Shown piece by piece: positions 1-64,000 of a DNA stretch of 64,000 nucleotides (position 1 is the first letter of the stretch; the number at the start of each line of letters is the position of its first letter). The notes beneath the pieces are model-generated. The model had not been told where the DNA came from, did no database searches, and saw nothing but the letters and a program-made list of their open reading frames with translations. The stretch is from NCBI GenBank assembly GCA_029261355.1, contig JAJDBM010000061.1, forward strand, positions 1-64,000, read 5' to 3'. The position numbers and the translations under genes are program-made. This DNA is from Nitrospirales bacterium (GTDB lineage: Bacteria > Nitrospirota > Nitrospiria > Nitrospirales > UBA8639).

Positions 1-2169
1 TTCTCCAATCAGCCCTTTGTCGTTTGTGTCTTTGATAATCTCAAAGTCTTGAAACGTCACATCGCCGACTTTGACATCGCCATTCGACTGTCGTGCTTCA
101 ACGGTGCCAGAGAAGTTGGAAAAGTCCAAGGTATCGTCGCCGTCTTTCCCGTCTACCTCGAGCGTGCCAGTCGACAAGGCATAATTCGCGGCATCGAAGA
201 CTTCGTCGCCGCCGTTGGCATTGACGGTATCGTCATGTTCTGTTCCTTTAATCTTCTCGACCGCAAACAAATGGTCAGTGTCGCCATAACCGTCATCTGA
301 TACGACGATGGACTTATTGCCTTCTAGCTCCACACTTGCACTTAAATTAAAGGTGATCGTGATGCCATTTGGCGTCGTGCTTCCCCCGTCCCCTTTGGAG
401 TAGTCCGCTGTATCCTCACCATACTCTGCCCCAGTAACTACACGATCCCCACCATGCAGCCAATCGTCCCCACTGCCTCCGTAGAGCGTGTCGTCACCTT
501 CTCCACCCACCAAGATGTCCTTCCCCGCATTCCCATACAGCTGATCACTGTCTCCTTTGCCCAATACCATGTTGTTGTCGCGATTGCCCTTCATCTCATC
601 GATGGTTCCCAATCCAACAAATAAACTCGTCGTGTTGGGTTCAGATGTTTCGTCACCGACCTCTGGCTCTTCCATCTGGACGATCAGCGCCTCAGTCCCT
701 AAGGCAAAATCCATTCGGTTGATAACATTGGCATTAGCGATCGTGTTGTCGCCATACAATTGCTGCATCCCTTCAAGCAGTGCCGATGAGGACGGATCCT
801 TCGTAAAGAAATCGCCCATAAAGAAGTCACTGAGTATCGCTTGCATTCCTTTGATCTCGACGGCTTTATTAGAATCTAGCCCACCTAGGTTCCAGAGCCC
901 CTTTGACAAATCCGCTTTGAGAACCCGATCTCCACCGTACACACTAAGGAACCCTTTTTCTGGTTCTTTGTCTGTAGGTTGAGTGTAGTCCACTTTATTC
1001 AGGGCCATCTGTCCAGCAAACTGGACGATAGCCTCAGCTAAACGAGAATCAGCATTGGCATGTGCGGTAGGACTCCGGCCTTCTGTTATCTGTTTCCCTA
1101 ATTCATTGGCATCATCAAACAAAGCCTTAATCCCGGCATTGCCAAAGACGAGTCCATTTCCTTGTCCGTCCTTTTCTAGTGCAGAATAGGCAATGGCGTC
1201 TCGCATTTTTGTATGTTGATCGCTAATGCCAGTTAGTTGGAGACTTCCAGCAGTTTCAGCTATCTCTGCATCAAATAGCGCATCAAACAACGGATTGATA
1301 ATCGATTGAAACTGAAGCGCCTCTGTATTCTGGGAAAATTCTTCTTTGACATATTCCAATATGACAGCAAAGGAAACACTGTGGGCATCCGCTGGCCCAA
1401 CGATGCTACCCATATTGGGAAGTAGATTTCCTAAAATGGCTGTCGAAGGTGTGCTCCCGAAGCGCACGGCGACTGCGACTTCTCCACTGGCATGCGCTCC
1501 TGTATAGGTTCCTGTGGAATGGGCACCAAGAGGCGGAAGGTCCGTTAAGGAAATTCCCATCGCGGTGAGTTGCTCTTCAGCATATTCCACGGTGTTGCGG
1601 AGGTCATTCGTCGGATGAGTCGAACCCGGTGGAAGTGTCGTATGCGTACTCGCCTCTGGAGTCCCCTTGAGAATACGATACTGATCAATCAGAGCTTGAA
1701 AATCCTGTAACGCGGGGAAGAATCCGATGGAGTCAAAACCAAGAGTTTCCTTGTCGTAGACACCCCCAACAAACCCAGCCAAAGCCCCGCCCAGGGAATG
1801 CCCTGTTAATTTAATGGGGGTTGCGCCGGAAGTCGCTTCAACTGCTTTGAAAAAGCTGGATGCCAAATGTACTTGGGCTTCGTCATAATCATCATTAATG
1901 GCAATGGGCAGATCGACAGACGGCAATTCATATAAAAAATTATCCGTGCCCCGATAGGAAATAATGGTTTCACCGTTCCACTCATAAGTCGACGCGTAGA
2001 AGTCAGCGGCTTGCCATTCGCCATACTCTGCAGAAGTTATGAGAGTCTCACGCTCAACAATACTGGCCGTACCAATTGAGTCACCATCGAGTAGAATTCC
2101 CGCATTATATTCACGGTTGTACGCATCCATAGAAAGGATTGCTAAGAACAAGTCATTTGACATTGGCAT
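1..2169 (-). CDS. RTX calcium-binding lipase (class 3 type), 3' end outside the window
   Basis: Translating the minus strand gives one open frame of 723 codons that runs off the left edge, so the C-terminus is missing. GHSLGG at residues 123-128 is the nucleophile elbow of alpha/beta-hydrolase class 3 lipases, with Ser125 the likely nucleophile. A later ADAHS segment may supply the catalytic His. From about residue 535 there are several glycine/aspartate nonapeptides (for example GGEGDDTLYGGSGDD), the calcium-binding RTX repeats typical of type I-secreted proteins. There is no N-terminal signal peptide, as expected for type I export; no ABC exporter is visible here. The start at 2169 has a GGAG site about 8 bases upstream; a second ATG lies two codons later. 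The gene upstream on the same strand ends 55 bases away. The family call is firm; the substrate is unknown. Confidence 0.88.
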   Translation of the reverse strand, partial: MPMSNDLFLAILSMDAYNREYNAGILLDGDSIGTASIVERETLITSAEYGEWQAADFYASTYEWNGETIISYRGTDNFLYELPSVDLPIAINDDYDEAQVHLASSFFKAVEATSGATPIKLTGHSLGGALAGFVGGVYDKETLGFDSIGFFPALQDFQALIDQYRILKGTPEASTHTTLPPGSTHPTNDLRNTVEYAEEQLTAMGISLTDLPPLGAHSTGTYTGAHASGEVAVAVRFGSTPSTAILGNLLPNMGSIVGPADAHSVSFAVILEYVKEEFSQNTEALQFQSIINPLFDALFDAEIAETAGSLQLTGISDQHTKMRDAIAYSALEKDGQGNGLVFGNAGIKALFDDANELGKQITEGRSPTAHANADSRLAEAIVQFAGQMALNKVDYTQPTDKEPEKGFLSVYGGDRVLKADLSKGLWNLGGLDSNKAVEIKGMQAILSDFFMGDFFTKDPSSSALLEGMQQLYGDNTIANANVINRMDFALGTEALIVQMEEPEVGDETSEPNTTSLFVGLGTIDEMKGNRDNNMVLGKGDSDQLYGNAGKDILVGGEGDDTLYGGSGDDWLHGGDRVVTGAEYGEDTADYSKGDGGSTTPNGITITFNLSASVELEGNKSIVVSDDGYGDTDHLFAVEKIKGTEHDDTVNANGGDEVFDAANYALSTGTLEVDGKDGDDTLDFSNFSGTVEARQSNGDVKVGDVTFQDFEIIKDTNDKGLIGE

Positions 2170-2224
2170 TAGGTAACTCCCATGTGAAATCGTTATTCAT
2201 TAACTCCAGCTCCAGGGGAAAATT

Positions 2225-2926
2225 TCATTTACTCTTATTTTCCTTCCGACTCCGCCAATCCATAAAGTCACCTAGCCTAATACGCTGGTCTGGAGTTAGG
2301 TTTTTCTTTAAGAAGGGCATCTCCGATTTAGGAATTAACCGCTCAACCTTGTAATACCACTGCAACACACTCTCCACTCGCCCTTTGGTAACAGGTTTAT
2401 TAGTAATTTCTAACGTAATGCGTTTTAGAAATACTCCTGTACCAAACGTAGCAGCCAGATTCTTTGGGTCCACTTTTTTTACTGTCTTAGGATCATTTAT
2501 ATCGGTAAAAGTCACGAGCATGGGATAGTCTTCTTGGTCAAGAGCACGAACCTCTTGTACATCGCCAATGACTCCAGCCCAGCCCTTTTCCGGCTGTGAG
2601 ACCACTCCCCCAACAATGTCATGAAACACTTTTCCAGTTAAATACGCGTTATATGTCAACAGCGCAAACACGTATTGGTTATGAGGTAATTCAACCGCCA
2701 CGGCCTCACCTCGCATGCTTAGATGCCGGGCAACATTATCCAATTGCATGGGTTCCCGAATACCCTTAACTATCATTTCCACCACGCTCGAACCTGTATA
2801 TGCCTGCCCGTCGATCTCCACTTCGACAGTCATCTTTTGGTGCCAGGAATAGGTGGGAAAGAAATACAGCCAAAATCCCAATACACCCACAGCCAACAGA
2901 ATGACAATGATCCCAATCTTCTTCAT
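2225..2926 (-). CDS. Membrane-anchored protein of unknown function, upstream partner of the RTX lipase
   Basis: This encodes 233 residues starting at MKKIGIIVILLAVGVLGFW, a basic N-terminus plus one hydrophobic segment that is either a signal anchor or an uncleaved signal peptide. The rest is soluble and presumably periplasmic. A longer in-frame start at 3064 exists, but the extra 46 residues look like translated non-coding DNA and would bury the membrane segment. Recognisable stretches such as RITLEITNKPVTKGRVESVL suggest a conserved family, but I cannot name it. The gene lies 55 bases upstream of the lipase gene on the same strand, so the two are probably cotranscribed. Possible roles are lipase chaperone, inhibitor/immunity protein or unrelated envelope protein; nothing in the sequence chooses between them. 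Confidence 0.7.
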   Translation of the reverse strand: MKKIGIIVILLAVGVLGFWLYFFPTYSWHQKMTVEVEIDGQAYTGSSVVEMIVKGIREPMQLDNVARHLSMRGEAVAVELPHNQYVFALLTYNAYLTGKVFHDIVGGVVSQPEKGWAGVIGDVQEVRALDQEDYPMLVTFTDINDPKTVKKVDPKNLAATFGTGVFLKRITLEITNKPVTKGRVESVLQWYYKVERLIPKSEMPFLKKNLTPDQRIRLGDFMDWRSRKENKSK

Positions 2927-3035
2927 ACAGCCACTCTTGTACTGACTACATCTTCTCTTACAAAATGCATCTTCACGTGCCTCCCTGCCGTGAATTATTA
3001 TTGAGTTTGAAGCTCTTATAAACCAAAACTGCGCG

Positions 3036-3240
3036 TTACCTTTCCGACTGACTCTCTGCAGCAACTGGTTCTGCTCCCATCTTCTTCAACAGCTCCGGAT
3101 CAACCAGACGTGTGACGAGTGGATGAATCCGTATCTCATCTTGCTTGGCCACCTGACGAAAATTCGTGAGTACCGATGCTCACATCGTCTTGACCATCAT
3201 TCTTCACATTCTCCGGCAGCAGATACCGAATAGCCGATTT
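3036..3240 (-). pseudogene. Possible decayed gene remnant
   Basis: On the minus strand a short open segment ends in TAA at 3036-3038 and reads like a natural protein end (HPLVTRLVDPELLKKMGAEP). It has no plausible start and is cut by an in-frame stop about 45 codons upstream. Slightly further upstream another frame starts MKSAIRYLLPENVKNDGQDD and then loses coherence. Together they look like a small gene broken by frameshifts, but the family is not recognised. It sits between the lipase-partner gene and the LuxR-type regulator, in a stretch (2927-3491) that otherwise holds nothing I can support. Confidence 0.3.
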
Positions 3241-3491
3241 CATGTTGTGTATTGGTACCGTTGTACATCACGTCCGCTCCGATATCTCGAGTAACAACAG
3301 ACCTCTTGGAGGGGGCGGTGGCGCGGTCGCAGAGATTCGTCTCGTTGTCGGTTGGGGGGAATCAGGGAATAATCCGGTGGTACGTGGACCATCACGAACA
3401 CGTGAACACAAGCCATGGCCAACTCAAATCTGAATGATCTATGCCAGGGATGTGCACTCGTCAGTATCTAGAAAACTTCATACTCAAAGAC

Positions 3492-4196
3492 CTATTGCCC
3501 ATTTTTACGAACTTTGCCTTGTTCGATTCCTTCTGTTTTTTGTGCATCCGACCAATCAGGCAGGCGTCGAAGGTGAGGAGAAGCGGTGAGCACCAACTGG
3601 ACGCGAGAGGTCACATGCAGTTTTCGATAGATATTGGTGAGATGATATTTCACCGTTCCTACTTTGATGTGCAACCGACGTGCAATCGCTTGATTCGATC
3701 GCCCCTCGACAACTTCGTTGAGAATGCTTTGCTCTCTGAGTGAGAGCAAGGTCTCTGTGGGAGTTGGGGAAGTGGGTCGAGCTGTTATTTGACTAACCGG
3801 CCGATGACATTTGTCAATTGCTGGATAATCATTCACCAAACCGATGACATATTCAATCCCAGGAATAAATCGGATACAGACAGGGTAAATTTTTGTTCCC
3901 TCTATTAATTCAATCCATAGATGGGAGGGCTTTTGGTCATTCAATCCTTGCTGAATGTTCTCGATGACCAACGTCGCGGCTTCCTCTGACAGGACGTCAT
4001 GGACCCGCTTGCCTTTATTCTCTGCGCCACCAAGAAAGTGGCCATGGATCGGGTTGGGAAACAGACAATCCACATAGGTTCCGTTCACATCCCAAATAAA
4101 CACTTTATTGGGAAATGGCCTTTCGAGAGCCTGCCAACCCGATATGGGGTCAACTAGATTCGTCATGGCCAATGGATTTCTAATATGGCTATTCAT
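3492..4196 (-). CDS. LuxR/FixJ-type transcriptional regulator with PAS-like sensor domain
   Basis: The 234-residue protein ends in a clear LuxR helix-turn-helix at about residues 147-200 (LSLREQSILNEVVEGRSNQA followed by IARRLHIKVGTVKYHLTNIY). This is the DNA-binding domain that recognises operators as a dimer. The N-terminal 125 residues (IWDVNGTYVD, then RVHDVLSEEAATLVIENIQQ) resemble a PAS fold rather than a phospho-receiver, and no conserved Asp pocket is evident. It therefore probably senses a ligand or redox signal rather than a kinase phosphate. The chosen ATG at 4196 has a GGAG site about 7 bases upstream; another Met lies ten codons in. The gene stands alone in gene-poor DNA, with about 1.6 kb of empty sequence upstream. 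Its targets are unknown. Confidence 0.82.
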   Translation of the reverse strand: MNSHIRNPLAMTNLVDPISGWQALERPFPNKVFIWDVNGTYVDCLFPNPIHGHFLGGAENKGKRVHDVLSEEAATLVIENIQQGLNDQKPSHLWIELIEGTKIYPVCIRFIPGIEYVIGLVNDYPAIDKCHRPVSQITARPTSPTPTETLLSLREQSILNEVVEGRSNQAIARRLHIKVGTVKYHLTNIYRKLHVTSRVQLVLTASPHLRRLPDWSDAQKTEGIEQGKVRKNGQ

Positions 4197-5817
4197 TGCG
4201 TCTCCAAGCGATCTGACATTGTAGAATTCTCCTCAGCCTTGAGAGTTTCACGACGACATGGTGACAACGATCAACATAGGTGCGTTTGGGTCTGCAGATG
4301 GCCCCCACATTCAACCAGTACGAGGGATCACGAACAATCAACGGAGGACTGGACCTCGAATCCAGCGGATGCCTCCGCTGTCACTAACACGTCAGTCCAA
4401 TCCAAACCATGTCATACTGACGTCTCAAGAATATTTCATGGGAAAAGCCATTTGATTGGAGAGCCTATATCCCACATTGTCAGTCTGTGCCCGTTGGATC
4501 ATCCCTCGTTTATTATTCCTGGCCAGGACATTGAGGCACTGTGGAAGCAACTTTGATGCTACAAAGCACTGAGATACTGATCCCTATGAAAATACGGGGA
4601 AAAGGTGCAAAAAATGCAAATGGAGAAGAGACTGTCTGAGCCTCAGAAGAGAGAAGAACTGTATACTGATCACACATAGTGACAACAGTGTTGACACTTC
4701 ACGGTAGGAAAAGTGGACAAACCGAAAATCCAGGCACGCAGCCCATCATCTCACTGGGTGCTCATCTCTTACGGTGGGATTATTCCGGCCCCTATCCTCA
4801 CTCCCGATTGACGCCGACGTTGCCGAGCGCGAAGAGATTTCCTGAAGTCTTGCCGCAGATCAGTCTCGACGACAGATTGCGCTTCGAATCGAGAATCCAC
4901 CTTCCACAATGCATCACGAGATGGCCCAAAAGGCACAGAGCACCCTGGCTATTCATGAGCAGCCTTGCACTAAAGACCAAGCCAGAATCGTCGGCATATC
5001 TCATCATTCAAATGGTAGGAATAAGTAGGAGAAATGGAACGGTCAAAAAGAACCCTAAAATCTCAATTATACGCATGCAAGAAATGACGACATGCGGGAG
5101 CAAGGTCCCATTCTATAGGTGTCGTCTCTCCGTGATGTACGCCCCATACGCTACAAAACATACACCAACCAATAATTAGTCTGATCTCAATTCATGGTAC
5201 CGTATGACCCGGCCAATACTCGGTCACACCGAAACATCCTCGAAGTCTTTCGACTACGCTCCTAAACATTCTATGAAACATATGGGTAACGAGACGTATT
5301 TCTGGCACGTTATCTGGTGATAGTAATTTGTGACCAGTTCGCTTCGGGAATTTGCAAAATCTGGTCATTGGTCGGCACCGACCAGCAAAGATGATGTATT
5401 TGGTAGGGGTAGTGCTGACATCGGCGTAGAGTGCCGCAGGCGGTGCGACAACAGAATCGAGTTATTGATCTCCAAGGCCGTGGAAGACAAGCAGACCAGC
5501 TTGTCGATTCATTTTTCTGTTCACGTTAGCCAGTGGTAAGGAGGCAGGCTCAATAATTAGGGTGTATGATTGAGAGCACGCACCGAACCTGCCCCCAAGA
5601 ATGAACGACACTTCTCAGGGGTGTCAATTGTACTGGCTCCTATTGGCAGTGAGCTCTATCGTCCCTTCAAGAAATGAATTTCTTTTGATCGATTGTCTGT
5701 AGCAGGATTCCTGTTCTTCTCATCTAGCCTTTCTTCAGCCACTCCCGCATTGTCTATTGATCCCGATCATGAGCATTCAATTAACCAGAAAATACAAATG
5801 ATCGGATGCCGACTCTT
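4197..5817. other. Long stretch without a supportable gene
   Basis: Both strands were read. The open frames here (the longest about 166 codons, at 4679-5179) have low-complexity or improbable composition, no recognisable motif and no ribosome-binding site. I see no RNA gene or strong terminator. The stretch lies between a regulator and the HU gene, and together with the integrase remnant downstream it looks like eroded accessory DNA. Confidence 0.5.
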
Positions 5818-6111
5818 CTACTTTTTACCTTTAGGTAAAATCGCATCCTTCGCAGCTTTCGCGACTCGAAATTTCAGGACTTTCTTCGCCGATATTTTAA
5901 TTGCTTCACCCGTTTGGGGATTCCGTCCCGTTCGAGCTTTCCGATGTTGCACCACTAACTTACCAATCCCTGGGAACGTGAACCCGTCTTTCGCACCTTT
6001 GTACGCCAGCTCCGTTAATTCTTTGAGAATCTCATCCATCGCTTTTTTGGTGAGATCGTGTTTGTCAGCCAGTTTCGCAATCAGCTGCGATTTCGTTAAC
6101 GCTTTACCCAT
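5818..6111 (-). CDS. HU/IHF-family DNA-binding protein
   Basis: The 97-residue protein carries the whole HU fold: a helical dimerisation half (MGKALTKSQLIAKLADKHDL) and a beta-arm half with the family signature GRNPQTGEAIKISAKKVLKF. This signature contains the conserved proline that intercalates into and bends DNA. The C-terminus is lysine-rich (ILPKGKK). An in-frame upstream Met at 6147 is unlikely, because the ATG at 6111 has a strong AGGGAG site about 7 bases before it. HU proteins are small nucleoid proteins that bend and compact DNA. The gene is monocistronic, with gene-free DNA on both sides, so an own promoter must lie in 6112-6250. Whether it is the main HU or a specialised paralogue from the eroded island cannot be told. 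Confidence 0.93.
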   Translation of the reverse strand: MGKALTKSQLIAKLADKHDLTKKAMDEILKELTELAYKGAKDGFTFPGIGKLVVQHRKARTGRNPQTGEAIKISAKKVLKFRVAKAAKDAILPKGKK

Positions 6112-6517
6112 CCGTGGCTCCCTTTCGTTACAGTGTTGACGCGCCATTCATCTGTCTGCTGGTTGTACCGTGAATTGTCAAAAATTGCAATAAGTTCAAG
6201 ACGACAAGACGTCCATCATCGTGCCCTGAGATGTCCAGACATTCTCTCTTTTTTCGAACCAGCACTCATTTTGCTCTTTCATCATCAAACGCAAACACGA
6301 AACACCCAAACGGATAGAATTTTACTGCATCCCATCGGTCTGGACTCCATCCAGTAATTCACGATTGAGGACACACTACGGGTCGAAATGAACTGCGAAT
6401 CCGGAGGATTGTCGAGAAGGCCCCCATCCCCTCGCCGAGCGGATTGAAACAGACCTTCGCTTTCGTCGACGGTATAAGCCATTCGGATGACATAAACCCA
6501 GACAGACATTCTCCACT
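6112..6517. other. Intergenic stretch upstream of the HU gene and the integrase remnant
   Basis: No gene is supported here. On the minus strand a TTGACA lies at about 6177-6182, upstream of HU, but there is no convincing -10 box at the right spacing. The right-hand 150 bases may include more of the decayed integrase N-terminus, too damaged to call. Confidence 0.4.
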
Positions 6518-7479
6518 GATATCGTCGAGTTAGTCCTGACCGACTATGAACACAATCGTCGTCGCTCGATCAAGTCAGCGAGAGGACTCCAGAAGTTTTA
6601 GCAGAACGTTGCCGAATCACTCCTCGCCGACCCTCTTGCTTCAGATCTCCTCACACAATGGACAACCACATGAATTCGTAATCAGCAGATCTCCACCAGT
6701 CGCATTAATCGATGGATGAGCTTTCTGTTAGAAGAGTATCGAGTGACCCTCAATTCAGAGCCTTCCAACGCTTCACAAATCCCCCATTGGAAACACCTCA
6801 AAGAACCACCCCCACGAACAGGCTTTCGTGAGTGGGTAGAATTCGTTCGGGTACGGGAGACGCTCCCTCTCCCCATGCCAGGCTTGTCGTCACGAGCTGT
6901 TCATAGACGGGCATGCGTACTGGGAGAGTCATGCCCCTTACCTGAGGGCATGTCACGTTTGACTGGTGCAAGAAGACCATTACAATGGAACTATCGGGGA
7001 ATGACACGAAGACAGGTGAACCGCGCATGGTGAGCATGGGCGAAGATTTGTACTACACAATGTCATCCTGGTATAAAGACACTCAAGCACAGTATCCCCG
7101 ATGCGACTGGATCACGCACTACAAGGAGCTTCGCCTGAAGAGCATTTGCGTGGCTTAGCAACTGGCTGATGTCAGCGCTAGACTAGAATGCTGGGGGAAA
7201 TCCCATGAACGGTATGACCTCAAACATCGGGATCACGGAGCTCTACTCCATGACTTTCGCCGAACGGCACTACGCAATCTTGTTCGGGCTAGAGTCCCAG
7301 AACAAATGGCCATGAAAAATATGGGACACACATTTGGGACGGTCTTCAACCGTTATAAAACCATCAATGTCGAGGACCTTATGGAGGCCAGCCGCAAGGT
7401 TGTCCATCTGCATGAACAGCACGTGGCTATTCCAGGGCCTGGACATGTGGTGGACACTTCTCCGAAGAACAATGTATAA
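6518..7479 (+). pseudogene. Decayed phage-type tyrosine integrase
   Basis: Across about 320 codons the plus strand reads like a site-specific tyrosine recombinase, but in broken frames. The N-terminal core-binding part starts with LTDYEHNRRRSIKSARG and continues to a segment HLKEPPPRTGFREWVEFVRV, interrupted by two stop codons. After a frameshift at about 6870-6960 the catalytic part resumes (NDTKTGEPRMVSMGEDL), has an in-frame TAG at 7156-7158, and then keeps the box II features: LLHDFRRTALRNL (H-x-x-R), MGHTFG (second His) and NRYKTIN (nucleophile Tyr). The stop is TAA at 7477-7479. The box I Arg region falls in the most damaged part. The 3' end lies 10 bases from the tRNA-Thr gene, a usual att-site neighbour for such integrases. 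With at least three stops and one frameshift it is certainly inactive. Confidence 0.85.
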
Positions 7480-7489
7480 ACCCCTGTAA

Positions 7490-7565
7490 GCTGGTGTAGC
7501 TCAGTTGGTAGAGCAGCGGTTTTGTAAACCGCAGGTCGCAGGTTCGATCCCTGTCACCAGCTCCA
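7490..7565 (+). tRNA. tRNA-Thr (anticodon TGT)
   Basis: This is a full cloverleaf. The acceptor stem GCTGGTG pairs with CACCAGC; there is a D-arm (TAGCTCAGTTGGTAGAGCA), an anticodon stem GCGGT/ACCGC with loop TTTGTAA (anticodon TGT, threonine), and a T-arm with GGTTCGATCC. The discriminator T is followed by an encoded CCA at 7563-7565. The gene follows an integrase remnant by 10 bases, and its 3' half is repeated at 10287-10334, marking it as an integration target. Confidence 0.97.
7518..7565 (+). repeat. Direct repeat copy 1 (3' half of tRNA-Thr), probable attL
   Basis: These 48 bases run from the anticodon stem through the CCA end and recur at 10287-10334 in the same orientation with one mismatch (A7559 versus G10328). 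A direct repeat that keeps the tRNA intact on one side and leaves only its 3' part on the other is the usual footprint of an element integrated by a tyrosine recombinase. Confidence 0.8.
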
Positions 7566-7663
7566 TTCTTTCTTTTTTCAGTTTCAGAACGGGAAATCCC
7601 AGCTGACTACCGATTCTCTCCAAAACGAGAATTTCCCACCCTCCACCTCAATCAACTTGTTTT

Positions 7664-7702
7664 TAAACAAACAAAAAGCCTCAGATCAGTTGATCAGAGG
7701 CT
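7664..7702 (-). terminator. Rho-independent terminator after the PEP-CTERM cluster
   Basis: The inverted repeat at 7677-7702 (arms of 12 bases with one mismatch, AGCCTC outermost, two-base loop) is followed on the minus strand by a T-rich run (TTTTTGTTTG). It lies 31 bases beyond the frame-restored stop of the last of three minus-strand PEP-CTERM-like genes. Confidence 0.8.
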
Positions 7703-7733
7703 CTTGTATAACTTTAATCTATGTAGAAGGAGA

Positions 7734-8259
7734 CTAGCTTGTCTTGCTAGCCCACTTTCGATAGCCAATCAACCCGAGTAAGCCTGTACCCATGAGCAAC
7801 ATGGCGGAGGGGGGTTGGAACAGAAGCCGGAGCAACTGCCCAATCGCCTTCGTCAAATGAAATTGTTCCAAGACCAGACGCCTGCGCAGCACCCCTACCG
7901 AAAAAAGATAGATTGCGGGGTTGAGCTGTAATGCCACTCGCACGTACAACATCAGGAATTGGTCCTGAGCTGTCAAAGGTAAAAGATGAGGTTGTTACCA
8001 AGTCATTCAAGTCCCACGTTTGAATAGGAGAACCTCCTGCAACGGGTGTTACCGAAAAGTCAAAGGCTGTGATCGTAGAATGGACAATGGGTTGGAAGAT
8101 AGAACCATTAAAAAGTACATCATCCATCGTAAAGGATCCACTAAATTCGTTTACGCCATTTGACCCAAAGTAATTGAATGTCACAGGAGCCGCCCAACCT
8201 GGCGCCGCGATCACCAACACAACCACCACACCAAGTATGATCGCTTTCAATTTACACAT
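7734..8259 (-). pseudogene. PEP-CTERM-like secreted protein, frameshifted at a C6 run
   Basis: The reading frame starts at ATG 8259 (GGAG about 10 bases upstream) with a signal peptide, MCKLKAIILGVVVVLVIAAP, nearly identical to those of the next two genes. The extracellular part is about 130 residues with no known domain. At VPTP the paralogues continue PSAFLLMGTGLLGL, a sorting tail. Here a run of six Cs (G6 on the plus strand, 7809-7814) shifts the frame, so the annotated frame ends in an unrelated tail at 7747. Removing one C restores PSAMLLMGTGLLGLIGYRKW and ends at 7734. Without the tail the protein would be secreted but not sorted or anchored. It could be a real mutation, a reversible slippage switch or a sequencing error. 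Confidence 0.75.
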
Positions 8260-8374
8260 TATCAATTCTCCATGTTGAGTATGAATCCATGTCGAGACGA
8301 CAGTAGCAATTTGGTTACTCAATCACAAGAGAGAAATCCTGACAGCCTCGTAATTGATTAATAAGTACGCACAC

Positions 8375-8412
8375 AAACCAAAAGCCCCTCATCGTATGAC
8401 AAGCGGCTTGGA
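8375..8412 (-). terminator. Hairpin downstream of the second PEP-CTERM-like gene
   Basis: On the minus strand, AAGCC and GGCTT arms enclose a second short pairing (TCAT with ATGA) and are followed by TTGGTTTG. It shares sequence with the hairpin after the third PEP-CTERM gene (9128-9164) and resembles the stronger terminator at 7677-7702, so it was probably duplicated with the genes. Pairing is imperfect. Confidence 0.45.
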
Positions 8413-8437
8413 TATACTGAGCTTAATTGTGTGTATA

Positions 8438-9031
8438 TTAACTATTCTTCGTACTCCACTTACAATAACCAATCAGTCCAAGTAAGCCTGTCCCCATTAA
8501 CAGGAATGCTGATGGAGTTGGGACGGCGTGTGGTGCAGGTGTAATATCAACAGTGAGACGAGAACAATCTCCTACATCGCAGATCATTAATATCTCATTG
8601 TTTGTATATGTAATCTGATTTGGTCCAGTCAGAAGTGCACTGACTGAACCCAGTTGAACAGTGTTTCCTAGAATGTCAAAGTCCGATAGTATGCTCTGAA
8701 TTGGGGTCGTTGGGGAATCAACCCAGGTTAATCCGTCGATGACAATATCGAAGACGGATGGGACATCAGACCATGCCCAGTTATTAATTCCACTAAGATT
8801 CGCGTGAGAAAATACGATACTCGATGCTGAGATATCGATATTGATGTTGTCATCGGTTCCGCCTGGATCATCCATTAGCGTACATTCAACACCTGCACCA
8901 ACCTCAATATTCATACAGTTGCCGTGTGGTGAGGTAATGTCAACGAAACTACCGATCAATGACGCTTGCGCAGGCACCACAATACTTAGAACAAACACCG
9001 CACCCAGTATCAACGCTTTCAATTTACGCAT
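8438..9031 (-). CDS. PEP-CTERM-like secreted/surface protein
   Basis: The protein has 197 residues. Residues 1-23 are a signal peptide ending in a canonical AQA-S cleavage site. The mature part is beta-rich with no recognised enzymatic motif and contains four Cys residues (GNCMN, VECTL, MICDVGDCSR), which could form disulfides. The C-terminus reads VPTPSAFLLMGTGLLGLIGY, then C, K and W: a Pro-containing motif, a hydrophobic helix and a short basic end, the layout of PEP-CTERM/VPxxP-CTERM sorting signals cleaved by exosortases. No exosortase is seen in this window. It is the middle of three paralogues on the minus strand, each with its own hairpin downstream, so each may be transcribed separately. 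The function of the mature domain is unknown; members of this family often join extracellular polysaccharide matrices. Confidence 0.8.
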   Translation of the reverse strand: MRKLKALILGAVFVLSIVVPAQASLIGSFVDITSPHGNCMNIEVGAGVECTLMDDPGGTDDNINIDISASSIVFSHANLSGINNWAWSDVPSVFDIVIDGLTWVDSPTTPIQSILSDFDILGNTVQLGSVSALLTGPNQITYTNNEILMICDVGDCSRLTVDITPAPHAVPTPSAFLLMGTGLLGLIGYCKWSTKNS

Positions 9032-9127
9032 TTGAAACCTCCAAACCTAAACGAACGATGTGAAGGGGAAAACCATAACAATACTGACAACTTTCCACAA
9101 CACACCCGTCCACTATGCACACAAACA

Positions 9128-9164
9128 AAAAGCCTCTCATCGTGTGACAAAGGTCTCTTGGTAA
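9128..9164 (-). terminator. Weak hairpin downstream of the third PEP-CTERM-like gene
   Basis: An imperfect hairpin whose arm AGCCTCTCATCG and loop GTGTGACAA closely match the one at 8375-8412. On the minus strand it ends in a T5 run. It lies between the third gene's stop at 9185 and the start of the second gene. Confidence 0.4.
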
Positions 9165-9184
9165 TGCCTATATCTATGTTTGGA

Positions 9185-9778
9185 TTATGGCTTGTTCTTG
9201 GTGTACTTACGATACCCGATCAAGCCAAATAAGCCTGTACCCATTAACAAAAACGCTGATGGGGTTGGGACGGGTGTCATATCTGATGTTATAAGGTCAA
9301 TTCTCAATACCTCATCGCCAAAGAGTTCAAAGGCACCCCGAGCAGCTGACGTTTCAATTGCATGGTTGGAAAATGTCACATCCTCGGGACCAAAATTTCT
9401 TCCACCACTCACTGTTACCCCCGTGATTACCCCAAATGGATTTCCAACCCAATCGAGAGATGATATCCTCAACGACCTAAGATGTGCGCCAGTAGCGACG
9501 TTACTGCCCCAGTTGGTCCCTACTAGATTTCCTGTATAGACAGGTATGATAGTAATCCCGCTTTCATCGATGTCGACGTTGTATTGTTCTTGGGGACTGG
9601 CCGTTAACGTAAAGTCAATCCCTGGCCCAACAAGAATGTCGCTTCCCGGTGATAGATTTCTAAATTCGACTCCAAAACCCTCATAGTCTATCCTATCCCC
9701 AATCAACGACGCCTGCGCAGGCACCACAATACCTAGAACAACCACCACACCAAGTATCAACGTTTTCAATTTACACAT
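9185..9778 (-). CDS. PEP-CTERM-like secreted/surface protein
   Basis: The 197-residue protein starts with signal peptide MCKLKTLILGVVVVLGIVVP and an AQA-S cleavage site, almost identical to its two downstream neighbours. The mature region (IDYEGFGVEFRNLSPGSDIL and onward) has no Cys and no recognisable domain. The sorting tail is VPTPSAFLLMGTGLFGLIGY with a basic end (RKYTKNKP), so the protein should be processed by an exosortase and released or attached to the envelope. The start at 9778 has an AGGAGG-like site (AGGAGGTTCATC). Conserved coding DNA for the signal peptide and tail, with diverged middles, indicates tandem duplication and domain divergence. It is the first gene of the cluster and lies inside the tRNA direct-repeat interval. 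Confidence 0.8.
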   Translation of the reverse strand: MCKLKTLILGVVVVLGIVVPAQASLIGDRIDYEGFGVEFRNLSPGSDILVGPGIDFTLTASPQEQYNVDIDESGITIIPVYTGNLVGTNWGSNVATGAHLRSLRISSLDWVGNPFGVITGVTVSGGRNFGPEDVTFSNHAIETSAARGAFELFGDEVLRIDLITSDMTPVPTPSAFLLMGTGLFGLIGYRKYTKNKP

Positions 9779-10609
9779 GATGAACCTCCTTAGATAAGGA
9801 CGAGAGAAGTGTATGATCCTAGCAAATCACTGCTTATCCCACAAACACGCATAGCGAAGGCTGATTGGTGGGTGATAGGGAAAGACAACAGAGATGAGTA
9901 GTCAGGGTGTTCTATACGCCAGGAAGGAAGTGAAAGGTCTCACCCGCTCGCGACTAGAATAGTAAACTTTCAAAGTCATCAAAAATTCCCCAGTTTTTCG
10001 ATGACTCCTAACGTGTGTTTGTGAGTCTCGTTTTTTGGGGTGAGGGTGGGTCTATTGGATTTTGTGGAAAGTTGAATGAGGACAGAATTTTTCAAGCGAA
10101 AGTGGGGTGAATAACCTCTCATCCCCTACCCTGCTCAGCCTCAGAGTACGTGTAACCTTTTTCTCTCACACCCGTCACATTCTATGCAATGAGATGCAAT
10201 CCTGAGAAGTGGCTAATCCAGCCATGTATCAAGGTAATCCTTTGTTTTATGGGGGTTGGAAGAGGTCGTCGATATTGGTGCATCTAGGTTTTGTAAACCG
10301 CAGGTCGCAGGTTCGATCCCTGTCACCGGCTCCAGATTATCTCGGAAGTATGTTGTCCTGCTGCGTTTTTTGGAAAACTCCCCCCCACCTACAACAATCA
10401 AATCATAGCTCAGCCTGAGCAGTCATTCAGACTGTCTGAATGCAACCCAAGACCTAAATAACTACGCACTCGTATTACGGCCCTAGCCCGACAAATAAAA
10501 CCGTGCTCTTTTCATATTGGGTATGGTCCATTTGCACATCTCTTCTATAGGTGCGAAGATGAATGGTGGCTGAAGTGACCATAGATATCAGCATGCTGAG
10601 AAACACGTC
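9779..10609. other. Intergenic region holding the distal tRNA repeat
   Basis: Apart from the direct repeat at 10287-10334 no gene is supported. The minus-strand open frame across the repeat (10213-10401) contains EPVTGIEPATCGLQ, which is merely the translation of a tRNA T-arm and is a known false-gene signature. A small perfect hairpin, CATTCAGA-CTG-TCTGAATG, lies at 10424-10442. Confidence 0.5.
10287..10334 (+). repeat. Direct repeat copy 2 (partial tRNA-Thr), probable attR
   Basis: This matches 47 of 48 bases of tRNA-Thr 7518-7565 in the same orientation. The 5' half of the tRNA is missing and the acceptor stem cannot form, so it is not a functional tRNA. Together with copy 1 it delimits about 2.8 kb that contains exactly the three PEP-CTERM-like genes. 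Confidence 0.8.
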
Positions 10610-11275
10610 ATGGGACAACCTGCCCTTCACAAACGTTCACTCCTGCAATTATTCGCTCAGACTCAACGACATCACATCCCCTCAATGCTACCTCTAGGTC
10701 AATCAATCAAGAATCAGCAAGGCTTTACCTATTTAATGGTCATGTTTTTTGTCGTGATGATTGGCATCTCTTTAATGACCATTGGACAACAATGGTCAGT
10801 GACGATGAAGCGCGATCGGGAAGCTGAGCTGTATTTTCGGGGAACACGAATTCAACATGCCATTGAACAATATGCTGCAGACCATACGGTCCAAAAAGGC
10901 ACTCGTCCCAATAAATATCCCTTGACGCTGAAAGACCTTACGAAAAAACCTAAACGCTTTCTCCAAACTATCTACAAGGATCCCATGACAGGCGAAGATT
11001 TTGAGCTGATTAAAACAAAGGGAGAAATACGTGGCGTGAAAAGTACCAGTCAGGATAAGCCATTTGATCAAATCAACTTTAAGGGAGCTGCCACCTATAG
11101 TTCCATTCGATTTGAAGCCACCGGCGCAGCATCTGGGACTGGGGATTGCCGGGCAAGTCTTGATAGTCCATTTGGCGATCCCAGTTGCCAAAAAAATACT
11201 CCTGCAAGTCCTTCAGGCAGCACACCGGAATCGCCAACGACTCCTTCGTCGCCGAATACCCCCTCCAACTCGTAA
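10610..11275 (+). CDS. Type II secretion/pilus pseudopilin-like protein
   Basis: The protein has 221 residues. The prepilin cleavage site is QQG|FTYLMVMFFVVMIG, a Gly followed by Phe and a hydrophobic helix, which a prepilin peptidase would cut. The usual Glu at position +5 is absent, as in some minor (GspK-like) pseudopilins. After the helix comes a globular region with GTRIQHAIEQYAADH and a late segment KDPMTGEDFELI, as in GspG/GspH-type proteins. The C-terminal 35 residues are Ser/Pro/Thr-rich. The start is uncertain: Met26 (10685) would give a conventional 13-residue leader, but the ATG at 10610 has a weak GAGA site. It is the first gene of the secretion operon and is separated from the secretin by 280 bases, so it may have its own transcript. 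Confidence 0.75.
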   Translation: MGQPALHKRSLLQLFAQTQRHHIPSMLPLGQSIKNQQGFTYLMVMFFVVMIGISLMTIGQQWSVTMKRDREAELYFRGTRIQHAIEQYAADHTVQKGTRPNKYPLTLKDLTKKPKRFLQTIYKDPMTGEDFELIKTKGEIRGVKSTSQDKPFDQINFKGAATYSSIRFEATGAASGTGDCRASLDSPFGDPSCQKNTPASPSGSTPESPTTPSSPNTPSNS

Positions 11276-11555
11276 CGTGTCACACCGATGATCCTTCCTC
11301 TTCACACCTACCGACACGACTCTCCCACTTCACGGACTCGTACTTATTCTTCATGAACAAGATTCATGCAGTTCGGTCTCACGTAGGGGAGAAAACTTAA
11401 TGTCAGGAGAAAATTATTCCGATAAAAAGACAAGTTAGAACTGGTTGGAAAAGATTCTAGCCTGACAAGGGTAAGTATGGTACGTTATTTTAGAATACGA
11501 GTAAATTTCGCTTAATCTGCCTCTTTCATTTATTCATAATCAGCGATCGTCACCC

Positions 11556-14045
11556 ATGAAACATTTTACCTCTCGCATTGCTCTGATTTGGCCATATGTC
11601 CTCATAGTCATCATTTCCTTCCTCCTTACATCCTGTTCGCTCCCTCACCACGTCCAACTTGCAGAAGATATGATTGCCCAGGGGAATTGGGATGGTGCCG
11701 TTGCTTCCTATCGTGAGGCCATTCGCGACGATCCATTTAATGATGAACTTCTCGAGAAACTCTCTGATGCCAAAGGTCGGGCTGCCGAGGTTCACTACAC
11801 AAACGGAAGAAAATGGCTCAAGAAACATCAATTGCCAGAAGCTTCTCAAGCCTTCCAAATGGCCTTAGGATTAGCGCCGCAACAACCAGAATATCAGGCA
11901 GCCTTGTCAGATGTCCTGCGGATGAAAGATGCCCAAACCGCTCTACGTGACGGGAAAAAACTCCAAAGCCTCGGACAACTTGACGCCGCCTTGCTTCAAT
12001 ATGAACGAGCGATCGAACTCGACCCGAGCTTAACTGAAGCATTAGCCGGCATCACGGCCATTGCTCAACAACAGCAAAAACAGAAATCCATTGGTGGTTC
12101 AGCCGAACCGGTAACCTTACGATTTCAGAACACCAGGCTCAAACAAGTCTTTGAAATTTTGGCCAGAACAGCCAAAATTGATATTTTATTCGACAAAGAT
12201 GTACGAGATGACCTCGTTACGATCTTCACGCGTGATACCCCATTTGATGAAGCCCTCTCCCTTATCTTGAATACCAACCAGCTCTTTGCCAAACGAGTCA
12301 GCGAGGATACGTTACTCATTGTTCCTGACACGAAACAAAAACGCGAACAATACCAAGATTTAAAAATTCGTACGTTCTACCTGTCCAATGCCAAAGCCAA
12401 AGACATGGCGAACTTGCTTCGAACCATCCTCGAAACCAAACGTGTGTATGTCAATGAACCACTCAATACCGTTGTTATCCGTGATGAACCAGCGAAATTG
12501 ATGTTGGCCCACAACATTATCCAGGCCAATGACCGTGGAAATGCTGAAGTCCTCTTTGATGTTGAAGTTCTCGAAGTCAACCGAACGAAGACCAAACGCA
12601 TCGGCCTCAACTTTGCCAAGCAAGCTGGGTTAGGCGCATTCGCCCCTGGAACCACAGGGTTCGGGACGGCACTCCAAACCTTTAATTTTCGAGAGCTCGT
12701 GAATATTGGACCGGATTCCTATCTCTTTACGTTCCCCGGCAGCATACTTCTGGATTTCTTCAAACAGGAATCTGATGCCAAAACATTGGCCGCACCAAAA
12801 ATTCGAGTGCTGAATAATGAAAAGGCCTCCATTAATATTGGCGACAAGCAACCAATTCTGCTTTCAACCAGTAATGTCTTACCTGGCCAACCGAGTACTG
12901 GCGGCACCGGCACGACATCTACCGTAACGTCAATTGAATTTAAAGACACTGGAATCAAGTTGACCGTTGAACCCACGATTCATTTGAATAATGAAATTTC
13001 TTTACGATTACAGATTGAAGTCACCCGATTAGGCGACAGAGTCATCCTACAATCCAATCCTGAAATATCGCAGTTTCGATTTGGTACCCGTACCGCCGAT
13101 ACGGCCTTAAGCTTAAAAGATGGTGAGACGGTGGTTTTGGCGGGACTCCTTCAAGAAGAGGACAGAAAGACTCGCGAGTCAGTACCTGGCGTTGATGATA
13201 TCCCCGTATTGGGCGACCTCTTCAGTAATTCGGAGACTAGCAAGGTGACAACAGAAGTCATCCTCGTCATTACAGCTCATATTGTTAACAGTGTCTTACC
13301 TGTCGATTTAGCCAAGCAAACCTTGTGGTCAGGCACTGCCAAGCATTACGACACGAAACCGTTATTTGCTGAACAGCAAGCCGCGTTACCTGTTCTTCTT
13401 GACAATACCAACCTAGAAGCACCCACTCCTGATACGCCAGGCTCAGACAGGCCGGGGCCAGATAACCGGGGACCAAATACACGAGGCCCAGATACTCGCC
13501 CAGGTCTTGCGCCGCAAGGGAATTCTGGGAGTCCTGGACCCATGGGGTCTAAAAGTCCGAACAATCCTCCATCACCCAACTCGTCTCCGACCGGTGGACC
13601 TCCTGGCTCCTTGAGCCCCTCGCAACCATCTTCAGCGGCGACACGATTATCCATCACCCCTCCGGCTATTTCGACTCAAGTGGGCAAAGAAGTGCGCATT
13701 GACCTCACTGGACATGATGTGTCCTCTGTCGAAAGAACTAATATGACGGTCACCTATAACCCAGAAATCCTTGAGTTTGGCCAAGTGTTAGAAGGGGAAC
13801 TCTGGACAGAACAGCACGTCCAGCCTCGATTAACGTTCTCAGCCGTCCCCAATAGCGGAAAAGTTGTGATTCAAATCGGCAAACCCGGGGAAACCGTAAC
13901 GGGCACGGGCCCATTAGCGACACTTGTCTTTACAGCGAAGGCAGAAGGAAAGGCTGCCTTACAGATCCAACGTTCATCGTTCGTGGATTCTGATGGAACA
14001 CCAATTCCAGTGACGACACAGCATGGGCGGGTCTGGGTACAATAG
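11556..14045 (+). CDS. gspD: Secretin (GspD/PilQ class) with N-terminal TPRs and C-terminal cohesin-like domain
   Basis: An outer-membrane secretin of 829 residues. It has a lipoprotein signal with LLTSC (Cys27). Residues 35-165 are TPR repeats (for example GNWDGAVASYREAIRDDPFN). A secretin/TonB short N-terminal domain spans 185-255 and an N1/N2-type domain 270-350 (IRTFYLSNAKAKDMANLL). The secretin core at about 410-590 has LAAPKIRVLNNEKASINIGD and VPGVDDIPVLGDLF, the latter a near-invariant secretin motif. After a Pro/Gly linker at 610-690 comes a beta-sandwich from 695 on (MTVTYNPEILEFGQVLEGEL) that matches cohesin domains. Secretins form the multimeric gate through which substrates or pili leave the cell. 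The TPR part may replace a separate pilotin. The cohesin end is unusual and may bind a partner. The next gene overlaps its end by 23 bases. Confidence 0.93.
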   Translation: MKHFTSRIALIWPYVLIVIISFLLTSCSLPHHVQLAEDMIAQGNWDGAVASYREAIRDDPFNDELLEKLSDAKGRAAEVHYTNGRKWLKKHQLPEASQAFQMALGLAPQQPEYQAALSDVLRMKDAQTALRDGKKLQSLGQLDAALLQYERAIELDPSLTEALAGITAIAQQQQKQKSIGGSAEPVTLRFQNTRLKQVFEILARTAKIDILFDKDVRDDLVTIFTRDTPFDEALSLILNTNQLFAKRVSEDTLLIVPDTKQKREQYQDLKIRTFYLSNAKAKDMANLLRTILETKRVYVNEPLNTVVIRDEPAKLMLAHNIIQANDRGNAEVLFDVEVLEVNRTKTKRIGLNFAKQAGLGAFAPGTTGFGTALQTFNFRELVNIGPDSYLFTFPGSILLDFFKQESDAKTLAAPKIRVLNNEKASINIGDKQPILLSTSNVLPGQPSTGGTGTTSTVTSIEFKDTGIKLTVEPTIHLNNEISLRLQIEVTRLGDRVILQSNPEISQFRFGTRTADTALSLKDGETVVLAGLLQEEDRKTRESVPGVDDIPVLGDLFSNSETSKVTTEVILVITAHIVNSVLPVDLAKQTLWSGTAKHYDTKPLFAEQQAALPVLLDNTNLEAPTPDTPGSDRPGPDNRGPNTRGPDTRPGLAPQGNSGSPGPMGSKSPNNPPSPNSSPTGGPPGSLSPSQPSSAATRLSITPPAISTQVGKEVRIDLTGHDVSSVERTNMTVTYNPEILEFGQVLEGELWTEQHVQPRLTFSAVPNSGKVVIQIGKPGETVTGTGPLATLVFTAKAEGKAALQIQRSSFVDSDGTPIPVTTQHGRVWVQ

Positions 14046-14559
14046 ATTACAATCGTCTGACGGTGTGACGTTCATTGAACTCTTAGTCACACTCGCGATT
14101 ATTTTTATTCTAGCATCTGTGGCATTACCCATTACCAAGGTCACCACCAAACGCTCTCAGGAATTGGAGCTTCGACAAACATTACGAACCGTTCGCACGG
14201 CCATTGATACCTTTCGAAAAGATTGGGCTAGAGATGGCGACACGCTCCTCGGTCCACTCTGTGTTAAGAATCAATTGACGTGTAAGGAAAGCACTGGAGT
14301 CAGTGGGTATCCAAAGTCATTAGAGCAATTATTGAAAGTTGAGTTATCTGGTGGAGAAGCCCAAGTATCAGAATCGAGCAGTATTCGTCGATATTTACGA
14401 CGAATACCCATTGATCCTCTGACAGGGACCGATGAATGGGGCATCCGCTGTTATCAAGATGAGCCAGATGTTGACCGATGGTGCGGAGAGGATGTCTTTG
14501 ACATTTATTCAATCAGCCCTCGCACGGCACTGGATAAAACAAAATATCGTGACTGGTAA
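14023..14559 (+). CDS. Type II secretion pseudopilin (GspG/GspH-like)
   Basis: The 178-residue protein has a short leader and prepilin site SDG|VTFIELLVTLAIIF, including Glu at +5 that guides assembly into the pseudopilus. Downstream is a globular domain with RRIPIDPLTGTDEWGIRCY and a late DVFDIYSISPRTALDKTKY. This is the layout of the major pseudopilin GspG and its relatives, including an Asp-rich end that can bind calcium in GspG. Four Cys residues (LCVKNQLTCK, RCY, RWCG) could form disulfides. The ATG lies inside the secretin gene in another frame, and the stop overlaps the next start (TAATG), so translation is coupled in both directions. Confidence 0.85.
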   Translation: MGGSGYNRLQSSDGVTFIELLVTLAIIFILASVALPITKVTTKRSQELELRQTLRTVRTAIDTFRKDWARDGDTLLGPLCVKNQLTCKESTGVSGYPKSLEQLLKVELSGGEAQVSESSSIRRYLRRIPIDPLTGTDEWGIRCYQDEPDVDRWCGEDVFDIYSISPRTALDKTKYRDW

Positions 14560-14960
14560 TGAAACATTTTTCACTCAAGCATCACGGTGGCTTTTCTCTC
14601 TTGGAGCTTATGATTGTCGTCTCGATTGCGGCAATCCTCGTGACATTGGCGGTGCCCTCATTTCAGAAGTCTTCCCTCAAAGCCAGAGAGGCGGCCTTAA
14701 AACAGAATCTGTTCACGATGAGATCGATACTCGATCAATTTTATGCTGATCGAGGGAACTATCCATCCTCATTAGAAGAACTGGTGACCGAACAATACAT
14801 TCGCCAAATCCCGATCGACCCCTTCACCAAAGATTCGTCAACATGGGAAGAGGTTCTAGAGGAAACAGACAGTGAAGACGATACACCAGCAGGGGTTTTT
14901 GATATTCATAGCGGTAGTGACCTGACTACATACGACGGTACGCCTTATAAGGAATGGTAA
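14559..14960 (+). CDS. gspG: Type II secretion major pseudopilin-like protein
   Basis: The 133-residue protein has the classic prepilin sequence HGG|FSLLELMIVVSIAAIL with Glu at +5. It is followed by ALKQNLFTMRSILDQFYADR and RQIPIDPFTKDSSTWE, close to the GspG pattern (pilin helix, small beta domain, ending in FDIHSGSDLTTYDGTPYKEW). GspG is the main subunit of the pseudopilus that pushes substrates through the secretin. It starts on the last base of the previous stop codon (translational coupling). Two consecutive GspG-like genes suggest either a major and minor pair or a heteromeric pseudopilus. No prepilin peptidase gene is in the window, so a PilD must be encoded elsewhere. Confidence 0.87.
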   Translation: MKHFSLKHHGGFSLLELMIVVSIAAILVTLAVPSFQKSSLKAREAALKQNLFTMRSILDQFYADRGNYPSSLEELVTEQYIRQIPIDPFTKDSSTWEEVLEETDSEDDTPAGVFDIHSGSDLTTYDGTPYKEW

Positions 14961-14965
14961 AACTT

Positions 14966-15763
14966 ATGCGACACCTTTCATTCATTCATCAACCATTTAT
15001 CACCCTCATCGTTTGTCTTCTTGGGACTATTGGCTGCAGCCACTACCCCGCAACGGCCAATGATGAGGTGGGAGCCATGCCTCTCGTTGAGACGCAAGAT
15101 GTTCTCATACGCGAAGCTCGAGCTGAGAGCAATTCGTTACGTTCAGAATTAGCGGCCATCAAAATTTCCGCGGCCAAACAACTCGCGCAATTGCACTCAG
15201 CCCTGGAACAAGCCAAGAGCTTACAAGCACGTGAAGAGAACATGGGCTCTTCCATTCAACAGGTGCAAGCCAACTTGCTCACGGCTGAAACCGAGCGGGA
15301 CCGACTCCAACAAGAAAACTCTATGTTACAAGCTCAGTCTGCGTCTCTTCCCGGTATCCAACAGCTACAAACTGAGGTTCACATGATTCAAGATGCCGTC
15401 CATCAAATAGCGGTAAGCATGGAAACCCTCATGACCGAAGTCACGCTTATCAAGCAAGACGTCAGTCAATCTCGACGGCAAGCGAGAAGTCGAACGGCTA
15501 GCCTTTCGGCATTTTCCATGACGACTCCTCCACCAGCCATGGCCAACGCCGAACCTTGGGTCGTCAAGCCTGGTGATACCTTATGGCAGATATCGCTTGA
15601 ACGAAATATATCAATTGATTCGTTAATGGCAATGAACCAGCTATCATCAGATCTCATTGTCGAAGGTCAAACATTACACGTTCCTGCCCTGATGGCTCAA
15701 CACACTGAACAGACGGCGGCACCTCATCGCACGGCCAAACCTGAGTCGGCCCCCAGTGAATAG
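14966..15763 (+). CDS. LysM-domain coiled-coil envelope protein
   Basis: From ATG 14966 the protein has 265 residues (an ATG 12 bases earlier lacks room for a ribosome site). The N-terminal hydrophobic segment ends LLGTIGCSHYP, a plausible lipobox, so this is probably a lipoprotein. Residues about 40-170 form a long coiled coil rich in Ala/Glu/Gln (REARAESNSLRSELAAIKIS; AETERDRLQQENSMLQAQSA). The C-terminal part is a LysM domain, WVVKPGDTLWQISLERNISI through IVEGQTLHVPA, which binds peptidoglycan. It lies inside the secretion operon, between the pseudopilins and the platform protein. A peptidoglycan-anchored spacer for the secretin or machine, like FimV/TspA-type proteins in pili, is a reasonable inference. 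Confidence 0.8.
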   Translation: MRHLSFIHQPFITLIVCLLGTIGCSHYPATANDEVGAMPLVETQDVLIREARAESNSLRSELAAIKISAAKQLAQLHSALEQAKSLQAREENMGSSIQQVQANLLTAETERDRLQQENSMLQAQSASLPGIQQLQTEVHMIQDAVHQIAVSMETLMTEVTLIKQDVSQSRRQARSRTASLSAFSMTTPPPAMANAEPWVVKPGDTLWQISLERNISIDSLMAMNQLSSDLIVEGQTLHVPALMAQHTEQTAAPHRTAKPESAPSE

Positions 15764-15828
15764 TCAGGGGCCTAAAGCGATGTTCACATTTTCCTTGTTG
15801 ATTTGACCGGTTCGAATGATAATACCCA

Positions 15829-17037
15829 GTGCCACTATTTCGTTACAGAGCAGCCCGACCTGACGGAAGTATCTTTGAGGATTCGACGGAAGATGATAAT
15901 GAACGTGCCTTGCGTACAAGACTCGAATCGCAAGGGATTCTTATCCTCGAACTGAATGGAAAAGGAAGCCAAACAACTAGCACTCTCTTCCAACGTAAAC
16001 AGAAGCCACTTTCGCTCAGAGAGTTTTTAGTTTTCAATCAAGAGTTTTTGGCCCTCATTAAATCTGGACTCCCCATGTTGCGCAGTTTCGATCTCCTGGC
16101 AGAACGCGCCGACAAGGGAGGGTTTCAGCAAGCACTGATTAATCTTCGTGAAGAAATACGCGGTGGGTCATCTATTTCTGATGCTATGCGCAACTACCCC
16201 ACATACTTCCCAGAATTGTATCAAGCCTCTATCCGCTCAGGCGAACAGTCAGGGAATCTGCCTGAAGTGCTTCAGCGCTACATCCAATATATTAAACTCC
16301 TCATTAGTGTACGAGAAAAAGTCGTCAAGGCGTTGGCCTACCCTTCCTTTTTAGTCGTGTTTGGGTTTTCCGTTGTCGGATTTTTATTGGCCTATGTGAT
16401 GCCAATTTTTGCAGAAGTCTATGCAGAAAGTAATACCGAACTTCCTGCCGCCACCCAATTACTCCTGAATACCATCAACTATGCCAGCATATGGGTGCCT
16501 TGGGCACTCATCGGACTCATTGGAGGAGGAGCACTCTTTCATCTCTGGTGGAAAACACCCAATGGCAAAATGCAAACACATCGATGGATACTTCGCATTC
16601 CGATGTTGGGTGACGTTGTGCTCAAAAATCAAGTGATTCGTTTCACACGCACACTCTCTACCATCCTTGCTGGAGGAATTCCATTATTATCGGCGCTAGA
16701 AGTGACAGCCCAAGGGATGACCAATAAAGTCTTTACGCATGCCTTAGCCGAGACAATCAGTTCAGTTCGCGATGGGAGAAGCCTGTCATTAGCGTTAAGG
16801 CACGAAGCCTTTCTCCCCCGATTAACGATTGAAATGATAGAAGTTGGTGAAACCACCGGCTCGCTGGAAACCATGTTGCTTGAAGTGGCCGAATTTCATG
16901 AAGGAGAGTTAGACCTTCAACTCTCCCGGTTAACCACATGGATTGAGCCACTCCTCTTGCTCGGAATGGGCATCCTGGTTGGAGGCATCGTGATCATCAT
17001 GTATTTACCCATCTTTAATCTAGCCGGTGCCGTGTAG
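15829..17037 (+). CDS. gspF: Inner-membrane platform protein GspF/PilC
   Basis: The 402-residue protein has two GspF domains. The N-terminal PLFRYRAARPDGSIFEDSTE, then LREFLVFNQEFLALIKSGLP, is the typical start. Each repeat carries a cytoplasmic helical bundle followed by membrane segments (LAYPSFLVVFGFSVVGFLLA; ALIGLIGGGALFHLWW; LLLLGMGILVGGIVIIMYLP). The IEMIEVGETTGSLETMLLEV segment is a highly conserved GspF/PilC signature. The protein sits in the inner membrane under the pseudopilus and transmits motion from the ATPase. The start codon is GTG at 15829 with no strong Shine-Dalgarno site; the length fits the family (about 400). It is followed directly by the ATPase gene. Confidence 0.93.
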   Translation: MPLFRYRAARPDGSIFEDSTEDDNERALRTRLESQGILILELNGKGSQTTSTLFQRKQKPLSLREFLVFNQEFLALIKSGLPMLRSFDLLAERADKGGFQQALINLREEIRGGSSISDAMRNYPTYFPELYQASIRSGEQSGNLPEVLQRYIQYIKLLISVREKVVKALAYPSFLVVFGFSVVGFLLAYVMPIFAEVYAESNTELPAATQLLLNTINYASIWVPWALIGLIGGGALFHLWWKTPNGKMQTHRWILRIPMLGDVVLKNQVIRFTRTLSTILAGGIPLLSALEVTAQGMTNKVFTHALAETISSVRDGRSLSLALRHEAFLPRLTIEMIEVGETTGSLETMLLEVAEFHEGELDLQLSRLTTWIEPLLLLGMGILVGGIVIIMYLPIFNLAGAV

Positions 17038-17053
17038 GGCCTTCGAAACCTCT

Positions 17054-18784
17054 ATGCCAACGCCACTCAAACGCATGTCCCTCGAGGGAATTTTAGTCAA
17101 GCGCGGCCTGCTTACTGATGAAAAAATTGAGCAGCTCGTCACCCAAGCACTTGAGACCCATCGCCCCTTAAAAACCCTCCTCTTAGAAGAAGAAGTTATT
17201 TCCGAAGAACCGATGGCTGAAGCCTTAGCCGACCAATATGGCTTACCCTACGATCCGCTTCATGAATTTCATGTCGATCCAGAATTCTTCGAAACGATTC
17301 CTGTTGAATGGATGCATCGCTTTCCATTTGTCCCCCTCTCTCAAGATCAAGGCGTGTTACGCATTGCCATTCCCAATCCCCAAGATGTGCGAGTTCTCGA
17401 TGAAGTCGAACTCTTTTTAGGTTGCGAGCTTCAACTGGTGGTCTCGACGCATACCGCAATTAACGAGGCATTAAGTGCCAGTGAGGGAAACAAGCAAGTT
17501 CTATCACGAATCCAAGCCGAACTCGACCCTGTCTTGATCAAAGAAGATGAAAAAGGTGAAGAAATCCTCTCCGTTGAGCAGATTACCAAAGACCAAAGCC
17601 CCGTGGTGAAATTGGTGAATACGATTATTTTGAGCGCCTTGCAAAAACAATCCAGTGACATACATATCGAAGCAAATGAACAAGTACTCCAAGTCAAATT
17701 TCGAATCGATGGTGTCCTCTATAATGCCATGGAGCCGTTATCCAGTTCTTTACATGCCCCCTTGATCTCTCGATTAAAAATTATGTCAGAACTGGACATT
17801 GCGGAGCGACGTATTCCGCAAGATGGGCGATTTAAATTACATGTCGAGAAACGAACGGTCGACTTTCGTGTCTCCATCCTCCCAAGTGTCTTCGGCGAAT
17901 CGGTTGTCATCCGTATTTTAGATAAACAACATATCGCCACCGGGGCACAAGGATTACGCCTCGATGTCCTCGGGTTCAATCCAGAAGATTTACGACGTTT
18001 TCGTCGTGCGATCACACGACCATACGGCATGGCCTTGGTCACCGGCCCCACTGGAAGCGGAAAAACTACGACCTTGTATGGGGCCCTCAATGAAGTCCAT
18101 ACCGTTGAAGACAAGATCATCACCATCGAAGACCCTGTTGAATATCAATTAAAAGGTATTGTACAAATCCCCGTCAATGAAAAAAAAGGATTGACCTTTG
18201 CTCGCGGCCTGCGTTCGATCTTACGTCATGATCCTGACAAAATTATGGTCGGTGAAATTCGAGATATGGAAACTGCACAAATTGCCATTCAGTCAGCACT
18301 CACGGGTCATCTTGTTTTTACCACGGTTCATGCCAACAATGCCTTTGACGTGATTAGCCGCTTTGTAAATATGGGCATCGAACCCTACAACTTCGTAGCA
18401 TCTCTCAGCTGTATCCTTGCCCAGCGATTGGTTCGAGCCATCTGTCCCTTTTGTAAAGTTCCGATTGAGGTTACCCCGGAGCTGTGCGAGGAATCAGGTC
18501 TTGATTATGAAAAGGTGAAGCTTGAAACCTTATACGAAGGCAAAGGCTGTCACGAATGTCATGGACTGGGGTTTAAAGGAAGAAAAGGCATAACAGAGTT
18601 TCTTGACATGACCGACTCTATTAAAGAAATGATTCTGGCTGGAAAAACCGGATCAGAAATTCGCATTGCCGCCATGGCTCAAGGCCTTACCACGCTTCGC
18701 CAATCTGCGGTACAAAAGGTTTTTCGTGGAGAGACAACACTCAAGGAGATTAACCGGGTCACTCCGGTCGATGACTTCGCATGA
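17054..18784 (+). CDS. gspE: Secretion/pilus assembly ATPase GspE/PilB
   Basis: From ATG 17054 the protein has 576 residues; a GTG at 17027 overlapping the previous gene and an ATG at 17075 are alternatives. The N-terminal MshEN-type domain (MSLEGILVKRGLLTDEKIEQ) docks to the platform. The catalytic half has Walker A GPTGSGKTTTLYG, the Asp box (IITIEDPVEYQL), Walker B (DPDKIMVGEIRD) and His box (GHLVFTTVHANNA). A C4 zinc module CPFCK...CHECHGLGFKGRKG is characteristic of extension ATPases. It hydrolyses ATP at the cytoplasmic face to drive pseudopilus or pilus assembly. No PilT-type retraction ATPase is present, which favours a secretion role over twitching. The stop overlaps the next gene by 4 bases (ATGA). 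Confidence 0.95.
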   Translation: MPTPLKRMSLEGILVKRGLLTDEKIEQLVTQALETHRPLKTLLLEEEVISEEPMAEALADQYGLPYDPLHEFHVDPEFFETIPVEWMHRFPFVPLSQDQGVLRIAIPNPQDVRVLDEVELFLGCELQLVVSTHTAINEALSASEGNKQVLSRIQAELDPVLIKEDEKGEEILSVEQITKDQSPVVKLVNTIILSALQKQSSDIHIEANEQVLQVKFRIDGVLYNAMEPLSSSLHAPLISRLKIMSELDIAERRIPQDGRFKLHVEKRTVDFRVSILPSVFGESVVIRILDKQHIATGAQGLRLDVLGFNPEDLRRFRRAITRPYGMALVTGPTGSGKTTTLYGALNEVHTVEDKIITIEDPVEYQLKGIVQIPVNEKKGLTFARGLRSILRHDPDKIMVGEIRDMETAQIAIQSALTGHLVFTTVHANNAFDVISRFVNMGIEPYNFVASLSCILAQRLVRAICPFCKVPIEVTPELCEESGLDYEKVKLETLYEGKGCHECHGLGFKGRKGITEFLDMTDSIKEMILAGKTGSEIRIAAMAQGLTTLRQSAVQKVFRGETTLKEINRVTPVDDFA

Positions 18785-19893
18785 TCTTATTTCCCATGAC
18801 CAAAGCCAATGTCGGGCTATCAATCACGCGAGACTCCCTATGTCTTGCGACCATGAAACGAGGCCTTGGAGGAATACGCTGCCGACATATTGCCGAGCAA
18901 CAACTTCCACCCGATATGCTTCGTCTCTCCCCGACTAAATTGAATATCAGCAATCAACCAGAGTTTAGCGACTACCTCCGTACTCTGTTAAAAGGAGTGA
19001 AGCAACCTCAGCCCGTTGCACTCTCGCTACCTGACCTCTGTGGTCGAACCGCCATTCTGACGTTTTCGAATTTTCCAAGCAAAAAATCCGAACAAGACTC
19101 GATCGTGCAATGGAGATTCCAACAGGACATGAATTTGTCCACAGACAAAGCGCGCTTCTCCTACTGTATTTTCCCTCCTTCCTCCAAACAACCTGGTCCA
19201 ACCCATGTCCTGGCGACGGCCATTCAACGTGATATCATTGAACAATACGAGCAAGTCTGCCTTGAATGCGGCCTACTCCCTCACTCAGTAGGACTTGCTG
19301 GCTTAGATGTATTTGAATTCTACCGATCACAGGTCCTTGAATTCAGTCGAGGAAGCCAACCACAAATTCATGATGTGAGTCAGGAATGTCTCTTCCTCTA
19401 TTTAGCGGACTGGGGGTTTTCCTTTATGGCCTTTCGCCAAGGCTATCCAGTCTTTGCGCGAATCAAAGCCCTACCCATCCCACGACCACAACGTGAGGAT
19501 TCAGAAGAATCAGATGAATCACAACGAAATACTCTAGAGGGACGCTCTGCCTCTCCGTTTGGTCAAGATCGGTATTCCTCTACAGATAGCACCAATGTCG
19601 CCAATGAACTCGTGGCCACATTACAGTATTACTTTGAAACGCTCCAACCTCCTCGAGTCGAAGCTGCGAGCATTCCCTTATACTTTGCCGAAGGATTACG
19701 GCAAGGAAAGACGCTCTTCCCTGAAGAGACCAGGATTCAAGAAATGCTGAGGTCAAGCCTCTCGCATCCGCCGAACTTAACCATGACCACATTTACGGAT
19801 AAACTCTCTCCAAAGATCAAAAAAGTCATGTTAGACTCAGTCCCTCAAATGGCCTCCATGTCTGCTGTGGCAAGTGTCATGGTGCTGTCATGA
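18781..19893 (+). CDS. pilM: PilM-like actin-fold assembly protein
   Basis: The 370-residue protein opens with NVGLSITRDSLCLATMKRGL, the first strand-loop of an actin/FtsA fold as in PilM and the cytoplasmic part of GspL. The middle and C-terminal parts are diverged (YLADWGFSFMAFRQGYPVFA; ELVATLQYYFETLQPPRVEA; IPLYFAEGL), consistent with a degenerate nucleotide-binding fold. PilM binds the N-terminal tail of PilN and couples the platform to the ATPase. It overlaps the ATPase gene by 4 bases and the next gene by 4 bases. Its position before PilN-, PilO- and PilP-like proteins matches a type IV pilus alignment complex. Sequence similarity is weak, and the call rests largely on order. Confidence 0.72.
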   Translation: MILFPMTKANVGLSITRDSLCLATMKRGLGGIRCRHIAEQQLPPDMLRLSPTKLNISNQPEFSDYLRTLLKGVKQPQPVALSLPDLCGRTAILTFSNFPSKKSEQDSIVQWRFQQDMNLSTDKARFSYCIFPPSSKQPGPTHVLATAIQRDIIEQYEQVCLECGLLPHSVGLAGLDVFEFYRSQVLEFSRGSQPQIHDVSQECLFLYLADWGFSFMAFRQGYPVFARIKALPIPRPQREDSEESDESQRNTLEGRSASPFGQDRYSSTDSTNVANELVATLQYYFETLQPPRVEAASIPLYFAEGLRQGKTLFPEETRIQEMLRSSLSHPPNLTMTTFTDKLSPKIKKVMLDSVPQMASMSAVASVMVLS

Positions 19894-20483
19894 CATCCCG
19901 CATTCGAGTATCTCTTGCCGCTCCAGGCATGACTAGCCTCCTACGTGTTCAGTGGGGACTCATCGTATTAACGATCGTTGGACTTTCTCTCTCTGGATTT
20001 ATTTGGTGGATCAGCCAATCGCTGGATCAGCAAACAGCTCAGTTTGAACAACAGACACAAGAACTTCGATCTTACAATCAGGAATTAATCATCAAGGCGT
20101 CGTCACAAGGAATAGATCTTTCAGATCAACGCATACAGGCTCTTCCCAAAGAGGTCACATTTGCGCACCAGCTCAGAAAACAACTCGGGTTTTCTTGGAC
20201 CCAATTCCTAAATGACTTGGAGTCGTCCGTTCCAACAAATATTGCCATGGAATCAGCCAAAGTGAACTTTAAAGAAGCCTCGATTGCCCTCAATGGGTCA
20301 GCGACAACATTGACGGATATTAACCGCTTTGTTGATCGGCTCGAGTCTCATCCTTCATTTCATCATGTTGTGCTTTCGCAGCATGTCCTCAAACGGAAAA
20401 AGAAGTCAGATGTGAAACCCTTTGTGTTGTTTACCCTCACCGTCTTATATGAGGCCACCCAAACAGCCTCGGTAAAAAGCTAA
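19890..20483 (+). CDS. pilN: PilN-like inner-membrane assembly protein
   Basis: The 197-residue protein has a short cytoplasmic N-terminus and one membrane helix (WGLIVLTIVGLSLSGFIWWI). A coiled coil follows (QTAQFEQQTQELRSYNQEL), then a ferredoxin-like periplasmic domain with the pattern of PilN/GspL C-termini: WTQFLNDLESSVPTNIAMES, a strand with a conserved small residue, and INRFVDRLESHPSFHHVVL. PilN and PilO form a periplasmic heterodimer that aligns the inner-membrane machine with the secretin. It starts inside the last codons of the pilM-like gene (ATGA). The N-terminal PilM-binding motif is not clearly seen. The assignment rests on topology plus neighbourhood. Confidence 0.72.
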   Translation: MTSRIRVSLAAPGMTSLLRVQWGLIVLTIVGLSLSGFIWWISQSLDQQTAQFEQQTQELRSYNQELIIKASSQGIDLSDQRIQALPKEVTFAHQLRKQLGFSWTQFLNDLESSVPTNIAMESAKVNFKEASIALNGSATTLTDINRFVDRLESHPSFHHVVLSQHVLKRKKKSDVKPFVLFTLTVLYEATQTASVKS

Positions 20484-20499
20484 AGGTCATACACGTATC

Positions 20500-21075
20500 A
20501 TGCCCTTCTCATTTATCAAACAATCTCAAACGACCTTACAGGTGTCGAAACATCTTATTCCTATGACCCTCGTGGCTGGCTTGTCCTGTCTCATGGCCTT
20601 GGGTATGTATGTGATTGTCTATTTCCCGGCTCAAGTTTCACTGCAAAACAGTTCGAATACGTATGCATCGGTTTTACAGATTAGAAAACAAAAAGAAGAC
20701 GCACAAGAGACACAAAAGACCTTGTCAAATATTTGGAAAGAACTGCCTGCACAGAAAGACTTTACACGACTGAGCGTCTCAATTGCGTCGTTAGCCAAAA
20801 CCCATCATGTCCACATTCCAGGAATGGGGTATGACCTTGAAACACCACGCCATAAGCTGGCGACCAAAGGAATTCTATCCTTTGAGGCCTCGGGGCAATA
20901 CAAAGCCATTCGAACCTTCATCTTCGAGCTCGAGTCACAATGGCCGAATGTCTTTATAGAAAAGCTTTCCGTTGAACGATCAAAAAAGTCAAACGACGTC
21001 GGATTTAAGATGAAAATTGCCACGTTCTTGAGACGATCACAAGAAAATTCGACATTATCATCACAAGAACTATGA
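20500..21075 (+). CDS. pilO: PilO-like inner-membrane assembly protein
   Basis: The 191-residue protein has one N-terminal transmembrane segment (LVAGLSCLMALGMYVIVYFP), a coiled-coil stretch, and a periplasmic domain. That domain has LSVSIASLAKTHHVHIPGMG and FEASGQYKAIRTFIFELESQ, the latter similar to the PilO/GspM motif in which a strand leads to a helix before the closing strands (FIEKLSVERSK). It follows the PilN-like gene by 16 bases and overlaps the next by 4. It probably pairs with the PilN-like protein in the alignment complex. GspM is a structural homologue, so the name is a role assignment rather than orthology. Confidence 0.7.
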   Translation: MPFSFIKQSQTTLQVSKHLIPMTLVAGLSCLMALGMYVIVYFPAQVSLQNSSNTYASVLQIRKQKEDAQETQKTLSNIWKELPAQKDFTRLSVSIASLAKTHHVHIPGMGYDLETPRHKLATKGILSFEASGQYKAIRTFIFELESQWPNVFIEKLSVERSKKSNDVGFKMKIATFLRRSQENSTLSSQEL

Positions 21076-21680
21076 CCAATCAAACTAAAATATATCTTCT
21101 TGGTGGATTGATGATTGCCTGGGGAGGAACAGTCCTGCTCCAGTATTTTGAAGAACCAGAAGGCTCAACAAATTCAAGCAATTACAGCACCTCGGTAACA
21201 GAAGTCGCCTCGACGAGTTTGGGAAGCTTGGCTCTCGCCAACACAAAAAAAAATCCCCGTCAAACGACGACTCTCTCAACCCCAAGAAACATATTTGACC
21301 CGCTAAACCTGTATCCGCCTCCTGCCCCTTCCTCAAAGCCCAGTCGCCCTCAGAAAAAAACGATTCGACAACCAGAACAGATCCAACCGAAGAGACTTGT
21401 CCCAACTGGACCATCTTCTTTAGAATTGGCAACAGAAAGAGCCAAGCAACAACTTCAGCAATTTCGTTTTCTTGGGTACATCAAAAAAGGCGGCGAAAGC
21501 CAAGCTTTTTTGACAAAGGGCCAAGCCATCTATATCGTAAAGCAAGGAGCTACCGTAGAAGGAACAATCCTCGTCCAGCGCATCGACCCAACATTAATTG
21601 TATTATCGACTCAGATTCTTGAATCTGGTGATCACGTCAAAGCTGAAATTCCATTAACTGAAGAATTACAACGCTCATAG
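21072..21680 (+). CDS. PilP/GspC-like periplasmic linker protein
   Basis: The 202-residue protein has an N-terminal anchor (KIYLLGGLMIAWGGTVLLQY). A Ser/Thr/Pro-rich linker (NLYPPPAPSSKPSRPQKK) spans the periplasm. The C-terminal beta domain, QQLQQFRFLGYIKKGGESQA through TKGQAIYIVKQGATVEG, has the strand pattern FLG...A.L..G.....V..G shared by the PilP and GspC homology regions. These contact the secretin N0 domain. The ATG overlaps the PilO-like stop, so this closes the M-N-O-P set. A GspC rather than PilP role cannot be excluded; unlike PilP, it has a membrane helix instead of a clear lipobox. There is no PDZ domain. Confidence 0.68.
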   Translation: MTNQTKIYLLGGLMIAWGGTVLLQYFEEPEGSTNSSNYSTSVTEVASTSLGSLALANTKKNPRQTTTLSTPRNIFDPLNLYPPPAPSSKPSRPQKKTIRQPEQIQPKRLVPTGPSSLELATERAKQQLQQFRFLGYIKKGGESQAFLTKGQAIYIVKQGATVEGTILVQRIDPTLIVLSTQILESGDHVKAEIPLTEELQRS

Positions 21681-21743
21681 CCACTCCCCTTGATCTCTCC
21701 AGTCGGCAATACTTGAGTTGGAGGAAACGGCCTTCGTGATACC

Positions 21744-22472
21744 ATGAATATTATCTCACTTTTCCTCTGCCTTATTCTTCTGACATTTTCCTCAACTCTT
21801 GTTATTCCCTCAACGTTTGCCTCTATCTTTCGTTGCGAAGATTCTGCAGGCATCACAGTCCTGACGGACAGCCCAGTCCAACTTGATAAATGTGCAAAGT
21901 TATTTGAAGACTCAGTAATAAATCCGCAATCCACCAATTCCCAATCCAGGTCAGGTCTTCGACAACCTCCTTCTCTACAGAATCAGCAAGATGATCTAGA
22001 ACAATTAGAGGAGACTGATGAGAATACGGAATACAGCTTTATTGACGAGTTAGATGATCCCTCGGAAGATGAGGAATCAGACGTGGTCATCATCCCGGTC
22101 ACATCATATGGTGGTTCACTTCTGGTCAAAGTCCAATTGAATAATACCCGAACGGCTCAGCTCATACTTGATACTGGAGCCACCATGACTGTTCTTTCAA
22201 ATAATGTAGCGCTTGACCTTGGATTAATCGCAAATACCAACACCCAAATTACAACGGTTAATACAGCCGGAGGCCCCGTCCAAGTCAATGTCACCAAAAT
22301 TGCGTCCATTCAAGCTGGAACGGCTCAAGTCACGAATGTGGATGTCGCTATACATGATCTCCCAGATGGCCCAGCAGGCATTGATGGATTGCTAGGCATG
22401 TCTTTTCTCAATCACTTTCTTGTGACGCTCGATACGACCAAAGGGAAACTCCATTTAACACCCCGCTCGTAA
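21744..22472 (+). CDS. Retropepsin-like aspartic protease with DUF4124-like N-terminus
   Basis: The 242-residue protein has a signal peptide (IISLFLCLILLTFSSTL) and a short segment ASIFRCEDSAGITVLTDSPV resembling DUF4124, a periplasmic module. An acidic linker follows, then a retroviral-type protease domain: LLVKVQLNNTRTAQLILDTG, with catalytic motif DTGAT (Asp in IL-D-TGA) and the second family hallmark GIDGLLGMSFLNHF. Such single-domain bacterial retropepsins dimerise to form the active site. It follows the secretion operon by 63 bases on the same strand and could be cotranscribed. It could process exported proteins, but that is inference. The substrate is unknown. Confidence 0.85.
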   Translation: MNIISLFLCLILLTFSSTLVIPSTFASIFRCEDSAGITVLTDSPVQLDKCAKLFEDSVINPQSTNSQSRSGLRQPPSLQNQQDDLEQLEETDENTEYSFIDELDDPSEDEESDVVIIPVTSYGGSLLVKVQLNNTRTAQLILDTGATMTVLSNNVALDLGLIANTNTQITTVNTAGGPVQVNVTKIASIQAGTAQVTNVDVAIHDLPDGPAGIDGLLGMSFLNHFLVTLDTTKGKLHLTPRS

Positions 22473-22748
22473 TCTTCTCACTCTAAGCCCTTGCCACAAT
22501 CGGTGTGGACGCACGCATACACCATGATATTTCCGGCCATTTATCTGTATCGATTGTAGGGACATTGACACAGCTTTACAGATGTTTCAGACTATCTGAT
22601 AGTCTCATGTCTCGGAATGGCGGGTTTCGATTTCTCTGTGATTTCCTGTTATACCTACCACCTATCTGAATAAAAAGAAACGCAACGGCTTACCATCAAC
22701 TGAGGATGGCCTTCCGCCTAAAACTCTAATACATGATGAGGTATCTGA

Positions 22749-24530
22749 ATGGCTAAAATATCAGTGAAAGCTCAGACTGTACCGCGATGGAAATTGTCGG
22801 ATCTTCTGGCTCATCCACATAAAGATTTTGACAAACTTTGTATCTCACTCGAAAAACAGGTCAGTCAACTTGAGAAGTTACGTCCTCGCTTGACTCAAGA
22901 TGTGTCAACTTCTCTCTTTCAACAAGCCTATGAATTAAAAAATTCGATCACAGAAATTTCTGCGACGATACATGCCTTTGCCTTTCTTTGGTTTGCTGAG
23001 AATACACAACAACAATCCGCTCGAGCCTTTAAAGGAACAATCCGAGAGCAGCTTACCAATTTTGAAAACAGAATTCTTTTTTTAGATCTGTGGTGGCAGG
23101 GGCTTAAACCACAAAGAACCAAACTGCTTCTTCGTCAATCTGGAACATTGCAATATTATCTTGAGACTCTCACGCGTTTGAAGCCTCACACCTTGAGTGA
23201 AACTGAGGAGCAAATCATTAGCGTCAAGGACAGTACGGGTCGTAATGCCATGGAAATGTTGTATGGCGTGTTGACCTCAGGTTTTAAGTTTTCATTAACC
23301 ATCGATGGGAAAGTTCATTCCCTTTCACGTGAAGAGCTCTCCACCCATGCTCGACATACTTCAGCTCGTCGTCGTCAAGCCGCGTATCAAGAATTATTCC
23401 GAGTCTATGAAGATAACCGAAACGTCATTGGGGAGATGTATAAGACATTGGTGTTAGATTGGAGAAATGAAGGGGTCACGCTTCGCCATCATCCAACTCC
23501 CATTGCCGTTCGCAATAGAGCCAATGATATTCCTGATCAAGCGGTGAGGGCGTTACTTACGACCTGCAGGAAAAATGCGAGTCTATTCCAACATTACTTT
23601 CGCCTGAAAGCGAAACTTTTGAAAAGAAAGACTTTCACGCGCTATGACCTCTATGCTCCTCTCCAAACTCGGACCTCGACCTATTCGTTTCACGAAGCCT
23701 GGAAAATTGTTGAGGAATCTTATCAACAATTCTCTCCACACCTCGCACAGTTAGCCAAACAGGTCATCACTGAACGACATCTGGACGCACAAACTCGTCC
23801 AGGCAAAATGGGAGGAGCCTTTTGTTATAGCGTGACTCCCCATCTTACTCCATATGTCTTGATGAGTTTTAATGGTCAGCCTCGAGATGTATCGACCTTA
23901 GCTCATGAGCTTGGTCATGCCGTACATGGAATGTTAGCCAAAAAACATTCGGTGTTGACCTTCCACTCTTCCCTTCCCCTTGCTGAAACGGCCTCTATTT
24001 TTGGGGAACAACTCTTATCAGAACATTTCTTGAATCAAGAACGAAAAGCCCAATCCAAACGTGCTTTATTAGTGAATCAACTTGATGACCTCTACGCCAC
24101 CATTCTTCGTCAATCGTATTTTGTCGAATTTGAACAGATCGCTCATACCATGATAGGCGAAGGGGCAACGATTGATGCACTCGCAAAATCCTACCTTCAA
24201 TTATTACGAGAACAATTCGGTCGCGCCGTGCAGGTTCCTAAAGAATTCCAATGGGAATGGTTGAGTATTCCCCATATTTTTGGTAGCCCGTTTTATTGCT
24301 ATGCCTATAGTTTTGGTAATCTCTTGGTCCTCGCGTTGTATCAACGATATAAACAAGAAGGTCCATCGTTCATTCCCAAATACCTCAATTTATTGTCAGC
24401 AGGTGGGTCGGCCAGTCCAGAGTCATTGCTGAAACCATTGAAGGTCAATATTCGTTCAGAGAATTTTTGGCAGGAGGGATTTCGTCGCATCGAGGATCTT
24501 GTTCAAGCATTAGAGAAGACGATGCCATAA
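22749..24530 (+). CDS. pepF: Oligoendopeptidase F-type metallopeptidase (M3)
   Basis: The 593-residue protein has the M3 zinc site LAHELGHAVHG (His-Glu-x-x-His); the third ligand Glu is expected about 25-30 residues later, in LPLAETASIFGEQ. The N-terminal helical region (LEKLRPRLTQDVSTSLFQQA) and the segment GAFCYSVTPHLTPYVLMSFN are typical of the PepF family. Length matches the usual 590-600. The enzyme is cytoplasmic (no signal sequence) and cleaves oligopeptides of roughly 6-20 residues in peptide turnover. It stands alone with 276 bases of gene-free DNA upstream that hold only a small hairpin (AGACTAT-CTG-ATAGTCT). An imperfect inverted repeat follows the gene. Confidence 0.93.
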   Translation: MAKISVKAQTVPRWKLSDLLAHPHKDFDKLCISLEKQVSQLEKLRPRLTQDVSTSLFQQAYELKNSITEISATIHAFAFLWFAENTQQQSARAFKGTIREQLTNFENRILFLDLWWQGLKPQRTKLLLRQSGTLQYYLETLTRLKPHTLSETEEQIISVKDSTGRNAMEMLYGVLTSGFKFSLTIDGKVHSLSREELSTHARHTSARRRQAAYQELFRVYEDNRNVIGEMYKTLVLDWRNEGVTLRHHPTPIAVRNRANDIPDQAVRALLTTCRKNASLFQHYFRLKAKLLKRKTFTRYDLYAPLQTRTSTYSFHEAWKIVEESYQQFSPHLAQLAKQVITERHLDAQTRPGKMGGAFCYSVTPHLTPYVLMSFNGQPRDVSTLAHELGHAVHGMLAKKHSVLTFHSSLPLAETASIFGEQLLSEHFLNQERKAQSKRALLVNQLDDLYATILRQSYFVEFEQIAHTMIGEGATIDALAKSYLQLLREQFGRAVQVPKEFQWEWLSIPHIFGSPFYCYAYSFGNLLVLALYQRYKQEGPSFIPKYLNLLSAGGSASPESLLKPLKVNIRSENFWQEGFRRIEDLVQALEKTMP

Positions 24531-24546
24531 TACAAATAGAAGAACC

Positions 24547-24572
24547 CAGTGACTCAAGCCACTGAGTCAGTG
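24547..24572 (+). terminator. Possible terminator hairpin after pepF
   Basis: CAGTGACTCA and TGAGTCAGTG pair over 10 bases with one mismatch around a six-base loop, 17 bases past the pepF stop. No T run follows, so termination would be weak or Rho-assisted. Confidence 0.35.
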
Positions 24573-24705
24573 GTTGAATATCTCAGTGGGATTGGTCTGA
24601 ACTTAACCAGATGGTCATGTACATCAGGAGTGAGTTGAATGCACAACCGTTAACTTTGGAAAAGGAAAATAGCGAGGAAGAAATTACTGTATAGAGAAAT
24701 CTGAA

Positions 24706-25134
24706 CTAAAAAATACCAGCTTGCTGCTGTAACCACCGTACATATCGAATAACCTCTACAACCTCTTCTTGAGCAATGCCTTCAACCTTTGGCATATTCC
24801 CAAACTTCCAATGGTGAGCACGAACTCCCTGAGCAGCCGCTCGCTGAAAAGCAAAATCAGCATGATGGCTTGGCTCATAAATTTTATGGACAAGTGGAGG
24901 CCCTTGGGTCGTCCCACTTCCTTGTGGTCCATGGCAACGGGCACAATTATTATTAAATAATCCTTCTCCACTTTCTAATTCCTTCGGAGTCTGAACATTC
25001 TTTGGCACCACAGGCAACGCATCATTCGTGACCTCGTGAGTCGAATGTGTTGAGTCAGTCTGCGCTTCTGAACAACCAGCCAACAGGATAAAACCAACGA
25101 TGACAATGATGATGAATCGATTGAGATAGTGCAT
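24706..25134 (-). CDS. Class I cytochrome c lipoprotein
   Basis: The 142-residue protein has a signal peptide ending in ILLAGCSEA, a lipobox, so it is lipid-anchored and periplasmic-facing. One haem site, CARCHGPQGSG (CxxCH), follows a 55-residue linker, and the likely axial Met is in FGNMPKVEG. The rest (EEVVEVIRYVRWLQQQAGIF) is the C-terminal helix of monohaem cytochrome c domains. It would shuttle electrons at the membrane surface; the partner is unknown. The gene lies 36 bases after queC on the same strand, but with no obvious functional link. The end of the protein at Ile-Phe is close to the fold boundary, so it is complete. Confidence 0.9.
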   Translation of the reverse strand: MHYLNRFIIIVIVGFILLAGCSEAQTDSTHSTHEVTNDALPVVPKNVQTPKELESGEGLFNNNCARCHGPQGSGTTQGPPLVHKIYEPSHHADFAFQRAAAQGVRAHHWKFGNMPKVEGIAQEEVVEVIRYVRWLQQQAGIF

Positions 25135-25170
25135 AATAAAAAGAGTAAAGAACTTTAGTGGGCGCGAGCC

Positions 25171-25860
25171 TTACTGTTGGACACAGGCTGGATCATCAAA
25201 ACCCGCCGATTGAAACCCTTCTTGACGAAAGAGACAACTTTCACATTGGCCACATATTTGACCATTTTCCAAAGGGGCATAACAACTATGCGTGAGATGA
25301 AAGGGAACGTCAAGGTCCCTTCCCTTAAGAATAATTTCAGCTTTAGACATTTCTATGAGAGGCGTAAGGATTTCAATCTGTGCTCCTTCAGCACCAATTT
25401 TGGTGCCTAATCGTGCGACGTTCATAAATGCCTCAATAAATTCTGGTCGACAATCTGGATAACCAGAATAATCAAGAATATTGGCGCCAAAATATATTCT
25501 GGTAGCTTGAAGGACTTCCGCATAGGCAACGGCTAAACTTAAAAAGATGGTATTTCTCGCAGGAACATAGGTAACGGGAATCCCCTCCTGAAGATCGTCA
25601 AGTGACGTATGACGAGGTACCGCGATCGGTCCAGTCAACGCCGATCCTCCAAACAGACGTAGATCAAGCTCAAGAATTTTGTGTTCTTTGGCCTTCAGCC
25701 ATCTCGCAATCGCTGAAGCTTTCGTCACTTCAATCGCATGACGCTGACCGTAGTCAATGGTCAGCAGATAGAGATCAAGACCATCGGCTTGAGCTATAGC
25801 AGCTGTTACAGTCGAATCTAGACCACCGCTAGCTAGAATCACGGCTTTAGGATGTGACAT
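25171..25860 (-). CDS. queC: 7-cyano-7-deazaguanine synthase QueC
   Basis: The 229-residue enzyme has the PP-loop ATP-binding motif ASGGLDSTVTAA near the N-terminus, YVPARNTIFLSLAVAYAE in the middle, and a four-Cys zinc site near the end (HSCYAP...CGQCESCLFRQE). QueC converts 7-carboxy-7-deazaguanine to preQ0 using ATP and ammonia, a step towards queuosine in tRNA. Length matches the family. Other queuosine genes (queD, queE, queF) are not in the window. It lies in a minus-strand run with the zinc-finger gene upstream (96 bases) and a cytochrome c downstream. Confidence 0.96.
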   Translation of the reverse strand: MSHPKAVILASGGLDSTVTAAIAQADGLDLYLLTIDYGQRHAIEVTKASAIARWLKAKEHKILELDLRLFGGSALTGPIAVPRHTSLDDLQEGIPVTYVPARNTIFLSLAVAYAEVLQATRIYFGANILDYSGYPDCRPEFIEAFMNVARLGTKIGAEGAQIEILTPLIEMSKAEIILKGRDLDVPFHLTHSCYAPLENGQICGQCESCLFRQEGFQSAGFDDPACVQQ

Positions 25861-25956
25861 AGTCGGGGATGCATCTCATGATCGTCACATTAGAAGAGGG
25901 GGCAGATGTATGAACCTGGTTCCAGAAAGCTTGAAAACAAATTGAAAAGCTAGAGA

Positions 25957-26763
25957 TTAGGAACGTTGCTCAGATCGTTGTATTTTTTCCAAGAGTTCAC
26001 GATTCGTTTGACACGCGACACATAAACGGGCAAATGGGAGGGCATGTAATCGTTTCTCACTCACTTCCTCCTCGCATTCTGCACAAATGCCGTAGGTACC
26101 TTCCTCAAGGCTCACCAACGCATCTTCAATGTGTTGGCGTTCCTTATTTCGCATTTCTTGAAGAGATATTCCCATTTCTCTATCTAAATCTACGAGTGCC
26201 TGATCACCGGTATCCATTGCCGATTCGAGTCTTCTTTGCTGTTCTTCAGTTAAGGATTGTCCTAATTTTTCTTTAATGGCTTGTGAAACCTCATCTCGCT
26301 TACGGAGTAATATTTTTTGCAAAGTCGCTTTACGCCCCTTTGAAACAGTACTTTTCACTGGTTTTCTCTTTGGCTCAATTCGGTCATTATTTTGAATTCT
26401 TGGAATGTCCCCTTGTTTTTTCGAGGAAGAACGCACTGATGTTTGAATCAGTTTTTTCTTTGTCGTCGGTTTCGGCTTGGGGAGTGAGGATCGTTTGTTA
26501 CCAACTATTGCTTTCTTGGTAATCGTTGACTTTGTAGGTGTGGTAACTTTTTTTCTGACAGTCGGCTTTTTAGCCACAGTTAATTTCTTAGCCCCAGTGG
26601 GTTTTTTGACAGCCGTGGGTTTTTTAATAGCCGTGGGTTTTTTGATAACTGTTGATTTTTTATTACTTGGACTTTTTTTTGAAGGCGCATTTTTACTTAA
26701 AACCACCTTCTTACCTTTCGTCGAAACGACCGCACCTTTTTTCTTCAGAGTTGCTGAAGCCAT
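25957..26763 (-). CDS. DksA/TraR-type zinc-finger protein with histone-H1-like lysine-rich tail
   Basis: The 268-residue protein has two parts. Residues 1-140 are extremely rich in Lys, Thr, Pro and Val, with repeated units such as KKPTAIKKPTAVKKPTGAKK, like the tails of bacterial histone-H1 analogues that bind DNA non-specifically. Residues 145-268 are a DksA-like coiled coil (LRKRDEVSQAIKEKLGQSLT; DTGDQALVDLDREMGISLQE) and a C4 zinc finger, CAEC at 227-230 and CVAC at 248-251. DksA proteins act in the RNA polymerase secondary channel with ppGpp, but the acidic tip residues are not assured here. The tail could tether the protein to DNA or RNA. Three 18-base tandem units at 26599-26652 encode part of it. 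It lies between apt and queC. Confidence 0.85.
   Translation of the reverse strand: MASATLKKKGAVVSTKGKKVVLSKNAPSKKSPSNKKSTVIKKPTAIKKPTAVKKPTGAKKLTVAKKPTVRKKVTTPTKSTITKKAIVGNKRSSLPKPKPTTKKKLIQTSVRSSSKKQGDIPRIQNNDRIEPKRKPVKSTVSKGRKATLQKILLRKRDEVSQAIKEKLGQSLTEEQQRRLESAMDTGDQALVDLDREMGISLQEMRNKERQHIEDALVSLEEGTYGICAECEEEVSEKRLHALPFARLCVACQTNRELLEKIQRSEQRS
26599..26652 (-). repeat. Three tandem 18-bp coding repeats
   Basis: On the plus strand the units GGGTTTTTTGACAGCCGT, GGGTTTTTTAATAGCCGT and GGGTTTTTTGATAACTGT follow each other without a gap, with a looser fourth copy after them. They encode the KKPTAI/KKPTAV-type hexapeptides of the lysine-rich tail. Copy number could vary by slippage without breaking the frame. 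Confidence 0.8.
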
Positions 26764-26884
26764 ACACGTAGCTCCCTTCTGGTTGAATCGTGTTACAGGT
26801 GTCGAGCACTGCGCACGTTCTCAAGCATGTAGGCCTAACTGAAAGGTGATCTTAGCAAAAAATGCAACTACGGCAAATAGGTGC

Positions 26885-27400
26885 TTAAGAATATGTGATG
26901 AGGGAATGGACCTGAGTGTCTTTAAGTTTTTCTCTTCCCCCTAAAAATAAGAGTTCAACAAGAAACGCAACTTCGACAATTTCTCCTCCTAGCTGCCTAA
27001 TTAGTCGAACAGTCGCGTCTGCGGTTCCTCCTGTTGCCAACAGATCATCTACCACCAAAATTCGTTCGCCTGGGGTGATGGCATCTCGGTGGATGGCTAA
27101 CGAATTTGACCCATATTCCAAATTATACTTTACTTCGTAGACATCAGCGGGCAATTTCCCAGGCTTTCTTACCGGAACAAAGCCCGCATGTAATCGATAG
27201 GCTAATGGACATCCGAAAATAAACCCTCTGGACTCAATTCCGACGACTTTTGTAATCTGTGCTGATTCATATTTTGCCGTAAGTTCATCAATAATATGTT
27301 GAAAACAATCCGCATCTTTTAAGAGTGTCGTAATGTCATAAAAGAGAATTCCGGGTTTTGGGAAATCTGGAACTTCTCGAATAAAAGATTTGTAATTCAT
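26885..27400 (-). CDS. apt: Adenine phosphoribosyltransferase
   Basis: The 171-residue enzyme opens with [20 protein letters not shown], a near-invariant Apt N-terminus, and has the PRPP-binding motif [20 protein letters not shown]. The segment [20 protein letters not shown] is the adenine-site region. It salvages adenine by converting it with PRPP to AMP and pyrophosphate, in the cytoplasm. Length is typical. It is 69 bases downstream of acyP on the same strand, in the haem-gene run, and is followed 121 bases later by the zinc-finger gene. There is no sign of truncation. Confidence 0.96.
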
Positions 27401-27469
27401 AAATCTGCCCTTTTCACGCTAGACGAAAGGCACGATGACTCCTCCCTAGCATCAGGATCATCGTATGGC

Positions 27470-27811
27470 TTAACGAATAATATGAAACCCCTCGACTTGG
27501 TTCTTGACCGATATCCAGGTAGCCTGGACCTGCTCAACATGCGCCAGTGGAGGACCTTGTCGTAGCGTATTCAGGAAGCGATCCACGACTGCTTGGGGTC
27601 CCTCAACTTCAGCCTCCACACTCCCATTAGGAAGATTGCGGACCGACCCATTCAAATTAAGAGCAACCGCCTGCTGTTGAGTAAAGGCTCGGAAGGCGAC
27701 GCCTTGAACTCGCCCAGACACGAAAAGATGCGCACGAACTAATTGAACATGATTCCCTGCCCCAATGATATCGCCCTCATGATGTATAGGTTCTTTCAAA
27801 ATCTCATCCAT
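27470..27811 (-). CDS. acyP: Acylphosphatase
   Basis: From ATG 27811 the protein has 113 residues. The acylphosphatase signature is HLFVSGRVQGVAFRAFTQQQ, with the active-site Arg in GVAFR, and an Asn-containing motif (LNGSVRNLPNGSVEAEVEG) with the second catalytic residue. The first about 20 residues (MDEILKEPIHHEGDIIGAGN) are an extension ahead of the fold. The enzyme hydrolyses acyl phosphates such as carbamoyl or acetyl phosphate. The start overlaps the end of hemG by 8 bases, implying coupled translation; an in-frame upstream Met (27880) would lie deep inside hemG and is unlikely. Confidence 0.93.
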   Translation of the reverse strand: MDEILKEPIHHEGDIIGAGNHVQLVRAHLFVSGRVQGVAFRAFTQQQAVALNLNGSVRNLPNGSVEAEVEGPQAVVDRFLNTLRQGPPLAHVEQVQATWISVKNQVEGFHIIR

Positions 27812-29243
27812 ATGATTGAACAATTTCCTTCCCCACCCGTGTTCCTTCTCGAATACAATCTGGAATACCAAGACCATCAAAGGCTGCTCCAGTCAGATGA
27901 ATACCTTTGACCTGACTCATCAATGTTCGAATTTCCTTTATTCGTTTCCCATGACCACACACATATTGGGGCATAGCACGATCCCAACGCTGGATCTCGG
28001 CAAATAATGGAGCACCAGCAACTCCAATCATCTCTTGAAGTTGCCCTTGAATATACGTCCCAATAGTATGGTCATCTTCTTCTAGAATTTGTTCACGACC
28101 TTTTCCTCCAACATAACAACGAATAAGGGTTTGTCCAGGCTTTGAGCGATTTGGCCACTTTAATGATGTCCAAGTGGCCGCAATTAACGCTTTTCCTTCA
28201 ATGCGTGGCACAACAAATCCAAACCCCTTAATCATACGTTCAACATCATGATTGTCAAACGCCAGAGAAACAGTGGCCGTTGAAGAATATGGAATGTCTG
28301 CCAAAAGCCCAGCAGCACTCGGTTGATGAGACTGAAGAAGCTTTGCCGTCACATAAGCTGGTGTGGCTAGCACAACATCGTCCACAAGAATGTGCTCTTG
28401 ATTATCGAAAAGAAGCCTATAGCCTGAAGCCTGATCTTGCACTTTGGACACCTCGATCACTCGATGTCCTGTAAGCAATCTGGCTTGACCAGACTCGAGC
28501 TCTTTGACCAAAGCCTGAACTAGATCACCGAGTCCACCACGAAGCGTCGCAAACATCGACCGCTGCGGACTGGAAGTAGGCGTTGAAACAGTTCGTCTAC
28601 GTTGCTGCGCACGCATACCTTTAATCAGACTTCCATATTCTTGCTCGAGTTCATGAAAGCGTGGAAATGTGGCTCTCAGACTTAATTCATCGGCATCCCC
28701 AGCATAAATCCCTGCAACAAGCGGTTCAATGAAGTAGTTAAAAGCTTCAGCCCCAAGTCGCCGGCGAAAAAAGGCAGCCAATGACTCATCTTGTTCAAGA
28801 TCTGTGTGACGTGGGATAAACCACTCACCACCCATTCGGAGCATGCCCAGCGGTGAAATCAGTCCACCAGAAAACAACGCACTCAGCCGCGTTGGCACAA
28901 AGCCTGTTAGTCCTTGGGGTAATTCCCGCATCTGACCTTTGGCAAAACAAAATGTTTGGTTATTCGATGGGTTGGTATGGATCACCTGATCCGTAAGACC
29001 AAGTTTGTCGCATAGGTCAAACGCCCATGGTTTGGACGTTAAAAACGAATCTGGCCCCGCTTCGACTACCAAGCCATTTATCTGATTAGTGCGAATTTTC
29101 CCACCAAAACTCTGTTCACTTTCGATGACAGTGCAAGCTACCGGCACACCAGACTGTCGAGAAGCTTCTTGAATGGCTAAAGCAGAGGAAAGGCCTGAAA
29201 TTCCTCCTCCAACAATTGCAACATGATGAGCAGGAGTCGGCAT
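27804..29243 (-). CDS. hemG: Oxygen-dependent protoporphyrinogen oxidase (HemY/HemG type)
   Basis: From ATG 29243 the protein has 479 residues. An upstream TTG at 29294 would add 17 residues without a flavin fold and is disfavoured. The FAD-binding Rossmann motif is HVAIVGGGISGLSSALAIQE; a second conserved stretch is GKIRTNQINGLVVEAGPDSF. LRGGLGDLVQALVKELESGQ is typical of the HemY family, and the C-terminus HLTGAAFDGLGIPDCIREGT closes the flavin site. It oxidises protoporphyrinogen IX to protoporphyrin IX using oxygen, the penultimate step of haem synthesis. hemE lies 119 bases upstream on the same strand; hemH is not in the window. It overlaps acyP by 8 bases. Confidence 0.94.
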   Translation of the reverse strand: MPTPAHHVAIVGGGISGLSSALAIQEASRQSGVPVACTVIESEQSFGGKIRTNQINGLVVEAGPDSFLTSKPWAFDLCDKLGLTDQVIHTNPSNNQTFCFAKGQMRELPQGLTGFVPTRLSALFSGGLISPLGMLRMGGEWFIPRHTDLEQDESLAAFFRRRLGAEAFNYFIEPLVAGIYAGDADELSLRATFPRFHELEQEYGSLIKGMRAQQRRRTVSTPTSSPQRSMFATLRGGLGDLVQALVKELESGQARLLTGHRVIEVSKVQDQASGYRLLFDNQEHILVDDVVLATPAYVTAKLLQSHQPSAAGLLADIPYSSTATVSLAFDNHDVERMIKGFGFVVPRIEGKALIAATWTSLKWPNRSKPGQTLIRCYVGGKGREQILEEDDHTIGTYIQGQLQEMIGVAGAPLFAEIQRWDRAMPQYVCGHGKRIKEIRTLMSQVKGIHLTGAAFDGLGIPDCIREGTRVGKEIVQSYG

Positions 29244-29362
29244 GTATCGTAGGCTATCCCTTAGAAATGAAAACAACTGACGTCTGACCACCAATAGCCA
29301 GAATTTGTGGAGATAGTCGGAAATAAAAAAGAAATTGTCTGCTATCGGTATTAGCTGGAGCC

Positions 29363-30400
29363 TTACGCTCCTACCTCTCGCACACTCAATTGATGAACAT
29401 ACTCAATCGTGGCATCAACCGATTCAACCGGAATATGAGGGAGAATCCCATGACCAAGGTTAAAGATGTGACCAGCACGCCCGTTAGCCTGTGCCAAAAT
29501 TCTTTGAACGCGGCGTTTAATTTCTGGAAGCGGCGCGGCCAGTATAAGGGGATCAAGATTGCCCTGCACGGCAAGATCATACCCAATCGTGGCCCATGCT
29601 TCATCTAACCGCACCCGCCAATCGAGCCCCATCACATCACACCCAGCTTTGCGCATGAGCGGAAGCAAGGTGGCGGTTCCCGTGCCAAAGTAAATTTTTG
29701 GAATACCTTTGGACTCTAGAGCGGAAAAAATTCTCTGGGTATGAGGCAAGACATACTCTTCATAATCATCAGGACTTAAACATCCAACCCAACTATCAAA
29801 TAATTGTATGGCCTGGGCTCCCGCACGAATTTGGACATTAAGGTATTCAATAACCGCATTAGATAACTTGGTCAGCAAGGTATGCCATAAGTCTGGCCGA
29901 GCAAACATCATATCTTTTGTTCGCATGTAATCACGTGAACTTCCACCTTCGATGGCATAGCTCGCTAAAGTAAATGGTGCTCCGGCAAAACCAATCAAAG
30001 GCACCCGATCCGCAAGTGCTTGCCGTGCCAAACGTATAGCCTCACCAGCATAGGCAAAGGATTCTCCATCAACGGGAATCAGCTGTTGAATGTCGTTTTC
30101 CACTCGAACCGGTTTATGAAACACCGGGCCCTTACTTTCAATAAATTCTAATTGTAGGCCCATGGCATCTAGTGGAAGGAGAATATCCGCAAATATGATG
30201 GCGGCATCCAGCGGGAACCGTTCAATCGGCTGAAGTGTGACTTCTGCGGCCAATTCAGGGGTTTTACATACCTCAAGTATCGAATGCTTTTTACGGATAG
30301 CTTGATACTCAGCCATGTAACGCCCAGCTTGGCGCATAAACCACACAGGGGTTCTATCGACAGGTTCTCGTCTACAGGCACGAAGAAAACGATCATTCAT
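29363..30400 (-). CDS. hemE: Uroporphyrinogen decarboxylase
   Basis: The 345-residue enzyme has the family signature PVWFMRQAGRYMAEYQAIRK near the N-terminus, the substrate-site stretch IGFAGAPFTLASYAIEGGSS, and IFADILLPLDAMGLQLEF with the catalytic Asp region. FNLGHGILPHIPVESVDATI is the standard C-terminal motif. It decarboxylates uroporphyrinogen III to coproporphyrinogen III in the cytoplasm. Length is as expected. hemG follows 119 bases downstream, so the pair covers two haem steps, as in related genomes where they are linked. The gene upstream (30459-30893) is an unknown protein 58 bases away that may belong to the same transcript. Confidence 0.97.
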   Translation of the reverse strand: MNDRFLRACRREPVDRTPVWFMRQAGRYMAEYQAIRKKHSILEVCKTPELAAEVTLQPIERFPLDAAIIFADILLPLDAMGLQLEFIESKGPVFHKPVRVENDIQQLIPVDGESFAYAGEAIRLARQALADRVPLIGFAGAPFTLASYAIEGGSSRDYMRTKDMMFARPDLWHTLLTKLSNAVIEYLNVQIRAGAQAIQLFDSWVGCLSPDDYEEYVLPHTQRIFSALESKGIPKIYFGTGTATLLPLMRKAGCDVMGLDWRVRLDEAWATIGYDLAVQGNLDPLILAAPLPEIKRRVQRILAQANGRAGHIFNLGHGILPHIPVESVDATIEYVHQLSVREVGA

Positions 30401-30458
30401 AGCAAAACTATTCTAAGGATGCCCCATAAAAAGTGTCAACGAAACAATGAAGCACACC

Positions 30459-30893
30459 CTACTTCAACAAAGGCTGAAGCTTGGTAAGAAGTGAGTGACT
30501 CATTTCATCAATACCTTGAATTTCTTCAGTTGAGAGTACGTGTGCATCTCCAGGCTCTAATTCAATCCGATAGTGATCTTTTTGTAAAGAAAACCATTCA
30601 ATATACGGATGCGGAGACAACAAAGGATGTGGGTCAAATGAAATAAGACTCACCTGCCCTATTTGAGGGCTCTCAAATTCAGCTAAAGAATCCAAGGCCC
30701 TCCCATCATCAATAAACTTTGAATTGTGGAACCGTACAACTTGCCCACAAATTTCTCCAGTGAATTGACCAGAAAGACAAACCTCCACAAGACCCAAGCC
30801 AGCAAACGTCATGTGTCCAACGACAATACCATTCGTTCGGTTATCGAGATATCCCTCTTTGACCCATCGAAAATTTCCAAACTTTTGTGCCAT
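30459..30893 (-). CDS. Conserved-looking hypothetical protein upstream of hemE
   Basis: The 144-residue protein has no signal peptide and no membrane segment. It contains a beta-rich central part (NGIVVGHMTFAGLGLVEVCL, VEFSPQIGQ-like strands) and a C-terminal stretch YRIELEPGDAHVLSTEEIQG that reads like a genuine fold. I cannot assign a family. A promoter-proximal run of 11 Gs on the plus strand (30925-30935) lies 31 bases upstream of the start and could alter expression by slippage. It is 58 bases from hemE on the same strand, so a link to haem enzyme regulation is possible but unsupported. Confidence 0.68.
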   Translation of the reverse strand: MAQKFGNFRWVKEGYLDNRTNGIVVGHMTFAGLGLVEVCLSGQFTGEICGQVVRFHNSKFIDDGRALDSLAEFESPQIGQVSLISFDPHPLLSPHPYIEWFSLQKDHYRIELEPGDAHVLSTEEIQGIDEMSHSLLTKLQPLLK

Positions 30894-30924
30894 AGTTCAA
30901 AAGGCTAACAATCGTTTCGTGTGA

Positions 30925-30935
30925 GGGGGGGGGGG
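30925..30935. repeat. Poly-G tract (11 Gs) in a promoter region
   Basis: An uninterrupted run of 11 Gs lies 31 bases upstream of the 144-residue protein's start (30893). Homopolymers of this length are prone to slippage and are rare in moderate-GC DNA. Confidence 0.9.
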
Positions 30936-30965
30936 ATCGATGATGGAAATGAGTCGAATCAATGT

Positions 30966-31169
30966 TTATGGTTTACAGATCGGACAATGCACAAGTTGAT
31001 TGAGTCCTGTATTTTCTAATTCATCCAAGGCAGTTTCTCTATCAGAATATTCAAACCACCCACCTTCCCAGAAATCCGATCGCATAGATGTTGAAGGGAT
31101 TTCGATACAACGCTCACGATGGAGCATAGCCTGGTCAAGTGAATTTTTTACGTGAATCCAATAATTCAT
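30966..31169 (-). CDS. Small hypothetical protein with C-terminal CPIC
   Basis: From ATG 31169 it has 67 residues; a GTG at 31202, directly after the previous stop codon, would add 11. The segment WFEYSDRETALDELENTGLN followed by HCPICKP resembles small proteins that carry a Cys pair ahead of and behind a short helix (RERCIEIP near the start; CPIC at the end). These may bind zinc. I cannot name the family. It lies at the end of a chain of three short, tightly spaced minus-strand frames (31506 to 30966), which suggests a small operon. Confidence 0.55.
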   Translation of the reverse strand: MNYWIHVKNSLDQAMLHRERCIEIPSTSMRSDFWEGGWFEYSDRETALDELENTGLNQLVHCPICKP

Positions 31170-31202
31170 ACAATTCTTATGGTCACCAGGCAGATTCAAC
31201 AC

Positions 31203-31340
31203 TTAATCTGCAAGAAGTTGCCATTCATCCTTTTCGATTATAACCTTCTCTCCTGTCTGAAGTTTCTTGACATCGTCACGGTGCAAAAGGCCAAAATATC
31301 GGTCAATCCGATCTTGTTCATCAATTCGTTCTTCTTGCAT
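31203..31340 (-). CDS. Very small protein, 45 residues, in a coupled small-gene chain
   Basis: The minus strand reads MQEERIDEQDRIDRYFGLLH and on to KVIIEKDEWQLLAD, then TAA, an even mix of charged and hydrophobic residues typical of a real short protein. Its ATG lies inside the end of the upstream gene (overlap 20 bases) and its stop directly abuts a GTG of the downstream gene, which is the pattern of translational coupling. No family is recognised. It could be a small regulatory protein or an antitoxin-like partner, but no toxin is evident. Confidence 0.5.
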   Translation of the reverse strand: MQEERIDEQDRIDRYFGLLHRDDVKKLQTGEKVIIEKDEWQLLAD

Positions 31341-31506
31341 TTGACCACTCGCTAATTTGTACTTCCTGATGAGCACGGGCATAGTACGCCTCCTTCATAA
31401 TTCTCCTAGGGTTTTTTCTAGATCCAAACCCCATAACATAATGATCTTCCTTTGAAATTGTCAAGATTGTACACGGCACCACAAGAGTAAAAGAGTTTTT
31501 CGACAT
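31321..31506 (-). CDS. Small hypothetical protein, 61 residues
   Basis: From ATG 31506 (AAAGAG about 10 bases upstream) the frame reads SKNSFTLVVPCTILTISKED and then a basic stretch GFGSRKNPRRIMKEAYYARA. It is short and unassigned, so the coding call rests on its ribosome site and on the chain of overlapping short frames downstream. A longer version starting at 31581 adds 25 residues of doubtful composition. Confidence 0.4.
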   Translation of the reverse strand: MSKNSFTLVVPCTILTISKEDHYVMGFGSRKNPRRIMKEAYYARAHQEVQISEWSNARRTN

Positions 31507-31661
31507 GCATAGCGGCTCTTTAACGAAATTCGGTATAATAGGTTCAAGAAATAAGTCAGTATTCAAAAATTTTGTGAGCAATCAACAGTATTACTATATT
31601 TTTTCCCAGAATTCCTAAGGTTCTACGGCTATCGATTCTAACAGATTAGGGGGATATAACC

Positions 31662-31970
31662 ATGCCAGTTTACGAATATGTATGCGATGAATGTGAGAAC
31701 CACTACGAAATGATGCAAGCCCTCAGCGTCAATCCAGCTGAGACCGTCTGTCCTAAATGCAACGCCACTCGAAGCCGGAGGATCATGTCAGCATTCGCGT
31801 CAAAAGTGGTAGGGACACATAAAACTGGATTTCAGGAAATGAAAGCCTATGACATGTTAGGTGACCGGATGGATCGACTTGCCAAGCTCCCGCCTATTTC
31901 AGGTGCACGGGCAGCTCCAGACGCGGGAAACTCATTGCCACCCGGTGCAGTTCCGAGCGATTCTGCATAA
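31662..31970 (+). CDS. FmdB-type zinc-ribbon protein
   Basis: The 102-residue protein starts MPVYEYVCDECENHYEMMQA and continues ETVCPKCNATRSRRIMSAFA. This is the classic FmdB zinc ribbon with two CxxC pairs (CDEC and CPKC), seen in putative regulatory proteins of the FmdB family. The remaining 50 residues are a Pro/Ala-rich low-complexity tail. A good ribosome site (AGGGGG about 7 bases upstream) fixes the start. The molecular role of FmdB proteins is not established; a regulatory role has been suggested in amidase/formamidase systems. The gene is solitary on the plus strand, divergent from the small-gene chain. Confidence 0.9.
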   Translation: MPVYEYVCDECENHYEMMQALSVNPAETVCPKCNATRSRRIMSAFASKVVGTHKTGFQEMKAYDMLGDRMDRLAKLPPISGARAAPDAGNSLPPGAVPSDSA

Positions 31971-32239
31971 ACGACACAAGCCAGAATTCGTGAGAAATGA
32001 CATACCCATGTCCTAGGTAAACAGTGAGGGTTTGGATGAAAAAGTAAAGCCCCTGCCTTCTGACATCTAAATGTATGTTTCCGGTCATGCTTGACTTTGG
32101 TATCTTCAAACAGGAATGATTCCGCCGGTTTCTATAAACCTGAGCAACAGTCTCTTAATAGCAAGACGTCAGAACAAAAAAAAGGATTTACGATATTCCA
32201 TCCTTTTATTCTCTAAACAATGGTGAATTCTTGCTAAGA

Positions 32240-33070
32240 ATGTCCTTTGGACTTTTCCTGCTATTCTTATCGAGTGCGTTATTCAATAGTCCACTCCAAG
32301 CAGAAGAACCTGCGGTTTCCCCTTCTGAGTTATCAGGCACCCTTCGTGTCACTGGCAACGGACCAGAACGTTTTCTCATGGCCAGCCTGGCTCAAGCTTT
32401 TGAAAGCCAGTACCCAACAGTTTCGGTTGATGTCTTTTGGCATGAACATGCCAAACCAATCAGAATGGTCGAGTTACAGGAATCTGACATTGGTGTGACA
32501 GGCTATACCGCTCCCTCACTTCGTTCCACCACTATTGCTCGTGATGGAATTGCGATGATCACCAATTTTTCTAATCCTGTTTCAGAATTGAGCCTTAGCC
32601 AACTGGCTGATGTCCTTTCTGGGAAAACTCGCTATTGGTCTCAGGTCTACGAAGAAGCCCCAGAGATGAAAATTAAGATTGTGAACCGAAGTGACAACCA
32701 AAACATTAGACAAGAATTGTTAAACGTGCTAGGAATCAGGCGCATTCAACGTTCCGCCAGAATAGTAGATCAGGAGAGACATGCCATTAATCTCGTCACA
32801 GGGGATTTGAGTGCCATGAGCTTTGTCTCTATGACACCGGCCTTACGCGCCAGAGAAGATGGTGTGGCCATCAATCTGCTTTTCATTGAAAAGGTTGAGC
32901 CAGAATACCAAACAGTATTGGATAAAACGTACCCATTACAACGGCCTGTCGTGTTCGTGACGCAGACCAATCCATCTTCACTCATTTTGGCCTTCGAACA
33001 ATTTACGCTTTCTCCTGCGGGACAACGAATAATCAAAACCAACAAGTACTACCCGCTGAATGATGACTGA
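32240..33070 (+). CDS. Solitary periplasmic phosphate-binding-like protein
   Basis: From ATG 32240 the protein has 276 residues (a TTG nine bases earlier is less likely). The signal peptide SFGLFLLFLSSALFNSPLQA is followed by a PstS-like substrate-binding fold: LSGTLRVTGNGPERFLMASL, then a shared region IGVTGYTAPSLRSTTIARDG, SLSQLADVLSGKTRYWSQVY and IKIVNRSDNQNIRQELLNVL. These match the hinge-and-lobe pattern of phosphate-binding and related proteins. No ABC permease or ATPase flanks it, so it may serve a transporter encoded elsewhere or act as a sensor. Ligand specificity cannot be read. Confidence 0.75.
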   Translation: MSFGLFLLFLSSALFNSPLQAEEPAVSPSELSGTLRVTGNGPERFLMASLAQAFESQYPTVSVDVFWHEHAKPIRMVELQESDIGVTGYTAPSLRSTTIARDGIAMITNFSNPVSELSLSQLADVLSGKTRYWSQVYEEAPEMKIKIVNRSDNQNIRQELLNVLGIRRIQRSARIVDQERHAINLVTGDLSAMSFVSMTPALRAREDGVAINLLFIEKVEPEYQTVLDKTYPLQRPVVFVTQTNPSSLILAFEQFTLSPAGQRIIKTNKYYPLNDD

Positions 33071-33174
33071 CACTCTAAAGCGACGTCGGTGAGTTTACCT
33101 ACACCACTAGATTCGTTCATAAAGGATTTACGAACACATCGTTTTTCATTATTCTCTACAGACACACTTACGAT

Positions 33175-34593
33175 ATGTTTAAAAAAATTTTAATAGCTAA
33201 TCGAGGCGAAATCGCCATGCGAGTCATTCGCGCATGTCGTGAATTAGGCATTGCCACCGCTGCAATTTATGCAGAAAGTGATGCAACAGCCATTTACGTC
33301 AAGAAAGCCAATGAAGCCTACCTAGTAGGACCAGGCCCCGTGCAAGGCTATCTCGATGCTGAACAAATTGTTCGTCTCGCCAAACGAATACACGCCGATG
33401 CCATTCATCCGGGCTATGGGTTTTTAGCCGAAAATGCTGACTTTGCCTTATTATGTCAAAAAGCTGGAATTACCTTCATCGGGCCATCACCTCATTCTCT
33501 TGATCTATTGGGAGATAAAGTCAAAGCACGAGAGTTAGCCAAAAAAGTAGGTGTCCCGGTGGTTCCAGGTACTGATGGCCCAGTCGCCACGATTGAAGAA
33601 GGACTGGAGTTCACTCAGCGAATTGGCTATCCCGTCATGGTGAAAGCCAGTGCAGGAGGAGGTGGCAGAGGACTTCGCGTGGTTCGTTCCGATGATGAAT
33701 TGAAAGAAGCGATGGAAGCTGGTGCTAGAGAAGCGTTGGCTGCATTTGGAAACGGTGAATTATTTATTGAAAAATATGTCGAACGACCCCATCATATCGA
33801 GTTCCAACTACTCGCTGATAAAAATGGTTATGTCATTCATTTGGGGGAACGTGATTGTTCGATCCAGCGCCGGCATCAAAAACTCATTGAAATTGCCCCC
33901 TCCTTGATCCTGACCCCTCGGTTACGAGCCGAAATGGGCGAAGCGGCAATCTCATTAGCTCGCGCGGCGCAATTCTATAATGCGGGAACCATCGAATTTT
34001 TATTGGATCCGGATGGGCGCTATTATTTCATCGAAATGAACCCTCGTATTCAAGTCGAGCATACCGTCACAGAACAAATCACCACGGTGGATATCGTCCA
34101 GTCACAAATCTGGATTGCTGCAGGACGTCCACTGGTGTTTGGACAACATGAAGTCAACTTACAAGGGTATGCGATCCAATGCAGGATTAATGCTGAAGAT
34201 CCTCAGAATGAATTTCGTCCAGCATCAGGAAAAGTGACGGCATATCTCTCGCCAGGTGGTGTAGGCGTTAGGATTGATGGGCAAGTTTATAAAGATTTTA
34301 CCATGCCCCCCTACTATGACGCACTATTAGCCAAACTTACCGTACACGGTCGGACGTGGGATGAAGCTGTTCGACGCACCCATCGGTCGCTAGAAGAGTT
34401 TGTCCTCCGTGGTGTTAAAACCACTATCCCATTTTTGACCAAAGTCATGGAGGAACCAGACTTCCGTGCAGGTCGTTTTGATACCTCCTATTTAGAACAC
34501 CACCCCGGTTTGTATGAATATGACGAATTAATTGAACCAGAAGACCTTGTGGTAGCATTGTCTGCAGCAATCGCCGCCTATGAAGGATTGTAG
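33175..34593 (+). CDS. pycA: Biotin carboxylase subunit (PycA/AccC family)
   Basis: The 472-residue protein opens FKKILIANRGEIAMRVIRAC, the family hallmark. The ATP-grasp domain has KASAGGGGRGLRVV, FIEKYVERPHHIEFQLLADK, and the catalytic ERDCSIQRRHQKLIEIAPS; RIQVEHTVTEQIT is also diagnostic. It carboxylates biotin on the carrier domain with ATP and bicarbonate. Length is slightly above the usual 450. The next gene, 80 bases on, encodes the matching carboxyltransferase with a biotinyl domain, so this is the A subunit of pyruvate carboxylase or a related 2-oxoacid carboxylase rather than AccC of acetyl-CoA carboxylase. It may feed an oxaloacetate pool used in a reductive TCA cycle; the exact acid cannot be told. 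Confidence 0.93.
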   Translation: MFKKILIANRGEIAMRVIRACRELGIATAAIYAESDATAIYVKKANEAYLVGPGPVQGYLDAEQIVRLAKRIHADAIHPGYGFLAENADFALLCQKAGITFIGPSPHSLDLLGDKVKARELAKKVGVPVVPGTDGPVATIEEGLEFTQRIGYPVMVKASAGGGGRGLRVVRSDDELKEAMEAGAREALAAFGNGELFIEKYVERPHHIEFQLLADKNGYVIHLGERDCSIQRRHQKLIEIAPSLILTPRLRAEMGEAAISLARAAQFYNAGTIEFLLDPDGRYYFIEMNPRIQVEHTVTEQITTVDIVQSQIWIAAGRPLVFGQHEVNLQGYAIQCRINAEDPQNEFRPASGKVTAYLSPGGVGVRIDGQVYKDFTMPPYYDALLAKLTVHGRTWDEAVRRTHRSLEEFVLRGVKTTIPFLTKVMEEPDFRAGRFDTSYLEHHPGLYEYDELIEPEDLVVALSAAIAAYEGL

Positions 34594-34673
34594 CATGACG
34601 AGTCAACCGCATTTGCGTCTGGCACGGAGAGCACATTCTGGCACTAACCCCCAGCTGAATTGGAAGAAGCATA

Positions 34674-36623
34674 ATGGCTGAAAAACGCCCTCAAGGTAAA
34701 AAGACAAAGACCACACGCCACGGTGTTTCAAGCAAGCAAAAGAACGCGAGCAAGGCACCGGATTTAGATATTAAGGCCTCAGCAACACGCCAACTCCACA
34801 TCACAGATGTCGCCCTCCGTGATGGACATCAGTCGATACTCGCTACACGAATGCGAACTGAAGACCTTCTTCCAATTGCCGAACAGTTGGACAATGTAGG
34901 ATTTTGGTCATTGGAAGTCTGGGGAGGTGCAACCTTTGATTCATGTTTGCGTTTTTTAAAAGAAGATCCATGGGAAAGACTTCGTGCGTTTCGAAAAGCC
35001 ATACCCAATACTCGTCTACAGATGCTCCTACGAGGACAAAATCTTGTTGGGTATCGCCACTATGCCGATGATGTTTTAGAACAATTCATCGAACTATCAG
35101 CAAAAAATGGTATTGATGTCTTCCGTATATTCGATGCACTAAACGATTTGCGCAATATGCGGCATGCGATGGAGGTCGTAAAGAGCTGTGGGAAACATGT
35201 CGAAGCCACCATTTGCTATACGGTGAGTCCAGTCCACAGTCTGAATCATTTTGTCGAGCAGGCAAAGCAACTGGAAGATCTTGGGACTGATACCATATGC
35301 ATTAAAGATATGGCTGGACTATTGCCACCATTTGAAGCCTATGAACTAATGACACGACTGAAGGCTGCCGTCCGAGTACCGATTCATCTCCATACCCACT
35401 ATACTTCTGGAATGGCATCAATGTCTGCCTTAATGGCCGTGCTCGGGGGACTCGACATCTTAGACACGGCAATGTCGCCGTTAGCTGGTGGCACCTCACA
35501 TCCACCAACTGAATCATTTATCGCTGCATTACGTGATACGCCATATGATACCGGCTTAGACTTACAACAACTGGCGCCAGCTGCCGAGGGACTTCGCAAA
35601 GCACGGAAACGTTATCAACAATTTGAAAGCGACTTCACTGGGGTCGATACGGACATCTTGGTCTCGCAAGTACCAGGTGGCATGCTCTCAAACCTCGCAG
35701 CACAATTATCAGAGCAAAATGCCTTAGACAAAATCAAAGAAGTCTTGGCAGAAATTCCTCGAGTGCGAAAGGACATGGGCTATCCTCCCCTGGTCACACC
35801 TTCAAGCCAAATTGTCGGAACCCAAGCCACACTCAATGTGTTAACGGGTGAACGGTATAAAGTGATTACCAATGAAACAAAGAACTACTTTCGTGGATTA
35901 TATGGAACCCCACCAGGGTCTCTCAATTCCGCAATACGAAAGCAGTCATTGGAAGACGAACGACCAGTCAAAGGGCGACCGGCCGACAGCCTGGAACCAG
36001 AGATTGATGATGCAATAGAAGAATTAAAGGACACTGAGGTTTCACCCGAAGATATCGTTTCCTATGCCATGTTGCCATCGGTGGCGCTACAATTCTTTGA
36101 CGAACGAAAACGTGGTGAACTGAAGCCAGAACAACTTGAACCTTCAGGAGAAGGGGGATCTTTTGGTGGAACTGATCTGCATTTAGCCCCCGTTGAATTT
36201 AAAGTGACGGTACATGGCGAATCGTATCACATTCGCGTGTCAGGGGCAGGGCGAACGGTCGACGGAATAAAGCCCTACTATATTAAAGTTGACGACAAAC
36301 TAGAAGAAGTCTACTTAGAACCATTACAAGAAGTTCTCGCTGGAGGCACAGAAGCTTCGTCCATCTCAAGTGGTGGCACCAAACCTGCCGGACGTCCCAA
36401 ACCATCAAAACCTGGAGACGTGACGACCCCAATGCCTGGAAGAGTGGTCAAGGTATCTGTCGGCGAAGGAGATGTCATCAAGCAAGGAGATCCATTACTC
36501 GTCGTTGAAGCCATGAAAATGGAAAACCGAGTCCAAGCTCCAATTGCAGGCACCGTGGTAGCCGTGCATGTGCAAGAAGGAGATGAAGTGAATCCAGACG
36601 AAACTCTCATACAAATTGAGTGA
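34674..36623 (+). CDS. pycB: Carboxyltransferase/biotin-carrier subunit (PycB, oxaloacetate-decarboxylase-alpha-like)
   Basis: The 649-residue protein has a Lys-rich 40-residue N-terminal extension, then a TIM-barrel carboxyltransferase: ITDVALRDGHQSILATRMRT, WGGATFDSCLRFLKEDPWER and HLHTHYTSGMAS, whose His pair forms part of the metal site. The C-terminal biotinyl domain carries VVEAMKMENRVQAPI, with Lys in the middle of AMKME as the attachment site. A Pro/Gly linker precedes it. It transfers carboxyl from biotin to pyruvate or 2-oxoglutarate. The layout is the same as PycB and the alpha subunit of oxaloacetate decarboxylase. BirA at 50941-51759 can biotinylate it. It overlaps the following hydrolase gene by 4 bases. 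Confidence 0.93.
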   Translation: MAEKRPQGKKTKTTRHGVSSKQKNASKAPDLDIKASATRQLHITDVALRDGHQSILATRMRTEDLLPIAEQLDNVGFWSLEVWGGATFDSCLRFLKEDPWERLRAFRKAIPNTRLQMLLRGQNLVGYRHYADDVLEQFIELSAKNGIDVFRIFDALNDLRNMRHAMEVVKSCGKHVEATICYTVSPVHSLNHFVEQAKQLEDLGTDTICIKDMAGLLPPFEAYELMTRLKAAVRVPIHLHTHYTSGMASMSALMAVLGGLDILDTAMSPLAGGTSHPPTESFIAALRDTPYDTGLDLQQLAPAAEGLRKARKRYQQFESDFTGVDTDILVSQVPGGMLSNLAAQLSEQNALDKIKEVLAEIPRVRKDMGYPPLVTPSSQIVGTQATLNVLTGERYKVITNETKNYFRGLYGTPPGSLNSAIRKQSLEDERPVKGRPADSLEPEIDDAIEELKDTEVSPEDIVSYAMLPSVALQFFDERKRGELKPEQLEPSGEGGSFGGTDLHLAPVEFKVTVHGESYHIRVSGAGRTVDGIKPYYIKVDDKLEEVYLEPLQEVLAGGTEASSISSGGTKPAGRPKPSKPGDVTTPMPGRVVKVSVGEGDVIKQGDPLLVVEAMKMENRVQAPIAGTVVAVHVQEGDEVNPDETLIQIE

Positions 36624-37579
36624 AGCTTGTGCCGCTCTATCCGAATCGTTATTGGTGGGTCCCTCTCCTTTGTGTGTTGAGCATGCTCTTCGGATGCACT
36701 ACATCACAGAATCCCCTCCCATCTATTGAATCTATTCAACGGGTACCCCTTCAAAGCATTGAAGTTGATGGAGACAGGATTCTCTATGTGGAAACAGGAA
36801 ACGGCCCCCCACTTATTCTTATTCATGGATTTGGTGGTTCGATATGGAACTGGGAGCATCAACAATCCATTCTCTCTTCGCACTACCGTGTCATCACATT
36901 AGATCTCTTAGGATCAGGCAGATCAGATAAACCTCATATCACTTATACTCCGGCTCGAATCGTGACGTTTTTACTGCATTTCCTCGATGCATTAGAGATT
37001 GAGGAAGCAACGCTTGTAGGAAACTCTATGGGCGCAGGACTGGCCATGGCCACAGCCTTGACAGCACCTCATCGTACAAAGGCACTCGTCTTAATCTCCG
37101 GGTTTCCTCAAACGCTTCAGGGATCGATTCAATCTCCACTCTATACACAATTCCTGTCGCACCGTCCACCACTTTGGCTAGCCAAGTTAGGTAATAGGCT
37201 TTCAGGTCGAGGAACAACGCGTCAGGTACTTGAGGAAATAATCTATGATCACAACTTAGTGACACCGATGGTAGTCGAACGGTCGTTTCAGAATCGAACC
37301 CATCAGAATATCCTTCCTCCCTTGTACTCACTCTTAGAACATATGGAGGAATGGGATGAGCAATATGGAACACGAATACATGACATTCATCAGCCAATAC
37401 TCTTACTTTGGGGAGCAGAGGATAGAGTCTTTTCGCCCACTATCGGAAAAGATCTTCACAAAATACTCCCTCAAGCAAGATGGCATCTCATCCCCAAATC
37501 GGGACATTTCCTTCAATGGGAAAGTCCTGAGCAAGTGAATTCCCTGATTCTTGATTTTTTAGCCAACCTTAGACTCTAA
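36620..37579 (+). CDS. Alpha/beta-hydrolase lipoprotein
   Basis: The 319-residue protein starts with GTG overlapping the pycB stop and has a signal with LFGCTTSQ, a lipobox. The alpha/beta-hydrolase fold shows HGFGGSIWNWEHQQSI (oxyanion), LDLLGSGRSDKPHI, and the nucleophile elbow VGNSMGAGLAMA with Ser. The acid may be Asp in LLWGAEDRVFSP, and the base is His in KSGHFLQWESP, the expected triad. It acts in the periplasm or on the membrane surface. The substrate is unknown. Coupling to the carboxylase genes is notable but its function there is unclear. Confidence 0.9.
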   Translation: MKLVPLYPNRYWWVPLLCVLSMLFGCTTSQNPLPSIESIQRVPLQSIEVDGDRILYVETGNGPPLILIHGFGGSIWNWEHQQSILSSHYRVITLDLLGSGRSDKPHITYTPARIVTFLLHFLDALEIEEATLVGNSMGAGLAMATALTAPHRTKALVLISGFPQTLQGSIQSPLYTQFLSHRPPLWLAKLGNRLSGRGTTRQVLEEIIYDHNLVTPMVVERSFQNRTHQNILPPLYSLLEHMEEWDEQYGTRIHDIHQPILLLWGAEDRVFSPTIGKDLHKILPQARWHLIPKSGHFLQWESPEQVNSLILDFLANLRL

Positions 37580-37732
37580 TCTCTTCTAGAAAATTATCGG
37601 GACAGCTAAGGAGAGAAAGAGGAGATCACGGAATTATTGAGACCAGGAACAGTCTTCTCGACAGTCATGACTTTGACCGACAACAAGACTCTTTCACCTT
37701 TTCGAAACCAAACAGATAAGGAAAGTACCACC

Positions 37733-38401
37733 ATGACATTCACTGAACATCTTAGAAAACAAAGTGAATCTATTTGGGAATCTCAGATGAAACATCCCTT
37801 TGTAGTGGCATTAGGTAAAGGCACACTCCCCGCTCAAAAATTTCAATACTATATATTACAAGATGCTCGATATCTTGAAGAACTGGCAAGAGTGTTTGCC
37901 GCTGGAGCTCAACAAGCCACTGATGCTGATACGGCCCTCCATTTCACCAAACTTGTAGAAGACACCATCACTGTGGAACGCGGACTTCATGAAAGCTATG
38001 GCAAGAAATGGAATTTCTCTCCTAAACAGATGAGAAGCACTCCACTCTCTCCAACCAACTATGCATATTGCCGCCATATGCGAAGCGTGGCACAGAAAGG
38101 CACGCTTGGCGAAATTACGGTTGTTGCTCTCCCCTGCGCTTGGATCTATTGTGAAGTAGGCAAGCACCTGCTAGGGAAAGGTTCCCCCAAACCTACCCAC
38201 CCCTATCGTGACTGGCTTCTCATGTATGGCTCCCCAGAATTTGCAAAAGTCACCGAATGGATGCGCTTACTTGTCGATCGCTGCGCAAAGTCTGCTGGTT
38301 CTGTAGAAAAAAAACGTATGGAAGAAGCCTTTCACATCAGCTCCCGTTACGAATGGATGTTCTGGGACATGGCATGGCGAGAAGAAACCTGGCCAATTTA
38401 G
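37733..38401 (+). CDS. tenA: TenA family protein (thiamine salvage type)
   Basis: From ATG 37733 (AAGGAAAG site) the protein has 222 residues; the upstream in-frame start at 37637 adds unlikely sequence. It carries TenA/Thi-4 features: KHPFVVALGKGTLPAQKFQY, YILQDARYLEELARVFA, and LPCAWIYCEVGKHLLGKG with a Cys in the usual catalytic place; YRDWLLMYGSPEFAKVTEWM is family-typical. TenA hydrolyses aminopyrimidines from degraded thiamine. No thiamine cluster or TPP riboswitch is visible upstream. Which TenA subclass it belongs to is not certain. Confidence 0.88.
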   Translation: MTFTEHLRKQSESIWESQMKHPFVVALGKGTLPAQKFQYYILQDARYLEELARVFAAGAQQATDADTALHFTKLVEDTITVERGLHESYGKKWNFSPKQMRSTPLSPTNYAYCRHMRSVAQKGTLGEITVVALPCAWIYCEVGKHLLGKGSPKPTHPYRDWLLMYGSPEFAKVTEWMRLLVDRCAKSAGSVEKKRMEEAFHISSRYEWMFWDMAWREETWPI

Positions 38402-38831
38402 CAAATACTATATTCCAATCCCTCTTTCTCTAAACTTGCCCAAGATTCCTCATGGCCTGACACCGTGCTTCTGTCCAAAAATCAAATTTGCCCTCCCCCA
38501 TATTTATCGCACCATCAGATTAAATAGAATCACATAATCTACTTCTGAGGAGGCGAAATCTTTCACTCAGGAATCACCATAATCTATCTTTATCTAAAGG
38601 AATGCTGCTTGACTCAAGAGATGAAAAAAAGTAGAGTCGAAAAATGATTCTCCCCCCCTCACTACTCCCTCAAAAATTTCAATACGATAACGTATGAAAA
38701 AAATCTGCACTTGTGAAAGATTAAGAACCGAGCAGCAATGAGAATAATGCACCATTGCTGACAAAGAATGCTCACGCTTGCACCGTATTAACCTAAAGAA
38801 ACCCTATATACCGAGACACAGAAAGCATTCA

Positions 38832-38858
38832 AATCTTGATTCGTTTTCAATCAAGATT
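38832..38858. repeat. Perfect 10-bp inverted repeat with 7-base loop
   Basis: AATCTTGATT and AATCAAGATT flank CGTTTTC. The arms are perfectly complementary. No T tract follows, and it is about 430 bases beyond the nearest stop, so it is not an obvious terminator. Confidence 0.75.
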
Positions 38859-38946
38859 CATCTAACTGAGAAGTAACTGAGAAAAATAAGTCGCATGATT
38901 GACCAACGATATATGATCAAAATTTCTCTATCTTATGAAAATCTTG

Positions 38947-38978
38947 ACTTCAAACCAATCCACTGGATTGGTTGAAGT
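38947..38978. repeat. Strong hairpin, 14 base pairs with one bulge
   Basis: ACTTCAAACCAATCC pairs with GGATTGGTTGAAGT around ACT; one A is bulged. It lies 89 bases past the 38832 repeat and about 580 bases upstream of the methyltransferase start. No T tract follows. Confidence 0.75.
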
Positions 38979-39559
38979 TAGAAACACAATGACAACGTCA
39001 GGCGTTCTCTATCGGGTCCTAACTGGAAATTACCTGTCACGATCCAAGAGCTACAGGCCTTGGGTCTACTCATTTCTACTCACCCGTTGGTTTCAATACA
39101 GACCTATTTCCTAATACGTCCTTAATAATCATTCGGCCTTTCTTTATTTAAAAAATACTTTTTTAGAAAATTTTCTTACTAGACACTGTGAACTAATTCG
39201 GCTAGTCTTTGAAACTATCTTTTTTCAATCTTTTTTCTAAGATTTCCCACAACTCTAAACATAGATTCTAAATACGACGATCTTTTCATTCCTATCTATC
39301 TTCCTTCTCTTCCTTTCTCCATACTCTATCTGTTGTCTTTATCTGATTAGGTTCTTACTCAGTTAACCGTATTCGCATTGAAGAATTACGCCCGAACATT
39401 CTGTTCTTGGTTTTCACCTAGATGGAAACTACTCACCATTTGCTCATGATTTCACGCACTTCTTGTTCCATAGGATTTAAGGTTTTGGACAAATTAACCG
39501 TCGTCTTCTCTTCATCCATAATTCTTTGGATGCAAGGGGGGCTACCAAAGGAGGCTCCT

Positions 39560-40522
39560 ATGTCTACCATTTCTGGAAGTATGTTCATTGACCCAGCCTT
39601 AGGTTTCCAGCCATTAACCACGACAGAAACTCGACTACAATACTTACTTCACTACATTCGTAATCTTGTTAAAAAAGGAGGGCCGACAAGCTCAGATTAT
39701 GAAAAATTAAACTCTGTAATCCAGGCATTAGCAAACCTTCAAAAATCACATTCATTGAGTAAAGAACACATGCAACACATCCTTGATGCCTTTGGAGAGT
39801 CGCTGACTCCTCAGACCATTCAGGGTTTGGGTTATTTAAAAATTCATGGCTATGCAGGAGATTTTGAAATCATCGACAAAATTTACCAAAATTTTCTTTC
39901 ACCCAAAAAAGAGCTTCAAAATTGGGACCGTTTTGTTCACCATCAACCAGCATTTAAGGCTGTGAAGAATCGATTGTCTTACTTTTTAGATCAAATGTGG
40001 AAATTACAAATAACAAATCCAACAGGCGCCACCGTACTTAATCTTGCCAGTGGTCCAGGTCGAGATATGTTTGAATCATTCCGGGTCATTGGCAAATCCA
40101 ATATCCATATTGATTGCGTCGAACAAGACAAGACAGCCATCAATTACGCAAAGACGGTATGCCATGATTACCTCGATCATATTTCTTTCATTCATCGTAA
40201 TGCCTGTCGGTTTACACCTCAAAAAAAATATGATCTCATTTGGTCAGGTGGTTTGTTTGATTATTTTAATGACGAATTGTTTAAGCGAATGATTAAGCGG
40301 CTGTTGTCGGCTTTAGCAAGAAATGGACAACTGGTGATTGGTAATTTTTCAGAGAGAAATCCAACTCAAAGCTATATGGATTTCTTTGATTGGGTTCTCT
40401 ATCACCGAAGTGAAGAGACTCTTCGAACACTCGCGATTGAATGCGGAGTCTCTCCTAACAATATTTCGATAGAACAGGAACCGGAAGGCGTAAACCTATT
40501 TTTACACATTGTTAATGCGTAA
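39560..40522 (+). CDS. SAM-dependent methyltransferase resembling 3-OH-PAME synthase (PhcB family)
   Basis: From ATG 39560, with a perfect AAGGAGG site, the protein has 320 residues; the longer frame from 39422 is not supported. The SAM-binding motif is VLNLASGPGRDMFESF and the acidic motif after it DCVEQDKTAINYAKTV, so the fold is class I. The upstream GYAGDFEIIDKIYQNF is a hallmark of the family that makes methyl esters of 3-hydroxy fatty acids, such as PhcB. LIWSGGLFDYFNDELFKRMI lies at the usual post-SAM position. In Ralstonia, PhcB and two sensor genes form a quorum-sensing system; here two sensor kinases lie downstream, in convergent orientation. Signal function is an inference. Confidence 0.8.
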   Translation: MSTISGSMFIDPALGFQPLTTTETRLQYLLHYIRNLVKKGGPTSSDYEKLNSVIQALANLQKSHSLSKEHMQHILDAFGESLTPQTIQGLGYLKIHGYAGDFEIIDKIYQNFLSPKKELQNWDRFVHHQPAFKAVKNRLSYFLDQMWKLQITNPTGATVLNLASGPGRDMFESFRVIGKSNIHIDCVEQDKTAINYAKTVCHDYLDHISFIHRNACRFTPQKKYDLIWSGGLFDYFNDELFKRMIKRLLSALARNGQLVIGNFSERNPTQSYMDFFDWVLYHRSEETLRTLAIECGVSPNNISIEQEPEGVNLFLHIVNA

Positions 40523-40789
40523 CTTTGCCAAAGCAAAATCTGGACACCTACGTTTCACACCTTTAACAGAAGATGGAAATGTTTGAAAATTACATGATTA
40601 CGATCAGAGCATATAAAGTGAGGTGGAATAATGTAATGGCAAGATGGGCTGTTCGTTGAAAAGCTCTTAGCACAAAAAGAGTTCTATAAAATTACAACAA
40701 CCCATTTTTTGGAAAATCATCTTACAACTCAAACAACAACAATGGCATTGGGCTTGTGCGTTGGCCCCGTGAATTCTGACAATTTTAGA

Positions 40790-40879
40790 ATCTCATACGT
40801 CATTAATCTGTGGCTGTTTGATGGCGTATGAGATGTCCCATTACCCCTCGCAAGAGAGAGCCGATGAAGGACATCTCAT
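40790..40879. repeat. Two overlapping, mutually exclusive inverted repeats
   Basis: ATCTCATACG (40790-40799) can pair with CGTATGAGAT (40825-40834), 10 bases. ATGAGATGTCC (40828-40838) can pair with GGACATCTCAT (40869-40879), 11 bases. The central segment belongs to both, so the two stems cannot coexist on one strand. This is the geometry of an antiterminator/terminator or a riboregulator, here with no T run after the second stem. Confidence 0.7.
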
Positions 40880-41175
40880 TAAAAGTCAATCAGGAGTTGC
40901 GTTAATATTGGAGTATATTTTCTTTTGCATCTAAAAACAGGAAAATTCCAAGCCGCCTTCGCTTGAAATTCCTACATGACTAAAACATCTGGAAAATTTG
41001 AAAGGGTATGAAGGGGGCAGGGACCACTATCTTGTATACAGCAAACTTACCATGGCAGCATAAGCAATAGGTCCATTTGTATAAATGAGTGGGATCATCG
41101 AACGGAAACGAGTAGCGAGAATGGCTAAATCACTTAGCCATTACCTTCATCCTGCAGAGAGATAGCTAAATTCCC

Positions 41176-41212
41176 CCTGATAAGGCCTTCTTTCTTATAG
41201 GGCCTTCTCAGG
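41176..41212 (-). terminator. Terminator-like hairpin beyond the hybrid kinase gene
   Basis: CCTGATAAGGCC and GGCCTTCTCAGG pair over 12 bases with one mismatch around a 13-base loop. It lies 31 bases past the stop of the hybrid kinase gene (41244) on the minus strand. No T tract follows, so it is probably a weak or bidirectional terminator. Confidence 0.5.
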
Positions 41213-41243
41213 CTTTGGCATGAAACAAACGATTGGGGACCTC

Positions 41244-43577
41244 TCACAAATTCTTAGAAAAAAACACAGGAGGGTGTGATGTGTTTGAAAGAATGCTGTC
41301 GATGACTTCACTGATTTCTCCTAACCTAAACGGCTTTGAAATTCTTCCATGAAATCCATATTCATGAAAATTTGAAAGGACAGGATCATTCGAATACCCA
41401 CTCACGACAATAGCCTTGATCGACGGTACAAGTTTCAACATTTTTTGAATAATTGCTCTGCCCCCCATTTCACCAGGAATTGTTAAATCAAGTATCACGA
41501 CATCAAATGGAACACCCATTTCTTGTGCATCAGTAAACAACGAAATGGCTTCTTTTCCATTCCTTGCTGCTTGATGGGTATATCCGCAGACATCCAACAT
41601 TTCCCCCAAAACCTTTCGTATAGGCTTCTCATCATCCATGACGAGAACTTTCCCTTGCCCCAAGCGAACTTGCGGAGACATTATTTCCGTTAAAACTTGC
41701 TTCTCATTTGACGCAGGTAACAAAATTGTGAATGTTGTACCAACTCCAACTTCTGAATCAACGTTCAACACCCCTTCATGATTTTGAATAATTGAATATG
41801 AGGTGGCTAAGCCTAATCCATGACCACTCGCTTTGGTCGTAAAATACGGATCGAAAATTTTATGTCGTTGCTCCTTGGATATTCCAACACCATGGTCGAC
41901 AAAAGAGACTTTCACCCAATTTCCAGCAGCGAGTTCAAGCTGTGCTCGACTACTGCCCTCATCAACCATGAGGTTTTGTCCAAATATCGATAAAGTTCCC
42001 CCATTAGCCATGGCCTGCATTGCATTGATGGCCAAATTTTGAACAACCTGACTCATTTGTGCCACATCAACTTCTACAGTTGAGAGATCTTTCGCAAGAT
42101 GAAATTCACATTTCACATTCGTGCCTGTTAGAACAAGACGAGCATTTTCTTCAACAATTTGACTGAGAGAAGCTGGCTTCCGAACAGGAATGCCACCCTT
42201 CGCAAAGGTTAATAGTTGGTGGGTAAGGTCTTGAGCGCGCAAGGATGCCATTTCAGCCTCGTTAAGACGATGAAAAATTGGATTGTCTGAGGAAATAAAA
42301 AATTTCGCTAAAGACAATTGTCCTAATATGGCCGTGAGGAGATTATTGAAATCATGGGCAAGCCCACCTGCGAGCAACCCCAAAGAATCTAGCTTGCTTA
42401 CTCTGAGTCGTTCTTCTTCTACTTGTTTACGTGTCGTTACGTCTTCGGCTAGTCCAGCAATACGATAAAGCAGGCCTTCTTCATTCAGAATCGGATAAGC
42501 ACGGTCATGAATCCACCGAAAACTTCCATCGGCTTGGACAATTCGGTATTCGAGATCTAACGTACCATTAATAAATTTCTGAATGAACGAGCGTTCAAAC
42601 TTCATGCGATCTTCATGATGAATTAAGGACAACCAGGCTTCAGGGTTCTGGTACAATTCCTTGGCAGAGGATCCCCACTTTTTTTCATAAGCAGGACTGA
42701 CATAAATAAACCTTTGAGTCTGAGCATCAACAAGCCAAAAAACATCTTCAATTGATTCGGCAAGTTGACGAAATCGTCCTTCACTCTCTTTCAGTGCCTT
42801 TTCTGATTTCTTTTTTTCCGTCAAATCTCTTGAAATAATCAACACATTGCTGACGTTTCCGGTCTTTCCATATTCTGGAATCAGACGGGATTCAAAGACT
42901 TGAAGGTTACTCCAGGACGAAACTGAGAATTCAACCACAGAAGACATCTTCTCGTGACAAACACGTCGAATTTCTTTGTCCCATGTTTGGGAGATATTCT
43001 CAGGCAAGCCTAACTCGGTATATGTCTTGCCAATATACTCTTCTGGAGTCACCTCTTGGCTCAAATCAAACCACTTGTTTAAATATAACAATCTTCCCTG
43101 TGGGTCGACCCGCATAACAATATCTGGAAGATGCTCAGTAAGAGCTCGAGCCTCTTCGTCCCATCGGAGAAGTTCATCCTCAAGGCATTTCCTATCAGTA
43201 ACATCATGCATCACTCCTTGGAGTTGTAAGGAAACTCCATCCTCCCCTTTGAGCACTGTGGCCTCATCACGAAACCATAAAGTCCGTCCGTCATAGGCGC
43301 GAATGCGATATTCAATTTGAATCGGGTCATGTGTTCTGTAGGAAGTGGCATAGGCACAGAGCACACGTTCACGATCATCTGGGTGAATATGTTCAAGGAA
43401 TTCCTCTGAGTGATGAACCCACTCAGAACGATGAATGCCTGCAATGGATTCCAGCTGGGGACTCACAAACGTAAACGTAATTCCATTGTGTTCTAAGATA
43501 GCGCTATAAACAACAGCAGGGATATGCTCCAGAAGAGTGCGGTATTGATCCTGCTTCAACGTCGTTAGTTTATTCAT
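41244..43577 (-). CDS. Hybrid PAS sensor histidine kinase with receiver domain
   Basis: From ATG 43577 the protein has 777 residues and no membrane segment, so it is cytoplasmic. Three PAS domains span about 10-385 (ESIAGIHRSEWVHHSEEFLE; RVDPQGRLLYLNKWFDLSQE; VSPAYEKKWGSSAKELYQNP). A histidine kinase core follows with H-box GLAHDFNNLLTAILGQLSLA and ATPase motifs NLAINAMQAMANGGTLSI, VDHGVGISKEQRHKIFDPYF and GHGLGLATSYSIIQNHEG. The C-terminal receiver has VLVMDDEKPIRKVLGEML and a phospho-acceptor Asp in VVILDLTIPGEMGG. It is complete and should autophosphorylate. It lies 88 bases after the membrane kinase gene, probably cotranscribed. The ligand is unknown. Confidence 0.92.
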   Translation of the reverse strand: MNKLTTLKQDQYRTLLEHIPAVVYSAILEHNGITFTFVSPQLESIAGIHRSEWVHHSEEFLEHIHPDDRERVLCAYATSYRTHDPIQIEYRIRAYDGRTLWFRDEATVLKGEDGVSLQLQGVMHDVTDRKCLEDELLRWDEEARALTEHLPDIVMRVDPQGRLLYLNKWFDLSQEVTPEEYIGKTYTELGLPENISQTWDKEIRRVCHEKMSSVVEFSVSSWSNLQVFESRLIPEYGKTGNVSNVLIISRDLTEKKKSEKALKESEGRFRQLAESIEDVFWLVDAQTQRFIYVSPAYEKKWGSSAKELYQNPEAWLSLIHHEDRMKFERSFIQKFINGTLDLEYRIVQADGSFRWIHDRAYPILNEEGLLYRIAGLAEDVTTRKQVEEERLRVSKLDSLGLLAGGLAHDFNNLLTAILGQLSLAKFFISSDNPIFHRLNEAEMASLRAQDLTHQLLTFAKGGIPVRKPASLSQIVEENARLVLTGTNVKCEFHLAKDLSTVEVDVAQMSQVVQNLAINAMQAMANGGTLSIFGQNLMVDEGSSRAQLELAAGNWVKVSFVDHGVGISKEQRHKIFDPYFTTKASGHGLGLATSYSIIQNHEGVLNVDSEVGVGTTFTILLPASNEKQVLTEIMSPQVRLGQGKVLVMDDEKPIRKVLGEMLDVCGYTHQAARNGKEAISLFTDAQEMGVPFDVVILDLTIPGEMGGRAIIQKMLKLVPSIKAIVVSGYSNDPVLSNFHEYGFHGRISKPFRLGEISEVIDSILSNTSHPPVFFSKNL

Positions 43578-43665
43578 GGGATACAAACATTAGTCCGTCA
43601 CATGACCCACAATCGAGTATGAATGTGGCACACCAATTTCAGGAAAATGATGGCACGGACACCAT

Positions 43666-45813
43666 CTAATACTCTAGAGACTGGGTGACAATTTCTTCTG
43701 CCTTAACAGGAAGACTAATCACCAGAAGCATTGGCTCATTCACAGAACGATAAGATTGAATGTAGCCACCATACGTATCGAGGATTCCTTGGGCAATCAC
43801 AAGGCCTTCATCCCCTAAGTCCCCAGTCTCTACTTCAACAAGATTGCTCCTCTCTGTATGAAAGGAAGGCAATAAGACATCAACAGATGGGGTCATCTCC
43901 TTGTCCCACAATTCCATTTGCATCCATGCGTCCCCTGTGGAACTTTTTAATACATGCGTCTTCAGAAGAAGAGTCTTTTCTTGATGTGGTTCAAGAGGCA
44001 AATGATAGAGGATGGAATTAAATATAACCTGACGAATCTCCTGCCGTTGGCATAGGAACAGCGGGAATTCCGGTGATAATGACTTTTCGATTGTCACCTG
44101 ATGATAATGAGGATTCAATAAAATATACCGGACACAAGACTCCATCAAATCATTAACATTTTCATATGACCTGCAATGAGAGGCCGCATCATTCACATAT
44201 TCGCGGATTTCTTTTGCGAGTTCTTCAATCCTCTGAACATCCGACGAAATAACCGATTGAAACCGTTTTAAAAAGGCTTCATCATTCTTTCGCATGGGTG
44301 CCAGCTGCACAAACGCTTTGATCGAGGTTTGTGGATGATCCAACTCGTGCGCCAAGCCAGCCGACATGGTTTCAAGTGAACGTAATCGATCCATGTGCCT
44401 AACAATATCTTTTGACCGTTGAACTTCCTCCCGTAAAAGAACATTCTCAAGAGCCAAGGAAGCTTCGCCGAGTAATGTTGAAATAAAACCTAACGCATCG
44501 GCAGATTCAATGGAGTCCCTTCCACAGGGGCCAATCATACAAAATCCCAACAAGCGATTTTTACGAATAAACGGAAAACACACATCAGCTTGGAATCGTT
44601 CCAAATCCTGTATCACCGATTGTTTCCACTTATCTGGAAATGATTGCTTTAGCTCATGACGTATCACTCGAGATTGTACAATGGCTAAGTAACGAGGCAG
44701 GTCATCGGTGACCGCAAACCAACTATTGGCCGGTTGACTTTGCAAGGAACCAAAGCCAGAAACAGGCACATAGGATTTCTTTTCTCCATTCAAGACAAAC
44801 AATATGGAGACCTGAGCATCCATGCCCATTTTTAACGTACTGACTATCTCCTGTCCCAATAATGGCATATCTTGAAACATCGAAATATTACTAGAAAAAT
44901 GAGCCAAGGCTTTCGATGTCGAATCCTCCCCACTGGAAGCCAAACGTGCTAAGCCTCCACGACTTCCCAGTCTCAATTGGTAGGCACTAGCCACAGTAAG
45001 AAGATGGACAAACAATTGCACCATTGAATATCGATAACTAATGGCACCAAACACAGATTTTTGAGCAAGGAGAAGGACTGGATATGCGGGCTGAGAGATC
45101 AACAAAAGGACAGCCAGATAACCCAATCCTTTTTCTACGATCACTGAAAACTCCATCAATCGATAGCGCAACAAGGTATAGGCAATTAAGGCCACATAAA
45201 AGGTGAAACAGATAGTCCCATAGGGAAGAACTTCAAGACCGTAAAAGAGTGGGAAGTTTGTAGCACCGCCTAAATAACCAACACCCGAGGCAATTAAGAG
45301 ATACAAGAATTGCTTTTGACGCATACCCTTTTCTCTACGGTAGGCCAATGCTAACAAGTAACAAGAATACAGAGCGACCAACATCCACCAGAACAAGAAA
45401 AAATGGAAGAGCGGACCAGGCTGCGGCCAGAAAGAAAAATGAGTGGTTGGCTGAACGTCTGCAATAAAGTAAGGTGTGGCATCCACAATCAGGAAAAACC
45501 CAGCAACAATATACGTACTTTTCAATATGTTCCCTAATCGAATGCTATCATTAGTCAGATACAGTACATGATGTAATTGCGTAACCGGAATGAAGATGGC
45601 ACCGGCCATCAAGAGACGGGAAAGAAACAGCGCCTGGGCATGCGTCTCGGATATTTGCCAGAAGAAATAGGCAAAACTCCAGATGCCAATACTAAGACCC
45701 AGTAAACCGTAAGACCAATGACGGGGATCACGTGGAGACCGCGAATAGACTAGAATGGCGAGGCTTGTCGCAGCAATTCCATTTAAGAGGCCGCTGATTG
45801 CAAAAAAGCTCAC
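43666..45813 (-). CDS. Membrane sensor histidine kinase with a degenerate ATPase domain
   Basis: The 715-residue protein has an N-terminal region of 7-8 membrane helices (for example AISGLLNGIAATSLAILVYS; FFHFFLFWWMLVALYSCYLL), a GAF-like domain at about 310-460 (MGMDAQVSILFVLNGEKKSY) and a HisKA helix with SAGLAHELDHPQTSIKAFVQ. The usual N of HExxNP is replaced by His-Pro-context residues, though the phospho-His remains. The ATPase part is diverged: NSILYHLPL in place of an N-box with Asn-Ala, no DxGxG, and only a partial GDEGLVIAQGILDTYGGYI. The layout resembles PrsK-like kinases tied to PEP-CTERM/exopolysaccharide regulation. It may need a partner for phosphorylation or act as a pseudo-kinase. 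It is 88 bases upstream of the hybrid kinase gene. Confidence 0.78.
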   Translation of the reverse strand: MSFFAISGLLNGIAATSLAILVYSRSPRDPRHWSYGLLGLSIGIWSFAYFFWQISETHAQALFLSRLLMAGAIFIPVTQLHHVLYLTNDSIRLGNILKSTYIVAGFFLIVDATPYFIADVQPTTHFSFWPQPGPLFHFFLFWWMLVALYSCYLLALAYRREKGMRQKQFLYLLIASGVGYLGGATNFPLFYGLEVLPYGTICFTFYVALIAYTLLRYRLMEFSVIVEKGLGYLAVLLLISQPAYPVLLLAQKSVFGAISYRYSMVQLFVHLLTVASAYQLRLGSRGGLARLASSGEDSTSKALAHFSSNISMFQDMPLLGQEIVSTLKMGMDAQVSILFVLNGEKKSYVPVSGFGSLQSQPANSWFAVTDDLPRYLAIVQSRVIRHELKQSFPDKWKQSVIQDLERFQADVCFPFIRKNRLLGFCMIGPCGRDSIESADALGFISTLLGEASLALENVLLREEVQRSKDIVRHMDRLRSLETMSAGLAHELDHPQTSIKAFVQLAPMRKNDEAFLKRFQSVISSDVQRIEELAKEIREYVNDAASHCRSYENVNDLMESCVRYILLNPHYHQVTIEKSLSPEFPLFLCQRQEIRQVIFNSILYHLPLEPHQEKTLLLKTHVLKSSTGDAWMQMELWDKEMTPSVDVLLPSFHTERSNLVEVETGDLGDEGLVIAQGILDTYGGYIQSYRSVNEPMLLVISLPVKAEEIVTQSLEY

Positions 45814-46052
45814 AGTAGCGTAGATACCTTAAATGAAGTCCTGTGATGGGGCATGTGAATAAAACAGCCACCTTGCTCGACAAGAATATGGAAATTTATG
45901 TGTCGGAGGTTACGTAATTATGACAAAAACGTCAAGTTTTTTCAGGCCAATTCAATGTTTTCTTATCAATACTAGACTGTGAGGGAATACAATGTAAAAA
46001 CAGAGTCCAAGTACGGTGGAAAGCTTTAGAAAAAATTGAAATAATGCGGAGT

Positions 46053-46784
46053 TCAAGAGTCTTCAGAAATTCCAGCGAGAATTGCAGGTAATTCCTGAAA
46101 GGACTGAATACTCACTGCCTCCCCCCGTTGCTCACCTTTAGAATTGAGTAGGACGCCATGAAGGCCGGCATTTGTCGCACCTTCCCAATCTTCTTTCAGA
46201 CTATCACCGACATGAACGGCTTCATGCGGGTCAATCGCATGTTCATTCAAGGCATATCGAAAAATTTTTCCGGCAGGTTTCACTGCTTGAACAAGGCTAG
46301 AAATAGTAACACTATCAAATAATGGCCTAAGCGAAAGTTCATCCAGTATCGTGAAAAGCCTTGTATCAAAATTAGAAATAATTCCTAATTCATATCCAAG
46401 CCCCTTCAACTCTCGCAAGAGTGGCACTAATGCAGGGTCAACAGTCCAATGCGATCCCCCCCCAAACGCTTCAAATACTTCATCAAAGTATTCATCAAAT
46501 CCTTCAAACATTCCAACACGATAAAAAACTGCATGAACAATATCAAACCACCACAACCGTTCACACTGCCTTAATTTTTCTGGTTGAGAAACTGCAAAGA
46601 TAGGAGGCGGCGCTTGATTGAAGGCAGAAATAAAGGCTTGCGCGATTGCATCTCTAATTTCAGGGGAATCCACTACACCATAGTGAGTGGCATGCTGAAG
46701 GTACACATCTGCAACGGACCCCTTCACATGAAAAAGAGTCCCAGCAGCATCAAAAAATACGACTTTAATAGGGGAATGTGACAC
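46053..46784 (-). CDS. HAD-family hydrolase
   Basis: The 243-residue protein has the HAD motif I VVFFDAAGTLFHVKGSVADV (nucleophile Asp), motif II in LGIISNFDTRLF (Ser), a Lys in SLVQAVKPAGKIFRYAL, and motif IV DPHEAVHVGDSLKEDWEGA. A helical cap lies between motifs I and II. It resembles haloacid-dehalogenase-like or phosphatase subfamilies that act on small phosphorylated metabolites. The exact substrate is unknown. A run of eight Cs on the plus strand (46456-46463; Gly-Gly-Gly codons) lies within the gene. Upstream, 209 bases away, is a small basic protein gene. Confidence 0.9.
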   Translation of the reverse strand: MSHSPIKVVFFDAAGTLFHVKGSVADVYLQHATHYGVVDSPEIRDAIAQAFISAFNQAPPPIFAVSQPEKLRQCERLWWFDIVHAVFYRVGMFEGFDEYFDEVFEAFGGGSHWTVDPALVPLLRELKGLGYELGIISNFDTRLFTILDELSLRPLFDSVTISSLVQAVKPAGKIFRYALNEHAIDPHEAVHVGDSLKEDWEGATNAGLHGVLLNSKGEQRGEAVSIQSFQELPAILAGISEDS

Positions 46785-46993
46785 AGGATTCAGCTAGACT
46801 CCTATATCTGTTGCTTGCAGGCCAGCACCCAACAGATACAGTCCACGACGACATGCAACATTTCCAAGACTAGTTAATTCATACAATGAATGACTTTAGT
46901 CTTTACAAAATATGAAAAAAAAGTTCATATTTCATGTAAGGCTTAACCAGGTTGGTTAGGAGGACAGATTAAAGGACGTCTCTTCCTGGGAAG

Positions 46994-47104
46994 TTAAGCC
47001 TTTCCCTTTTTTTCACGTCTGTCACGCTCTAACGCTTTTAATCGGTCTTGATTTTTTCGATGCTTCTTTCGTAGATCTCGATCTTTCTGACGGCCTCTAG
47101 GCAT
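46994..47104 (-). CDS. 36-residue strongly basic small protein
   Basis: The reading frame starts at ATG 47104, with a strong GAGGAG site about 5 bases upstream, and ends at TAA. The sequence begins PRGRQKDRDLRKKHRKNQDR and ends in Lys/Arg-rich residues; nearly half of the residues are Lys or Arg. It has the character of a nucleic-acid-binding or ribosome-associated peptide. The strong ribosome site and clean termination support translation. No family is recognised. It lies between the HAD gene and valS, which is divergent from it. A short A/T-rich inverted repeat follows at 46909-46931 (AATATGAA with TTCATATT). Confidence 0.65.
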   Translation of the reverse strand: MPRGRQKDRDLRKKHRKNQDRLKALERDRREKKGKA

Positions 47105-47248
47105 ATTTTCTCCTCACTAACAAGCCAATAATGACTATTTTTATATCATATCTTCATATAAGGCAACAAGCTCCTGTTCTATTTGGTTGAAGCCGTGCCA
47201 AGTGCATGATAAGATCAGGTTCTTCAAACTTCTTCATACTCATAATTC

Positions 47249-50032
47249 ATGCCCCCACAACAGCTGAGCAAAGCCTATGACCCTCAATCCGTTGAAAAAC
47301 GTTGGGGAGAATTTTGGATTCAGAAAGGTCTATTCAGTCCGACGACTGACCAGCCTGGTGAATCCTATACGATTGTCATCCCTCCACCCAACGTCACGGG
47401 TTCACTCCATATCGGTCATGCCTTAACCTACACACTCCAGGATATTCTTATTCGTTGGCGACGCATGCAGGGCTACAACACGCTCTGGGTCCCAGGAACT
47501 GATCATGCAGGGATCGCCACACAAAACGTTGTTGAACGACAACTGATTGCAGAGGGCAGCTCACGCGAAACAATAGGACGACAGGCCTTTCTTGATCGAG
47601 TCTGGAAGTGGAAACAAGAGTCAGGCGATACGATTATTCGACAGTTGAAACAGTTGGGGGCCTCCTGTGACTGGAATCGGCAAAGGTTTACACTTGACGA
47701 GGGATTATCTCAAGCAGTACGTGAAGTTTTCGTTTCCCTCTACGAACAAGACTTAATCTATCGCGGGGAACGGCTAATCAATTGGTGCCCACGCTGCTTG
47801 ACCGCCCTCTCCGACGTTGAAGTTGAACATGAGACATCCAAAGGAAAACTGTATCATATCCAATATCCCGTAGCCGGTGAATCAGAGGTATTCCTGACGA
47901 TTGCGACCACACGTCCTGAAACCATGCTTGGGGATACCGCTGTTGCCGTCCACCCAGATGATCCGCGCTATAAGGACCTCATCGGAAAACATGTTCGCCT
48001 TCCCTTAAGCAAACGAACGATCCCAATTGTGGGCGATCCAATTCTTGTCGACAGAGAGTTTGGAACTGGTGCAGTCAAAATTACCCCAGCCTGCGACTTC
48101 AACGACGAAGAAGCAGGAAAACGACTCAACCTTCCCTCGAAACCGATATTTGACCACAACGCCCGCATTGATACGACCCTTTTTCATACTGACGAATTAG
48201 ACGAGCCATTCAAAAGCCAGATTCACATGAAAGCCGAGCAGGAAGCGCGGGGAATAGTGGTCGATGCCCTAGAAGAACAAGGACTCCTACAACATACCGA
48301 CAATCATTCGATGGCCATTGGGAAATGCTACCGATGTAAAACCGTGATTTTGCCCTACCCGTCCCCACAATGGTTCGTTAAGATTCAGCCCCTTGCAGAT
48401 CCAGCCATAGAGGCCGTTGAGTCTGGGGAAATCCGCATCATCCCAGATGGGTGGAACAATAACTATTTTGGGTGGATGCGAAACGTCAAAGATTGGTGTA
48501 TCTCACGACAAATTTGGTGGGGCCATCAAATTCCTGCATGGTATTGCACGGCATGCAACCACGAACACTTACACCCCTCTAAAACCTCTCAACACAGTCC
48601 GGCGCAAGACGAGCCAATGACTACCGAAAATCAATACTTCATTGCACCTGAAGCAACCCCAATTATCTCAAGAACTTCACCGATTACCTGTCCAAGCTGC
48701 GGAGGGAATGAGCTCTTTCAAGACCCTGATGTCCTTGATACCTGGTTTTCTTCAGCTCTTTGGCCATTCTCGACCTTGGGTTGGCCAAAACCCCATGCTG
48801 ACTTCCGAAAGTTCTATCCCACCTCAACCTTAGTCACAGGGATGGATATCTTATTCTTTTGGGTGGCACGAATGATCATGATGGGCTTAAAGTTTACCCA
48901 AGAAGTCCCATTTCGTGATGTCTACGTTCACGCTCTTGTTCGAGATGCTGAAGGCCAAAAAATGAGTAAGTCCAAAGGCAATGTCATCGACCCCCTCACA
49001 AAGATGAGTGAATACGGGACCGATGCATTGAGGTTCACATTGGCTTCGATGGCATCTCCTGGACGTGACATCAAACTCGCAGAGGGAAGGATCGAAGGCT
49101 ATCGAAATTTCGTGACAAAAATATGGAATGCGGCACGATTCATATTGCTGTACGGAGACGGAACACTCAAAGCCCTCCCTCCCTCAGAACGATCATTCCC
49201 AGATCGGTGGATCCTTAGTCGCCTGAACCATGCCATTAGAGACTGCACGAAATCCCTGGAGGAATACCGGTTTGACCAAGCTTCATCTACCCTCTACCAA
49301 TTTCTCTGGCATGAATACTGTGATTGGTACATCGAATTAATTAAACCAACACTTCAAGGTTCAGACTCTGAGGCTGCGCAGTCAACTCGACATACCATGT
49401 TCGAAACATTTGAAATGATTCAACGCCTCCTTCACCCCTTTATGCCATTCTTGAGCGAAGAAATTTGGCAGGCCTTCCCTCACTCAGGACAATCAATTGT
49501 CACACAACCCTACCCTACCGAAAACAAAGACTGGCATTCACCTGAAATTGAAAAATCCTTTGACACGTTCGAGCAGTTCGTGACCACATCACGCACGAGC
49601 CGAGCGCTACTAAACTGCACGCCCCTTCAGGCCATGAGCTTTATGGGCACGTCGACCAACCTAGACGAGAAAGTCAGACTTCAATCACTACATCCTCACA
49701 TAGAATATCTCTCACGTGGATCTGTCACATTCACAGATACGGATAATTGGTCCACCCACAATATGCTCCGCCTCGTGACCGGCACCATGACCATTGGAAC
49801 AGAGGTCTCCAAAGACATTGACTTACAACGAGTCTTGGATCGAATAAGAAAACAGGCTCAAGAAAAAGAGAAAGAGGCCACTCGCCTTCAATCCCGATTA
49901 TCGTCTAAGAGCTTCACGGAAAAGGCCGAACCGAGCGTCATCGAAGAATCTGAGAGCCGACTCAAGAACCTCACGCAGGAATTAGCCCTACTAAGAAGCA
50001 GTGAACAACAAATCGCTTCAATGCTTGACTAA
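47249..50032 (+). CDS. valS: Valyl-tRNA synthetase
   Basis: The 927-residue enzyme is a class I synthetase with HIGH-type motif NVTGSLHIGHALTYTLQDIL and KMSKS motif GQKMSKSKGNVIDPLTKMSE. The long editing (CP1) insertion includes FLTIATTRPETMLGDTAVAV. A Cys-rich segment (KCYRCKTVILPYPSPQWFVK; CPSCGG) is zinc-ribbon-like. The anticodon-binding helices follow, and the C-terminal coiled coil (RIRKQAQEKEKEATRLQSRL) is the expected valine-specific tail. It charges tRNA-Val and edits mischarged threonine. The gene opens a plus-strand operon with nadC 18 bases downstream. It shows no truncation. Confidence 0.97.
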   Translation: MPPQQLSKAYDPQSVEKRWGEFWIQKGLFSPTTDQPGESYTIVIPPPNVTGSLHIGHALTYTLQDILIRWRRMQGYNTLWVPGTDHAGIATQNVVERQLIAEGSSRETIGRQAFLDRVWKWKQESGDTIIRQLKQLGASCDWNRQRFTLDEGLSQAVREVFVSLYEQDLIYRGERLINWCPRCLTALSDVEVEHETSKGKLYHIQYPVAGESEVFLTIATTRPETMLGDTAVAVHPDDPRYKDLIGKHVRLPLSKRTIPIVGDPILVDREFGTGAVKITPACDFNDEEAGKRLNLPSKPIFDHNARIDTTLFHTDELDEPFKSQIHMKAEQEARGIVVDALEEQGLLQHTDNHSMAIGKCYRCKTVILPYPSPQWFVKIQPLADPAIEAVESGEIRIIPDGWNNNYFGWMRNVKDWCISRQIWWGHQIPAWYCTACNHEHLHPSKTSQHSPAQDEPMTTENQYFIAPEATPIISRTSPITCPSCGGNELFQDPDVLDTWFSSALWPFSTLGWPKPHADFRKFYPTSTLVTGMDILFFWVARMIMMGLKFTQEVPFRDVYVHALVRDAEGQKMSKSKGNVIDPLTKMSEYGTDALRFTLASMASPGRDIKLAEGRIEGYRNFVTKIWNAARFILLYGDGTLKALPPSERSFPDRWILSRLNHAIRDCTKSLEEYRFDQASSTLYQFLWHEYCDWYIELIKPTLQGSDSEAAQSTRHTMFETFEMIQRLLHPFMPFLSEEIWQAFPHSGQSIVTQPYPTENKDWHSPEIEKSFDTFEQFVTTSRTSRALLNCTPLQAMSFMGTSTNLDEKVRLQSLHPHIEYLSRGSVTFTDTDNWSTHNMLRLVTGTMTIGTEVSKDIDLQRVLDRIRKQAQEKEKEATRLQSRLSSKSFTEKAEPSVIEESESRLKNLTQELALLRSSEQQIASMLD

Positions 50033-50050
50033 CGTCACCCCTGTCCTACC

Positions 50051-50932
50051 ATGCTACCGCCCAAACGCCAGATACACACATTGATAGAAGCTGCCCTGCA
50101 AGAAGATCACGCCAGAGAAGACGTGACCACAAACTCCCTCTTCCCTAAGAACATTCGAGCCCAAGCAAGTATCATTGCCAAAGAAAATTTGGTCATCGCA
50201 GGATTATCCATAGCAAAATACGTGTTCGCCAAAGTTGATTCAAAACTAGAGTTTACTCAAATGAAAAAAGATGGGGACCCTGTGAAAGTAGGCACGATCT
50301 GCTGCACAATTTCTGGGGATACTCGATCCTTATTGTCTGCAGAGCGCGTAGCTCTCAACTTCCTGCAACATTTATCAGGAATTGCGACTCTGACCAATCA
50401 ATTTGCCCAAGCAATCAAAGGATCGACAACAAAGATTCTTGATACTCGAAAAACGACTCCCGGACTACGACAGCTGCAAAAATGGGCCGTGACACTCGGC
50501 GGCGGAACCAATCACCGGCAATCCCTGAAAGACGGAATTCTCATAAAAGACAATCACCTTGCGCTCCTGAAGTCGCAAGGCATCTCAGTGGAGAAAGCTT
50601 GTCAACTCGCAAAAAAACATTCCTCTCGTCGCCTCAAAATCTGCGTTGAAACCGACACATTGGCGCAGGTCAGGGAAGCGATACAAGGAAAGGCCGACAT
50701 CATCCTCTTAGACAATATGTCACCACAGAAGGCCAAGAAAGCAATTCAACTTATTGAAGGACGTGCATTGATTGAAATATCAGGTGGAATCACCATGAAA
50801 AATATCCACTCATTCGGGAAAATTGGTGCAGACTTCATTTCCATTGGAGCGTTGACGCACTCCGCGCCTGCCATGGACCTCAGCATGAAAATGACTCCTA
50901 CCCCAAACAAGCAATCGCACCAGCCAAAATAG
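50051..50932 (+). CDS. nadC: Nicotinate-nucleotide pyrophosphorylase (quinolinate phosphoribosyltransferase)
   Basis: The 293-residue enzyme starts with a typical N-terminal domain (EAALQEDHAREDVTTNSLFP) and has SAERVALNFLQHLSGIATLT, LDTRKTTPGLRQLQKWAVTL and GGTNHRQSLKDGILIKDNHL. The last contains the quinolinate-binding Asn-His-Arg and Lys residues. ADIILLDNMSPQKAKKAIQL and IEISGGITMKNIHSFGKIGA are family-typical. It makes nicotinate mononucleotide from quinolinate and PRPP in NAD synthesis. It follows valS by 18 bases and precedes birA by 8 bases, so the cofactor and tRNA genes share a transcript. Confidence 0.96.
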   Translation: MLPPKRQIHTLIEAALQEDHAREDVTTNSLFPKNIRAQASIIAKENLVIAGLSIAKYVFAKVDSKLEFTQMKKDGDPVKVGTICCTISGDTRSLLSAERVALNFLQHLSGIATLTNQFAQAIKGSTTKILDTRKTTPGLRQLQKWAVTLGGGTNHRQSLKDGILIKDNHLALLKSQGISVEKACQLAKKHSSRRLKICVETDTLAQVREAIQGKADIILLDNMSPQKAKKAIQLIEGRALIEISGGITMKNIHSFGKIGADFISIGALTHSAPAMDLSMKMTPTPNKQSHQPK

Positions 50933-50940
50933 CGACCTCT

Positions 50941-51759
50941 ATGGATGACCTTCCCATCCCCTTATCAAAAAACTATCTACAGTCAGCGATTTCAACTCAA
51001 TACATTGGTCGACCTACTCTCTACTACAAAAGCGTAACCTCAACGAATACATTAGGTTTTCAAGCTGCAGAAATAGGGATATCTCATGGCACGGTGATTC
51101 TGGCAGATCATCAAACAGCCGGAAAAGGGCGCCTTGGCCGAACCTGGCATTCTCCAGAAAATAAAAATCTGTACTTCTCAATTGTTCTCACCAAACCCTC
51201 CTCCCAATCAGTCACTTCCTGGATTCCCCTACTCACCGGGGTTGTACTTGCTGAATGCCTTGAGTCAATATCGGCCCTATCAATTTCACTTAAATGGCCA
51301 AATGACGTGCTATGCCATGAGAAGAAACTTGGCGGCATTCTCTGTGAAGCAAGGCAAAAAGGAGCCAGTAACTGGGTATGTGTGGTTGGAATTGGTATCA
51401 ACATCAACTGCAACAAAGATGACTTCCCACTTGAGCTCAGCCCAACAGCCACCTCTCTCGCGATAGAAAGCCATCGCGAATACCATTGCCACGACTTCCT
51501 CACAACATTTCTAGAAAAATTTGAGCGCAAGTATGAACACCTACTAAACGCAGGCATACATGACTTACGATCTCAATATATCTTACGATGTCAAACGCTT
51601 GAGCAGTCAGTTCTCGTCCACGATATGGCAGGGACACAATTAAAAGGGCAGGCTGTGAGCATTGGTGATGACGGAGCACTAGAGATTGTGACTTCAGAAA
51701 ATTCGAAATCAGGTATAATTACCTCGATACGCTCTGGGGATGTATTCCATGTACGCTAA
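50941..51759 (+). CDS. birA: Biotin-protein ligase (catalytic type)
   Basis: The 272-residue protein lacks an N-terminal helix-turn-helix and is therefore a monofunctional ligase. The catalytic core has KGRLGRTWHSPENKNLYFSI, ISLKWPNDVLCHEKKLGGIL and WVCVVGIGININCN. A short C-terminal SH3-like part (LKGQAVSIGDDGALEIVTSE) closes it. It forms biotinyl-AMP and attaches biotin to a Lys of carrier domains, with the PycB domain in this window as an obvious substrate. It starts 8 bases after nadC. It does not repress biotin genes because the HTH is missing. Confidence 0.95.
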   Translation: MDDLPIPLSKNYLQSAISTQYIGRPTLYYKSVTSTNTLGFQAAEIGISHGTVILADHQTAGKGRLGRTWHSPENKNLYFSIVLTKPSSQSVTSWIPLLTGVVLAECLESISALSISLKWPNDVLCHEKKLGGILCEARQKGASNWVCVVGIGININCNKDDFPLELSPTATSLAIESHREYHCHDFLTTFLEKFERKYEHLLNAGIHDLRSQYILRCQTLEQSVLVHDMAGTQLKGQAVSIGDDGALEIVTSENSKSGIITSIRSGDVFHVR

Positions 51760-51815
51760 CATCTCTAACAATCATTCATAATTTGACTTTTGATTAGAAC
51801 TGGGATCAAAAAACC

Positions 51816-52583
51816 ATGCTCTTAGCGATAGATATTGGAAATAGTCATATTGTTGGTGGGATTTTTGAAGGTCAGCAGCTCCGTGCCGCTTGGCGATTAG
51901 CAACGGACCAAACCAAAACAGCCGATGAGTACGGAATACTCTCTCTCTCTCTCATGGACTCTCATGGCATTGAAAGCCAGCAGATCTCTGGCTGCATTAT
52001 ATCGAGCGTGGTGCCGCCAATCACACAGGTCTTGCAGACGACGATTCAAAAGTTTTTCAAGCAAAACCCTATTCTGGTCACTCCAGAAAGTCCCCTTGGA
52101 CTCACCTTACGCTACCCCAATCCCCATGAAATTGGGACAGATCGCCTCGTCAATGCCGCCGCGGCATTTCATCGCTATCATTGCGACCTACTCATTGTCG
52201 ACTTCGGAACGGCCACAACATTCTGTACGGTCACCAAAACAGGCGAATACCTTGGAGGAGCCATTGCGCCCGGCCTGAAAAGTGCTGCCGACTCTCTACA
52301 TGTCCAAACAGCACAACTCCCAGTTATTGACTTAGTCCAACCACCAACAGTTATAGGAACCAATACAGCCACCAGTATGCAATCTGGACTGATTTACGGA
52401 TATTCTGGACTTGTAGATGAATTAGTCACTCGAATCCAAAAAGAAATAGACCGACAATCTTTTGTCATTGCAACCGGTGGCCTCGCATCGGTCATCGCAA
52501 AAATTTCCCGCACGATTCAAGAGGTTAGGCCAGATTTAACCCTTGAAGGACTAGAGCTCCTCTATCGAAGAACACATCCCTAA
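51816..52583 (+). CDS. coaX: Type III pantothenate kinase
   Basis: The 255-residue kinase has the acetate/sugar kinase-type fold: LLAIDIGNSHIVGGIFEGQQ (phosphate 1 region), HEIGTDRLVNAAAAFHRY, LIVDFGTATTFCTVTKTGEY (phosphate 2), and GGAIAPGLKSAADSLHVQTA. QSGLIYGYSGLVDELVTRIQ follows. It phosphorylates pantothenate, the first step of coenzyme A synthesis, and like other type III kinases is expected to be insensitive to CoA feedback. It follows birA by 56 bases. A stable hairpin overlaps its stop codon. Confidence 0.96.
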   Translation: MLLAIDIGNSHIVGGIFEGQQLRAAWRLATDQTKTADEYGILSLSLMDSHGIESQQISGCIISSVVPPITQVLQTTIQKFFKQNPILVTPESPLGLTLRYPNPHEIGTDRLVNAAAAFHRYHCDLLIVDFGTATTFCTVTKTGEYLGGAIAPGLKSAADSLHVQTAQLPVIDLVQPPTVIGTNTATSMQSGLIYGYSGLVDELVTRIQKEIDRQSFVIATGGLASVIAKISRTIQEVRPDLTLEGLELLYRRTHP

Positions 52584-52604
52584 CTGTGGATAACATCCAC
52601 AGTT
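52582..52604 (+). terminator. Hairpin overlapping the coaX stop, probable terminator
   Basis: AACTGTGGAT and ATCCACAGTT pair perfectly over 10 bases with a three-base loop (AAC), and the coaX TAA lies in the first bases of the left arm. It is followed by CCCCCCTTCTTT. It lies at the boundary between the cofactor operon and the grpE-dnaK genes. Confidence 0.6.
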
Positions 52605-52648
52605 CCCCCCTTCTTTACATGAAAGTCTAGGAAATTTCACCCGATGGG

Positions 52649-52677
52649 TTGACTTCAACTCATCTCATGGCTATCTG
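52649..52677 (+). promoter_or_regulatory. Candidate sigma-70-type promoter for grpE-dnaK-dnaJ
   Basis: TTGACT at 52649-52654 and TATCTG at 52672-52677 are separated by 17 bases, about 50 bases before the grpE start. The -10 box is imperfect. No CIRCE-type inverted repeat and no clear heat-shock sigma box were found in this interval. Confidence 0.35.
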
Positions 52678-52725
52678 AGGGGTCAAGCAACACTGCCCAT
52701 GATTTTCCAGGAGAAAATACACACG

Positions 52726-53361
52726 ATGAGTACAAGCGATGAGTCAGTTCAGGCAGATGATACTCAGAGCGAAGAAAATGTTCAGCCATTAGTCGTTGAA
52801 GCAATCGAAGGCTCTGAAAATGATGTAACAGAACCTCAAGAGCCTGAAACTCTGGAACAGAAGCTTGAGCTTAAAACGGAAGAAGCCCGGATATCACAAG
52901 ACAAATATTTACGCCTAGCCGCAGAATTCGAAAACTATAAAAGACGCTCGCAACGAGATCAAAGTGACTCAATCAAGTTTGGCAACGAAAAACTGATAAA
53001 AGATTTACTTCCAACCCTCGACAATCTTGAACGCGCCATTCAATCAGCAGAAGAACAACATATAACTGGAGCCCTCTTGGAAGGCATCATTTTAACCCAT
53101 AAGCAATTCCTAGAAACCTTGAGCAAACTTGGCCTGCACCAAATTTCTTCACTTGGGGAAGAGTTTGACCCTGCGAAACATCAGGCCGTCGCACAGGTTG
53201 AATCCGATACTATTCCATCAAATAATGTCATCGAGGAATATCAAAAGGGTTACTTCCTACATGAACGTATCATTCGGCCAGCTATGGTGACCGTTGCCAA
53301 GCCACAAGCCAATCACGAAACACACACTAATAGCGAACAGAGCAGTCCTGAAGGAGGATAA
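52726..53361 (+). CDS. grpE: Nucleotide-exchange factor GrpE
   Basis: From ATG 52726, after an AGGAGA site, the protein has 211 residues; the 9-residue longer start at 52699 lacks one. An acidic disordered N-terminus is followed by the long coiled-coil helix ([20 protein letters not shown], GrpE signature) and the beta domain ending [14 protein letters not shown]. GrpE ejects ADP from DnaK. The gene is 4 bases before dnaK. Confidence 0.96.
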
Positions 53362-53365
53362 GAGC

Positions 53366-55303
53366 ATGAGCAAGATCATTGGAATAGATTTAGGTACAAC
53401 AAATTCTTGCGTCGCAGTGATGAGCGGTGGAGACCCGAATGTCATCGCCAATTCCGAGGGCGGTCGAACTACACCATCCGTTGTTGCCGTCAACGACAAA
53501 GACGAACGCCTCGTCGGACAAATTGCGAAACGACAAGCGATCACGAACCCAGAAAATACAATTTTTTCAGTCAAACGACTCATGGGTCGTAAGTTCAACT
53601 CTCCAGAAGTATCTGATGCACTCAAACGTCTACCCTATAAAATCGTCGAAGCATCAAATGGAGATGTTGACGTAGACATTCGTGGAAAGCATCACAGCCC
53701 ACCTGAAGTCTCTGCCATGATCCTTCAGAAAATGAGGCAAACTGCAGAAGATTATCTCGGAGAAAAAGTCACTGATGCTGTCATTACCGTACCGGCTTAC
53801 TTTGATGATAGCCAACGACAGGCTACAAAAGATGCAGGGCAAATTGCAGGACTTAATGTCCTCCGAATTATCAACGAGCCAACAGCTGCCTCTTTAGCTT
53901 ATGGGCTTGATAAGAAAAAAGATGAGAGAATTGCTGTGTACGATCTCGGCGGTGGAACATTTGACGTGTCCATTCTTGAAATTGGAGACGGTGTCTTTGA
54001 GGTCAAATCCACGAATGGAGACACATTCCTAGGTGGCGATGATTTTGACCTTCGCATTATTGATTGGCTTATTGATGAATTTAAGAAAGACCAAGGCATT
54101 GACCTTCAAAAAGATCGAATGGCCTTACAACGTCTGAAGGAAGCTGCAGAACGAGCAAAAATCGAACTTTCATCTTCACAAGAAACTGAGGTCAACCTTC
54201 CCTTCATCACAGCTGATGCCAGTGGCCCAAAACATTTAGTGCTCAAGCTTACTCGATCAAAATATGAACAGCTTGTCGATGATCTCGTCAATCGCTCCAT
54301 TGAACCATGTAAAAAAGCCCTTGCTGATGCGGGACTTTCCGCCAGTGATATTAATGAGATCGTTCTTGTCGGTGGTATGACGCGAATGCCGAAAGTTATT
54401 GAGCGTGTTAAAGAGTTTTTTGGCAAAGAACCACACAAAGGTGTTAATCCAGATGAAGTGGTTGCGATTGGGGCTGCGATTCAAGGAGGCGTCCTAAAGG
54501 GTGACGTGAAAGATGTGCTACTTCTTGATGTCACTCCCCTTTCTTTGGGTATTGAGACATTAGGTGGAATTTTCACACGACTAATTGATCGCAATACCAC
54601 AATTCCAACAAAAAAGAGTCAAATCTTCTCTACCGCAGCTGATAATCAAACAGCAGTAACCATTCGAGTATTTCAAGGCGAAAGAGAAATGGCCAATGAC
54701 AATAAACTCTTGGGACAATTTGACTTAGTTGGCATCCCTTCTGCTCCGCGCGGACTACCACAAATTGAAGTGGCTTTCGACATTGATGCCAATGGAATCG
54801 TTCATGTCTCTGCGAAAGACATGGCCACACAAAAAGAACAATCCATCAAAATTACCGCATCAAGTGGATTAAGCAAGGAAGAAGTCGATCAGCTGGTTAA
54901 AGATGCTCAAGCGCACACCGAAGAAGATAAAAAGAAGCGTGAATTGGTAGAACTAAGAAATCAAGCTGACACACTCATTTACGGTACCGAAAAGAATTTG
55001 ACGGAGCATGGCGATAAAATTGACGAAGAAGAAAAGTCAAAAATCACTGCAGCCATTGCAGACCTAAAAACCGCCCTAGAAGGGGAGGACTCTGAAACCA
55101 TTAAAACGTCGATTCAGAACTTGACGACGGCCTCACACAAACTAGCCGAAGAGATGTACAAAAAGGCGTCGACAGATGCCGCAGCTGCTGGGGCACCGGA
55201 AGGTAACAATACCGACACAGAAGGTGGTGAACCTTCCTCAACTGAATCAGACGAAAAAATAGTTGATGCAGAATTTGAAGAAGTGGACAAAGAAGCCAAA
55301 TAG
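53366..55303 (+). CDS. dnaK: Molecular chaperone DnaK (Hsp70)
   Basis: From ATG 53366, directly behind an AAGGAGG site, the protein has 645 residues. It starts [20 protein letters not shown], has phosphate-binding [18 protein letters not shown] and [20 protein letters not shown], and a substrate domain with [20 protein letters not shown]. The end [17 protein letters not shown] resembles the canonical DnaK C-terminal tail. It binds unfolded segments using ATP and works with GrpE and DnaJ, encoded on either side. The upstream in-frame start at 53294 lies inside grpE and is not real. Confidence 0.98.
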
Positions 55304-55384
55304 ACGGCAAGACAGAACAACAGCAATTCGTGATTACAAGCAACTTGTCAACAATTACCTTGATATAAAGAATTTCTCAATATA

Positions 55385-56503
55385 ATGGCACAATCTGCAA
55401 AACGAGATTATTATGAAGTGCTCAGCGTTGACCGAAATGCCTCAGAAGATGAAATTAAGAAAGCATTTCGAAAACTCGCCAGACAATACCATCCTGACCT
55501 TCAAACTGACCCGGGGAAAAAGAAGGCTGCCGAAGAAAAATTTAAGGAGTCAGGCGAAGCCTATGAGATCCTGAGTGACCCTGAGCGACGAAAAAAATAT
55601 GACATGTTCGGGCATTCTGGAGGACCTCAAGGATTTGGCGGTGGTGAGGGGCAGGGCGGCTTTGAAGATGTCTTTGGTGATATTTTTGAAGGATTTTTTG
55701 GGGGAGGCCGAGGACGTTCTCGCGCCGAGGCTGGCACTGACCTTCAATACAACCTCGAATTGAGCTTCGAAGAAGCAGTCACTGGCAAGGAAGCCAAGCT
55801 CAAAGTTCCAAGATGGGAAACCTGTGACACCTGTCACGGAAGCGGTGCACGTTCAGAGAAGTCCATTCGGACCTGTCACTCCTGTAAAGGTAGTGGAACC
55901 ATTCGGCTTCAGCAAGGATTCTTTACGATCAATCGGCCGTGTGGGGAATGTCAAGGAACAGGAAGAATAATAGCTGAGCCTTGTAGTGAATGTCGTGGAA
56001 ATAGACGTGTGTATCGAGAACGGAATTTATCAGTCACTATTCCAGCTGGGATGGAACCTGGGATGCGACTACGCTTATCCCATGAAGGAGAGCACGGGGC
56101 CAACGGTGGTCCTCCTGGTGACCTTTATGTCGCCATCATCGTTAAACCACATAAATTCTTCACTCGCAAAGGGAATGACATTTTATATGACCTCCCTATT
56201 CATTTTGTCATCGCGACTCTTGGAGGAAAAGTAGAAGTTCCTACGTTAAAGGGCTCTACGATCGTCAAAGTTCCTGAAGGGACTCAGCCCGATAAGATTC
56301 TTCGCTTAAAAGGCTTGGGAATTCCTAGTGTCAAAACTCGACAACCCGGGGATCAGCTCATTCGCATTAAAATTCAAATACCGACCAAAGTCACACCGCG
56401 TGAACGAGAACTGCTCATGGAACTTGCCCAAGAAAGCCAGGTGTCAACCGAACAAGGTGATGGTGAAGGGCTCTTTGATAAAGTCAAAAATCTATTTGAG
56501 TAA
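55385..56503 (+). CDS. dnaJ: Co-chaperone DnaJ
   Basis: The 372-residue protein has an N-terminal J-domain with the HPD tripeptide (RQYHPDLQTDPGKKKAAEEK), a Gly/Phe-rich stretch (GGPQGFGGGEGQGGFEDVFG) and four zinc-finger repeats (CDTCHGSGA, CHSCKGSGT, CGECQGTGR, CSECRGNRR). The C-terminal domains end LFDKVKNLFE. It delivers substrates to DnaK and stimulates its ATPase. The gene follows dnaK by 81 bases and is probably on the same transcript, with rsmE 47 bases downstream. Confidence 0.98.
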   Translation: MAQSAKRDYYEVLSVDRNASEDEIKKAFRKLARQYHPDLQTDPGKKKAAEEKFKESGEAYEILSDPERRKKYDMFGHSGGPQGFGGGEGQGGFEDVFGDIFEGFFGGGRGRSRAEAGTDLQYNLELSFEEAVTGKEAKLKVPRWETCDTCHGSGARSEKSIRTCHSCKGSGTIRLQQGFFTINRPCGECQGTGRIIAEPCSECRGNRRVYRERNLSVTIPAGMEPGMRLRLSHEGEHGANGGPPGDLYVAIIVKPHKFFTRKGNDILYDLPIHFVIATLGGKVEVPTLKGSTIVKVPEGTQPDKILRLKGLGIPSVKTRQPGDQLIRIKIQIPTKVTPRERELLMELAQESQVSTEQGDGEGLFDKVKNLFE

Positions 56504-56550
56504 TCTCCAACAATATTCTATCTAATCACCCGGCGGCAACAGTCTCTCCC

Positions 56551-57312
56551 ATGCCGGTATTTTTTATCCCTTCCACTGCCATTCACGGTAAAACAGTTAC
56601 CCTGATTGACCCACTCTACACACATCTCTGTAAAAGCTTGCGTGTTCGCACAGGACAATCACTTCGAATCCGTAATGAACATCGACAACAACATACAATA
56701 ATCATTCACAAAATTTCCAAGGACTCTCTAATTGGAGAAGTCCAAGATACCCTTAATGGCCCCCCACTAGAACAACCAACAATCACTCTAGTTCAAGCCA
56801 TTCTAAAACCAGACCATATGGCCTGGATCATTCAAAAATCAACTGAATTAGGAGTAACCAGCATTGTGCCAATTATTACCGAAAGGGTGCAAAGTCGTTC
56901 AGCCAAAGGTTCATTACTACATTTTTGCGAGCGCTGGCAAAGAATTGCTCTCGAAGCGGCACAACAATCAGAGCGATGGAATATCCCACTCATTCTTTCA
57001 CCACAGCCATTCATTAAGTTCTTACAAGATCTCACACCAACACACCTACACTTTCTGTTAACTGAAAGAGCAGGGGGAAACACCAACTCTGCGATTTCAC
57101 TCACGCATCCCATAAAAGCTGACAACACAATTGTCTTAGCCACAGGTCCAGAAGGAGGCTGGAGTCAAGAAGAAATTCAGCAGGCAAAAGAAGCAGGATT
57201 CAGAAAGGTTAGTCTCGGGGAAAAAATCCTCAGATCGGAAACGGCTACGCTTACAGCCTTGGTCATGCTGCAAGAACGGCTTAAACAGTTGTCATTAACG
57301 ACTACTTTTTAA
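56551..57312 (+). CDS. rsmE: 16S rRNA (uracil-N3)-methyltransferase RsmE
   Basis: The 253-residue enzyme has an N-terminal PUA-like part (HLCKSLRVRTGQSLRIRNEH) and a SPOUT fold with QAILKPDHMAWIIQKSTELG, RWQRIALEAAQQSERWNIP, ATGPEGGWSQEEIQQAKEAG and LGEKILRSETATLTALVMLQ, the standard RsmE motifs for SAM binding in the trefoil knot. It methylates N3 of U1498 in 16S rRNA. It commonly follows dnaJ in bacteria. The 3' end overlaps the convergent Ycf48-like gene by 11 bases. Confidence 0.96.
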   Translation: MPVFFIPSTAIHGKTVTLIDPLYTHLCKSLRVRTGQSLRIRNEHRQQHTIIIHKISKDSLIGEVQDTLNGPPLEQPTITLVQAILKPDHMAWIIQKSTELGVTSIVPIITERVQSRSAKGSLLHFCERWQRIALEAAQQSERWNIPLILSPQPFIKFLQDLTPTHLHFLLTERAGGNTNSAISLTHPIKADNTIVLATGPEGGWSQEEIQQAKEAGFRKVSLGEKILRSETATLTALVMLQERLKQLSLTTTF

Positions 57313-58294
57313 CATTTGAATCTACTTGATTAATCTTCACGATCATCCCCTGATCACCAACAGCCCACCCAGTCGTGGAGTTAGGAAATGAAAGACCATA
57401 CAACGACACAGAACTGACAGGCTCAGACTCGGTCCAGGTAAAGCCCGCATCCTTTGTCAGCAGCAGAATGCCGCGCTCACCAATAATCCATCCATTGGTA
57501 TTATCAACGAAGTGAATCTTGACAAGATCTGATGGCTTAATGCAAGGAGCACCACAAGGCCGCGTTTGGTCATTCCACGTTTTTCCGCCATTCAGAGTCT
57601 GAAAAATAGAACCTTGAGTTCCAACTGCCCAAGCGATCTTTGGGCTAATAAATTCGATATCAAAAAAAGTTGCAGGACTATGAGTTTGTTGGATAGTCCA
57701 GTGTTTTCCGCCGTCTTCTGTCACTAGAATTACCCCCAAAGCCCCCACAGCCCAACCCATATTTGCATCGACAAACTTCACGCCGAAAAGGTCTGCGCGA
57801 GTATCACTCCCTTGATCATCCCAGTTCTCTCCCCCGTCGGCAGTGTAGAGAAGCGTACCACGTTCCCCGACAATCCAACCTCTTTGCGAATCAAGAAAGT
57901 ATGTGCCATATAACATGGCATTGGTGCCACTAATTTGAGGCAACCAGGTCTTCCCCCCATTCTTCGAATGCAGAATTGTTCCATTTTGCCCAAGAATCCA
58001 CCCATGCTTATCATCCACAAAGCTGACCACCGTTAGCAGAACATTGGTTCGCCGAGGAAGACTTTTCCAGGTTTCTCCACCATCCTCGGTACGTAATAGT
58101 GTGCCCCCCGCCCCTACAACCCATCCAGCATGATTATCTTGAAAGTATGTATCGAGAAGGGTCACTTTTGTTCCACTCTCTTGCACAATAGCCTGAACCG
58201 ACCCTGAGTTCGCATATACCTCAGGAAGCGCTGGGCATATACTTACCCACACAATGGCACTAAGACATAAGATCGACGTATAAATATGTTTCAA
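57302..58294 (-). CDS. Ycf48-like/BNR-repeat secreted protein
   Basis: The 330-residue protein has a signal peptide (HIYTSILCLSAIVWVSICPA) and about seven repeated units of the form GWxxGxxGxxxxTxDGGxxW (for example GWVVGAGGTLLRTEDGGETW and GWAVGALGVILVTEDGGKHW). It forms a beta-propeller of the Ycf48/BNR type. In phototrophs Ycf48 helps photosystem II assembly, but such proteins are widespread in non-phototrophs with undefined roles. No sialidase active site is present. It follows the IPT-repeat gene by 28 bases on the same strand, so the two secreted proteins may be coexpressed. It overlaps rsmE tail-to-tail by 11 bases. Confidence 0.9.
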   Translation of the reverse strand: MKHIYTSILCLSAIVWVSICPALPEVYANSGSVQAIVQESGTKVTLLDTYFQDNHAGWVVGAGGTLLRTEDGGETWKSLPRRTNVLLTVVSFVDDKHGWILGQNGTILHSKNGGKTWLPQISGTNAMLYGTYFLDSQRGWIVGERGTLLYTADGGENWDDQGSDTRADLFGVKFVDANMGWAVGALGVILVTEDGGKHWTIQQTHSPATFFDIEFISPKIAWAVGTQGSIFQTLNGGKTWNDQTRPCGAPCIKPSDLVKIHFVDNTNGWIIGERGILLLTKDAGFTWTESEPVSSVSLYGLSFPNSTTGWAVGDQGMIVKINQVDSNVKK

Positions 58295-58322
58295 TTTTTG
58301 TCAGTCTTCCTTTTTTAATCTC

Positions 58323-59972
58323 TTAATCTGGGGAACGTTCTAGCTTGAAAGTAGCCTCATTTGGAAGCCCACGTTCTAATATGGTGAATGGACCCGCTAA
58401 TGCAGAAAACCATTTCTTGGGGGTACAACATTGCCCATTCTCCAATAAATCCCACGAGCCACGCTTCACAACTAGTTCTCCTTGTACAAAACTAAAATCA
58501 ATCCCTTCAGGATTCGTGATACCAAAGACCTGTCTTCTCGGAACGCGGACTTGAATTTCTTGATCGGTCCACGAAATAACCTGAGTGCCAGACCCATTCA
58601 GTAACACCTCACTACGCGAGACATCAGCCCCTAATGTATAATTTTCCCAGTTATGCCCATGGTGATGCATGCTCATTTTTGACGACTCAGCAATTTTTAT
58701 AAAGCTCCCAAACCCTGATCCTTTAATCGTAACGATTTCATCTAAACCTGCAGATGTCGGCGAGTACGAAGTCACCTTTGGTTGCACAACCGTAAAGGAA
58801 CCAGCTACCAATTTGACTACCTCCTGCTTTTGACAGCAGGTGCCATCACTATTGGGGATAGATGCCCCCCGCTTGACCACCACATCACCACTTTTGCCAC
58901 TATAGGGAACCCAGACGTCAATCTGATTTTCTGTCCAACGATGGATAATTGCAGGCACTCCACCGATTTCAACACCATTGGACCCCATTTCAAAATCAAA
59001 GGCATAGGCAGTTGAACCGCCTTCTGACAAAACCCCAAAGTGATTTCCCCTTATGGTCACTAAGGAACCAATTGGGCCTTCTGAGGGCGTCACAGCAGAA
59101 GCTTCACTCTGCTGCAAAGTGAAAAAACCAACCTTTCGCGTAGCCCCTCTATTGGTCAGCGTCACAGGTCCACTTTTCGCATTGAGAGGGACATGAACAA
59201 CAACAGTACGATTTGACCATTCAGCGATACCAGCTTGCTGCCCTCCTATCAACACCGAACCATCAGCCGGCTTGGAATCACCAAATGCTTGACCCGACAA
59301 AATGACCTTACTGCCAACCAGTCCCTGCGTTGGTTGAATAGAAATAGCAGGAACCACTGTAAGGGGCACCGAATTACTAACAATATAATTGACTTCAGCA
59401 CAGCATGATCCATCAGGCAATGGATCTGACGATGCGAGACGAACCTCCACATTCCCTGTTGTCGCATTCGCAGGAATGGCCACTTCAATTTTATTGGGAC
59501 GCCACTTTTGTACTTGTGCCCGAATCCCATTAATCAAGACTTGATTCACACCAAACATCGTATTGGGATCACGAGATCCCGCAGTATTTCCAAAGTTTTT
59601 TCCGTGAACAACAAGCATGGAACCTGCTTCAGCTTCTTGGGGTTCAACTTGAGTAATTTTCACACCTTGTACAGAAAATGAACCGACATCAATCGTAGAA
59701 TCTCCATTCGTAACGGTGACCTTACCCGTCTTAGCCTTCAATGGAACTTTGACCATAATAAAGTCAGACTCCCATTGCTGTACGAGGGCAGGAACTCCAT
59801 TGAATTCAACTCGATTCATTTGAGTCGACTGAAAATCACCAAATGCTCCCCCACTCACAGTCACAGTAGTACCAAGAGGGCCAGATTCAGGAAGAAGTTC
59901 GGCGAAGACCATACTGCTCATACTTGCAGAAACAACGAGTCCGGCTATGAAAATTAACATTTGATTCTTCAT
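58323..59972 (-). CDS. Secreted protein with five IPT/TIG repeats and DGxCC motifs
   Basis: From ATG 59972 (AAGGT site) the protein has 549 residues; an upstream start at 60005 is less likely. A signal peptide (NQMLIFIAGLVVSASMSSMV) precedes five IPT/TIG immunoglobulin-like repeats, each opening with a P-x-x-G-xxG pattern (ESGPLGTTVTVSGGAFGDFQ; QGLVGSKVILSGQAFGDSKP; SEGPIGSLVTIRGNHFGVLS) and ending with a V-P-x-xAKSGxVxV-type strand. Three repeats end with a Cys pair (PDGSCCAEV, SDGTCCQKQ, ENGQCCTPK). A histidine cluster MSMHHHGHNWENY lies in the last repeat and may bind metal. No enzyme motif is seen; it is probably a surface or matrix protein. Confidence 0.85.
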   Translation of the reverse strand: MKNQMLIFIAGLVVSASMSSMVFAELLPESGPLGTTVTVSGGAFGDFQSTQMNRVEFNGVPALVQQWESDFIMVKVPLKAKTGKVTVTNGDSTIDVGSFSVQGVKITQVEPQEAEAGSMLVVHGKNFGNTAGSRDPNTMFGVNQVLINGIRAQVQKWRPNKIEVAIPANATTGNVEVRLASSDPLPDGSCCAEVNYIVSNSVPLTVVPAISIQPTQGLVGSKVILSGQAFGDSKPADGSVLIGGQQAGIAEWSNRTVVVHVPLNAKSGPVTLTNRGATRKVGFFTLQQSEASAVTPSEGPIGSLVTIRGNHFGVLSEGGSTAYAFDFEMGSNGVEIGGVPAIIHRWTENQIDVWVPYSGKSGDVVVKRGASIPNSDGTCCQKQEVVKLVAGSFTVVQPKVTSYSPTSAGLDEIVTIKGSGFGSFIKIAESSKMSMHHHGHNWENYTLGADVSRSEVLLNGSGTQVISWTDQEIQVRVPRRQVFGITNPEGIDFSFVQGELVVKRGSWDLLENGQCCTPKKWFSALAGPFTILERGLPNEATFKLERSPD

Positions 59973-60287
59973 CAGAAATCTACCTTCATGTGTGAATAAA
60001 ATCATGTAAATAAATATGATGACATCGATCTATCTTAACACTGATATATGACAATGAGATTCTCGACATCTGCTAAGAGAGATAAGCTCTCCAAGGCATT
60101 TTCAGTCAGGTACAAAGGAACAGAAATGACTATATCAAGCGATCTTTTGGGGAGTCAAACAAGGTGGGAACTGCACAAATTTCCATGAAAGCAGATCAAG
60201 GAAATTCTCCTATCCCGCTTCATTCTCAAATATATTCGCTCTATATATGAGCAAGGAAATCTATATCAGATAGATATTGTAAAGCCT

Positions 60288-61064
60288 CTAAAAGACACTC
60301 AGAGCCTTGCTTGCCCCTGCACGCACTTCTTCATGGGGATCTTTCAGCAAACGGGTGAGGGTAGGAATAGCTAATCGCCCCTCATACCGTACAAGCTCTC
60401 GAATAGACCGTAAGATAGCCATTGGTAAATACAGCTCATGTGGCCCATCCATAGAATGGTCAGATTCATGAAATCGGTCGGTATGTTGCGAATTCCTAAC
60501 GGACATAGACCGGTGAAACGAGGTCCGTTGAAGCAAAACAGGAAGGGCCTGTTCGGTCATCAGATTTTTTTCAAGAAAGATTCGAAGTAATCCCCCAATA
60601 AAAAAGAAATAGGGATTTGTGTCAAACTTTTGAAGGACATCCAAATAGGGAGGTGTGCCCATAACAGAGTTTTCTGAGAACTCAGATATATGCAAATTCC
60701 ATAATACTTTAACTGAATCCTGAAAAAGAGAAAAATTAGCGCGAAGCACCGTTCTATATTTCGTCACGGCATATGGCGCGCCTTTTTCTTCGATGTAACG
60801 CACTGACAATGTATACATATGAGGCTCTTGTTTATTCCGAACGACCGTGAAACCCGCAGCAGTCAATTTACGAAACAAGGCCCCTTTGACGTCATAAAAA
60901 ACCTGCCCACGAGTTTTCCATGTACGCGCATCAATATCAACAAACACAGAAAAAGCAGAAGGAGTCATGACTGGCTGACTGTGTGCATAGACAAACGAGT
61001 CGTTTCCCACGATCGAACCTAACCCCATACACAGCATCACAGAACAGTATACCTTTATGAACAC
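60288..61064 (-). CDS. Exported HEAT-repeat-containing protein of unknown function
   Basis: The 258-residue protein starts with GTG and has a signal peptide (MFIKVYCSVMLCMGLGSIVG). The N-terminal domain (SVFVDIDARTWKTRGQVFYD; VRNKQEPHMYTLSVRYIEEK) is a compact unknown fold. The last about 50 residues (LVRYEGRLAIPTLTRLLKDP, then HEEVRAGASKALSVF) are a HEAT-like helical repeat used for protein binding. It is the last gene in an operon after alaS, mltG and ridA. Upstream, 25 bases away, is ridA. No functional family is assigned. Confidence 0.72.
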   Translation of the reverse strand: MFIKVYCSVMLCMGLGSIVGNDSFVYAHSQPVMTPSAFSVFVDIDARTWKTRGQVFYDVKGALFRKLTAAGFTVVRNKQEPHMYTLSVRYIEEKGAPYAVTKYRTVLRANFSLFQDSVKVLWNLHISEFSENSVMGTPPYLDVLQKFDTNPYFFFIGGLLRIFLEKNLMTEQALPVLLQRTSFHRSMSVRNSQHTDRFHESDHSMDGPHELYLPMAILRSIRELVRYEGRLAIPTLTRLLKDPHEEVRAGASKALSVF

Positions 61065-61089
61065 AGAAGAGCCCTTTCGTCTTTATTGA

Positions 61090-61548
61090 TTATGTAACCT
61101 GAAAGATCAACTCTAATTCGATAGGTGCTTGAAGTGGAAGTTCAGCTGCCCCCAGTGCCAACCGAGCATGACGCCCTTTCTCTCCAAATACTTTCACCAA
61201 AAAATCTGACGCTCCATTAATGACCGCTGGCTGTTCAGAAAACCCCAATGCGGAGGCCACATGTCCAGTCATCCGCACGACTTGCTTAACTCTATCTAAT
61301 GTGCCCAGTTCCTGCTGAACAATAGCCAAGGCATTGAGCACCGCAATTCGTGCGGCCTCGTACCCCTGCTCAACACGAAGTTCCTGTCCAAGTTTTCCGG
61401 TCATAGCCACCTTCCCGTTTTGAACAGGTAGCACACCGCTCACAAACAGGAGGTCTCCAGCCAAACAGGCAGGGACGTACGTTGCAACAGGCTTGGGCGC
61501 ATCAGGAAGAATAATGCCAAGTTGAATGAGTCTTTCTTCAATGGTCAT
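61090..61548 (-). CDS. ridA: RidA/YjgF-family enamine/imine deaminase
   Basis: The 152-residue protein has the family features: LFVSGVLPVQNGKVAMTGKL, YEAARIAVLNALAIVQQELG and FGEKGRHARLALGAAELPLQ. This last stretch contains the Arg (GRHAR) that anchors substrate carboxylate. It belongs to a longer subfamily with a C-terminal PIELELIFQ strand. RidA trimers hydrolyse reactive enamines and imines made by PLP enzymes. It lies 15 bases downstream of mltG and 25 bases upstream of the HEAT-repeat gene, on the same strand. Confidence 0.93.
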   Translation of the reverse strand: MTIEERLIQLGIILPDAPKPVATYVPACLAGDLLFVSGVLPVQNGKVAMTGKLGQELRVEQGYEAARIAVLNALAIVQQELGTLDRVKQVVRMTGHVASALGFSEQPAVINGASDFLVKVFGEKGRHARLALGAAELPLQAPIELELIFQVT

Positions 61549-61563
61549 ACCATGTACTCCACC

Positions 61564-62559
61564 TCACGAAGCGCTTTTAGGTCGCTTTTTTTGATATTTC
61601 TCTACCGCACGATTGTGTTCTGCTAAGGTAACTGAAAATTGGTGACTTCCATCATTTCGTGAAACAAAATATACATAATCAGATGGAGTTGGATAGAGAA
61701 CCGCACGAATCGCCGCCTCACCTGGATTAGCGATAGGACCAGGAGGAAGACCAAGCACGCGGTACGTATTATATGGACTATCGATGGACAAATCACGTTT
61801 TCGAATATTTCCATCAAAGTTCTTGATAGCATAGATCACTGTTGGGTCACTTTGTAACGGAATATTTTGATTCAGCCGATTGTGGAAAACACCTGCCACA
61901 ATGGAACGTTCCCTTGACAGTCCTGTCTCTTTCTCAACAACGGAGGCTAAGGTTAATACTTCCTGAACAGACATCTCCACCTCTTTCGCACGTTTGAGTA
62001 ATTCAGGTGGAAACGCTTTCCACAGTCGATGAACGAAAGTTTGAATAATTTCTTCTTCAGGAAATGAGCGCGGAAAGAAATAGGTATCAGGAAACAAATA
62101 TCCTTCTAACCTCGGCACATCTAAGCCGAGACTCTTAATAAAAATAGGATCATGTGTGAGCTGAATAAACCTCTCTTGATCTACCAGTTCTTTATCCGAA
62201 AGAACCATGGCAATCTGACGAATAGTATAACCTTCAGGAATGGTTACAGAATAATAGTACACTTTTCCTTCCTCTAGACGAGAAAGAATTTCACTAGGCG
62301 TTAACCCGGCGTGAAACTTATATTCCCCAGGTTGAATCTTTCGATCGGCACCGGTGAGCTTGCCAACGACTCGAAACCATAGGTCATGAGCAATAAGCTC
62401 GTGTTCTTGTAACTGTTCGGCCACTTGCCCCAGGGACATACCAGATTGGATATTGACGATTCGTTGATGAGTTGATTGTCCGGCAGGTTTATTCAAAACA
62501 AGAACACTTGCCACAAAAGCAAGGAAAAAAAGACTGGCTATAACAAAAAGTTTCTTCAC
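61564..62559 (-). CDS. mltG: Endolytic murein transglycosylase MltG
   Basis: The 331-residue protein has one N-terminal membrane helix (KLFVIASLFFLAFVASVLVL), a LysM-like region (VNIQSGMSLGQVAEQLQEHE) and the YceG core with catalytic Glu in LASVVEKETGLSRERSIVAG, plus SPYNTYRVLGLPPGPIANPG. It cuts glycan strands near the membrane to set their length. A long stretch of Gs (10) lies in the 183-base gap between it and alaS. It is in a minus-strand operon with alaS upstream and ridA downstream. Confidence 0.95.
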   Translation of the reverse strand: MKKLFVIASLFFLAFVASVLVLNKPAGQSTHQRIVNIQSGMSLGQVAEQLQEHELIAHDLWFRVVGKLTGADRKIQPGEYKFHAGLTPSEILSRLEEGKVYYYSVTIPEGYTIRQIAMVLSDKELVDQERFIQLTHDPIFIKSLGLDVPRLEGYLFPDTYFFPRSFPEEEIIQTFVHRLWKAFPPELLKRAKEVEMSVQEVLTLASVVEKETGLSRERSIVAGVFHNRLNQNIPLQSDPTVIYAIKNFDGNIRKRDLSIDSPYNTYRVLGLPPGPIANPGEAAIRAVLYPTPSDYVYFVSRNDGSHQFSVTLAEHNRAVEKYQKKRPKSAS

Positions 62560-62645
62560 ACGAGGTCTTCAGTGTATTCCAACAACTCTAACGGCCAAAG
62601 ATGCACCATTCAGGATATGGACATAATCAATGGGTACCTGAAGGT

Positions 62646-62655
62646 GGGGGGGGGG
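62646..62655. repeat. Poly-G tract (10 Gs) between mltG and alaS
   Basis: An uninterrupted run of 10 Gs (Cs on the coding strand) lies between the alaS stop at 62743 and the mltG start at 62559. It is a slippage-prone homopolymer in otherwise moderate-GC DNA, outside any coding frame. Confidence 0.9.
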
Positions 62656-62742
62656 TAGGATATATTGTAGTACTCGGTTGGTCTTAGGACAAATGAACCT
62701 AAAACATACCAATTTCAAAACATGACATCTGGCTTCATTCTC

Positions 62743-64000
62743 TTAACTTCCATGTTCTCGAACGAATTCAAAGACTTGAGAAAGCGCGACTGGCAAGCCA
62801 GCTGGAAAACTTCCTCCAGCTTGAGCCATATCTGGCCGACCGCCGCCAGAGCCATCGACATGGGAAGCAATAGACTTGGCAATATCTCCAGCCTTAATAC
62901 GTTTGACCAAATCTTTGGTGACAATCACCAAGAGTGAAACCTTCTCATCCTTTGCAGAGCCAAGGACCAACACCCCACTTGGAACGGTGTGTCGAATTTT
63001 ATCCGAGAGCGTACGCAACTCTGCCATCGTGAGGCCATCCACTTGTTGTATCTGCACCTGTATGTCATGTATAGATTGAGATTCAACGGATGCAGCATCA
63101 AGCTCCTGAGCCACTAACTTCATTTTTAACTGTTCGAGTTCTCGCTCTGTTTCTTTTAACGTAATCAACGTTTTATGCGTTTTGGCTATCAAATCATTGG
63201 GACTGGCTTTCATCAGTTCAGCCAATTCTCGAATCTGCCCATCTATTTGTTTCGTGTAAGCCAAAGCACCAGCACCGGTTAGCGCTTCAATACGTCGCAC
63301 CCCTGCAGAAATACCGCCTTCTGAAACAATGCGAAAGATTCCTATTTCCCCTGTCTGTGCACAATGCGTCCCTCCACACAACTCCTTACTAAAGGATCCA
63401 ACACCAACGACACGAACTTCTGTCCCATACTTATCACCAAAGAAGGCTAAAGCCCCCTCATCAATAGCATCTTGAATACTCATCACGTTGGTATGAACTG
63501 GCGTATTCGCACGGATTTGTTCATTCACAAGTGATTCAATATCATCAATGTCACGAGAAGACAGTGACTTAAAATGCGCAAAATCAAATCGTAAACGATT
63601 GGGAGCCACAAGGGACCCATACTGCTTAACGTGAGGCCCTAGGAGCTCCCGTAACGCCGCATGCATAAGATGGGTGGCCGTGTGATTCCTTGCAGCATCC
63701 TGCCGAGAAGTGACCCTCACTCTAGCGGTCATGGAATCCCCCACACGGACACGGCCTTCAATGACCCGCCCTTTATGGAGAAAATACCCCAGATCATTTT
63801 TTGATGTCGTATCAACCTGTACTCGACCATCAGGACCGGTCAACATACCTTGGTCACCAACCTGCCCTCCGCCTTCAGGATAAAACGGTGAAGTCTGTAA
63901 AATGATTTCAATGGGCTCACCTGGTAGGACTTCCTGCACGAGCTGATCATCTTTGAGTATTGCCTGGATAATTCCTTCTGCCTCGCAACGATCATAGCCA
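62743..64000 (-). CDS. alaS: Alanyl-tRNA synthetase, C-terminal part (5' end outside the window)
   Basis: The visible part (about 419 codons) reads EIILQTSPFYPEGGGQVGDQ, the start of the editing domain, then the editing His motif RNHTATHLMHAALRELL and CGGTHCAQTGEIGIFRIVSE with the zinc-binding Cys-x-x-x-His. The coiled-coil oligomerisation segment follows, and then the C-Ala domain with DGSGGGRPDMAQAGGSFPAG. Upstream of 63939 the frame continues to the window end (YDRCEAEGIIQAILKDDQLV), so the catalytic N-terminus is cut off. It charges tRNA-Ala and edits Ser/Gly. It is the first gene of the minus-strand operon with mltG, ridA and the HEAT gene. The stop codon is at 62743. Confidence 0.96.
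   Translation of the reverse strand, partial: GYDRCEAEGIIQAILKDDQLVQEVLPGEPIEIILQTSPFYPEGGGQVGDQGMLTGPDGRVQVDTTSKNDLGYFLHKGRVIEGRVRVGDSMTARVRVTSRQDAARNHTATHLMHAALRELLGPHVKQYGSLVAPNRLRFDFAHFKSLSSRDIDDIESLVNEQIRANTPVHTNVMSIQDAIDEGALAFFGDKYGTEVRVVGVGSFSKELCGGTHCAQTGEIGIFRIVSEGGISAGVRRIEALTGAGALAYTKQIDGQIRELAELMKASPNDLIAKTHKTLITLKETERELEQLKMKLVAQELDAASVESQSIHDIQVQIQQVDGLTMAELRTLSDKIRHTVPSGVLVLGSAKDEKVSLLVIVTKDLVKRIKAGDIAKSIASHVDGSGGGRPDMAQAGGSFPAGLPVALSQVFEFVREHGS

Follow-up and report, generated by a model that had tools for sequence, protein, structure and literature searches.

Islands at tRNA genes are known with displaced tDNA fragments of both types. In the Islander catalogue, 3760 of 3919 islands have a 3' tDNA fragment and 159 have a 5' fragment (PMC4383910). 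The catalogue also includes 2083 anticodon-centred islands, as well as tandem arrays at one tRNA gene (PMC4383910). The anticodon stem-loop forms a dyad akin to a core site of the lambda type (PMC8371274). At the 'resolve' step of Islander, several candidates at one tRNA are reduced to one unless a tandem array is recognised (PMC4383910); therefore, pairs of islands occupying both sides of a tRNA gene may be under-reported. A literature search for such paired two-sided islands found no description of them in the titles and opening lines of abstracts by which most of the matches were judged, which is not proof that none exists.

The window analysed here is a DNA stretch of 64,000 bp, corresponding to bases 1-64000 of contig C61 in a 4.63-Mb genome of the order Nitrospirales assembled in 74 contigs (the host genome). 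The locus described below is probably a decayed two-sided integration site, at which the anticodon stem-loop of one tRNA-Thr(TGT) gene served as the target of two mobile elements. Each half of it is a known kind of island, because both 3'- and 5'-fragment islands are listed in Islander. The locus is similar to the tandem arrays (PMC4383910) in the use of one tRNA by several elements. The arrays are runs of islands with their own fragment and integrase each, whereas here the tRNA has one island to either side, with integrases that face each other in the intact cases.

The tRNA-Thr Gene and the 3'-Side Island Remnant

A single tRNA gene, the intact tRNA-Thr(TGT) at 7490-7565 on the plus strand, was found in the window by ARAGORN. 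It forms the inner end common to both islands. Positions 29-76 of this tRNA (7518-7565, plus strand), starting within the anticodon stem, are repeated at 10287-10334 with 47/48 identity and a spacing of 2769 bp. The chance expectation for such a repeat pair in 64 kb is about 7e-18. The displaced fragment, also on the plus strand, has the same orientation as the intact tRNA, as in 3'-type islands, and represents the outer end of the 3'-side island.

The segment between the tRNA and the displaced 3' half (7566-10286, about 2.7 kb) contains just three PEP-CTERM-like genes, and no integrase or other mobility gene was found in it. This segment is therefore called a remnant and not an intact island, and its mode of insertion was deduced from the junction alone, because no mobility gene remains there. 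Like the 3'-fragment islands of Islander, the stretch 7566-10334 adjoins an intact tRNA on one end, finishes with a co-oriented displaced 3' fragment on the other, and has an anticodon-centred break. It differs from them in having no integrase and would fail the integrase filter of Islander.

The three genes are located on the minus strand (gene 1, 7747-8259; gene 2, 8438-9031; gene 3, 9185-9778) and have N- and C-termini repeated among them as well as the PEP-CTERM-like motif VPTPSAFLLMGTGLLGLIGY. Genes 2 and 3 are 46% identical. Both match the Pfam family PF07589 (E 0.02 for gene 2 and 0.012 for gene 3) short of the gathering cut-off of 20.7 bits, and the genes are therefore named PEP-CTERM-like only. 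The main frame of gene 1 has no match to PF07589, because a frameshift at the G run near 7810 comes directly before the sorting motif, which is found in another frame (PPSAMLLMGTGLLGLIGYRKW). This frameshift, in the region 7800-7835, is either a true lesion or an assembly error. Two matches to the exosortase family PF09721 over the cut-off were found elsewhere in the host genome, on contigs C52 and C36. The PEP-CTERM cargo is ordinary; the unusual part is the paired two-sided form.

All of this agrees with an earlier note on this DNA, which was made from the window alone and had described the repeat of the tRNA 3' part, the three related surface-protein genes as the only genes between the repeats, a decayed integrase abutting the tRNA on the outside, and a small island that has no integrase of its own.

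The Probable 5'-Side Island

The outside integrase, of the tyrosine type, is located at about 6518-7478 on the plus strand, with its C-terminus toward the tRNA and a gap of about 12 bp between its end and the tRNA start. Its frames are broken. Similarity to intact members of the family was detected by blastx over 6518-7440, and the C-terminus matches Pfam Phage_integrase with E 0.0017, under the cut-off. In the comparison of integrases it falls near both the 5'-side and the 3'-side clades, so its clade placement is ambiguous. The preferred interpretation is that a second island occupies the 5' side of this tRNA and that the integrase marks its inner end. The inner (right-hand) part of this island occupies 1-6517, contig C61 beginning at base 1, and includes a gene for an HU/IHF-type DNA-binding protein (5818-6117, minus strand; PF00216, E 7.9e-24). 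Except for short matches, 1-6517 is not homologous to the left flanks of the tRNA in three genomes of the same genus (G001, G003, and G004).

A search of the host genome with the tRNA revealed a third piece of tRNA-Thr, comprising positions 1-43 with 43/43 identity, on another contig (C62:27911-27953). The only overlap between this 5' half and the 3' half (positions 29-76) is positions 29-43, the 15 bp of the anticodon stem-loop. The left flank of tRNA-Thr in G001 and G004 aligns collinearly, and in the same orientation, with 7.3-20.6 kb of C62; for this reason, C62 is most likely the chromosomal neighbour that precedes C61. This link was drawn from synteny alone, the ends of the 5'-side island lying on two contigs, and no exact end overlap joining C62 to C61 was found. 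The terminus of C62 reads as the start of a predicted IS3-type transposase gene, a normal spot for an assembly break. The possibility that C62 holds an unrelated secondary site was also considered, since TreS is located far from tRNA-Thr in G001; it was ruled out by the same collinearity.

The DNA following the 5' half on C62 is foreign. At 28.2-35.1 kb (L031:10203-17138), it contains genes for a pentapeptide-TIR protein, GajA (E 2e-106), and GajB (E 3e-54), that is, both genes of the Gabija defence system as defined in PADLOC. These predicted Gabija genes are cargo only and would have no part in the integration mechanism. Thus, the displaced 5' fragment lies upstream of the tRNA and, by synteny, in the same orientation, and a decayed integrase is present within the island, as in 5'-type islands. 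The C62 5' half, the foreign DNA and the integrase remnant beside the 5' end of the tRNA are features of the 5'-fragment islands in Islander. The differences are that the island ends lie on two contigs and that the tRNA is shared with a 3'-side island.

The outer and inner 5' halves share the same lineage-derived base (GCTGGTG). With a 5'-side insertion already present in the ancestor of the genus, such sharing is not expected unless a later insertion or gene conversion occurred; it also argues against the outer 5' half being a very old leftover.

The Locus in Related Genomes of the Same Genus

In the stretches of 60-83 kb analysed for G001, G003, and G004, one tRNA-Thr was found per genome and the second repeat was absent. 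No counterparts of the PEP-CTERM-like genes were found at the tRNA-Thr site in these three genomes, and the best matches to gene 3 in the congeners are weak and located at other sites. Therefore, the 2.7-kb segment is specific to the host lineage among the genomes compared. This is the empty site that the earlier note had proposed to look for.

In all three congeners, the tRNA-Thr is followed by a block of host genes (block B) that opens with an M3-type peptidase gene. The gap between the tRNA and block B is about 110-150 bp in G001 and G003 and about 2 kb in G004. In the window, block B is found at 22694-38417, and a pilus/secretion-type gene cluster (block A) at 10687-22478. Thus, the order in the host genome is 3' half, A, B, and the order in G001, G002, and G004 is tRNA-B-V-A. 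The DNA found to the right of block A in these relatives is located on contig C47 in the host genome. The rearrangement of blocks A and B touches the site of the 3' half. A tRNA trace at the junction of the two blocks (22478-22735) was tried as a further attachment site and rejected, as it was no better than in shuffled sequences.

Homologous integrase remnants adjoin tRNA-Thr in G003 and G004. The design of the host genome is repeated in G003: the remnant, on its contig C17, lies directly ahead of the full tRNA-Thr, and a 5' half (positions 1-39) was found on contig C60, where it adjoins a gene found upstream of tRNA-Thr in G004. In G001, G002, and G004, searches around the tRNA and in the region ahead of block A for decayed tRNA halves of either type gave nothing clearly above shuffled sequences.

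One-Sided and Two-Sided Sites in Nitrospirales

A profile built from related integrases was run against 235 Nitrospirales genomes. At the loci read with a nearby tRNA, the C-terminus of the integrase always points toward the tRNA, from either the 5' or the 3' side. Several tRNAs are flanked by an integrase on each side, and all four contiguous cases (4/4) have both displaced halves on the expected sides. The intact two-sided layout thus includes one tRNA, two inward-facing integrases, an outer 5' half and an outer 3' half, with the breaks in the anticodon stem-loop. These cases are tRNA-Thr in G117 (15.3 kb to the upstream 5' half and 6.4 kb to the downstream 3' half), tRNA-Arg(CCT) in G012 (11 and 12 kb, respectively), tRNA-Ser(TGA) in G178 (16 and 94 kb), and tRNA-Arg(TCT) in G058 (27 and 17 kb). 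In three controls with a 5'-side integrase alone (G112, G199, and G201), just a 5' half was found in the stretches read.

A displaced 3' half is present in the ten 3'-side tRNA-Thr elements of other genera, with matches beginning at tRNA position 31-32 in eight of them. The match reaches further upstream with lower identity in G218, and the fragment in G031 is decayed.

The side of insertion is strongly clustered in a tree of 37 integrases, with 4 changes compared with 8.6 in shuffles and none of 500 shuffles as low. One 3'-side member sits within a mainly 5'-side clade. Therefore, the side preference of these integrases is mostly inherited and able to switch.

Proposed Origin of the Two-Sided Site

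An element carrying a tRNA 5' half plus the core would rebuild the gene upon insertion from the 5' side, and an element carrying the core plus a 3' half would rebuild it from the 3' side. At the analysed locus, the 5'-side element would have brought in its own tRNA 5' half and pushed the host 5' half to its far end on C62. The 3'-side element would have brought in its own 3' half, the host 3' half being pushed 2.7 kb downstream to 10287-10334 by integrase action. The two insertions would have been separate events. With both elements present, the central tRNA gene would consist of element-borne DNA in both halves, the host halves being moved outward. In this presumed order of events, the 3'-side element would later have lost its integrase and probably other DNA, so that the three PEP-CTERM-like genes remain.

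An improbable alternative is one composite element, which divided the host tRNA at the anticodon loop in a single integration event and carries a spare complete tRNA-Thr beside its integrase, with the PEP-CTERM-like genes as its right end. It would explain why just one 15-bp core is common to the 5' and 3' halves, as expected of attL and attR from one event, and the single integrase remnant would suffice for it. However, many genomes have separate 5'-only or 3'-only islands, in which integrase and fragment lie on the same side. Moreover, host block B comes immediately after the tRNA in congeners with a 5'-side integrase remnant, so the tRNA was not internal cargo there.

Equally doubtful is that the 3' fragment arose without an integrase acting on the 3' side, in an ordinary duplication or rearrangement that may also have relocated block A. 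The segment indeed has no integrase, and block A lies directly to the right of the fragment, in contrast to the tRNA-B-V-A order in G001 and G004; however, the fragment runs from position 29, in the anticodon stem, to the 3' end of the tRNA, nearly the same break as in other genera, where elements that carry an integrase end in a displaced 3' half of this tRNA. Finally, the earlier note read the locus as a single small 3' island, with the outside integrase possibly left over from a previous or tandem element. This reading is right for the 3' side and very unlikely for the whole locus. If islands were arrayed in tandem at the 3' end, the integrase would be found downstream of the tRNA; it was observed upstream, and the displaced 5' half is located further upstream still, so that the integrase fits a separate 5'-side island. 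The 5' half was out of view of the note, because the window begins at the end of the contig.

For the order as a whole, the balance leans slightly toward two-sided occupation of tRNA genes being a distinct and recurrent arrangement. Related integrases, largely split into 5'-side and 3'-side clades, would take opposite halves of a tRNA at the anticodon loop, leaving a working tRNA gene made entirely of mobile-element DNA with the native halves displaced to the outer ends. If so, two independent mobile elements can between them replace an entire tRNA gene, one half each, and the side of the integrase indicates which half is displaced, a rule of use in island mapping.

Additional Features of the Integrase-Bearing Elements

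The 5'-side elements at Thr, Arg, and Met tRNAs are strikingly uniform in size, at about 15-16 kb, in G117 (L150, L148), G112 (L159-L162), and G199/G201 (L166-L169). The G117 element contains a primase/helicase-like gene and is possibly satellite-like. In the small 3'-side elements of 5-6 kb at tRNA-Thr (L206-L210), three features recur: the integrase, a conserved ORF close to the outer end, and a conserved short gene (MSPKPKNTPHRVLLSL...). The genes in between differ.

At 0.96-3.1 kb of contig C70 in G172, a tRNA-like sequence is probably flanked by a further pair of facing integrases, as known from search coordinates only. In G084, two facing integrases flank a displaced 3' tRNA-Thr fragment (C17, about 655.8 kb; L116) at a distance of 81 kb from the intact tRNA, a layout that would be expected if the fragment itself had been targeted. 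The frames of some integrases extend into the tRNA, antisense in 3'-side elements and sense in the 5'-side remnant of G004 (L080, L084, L082).
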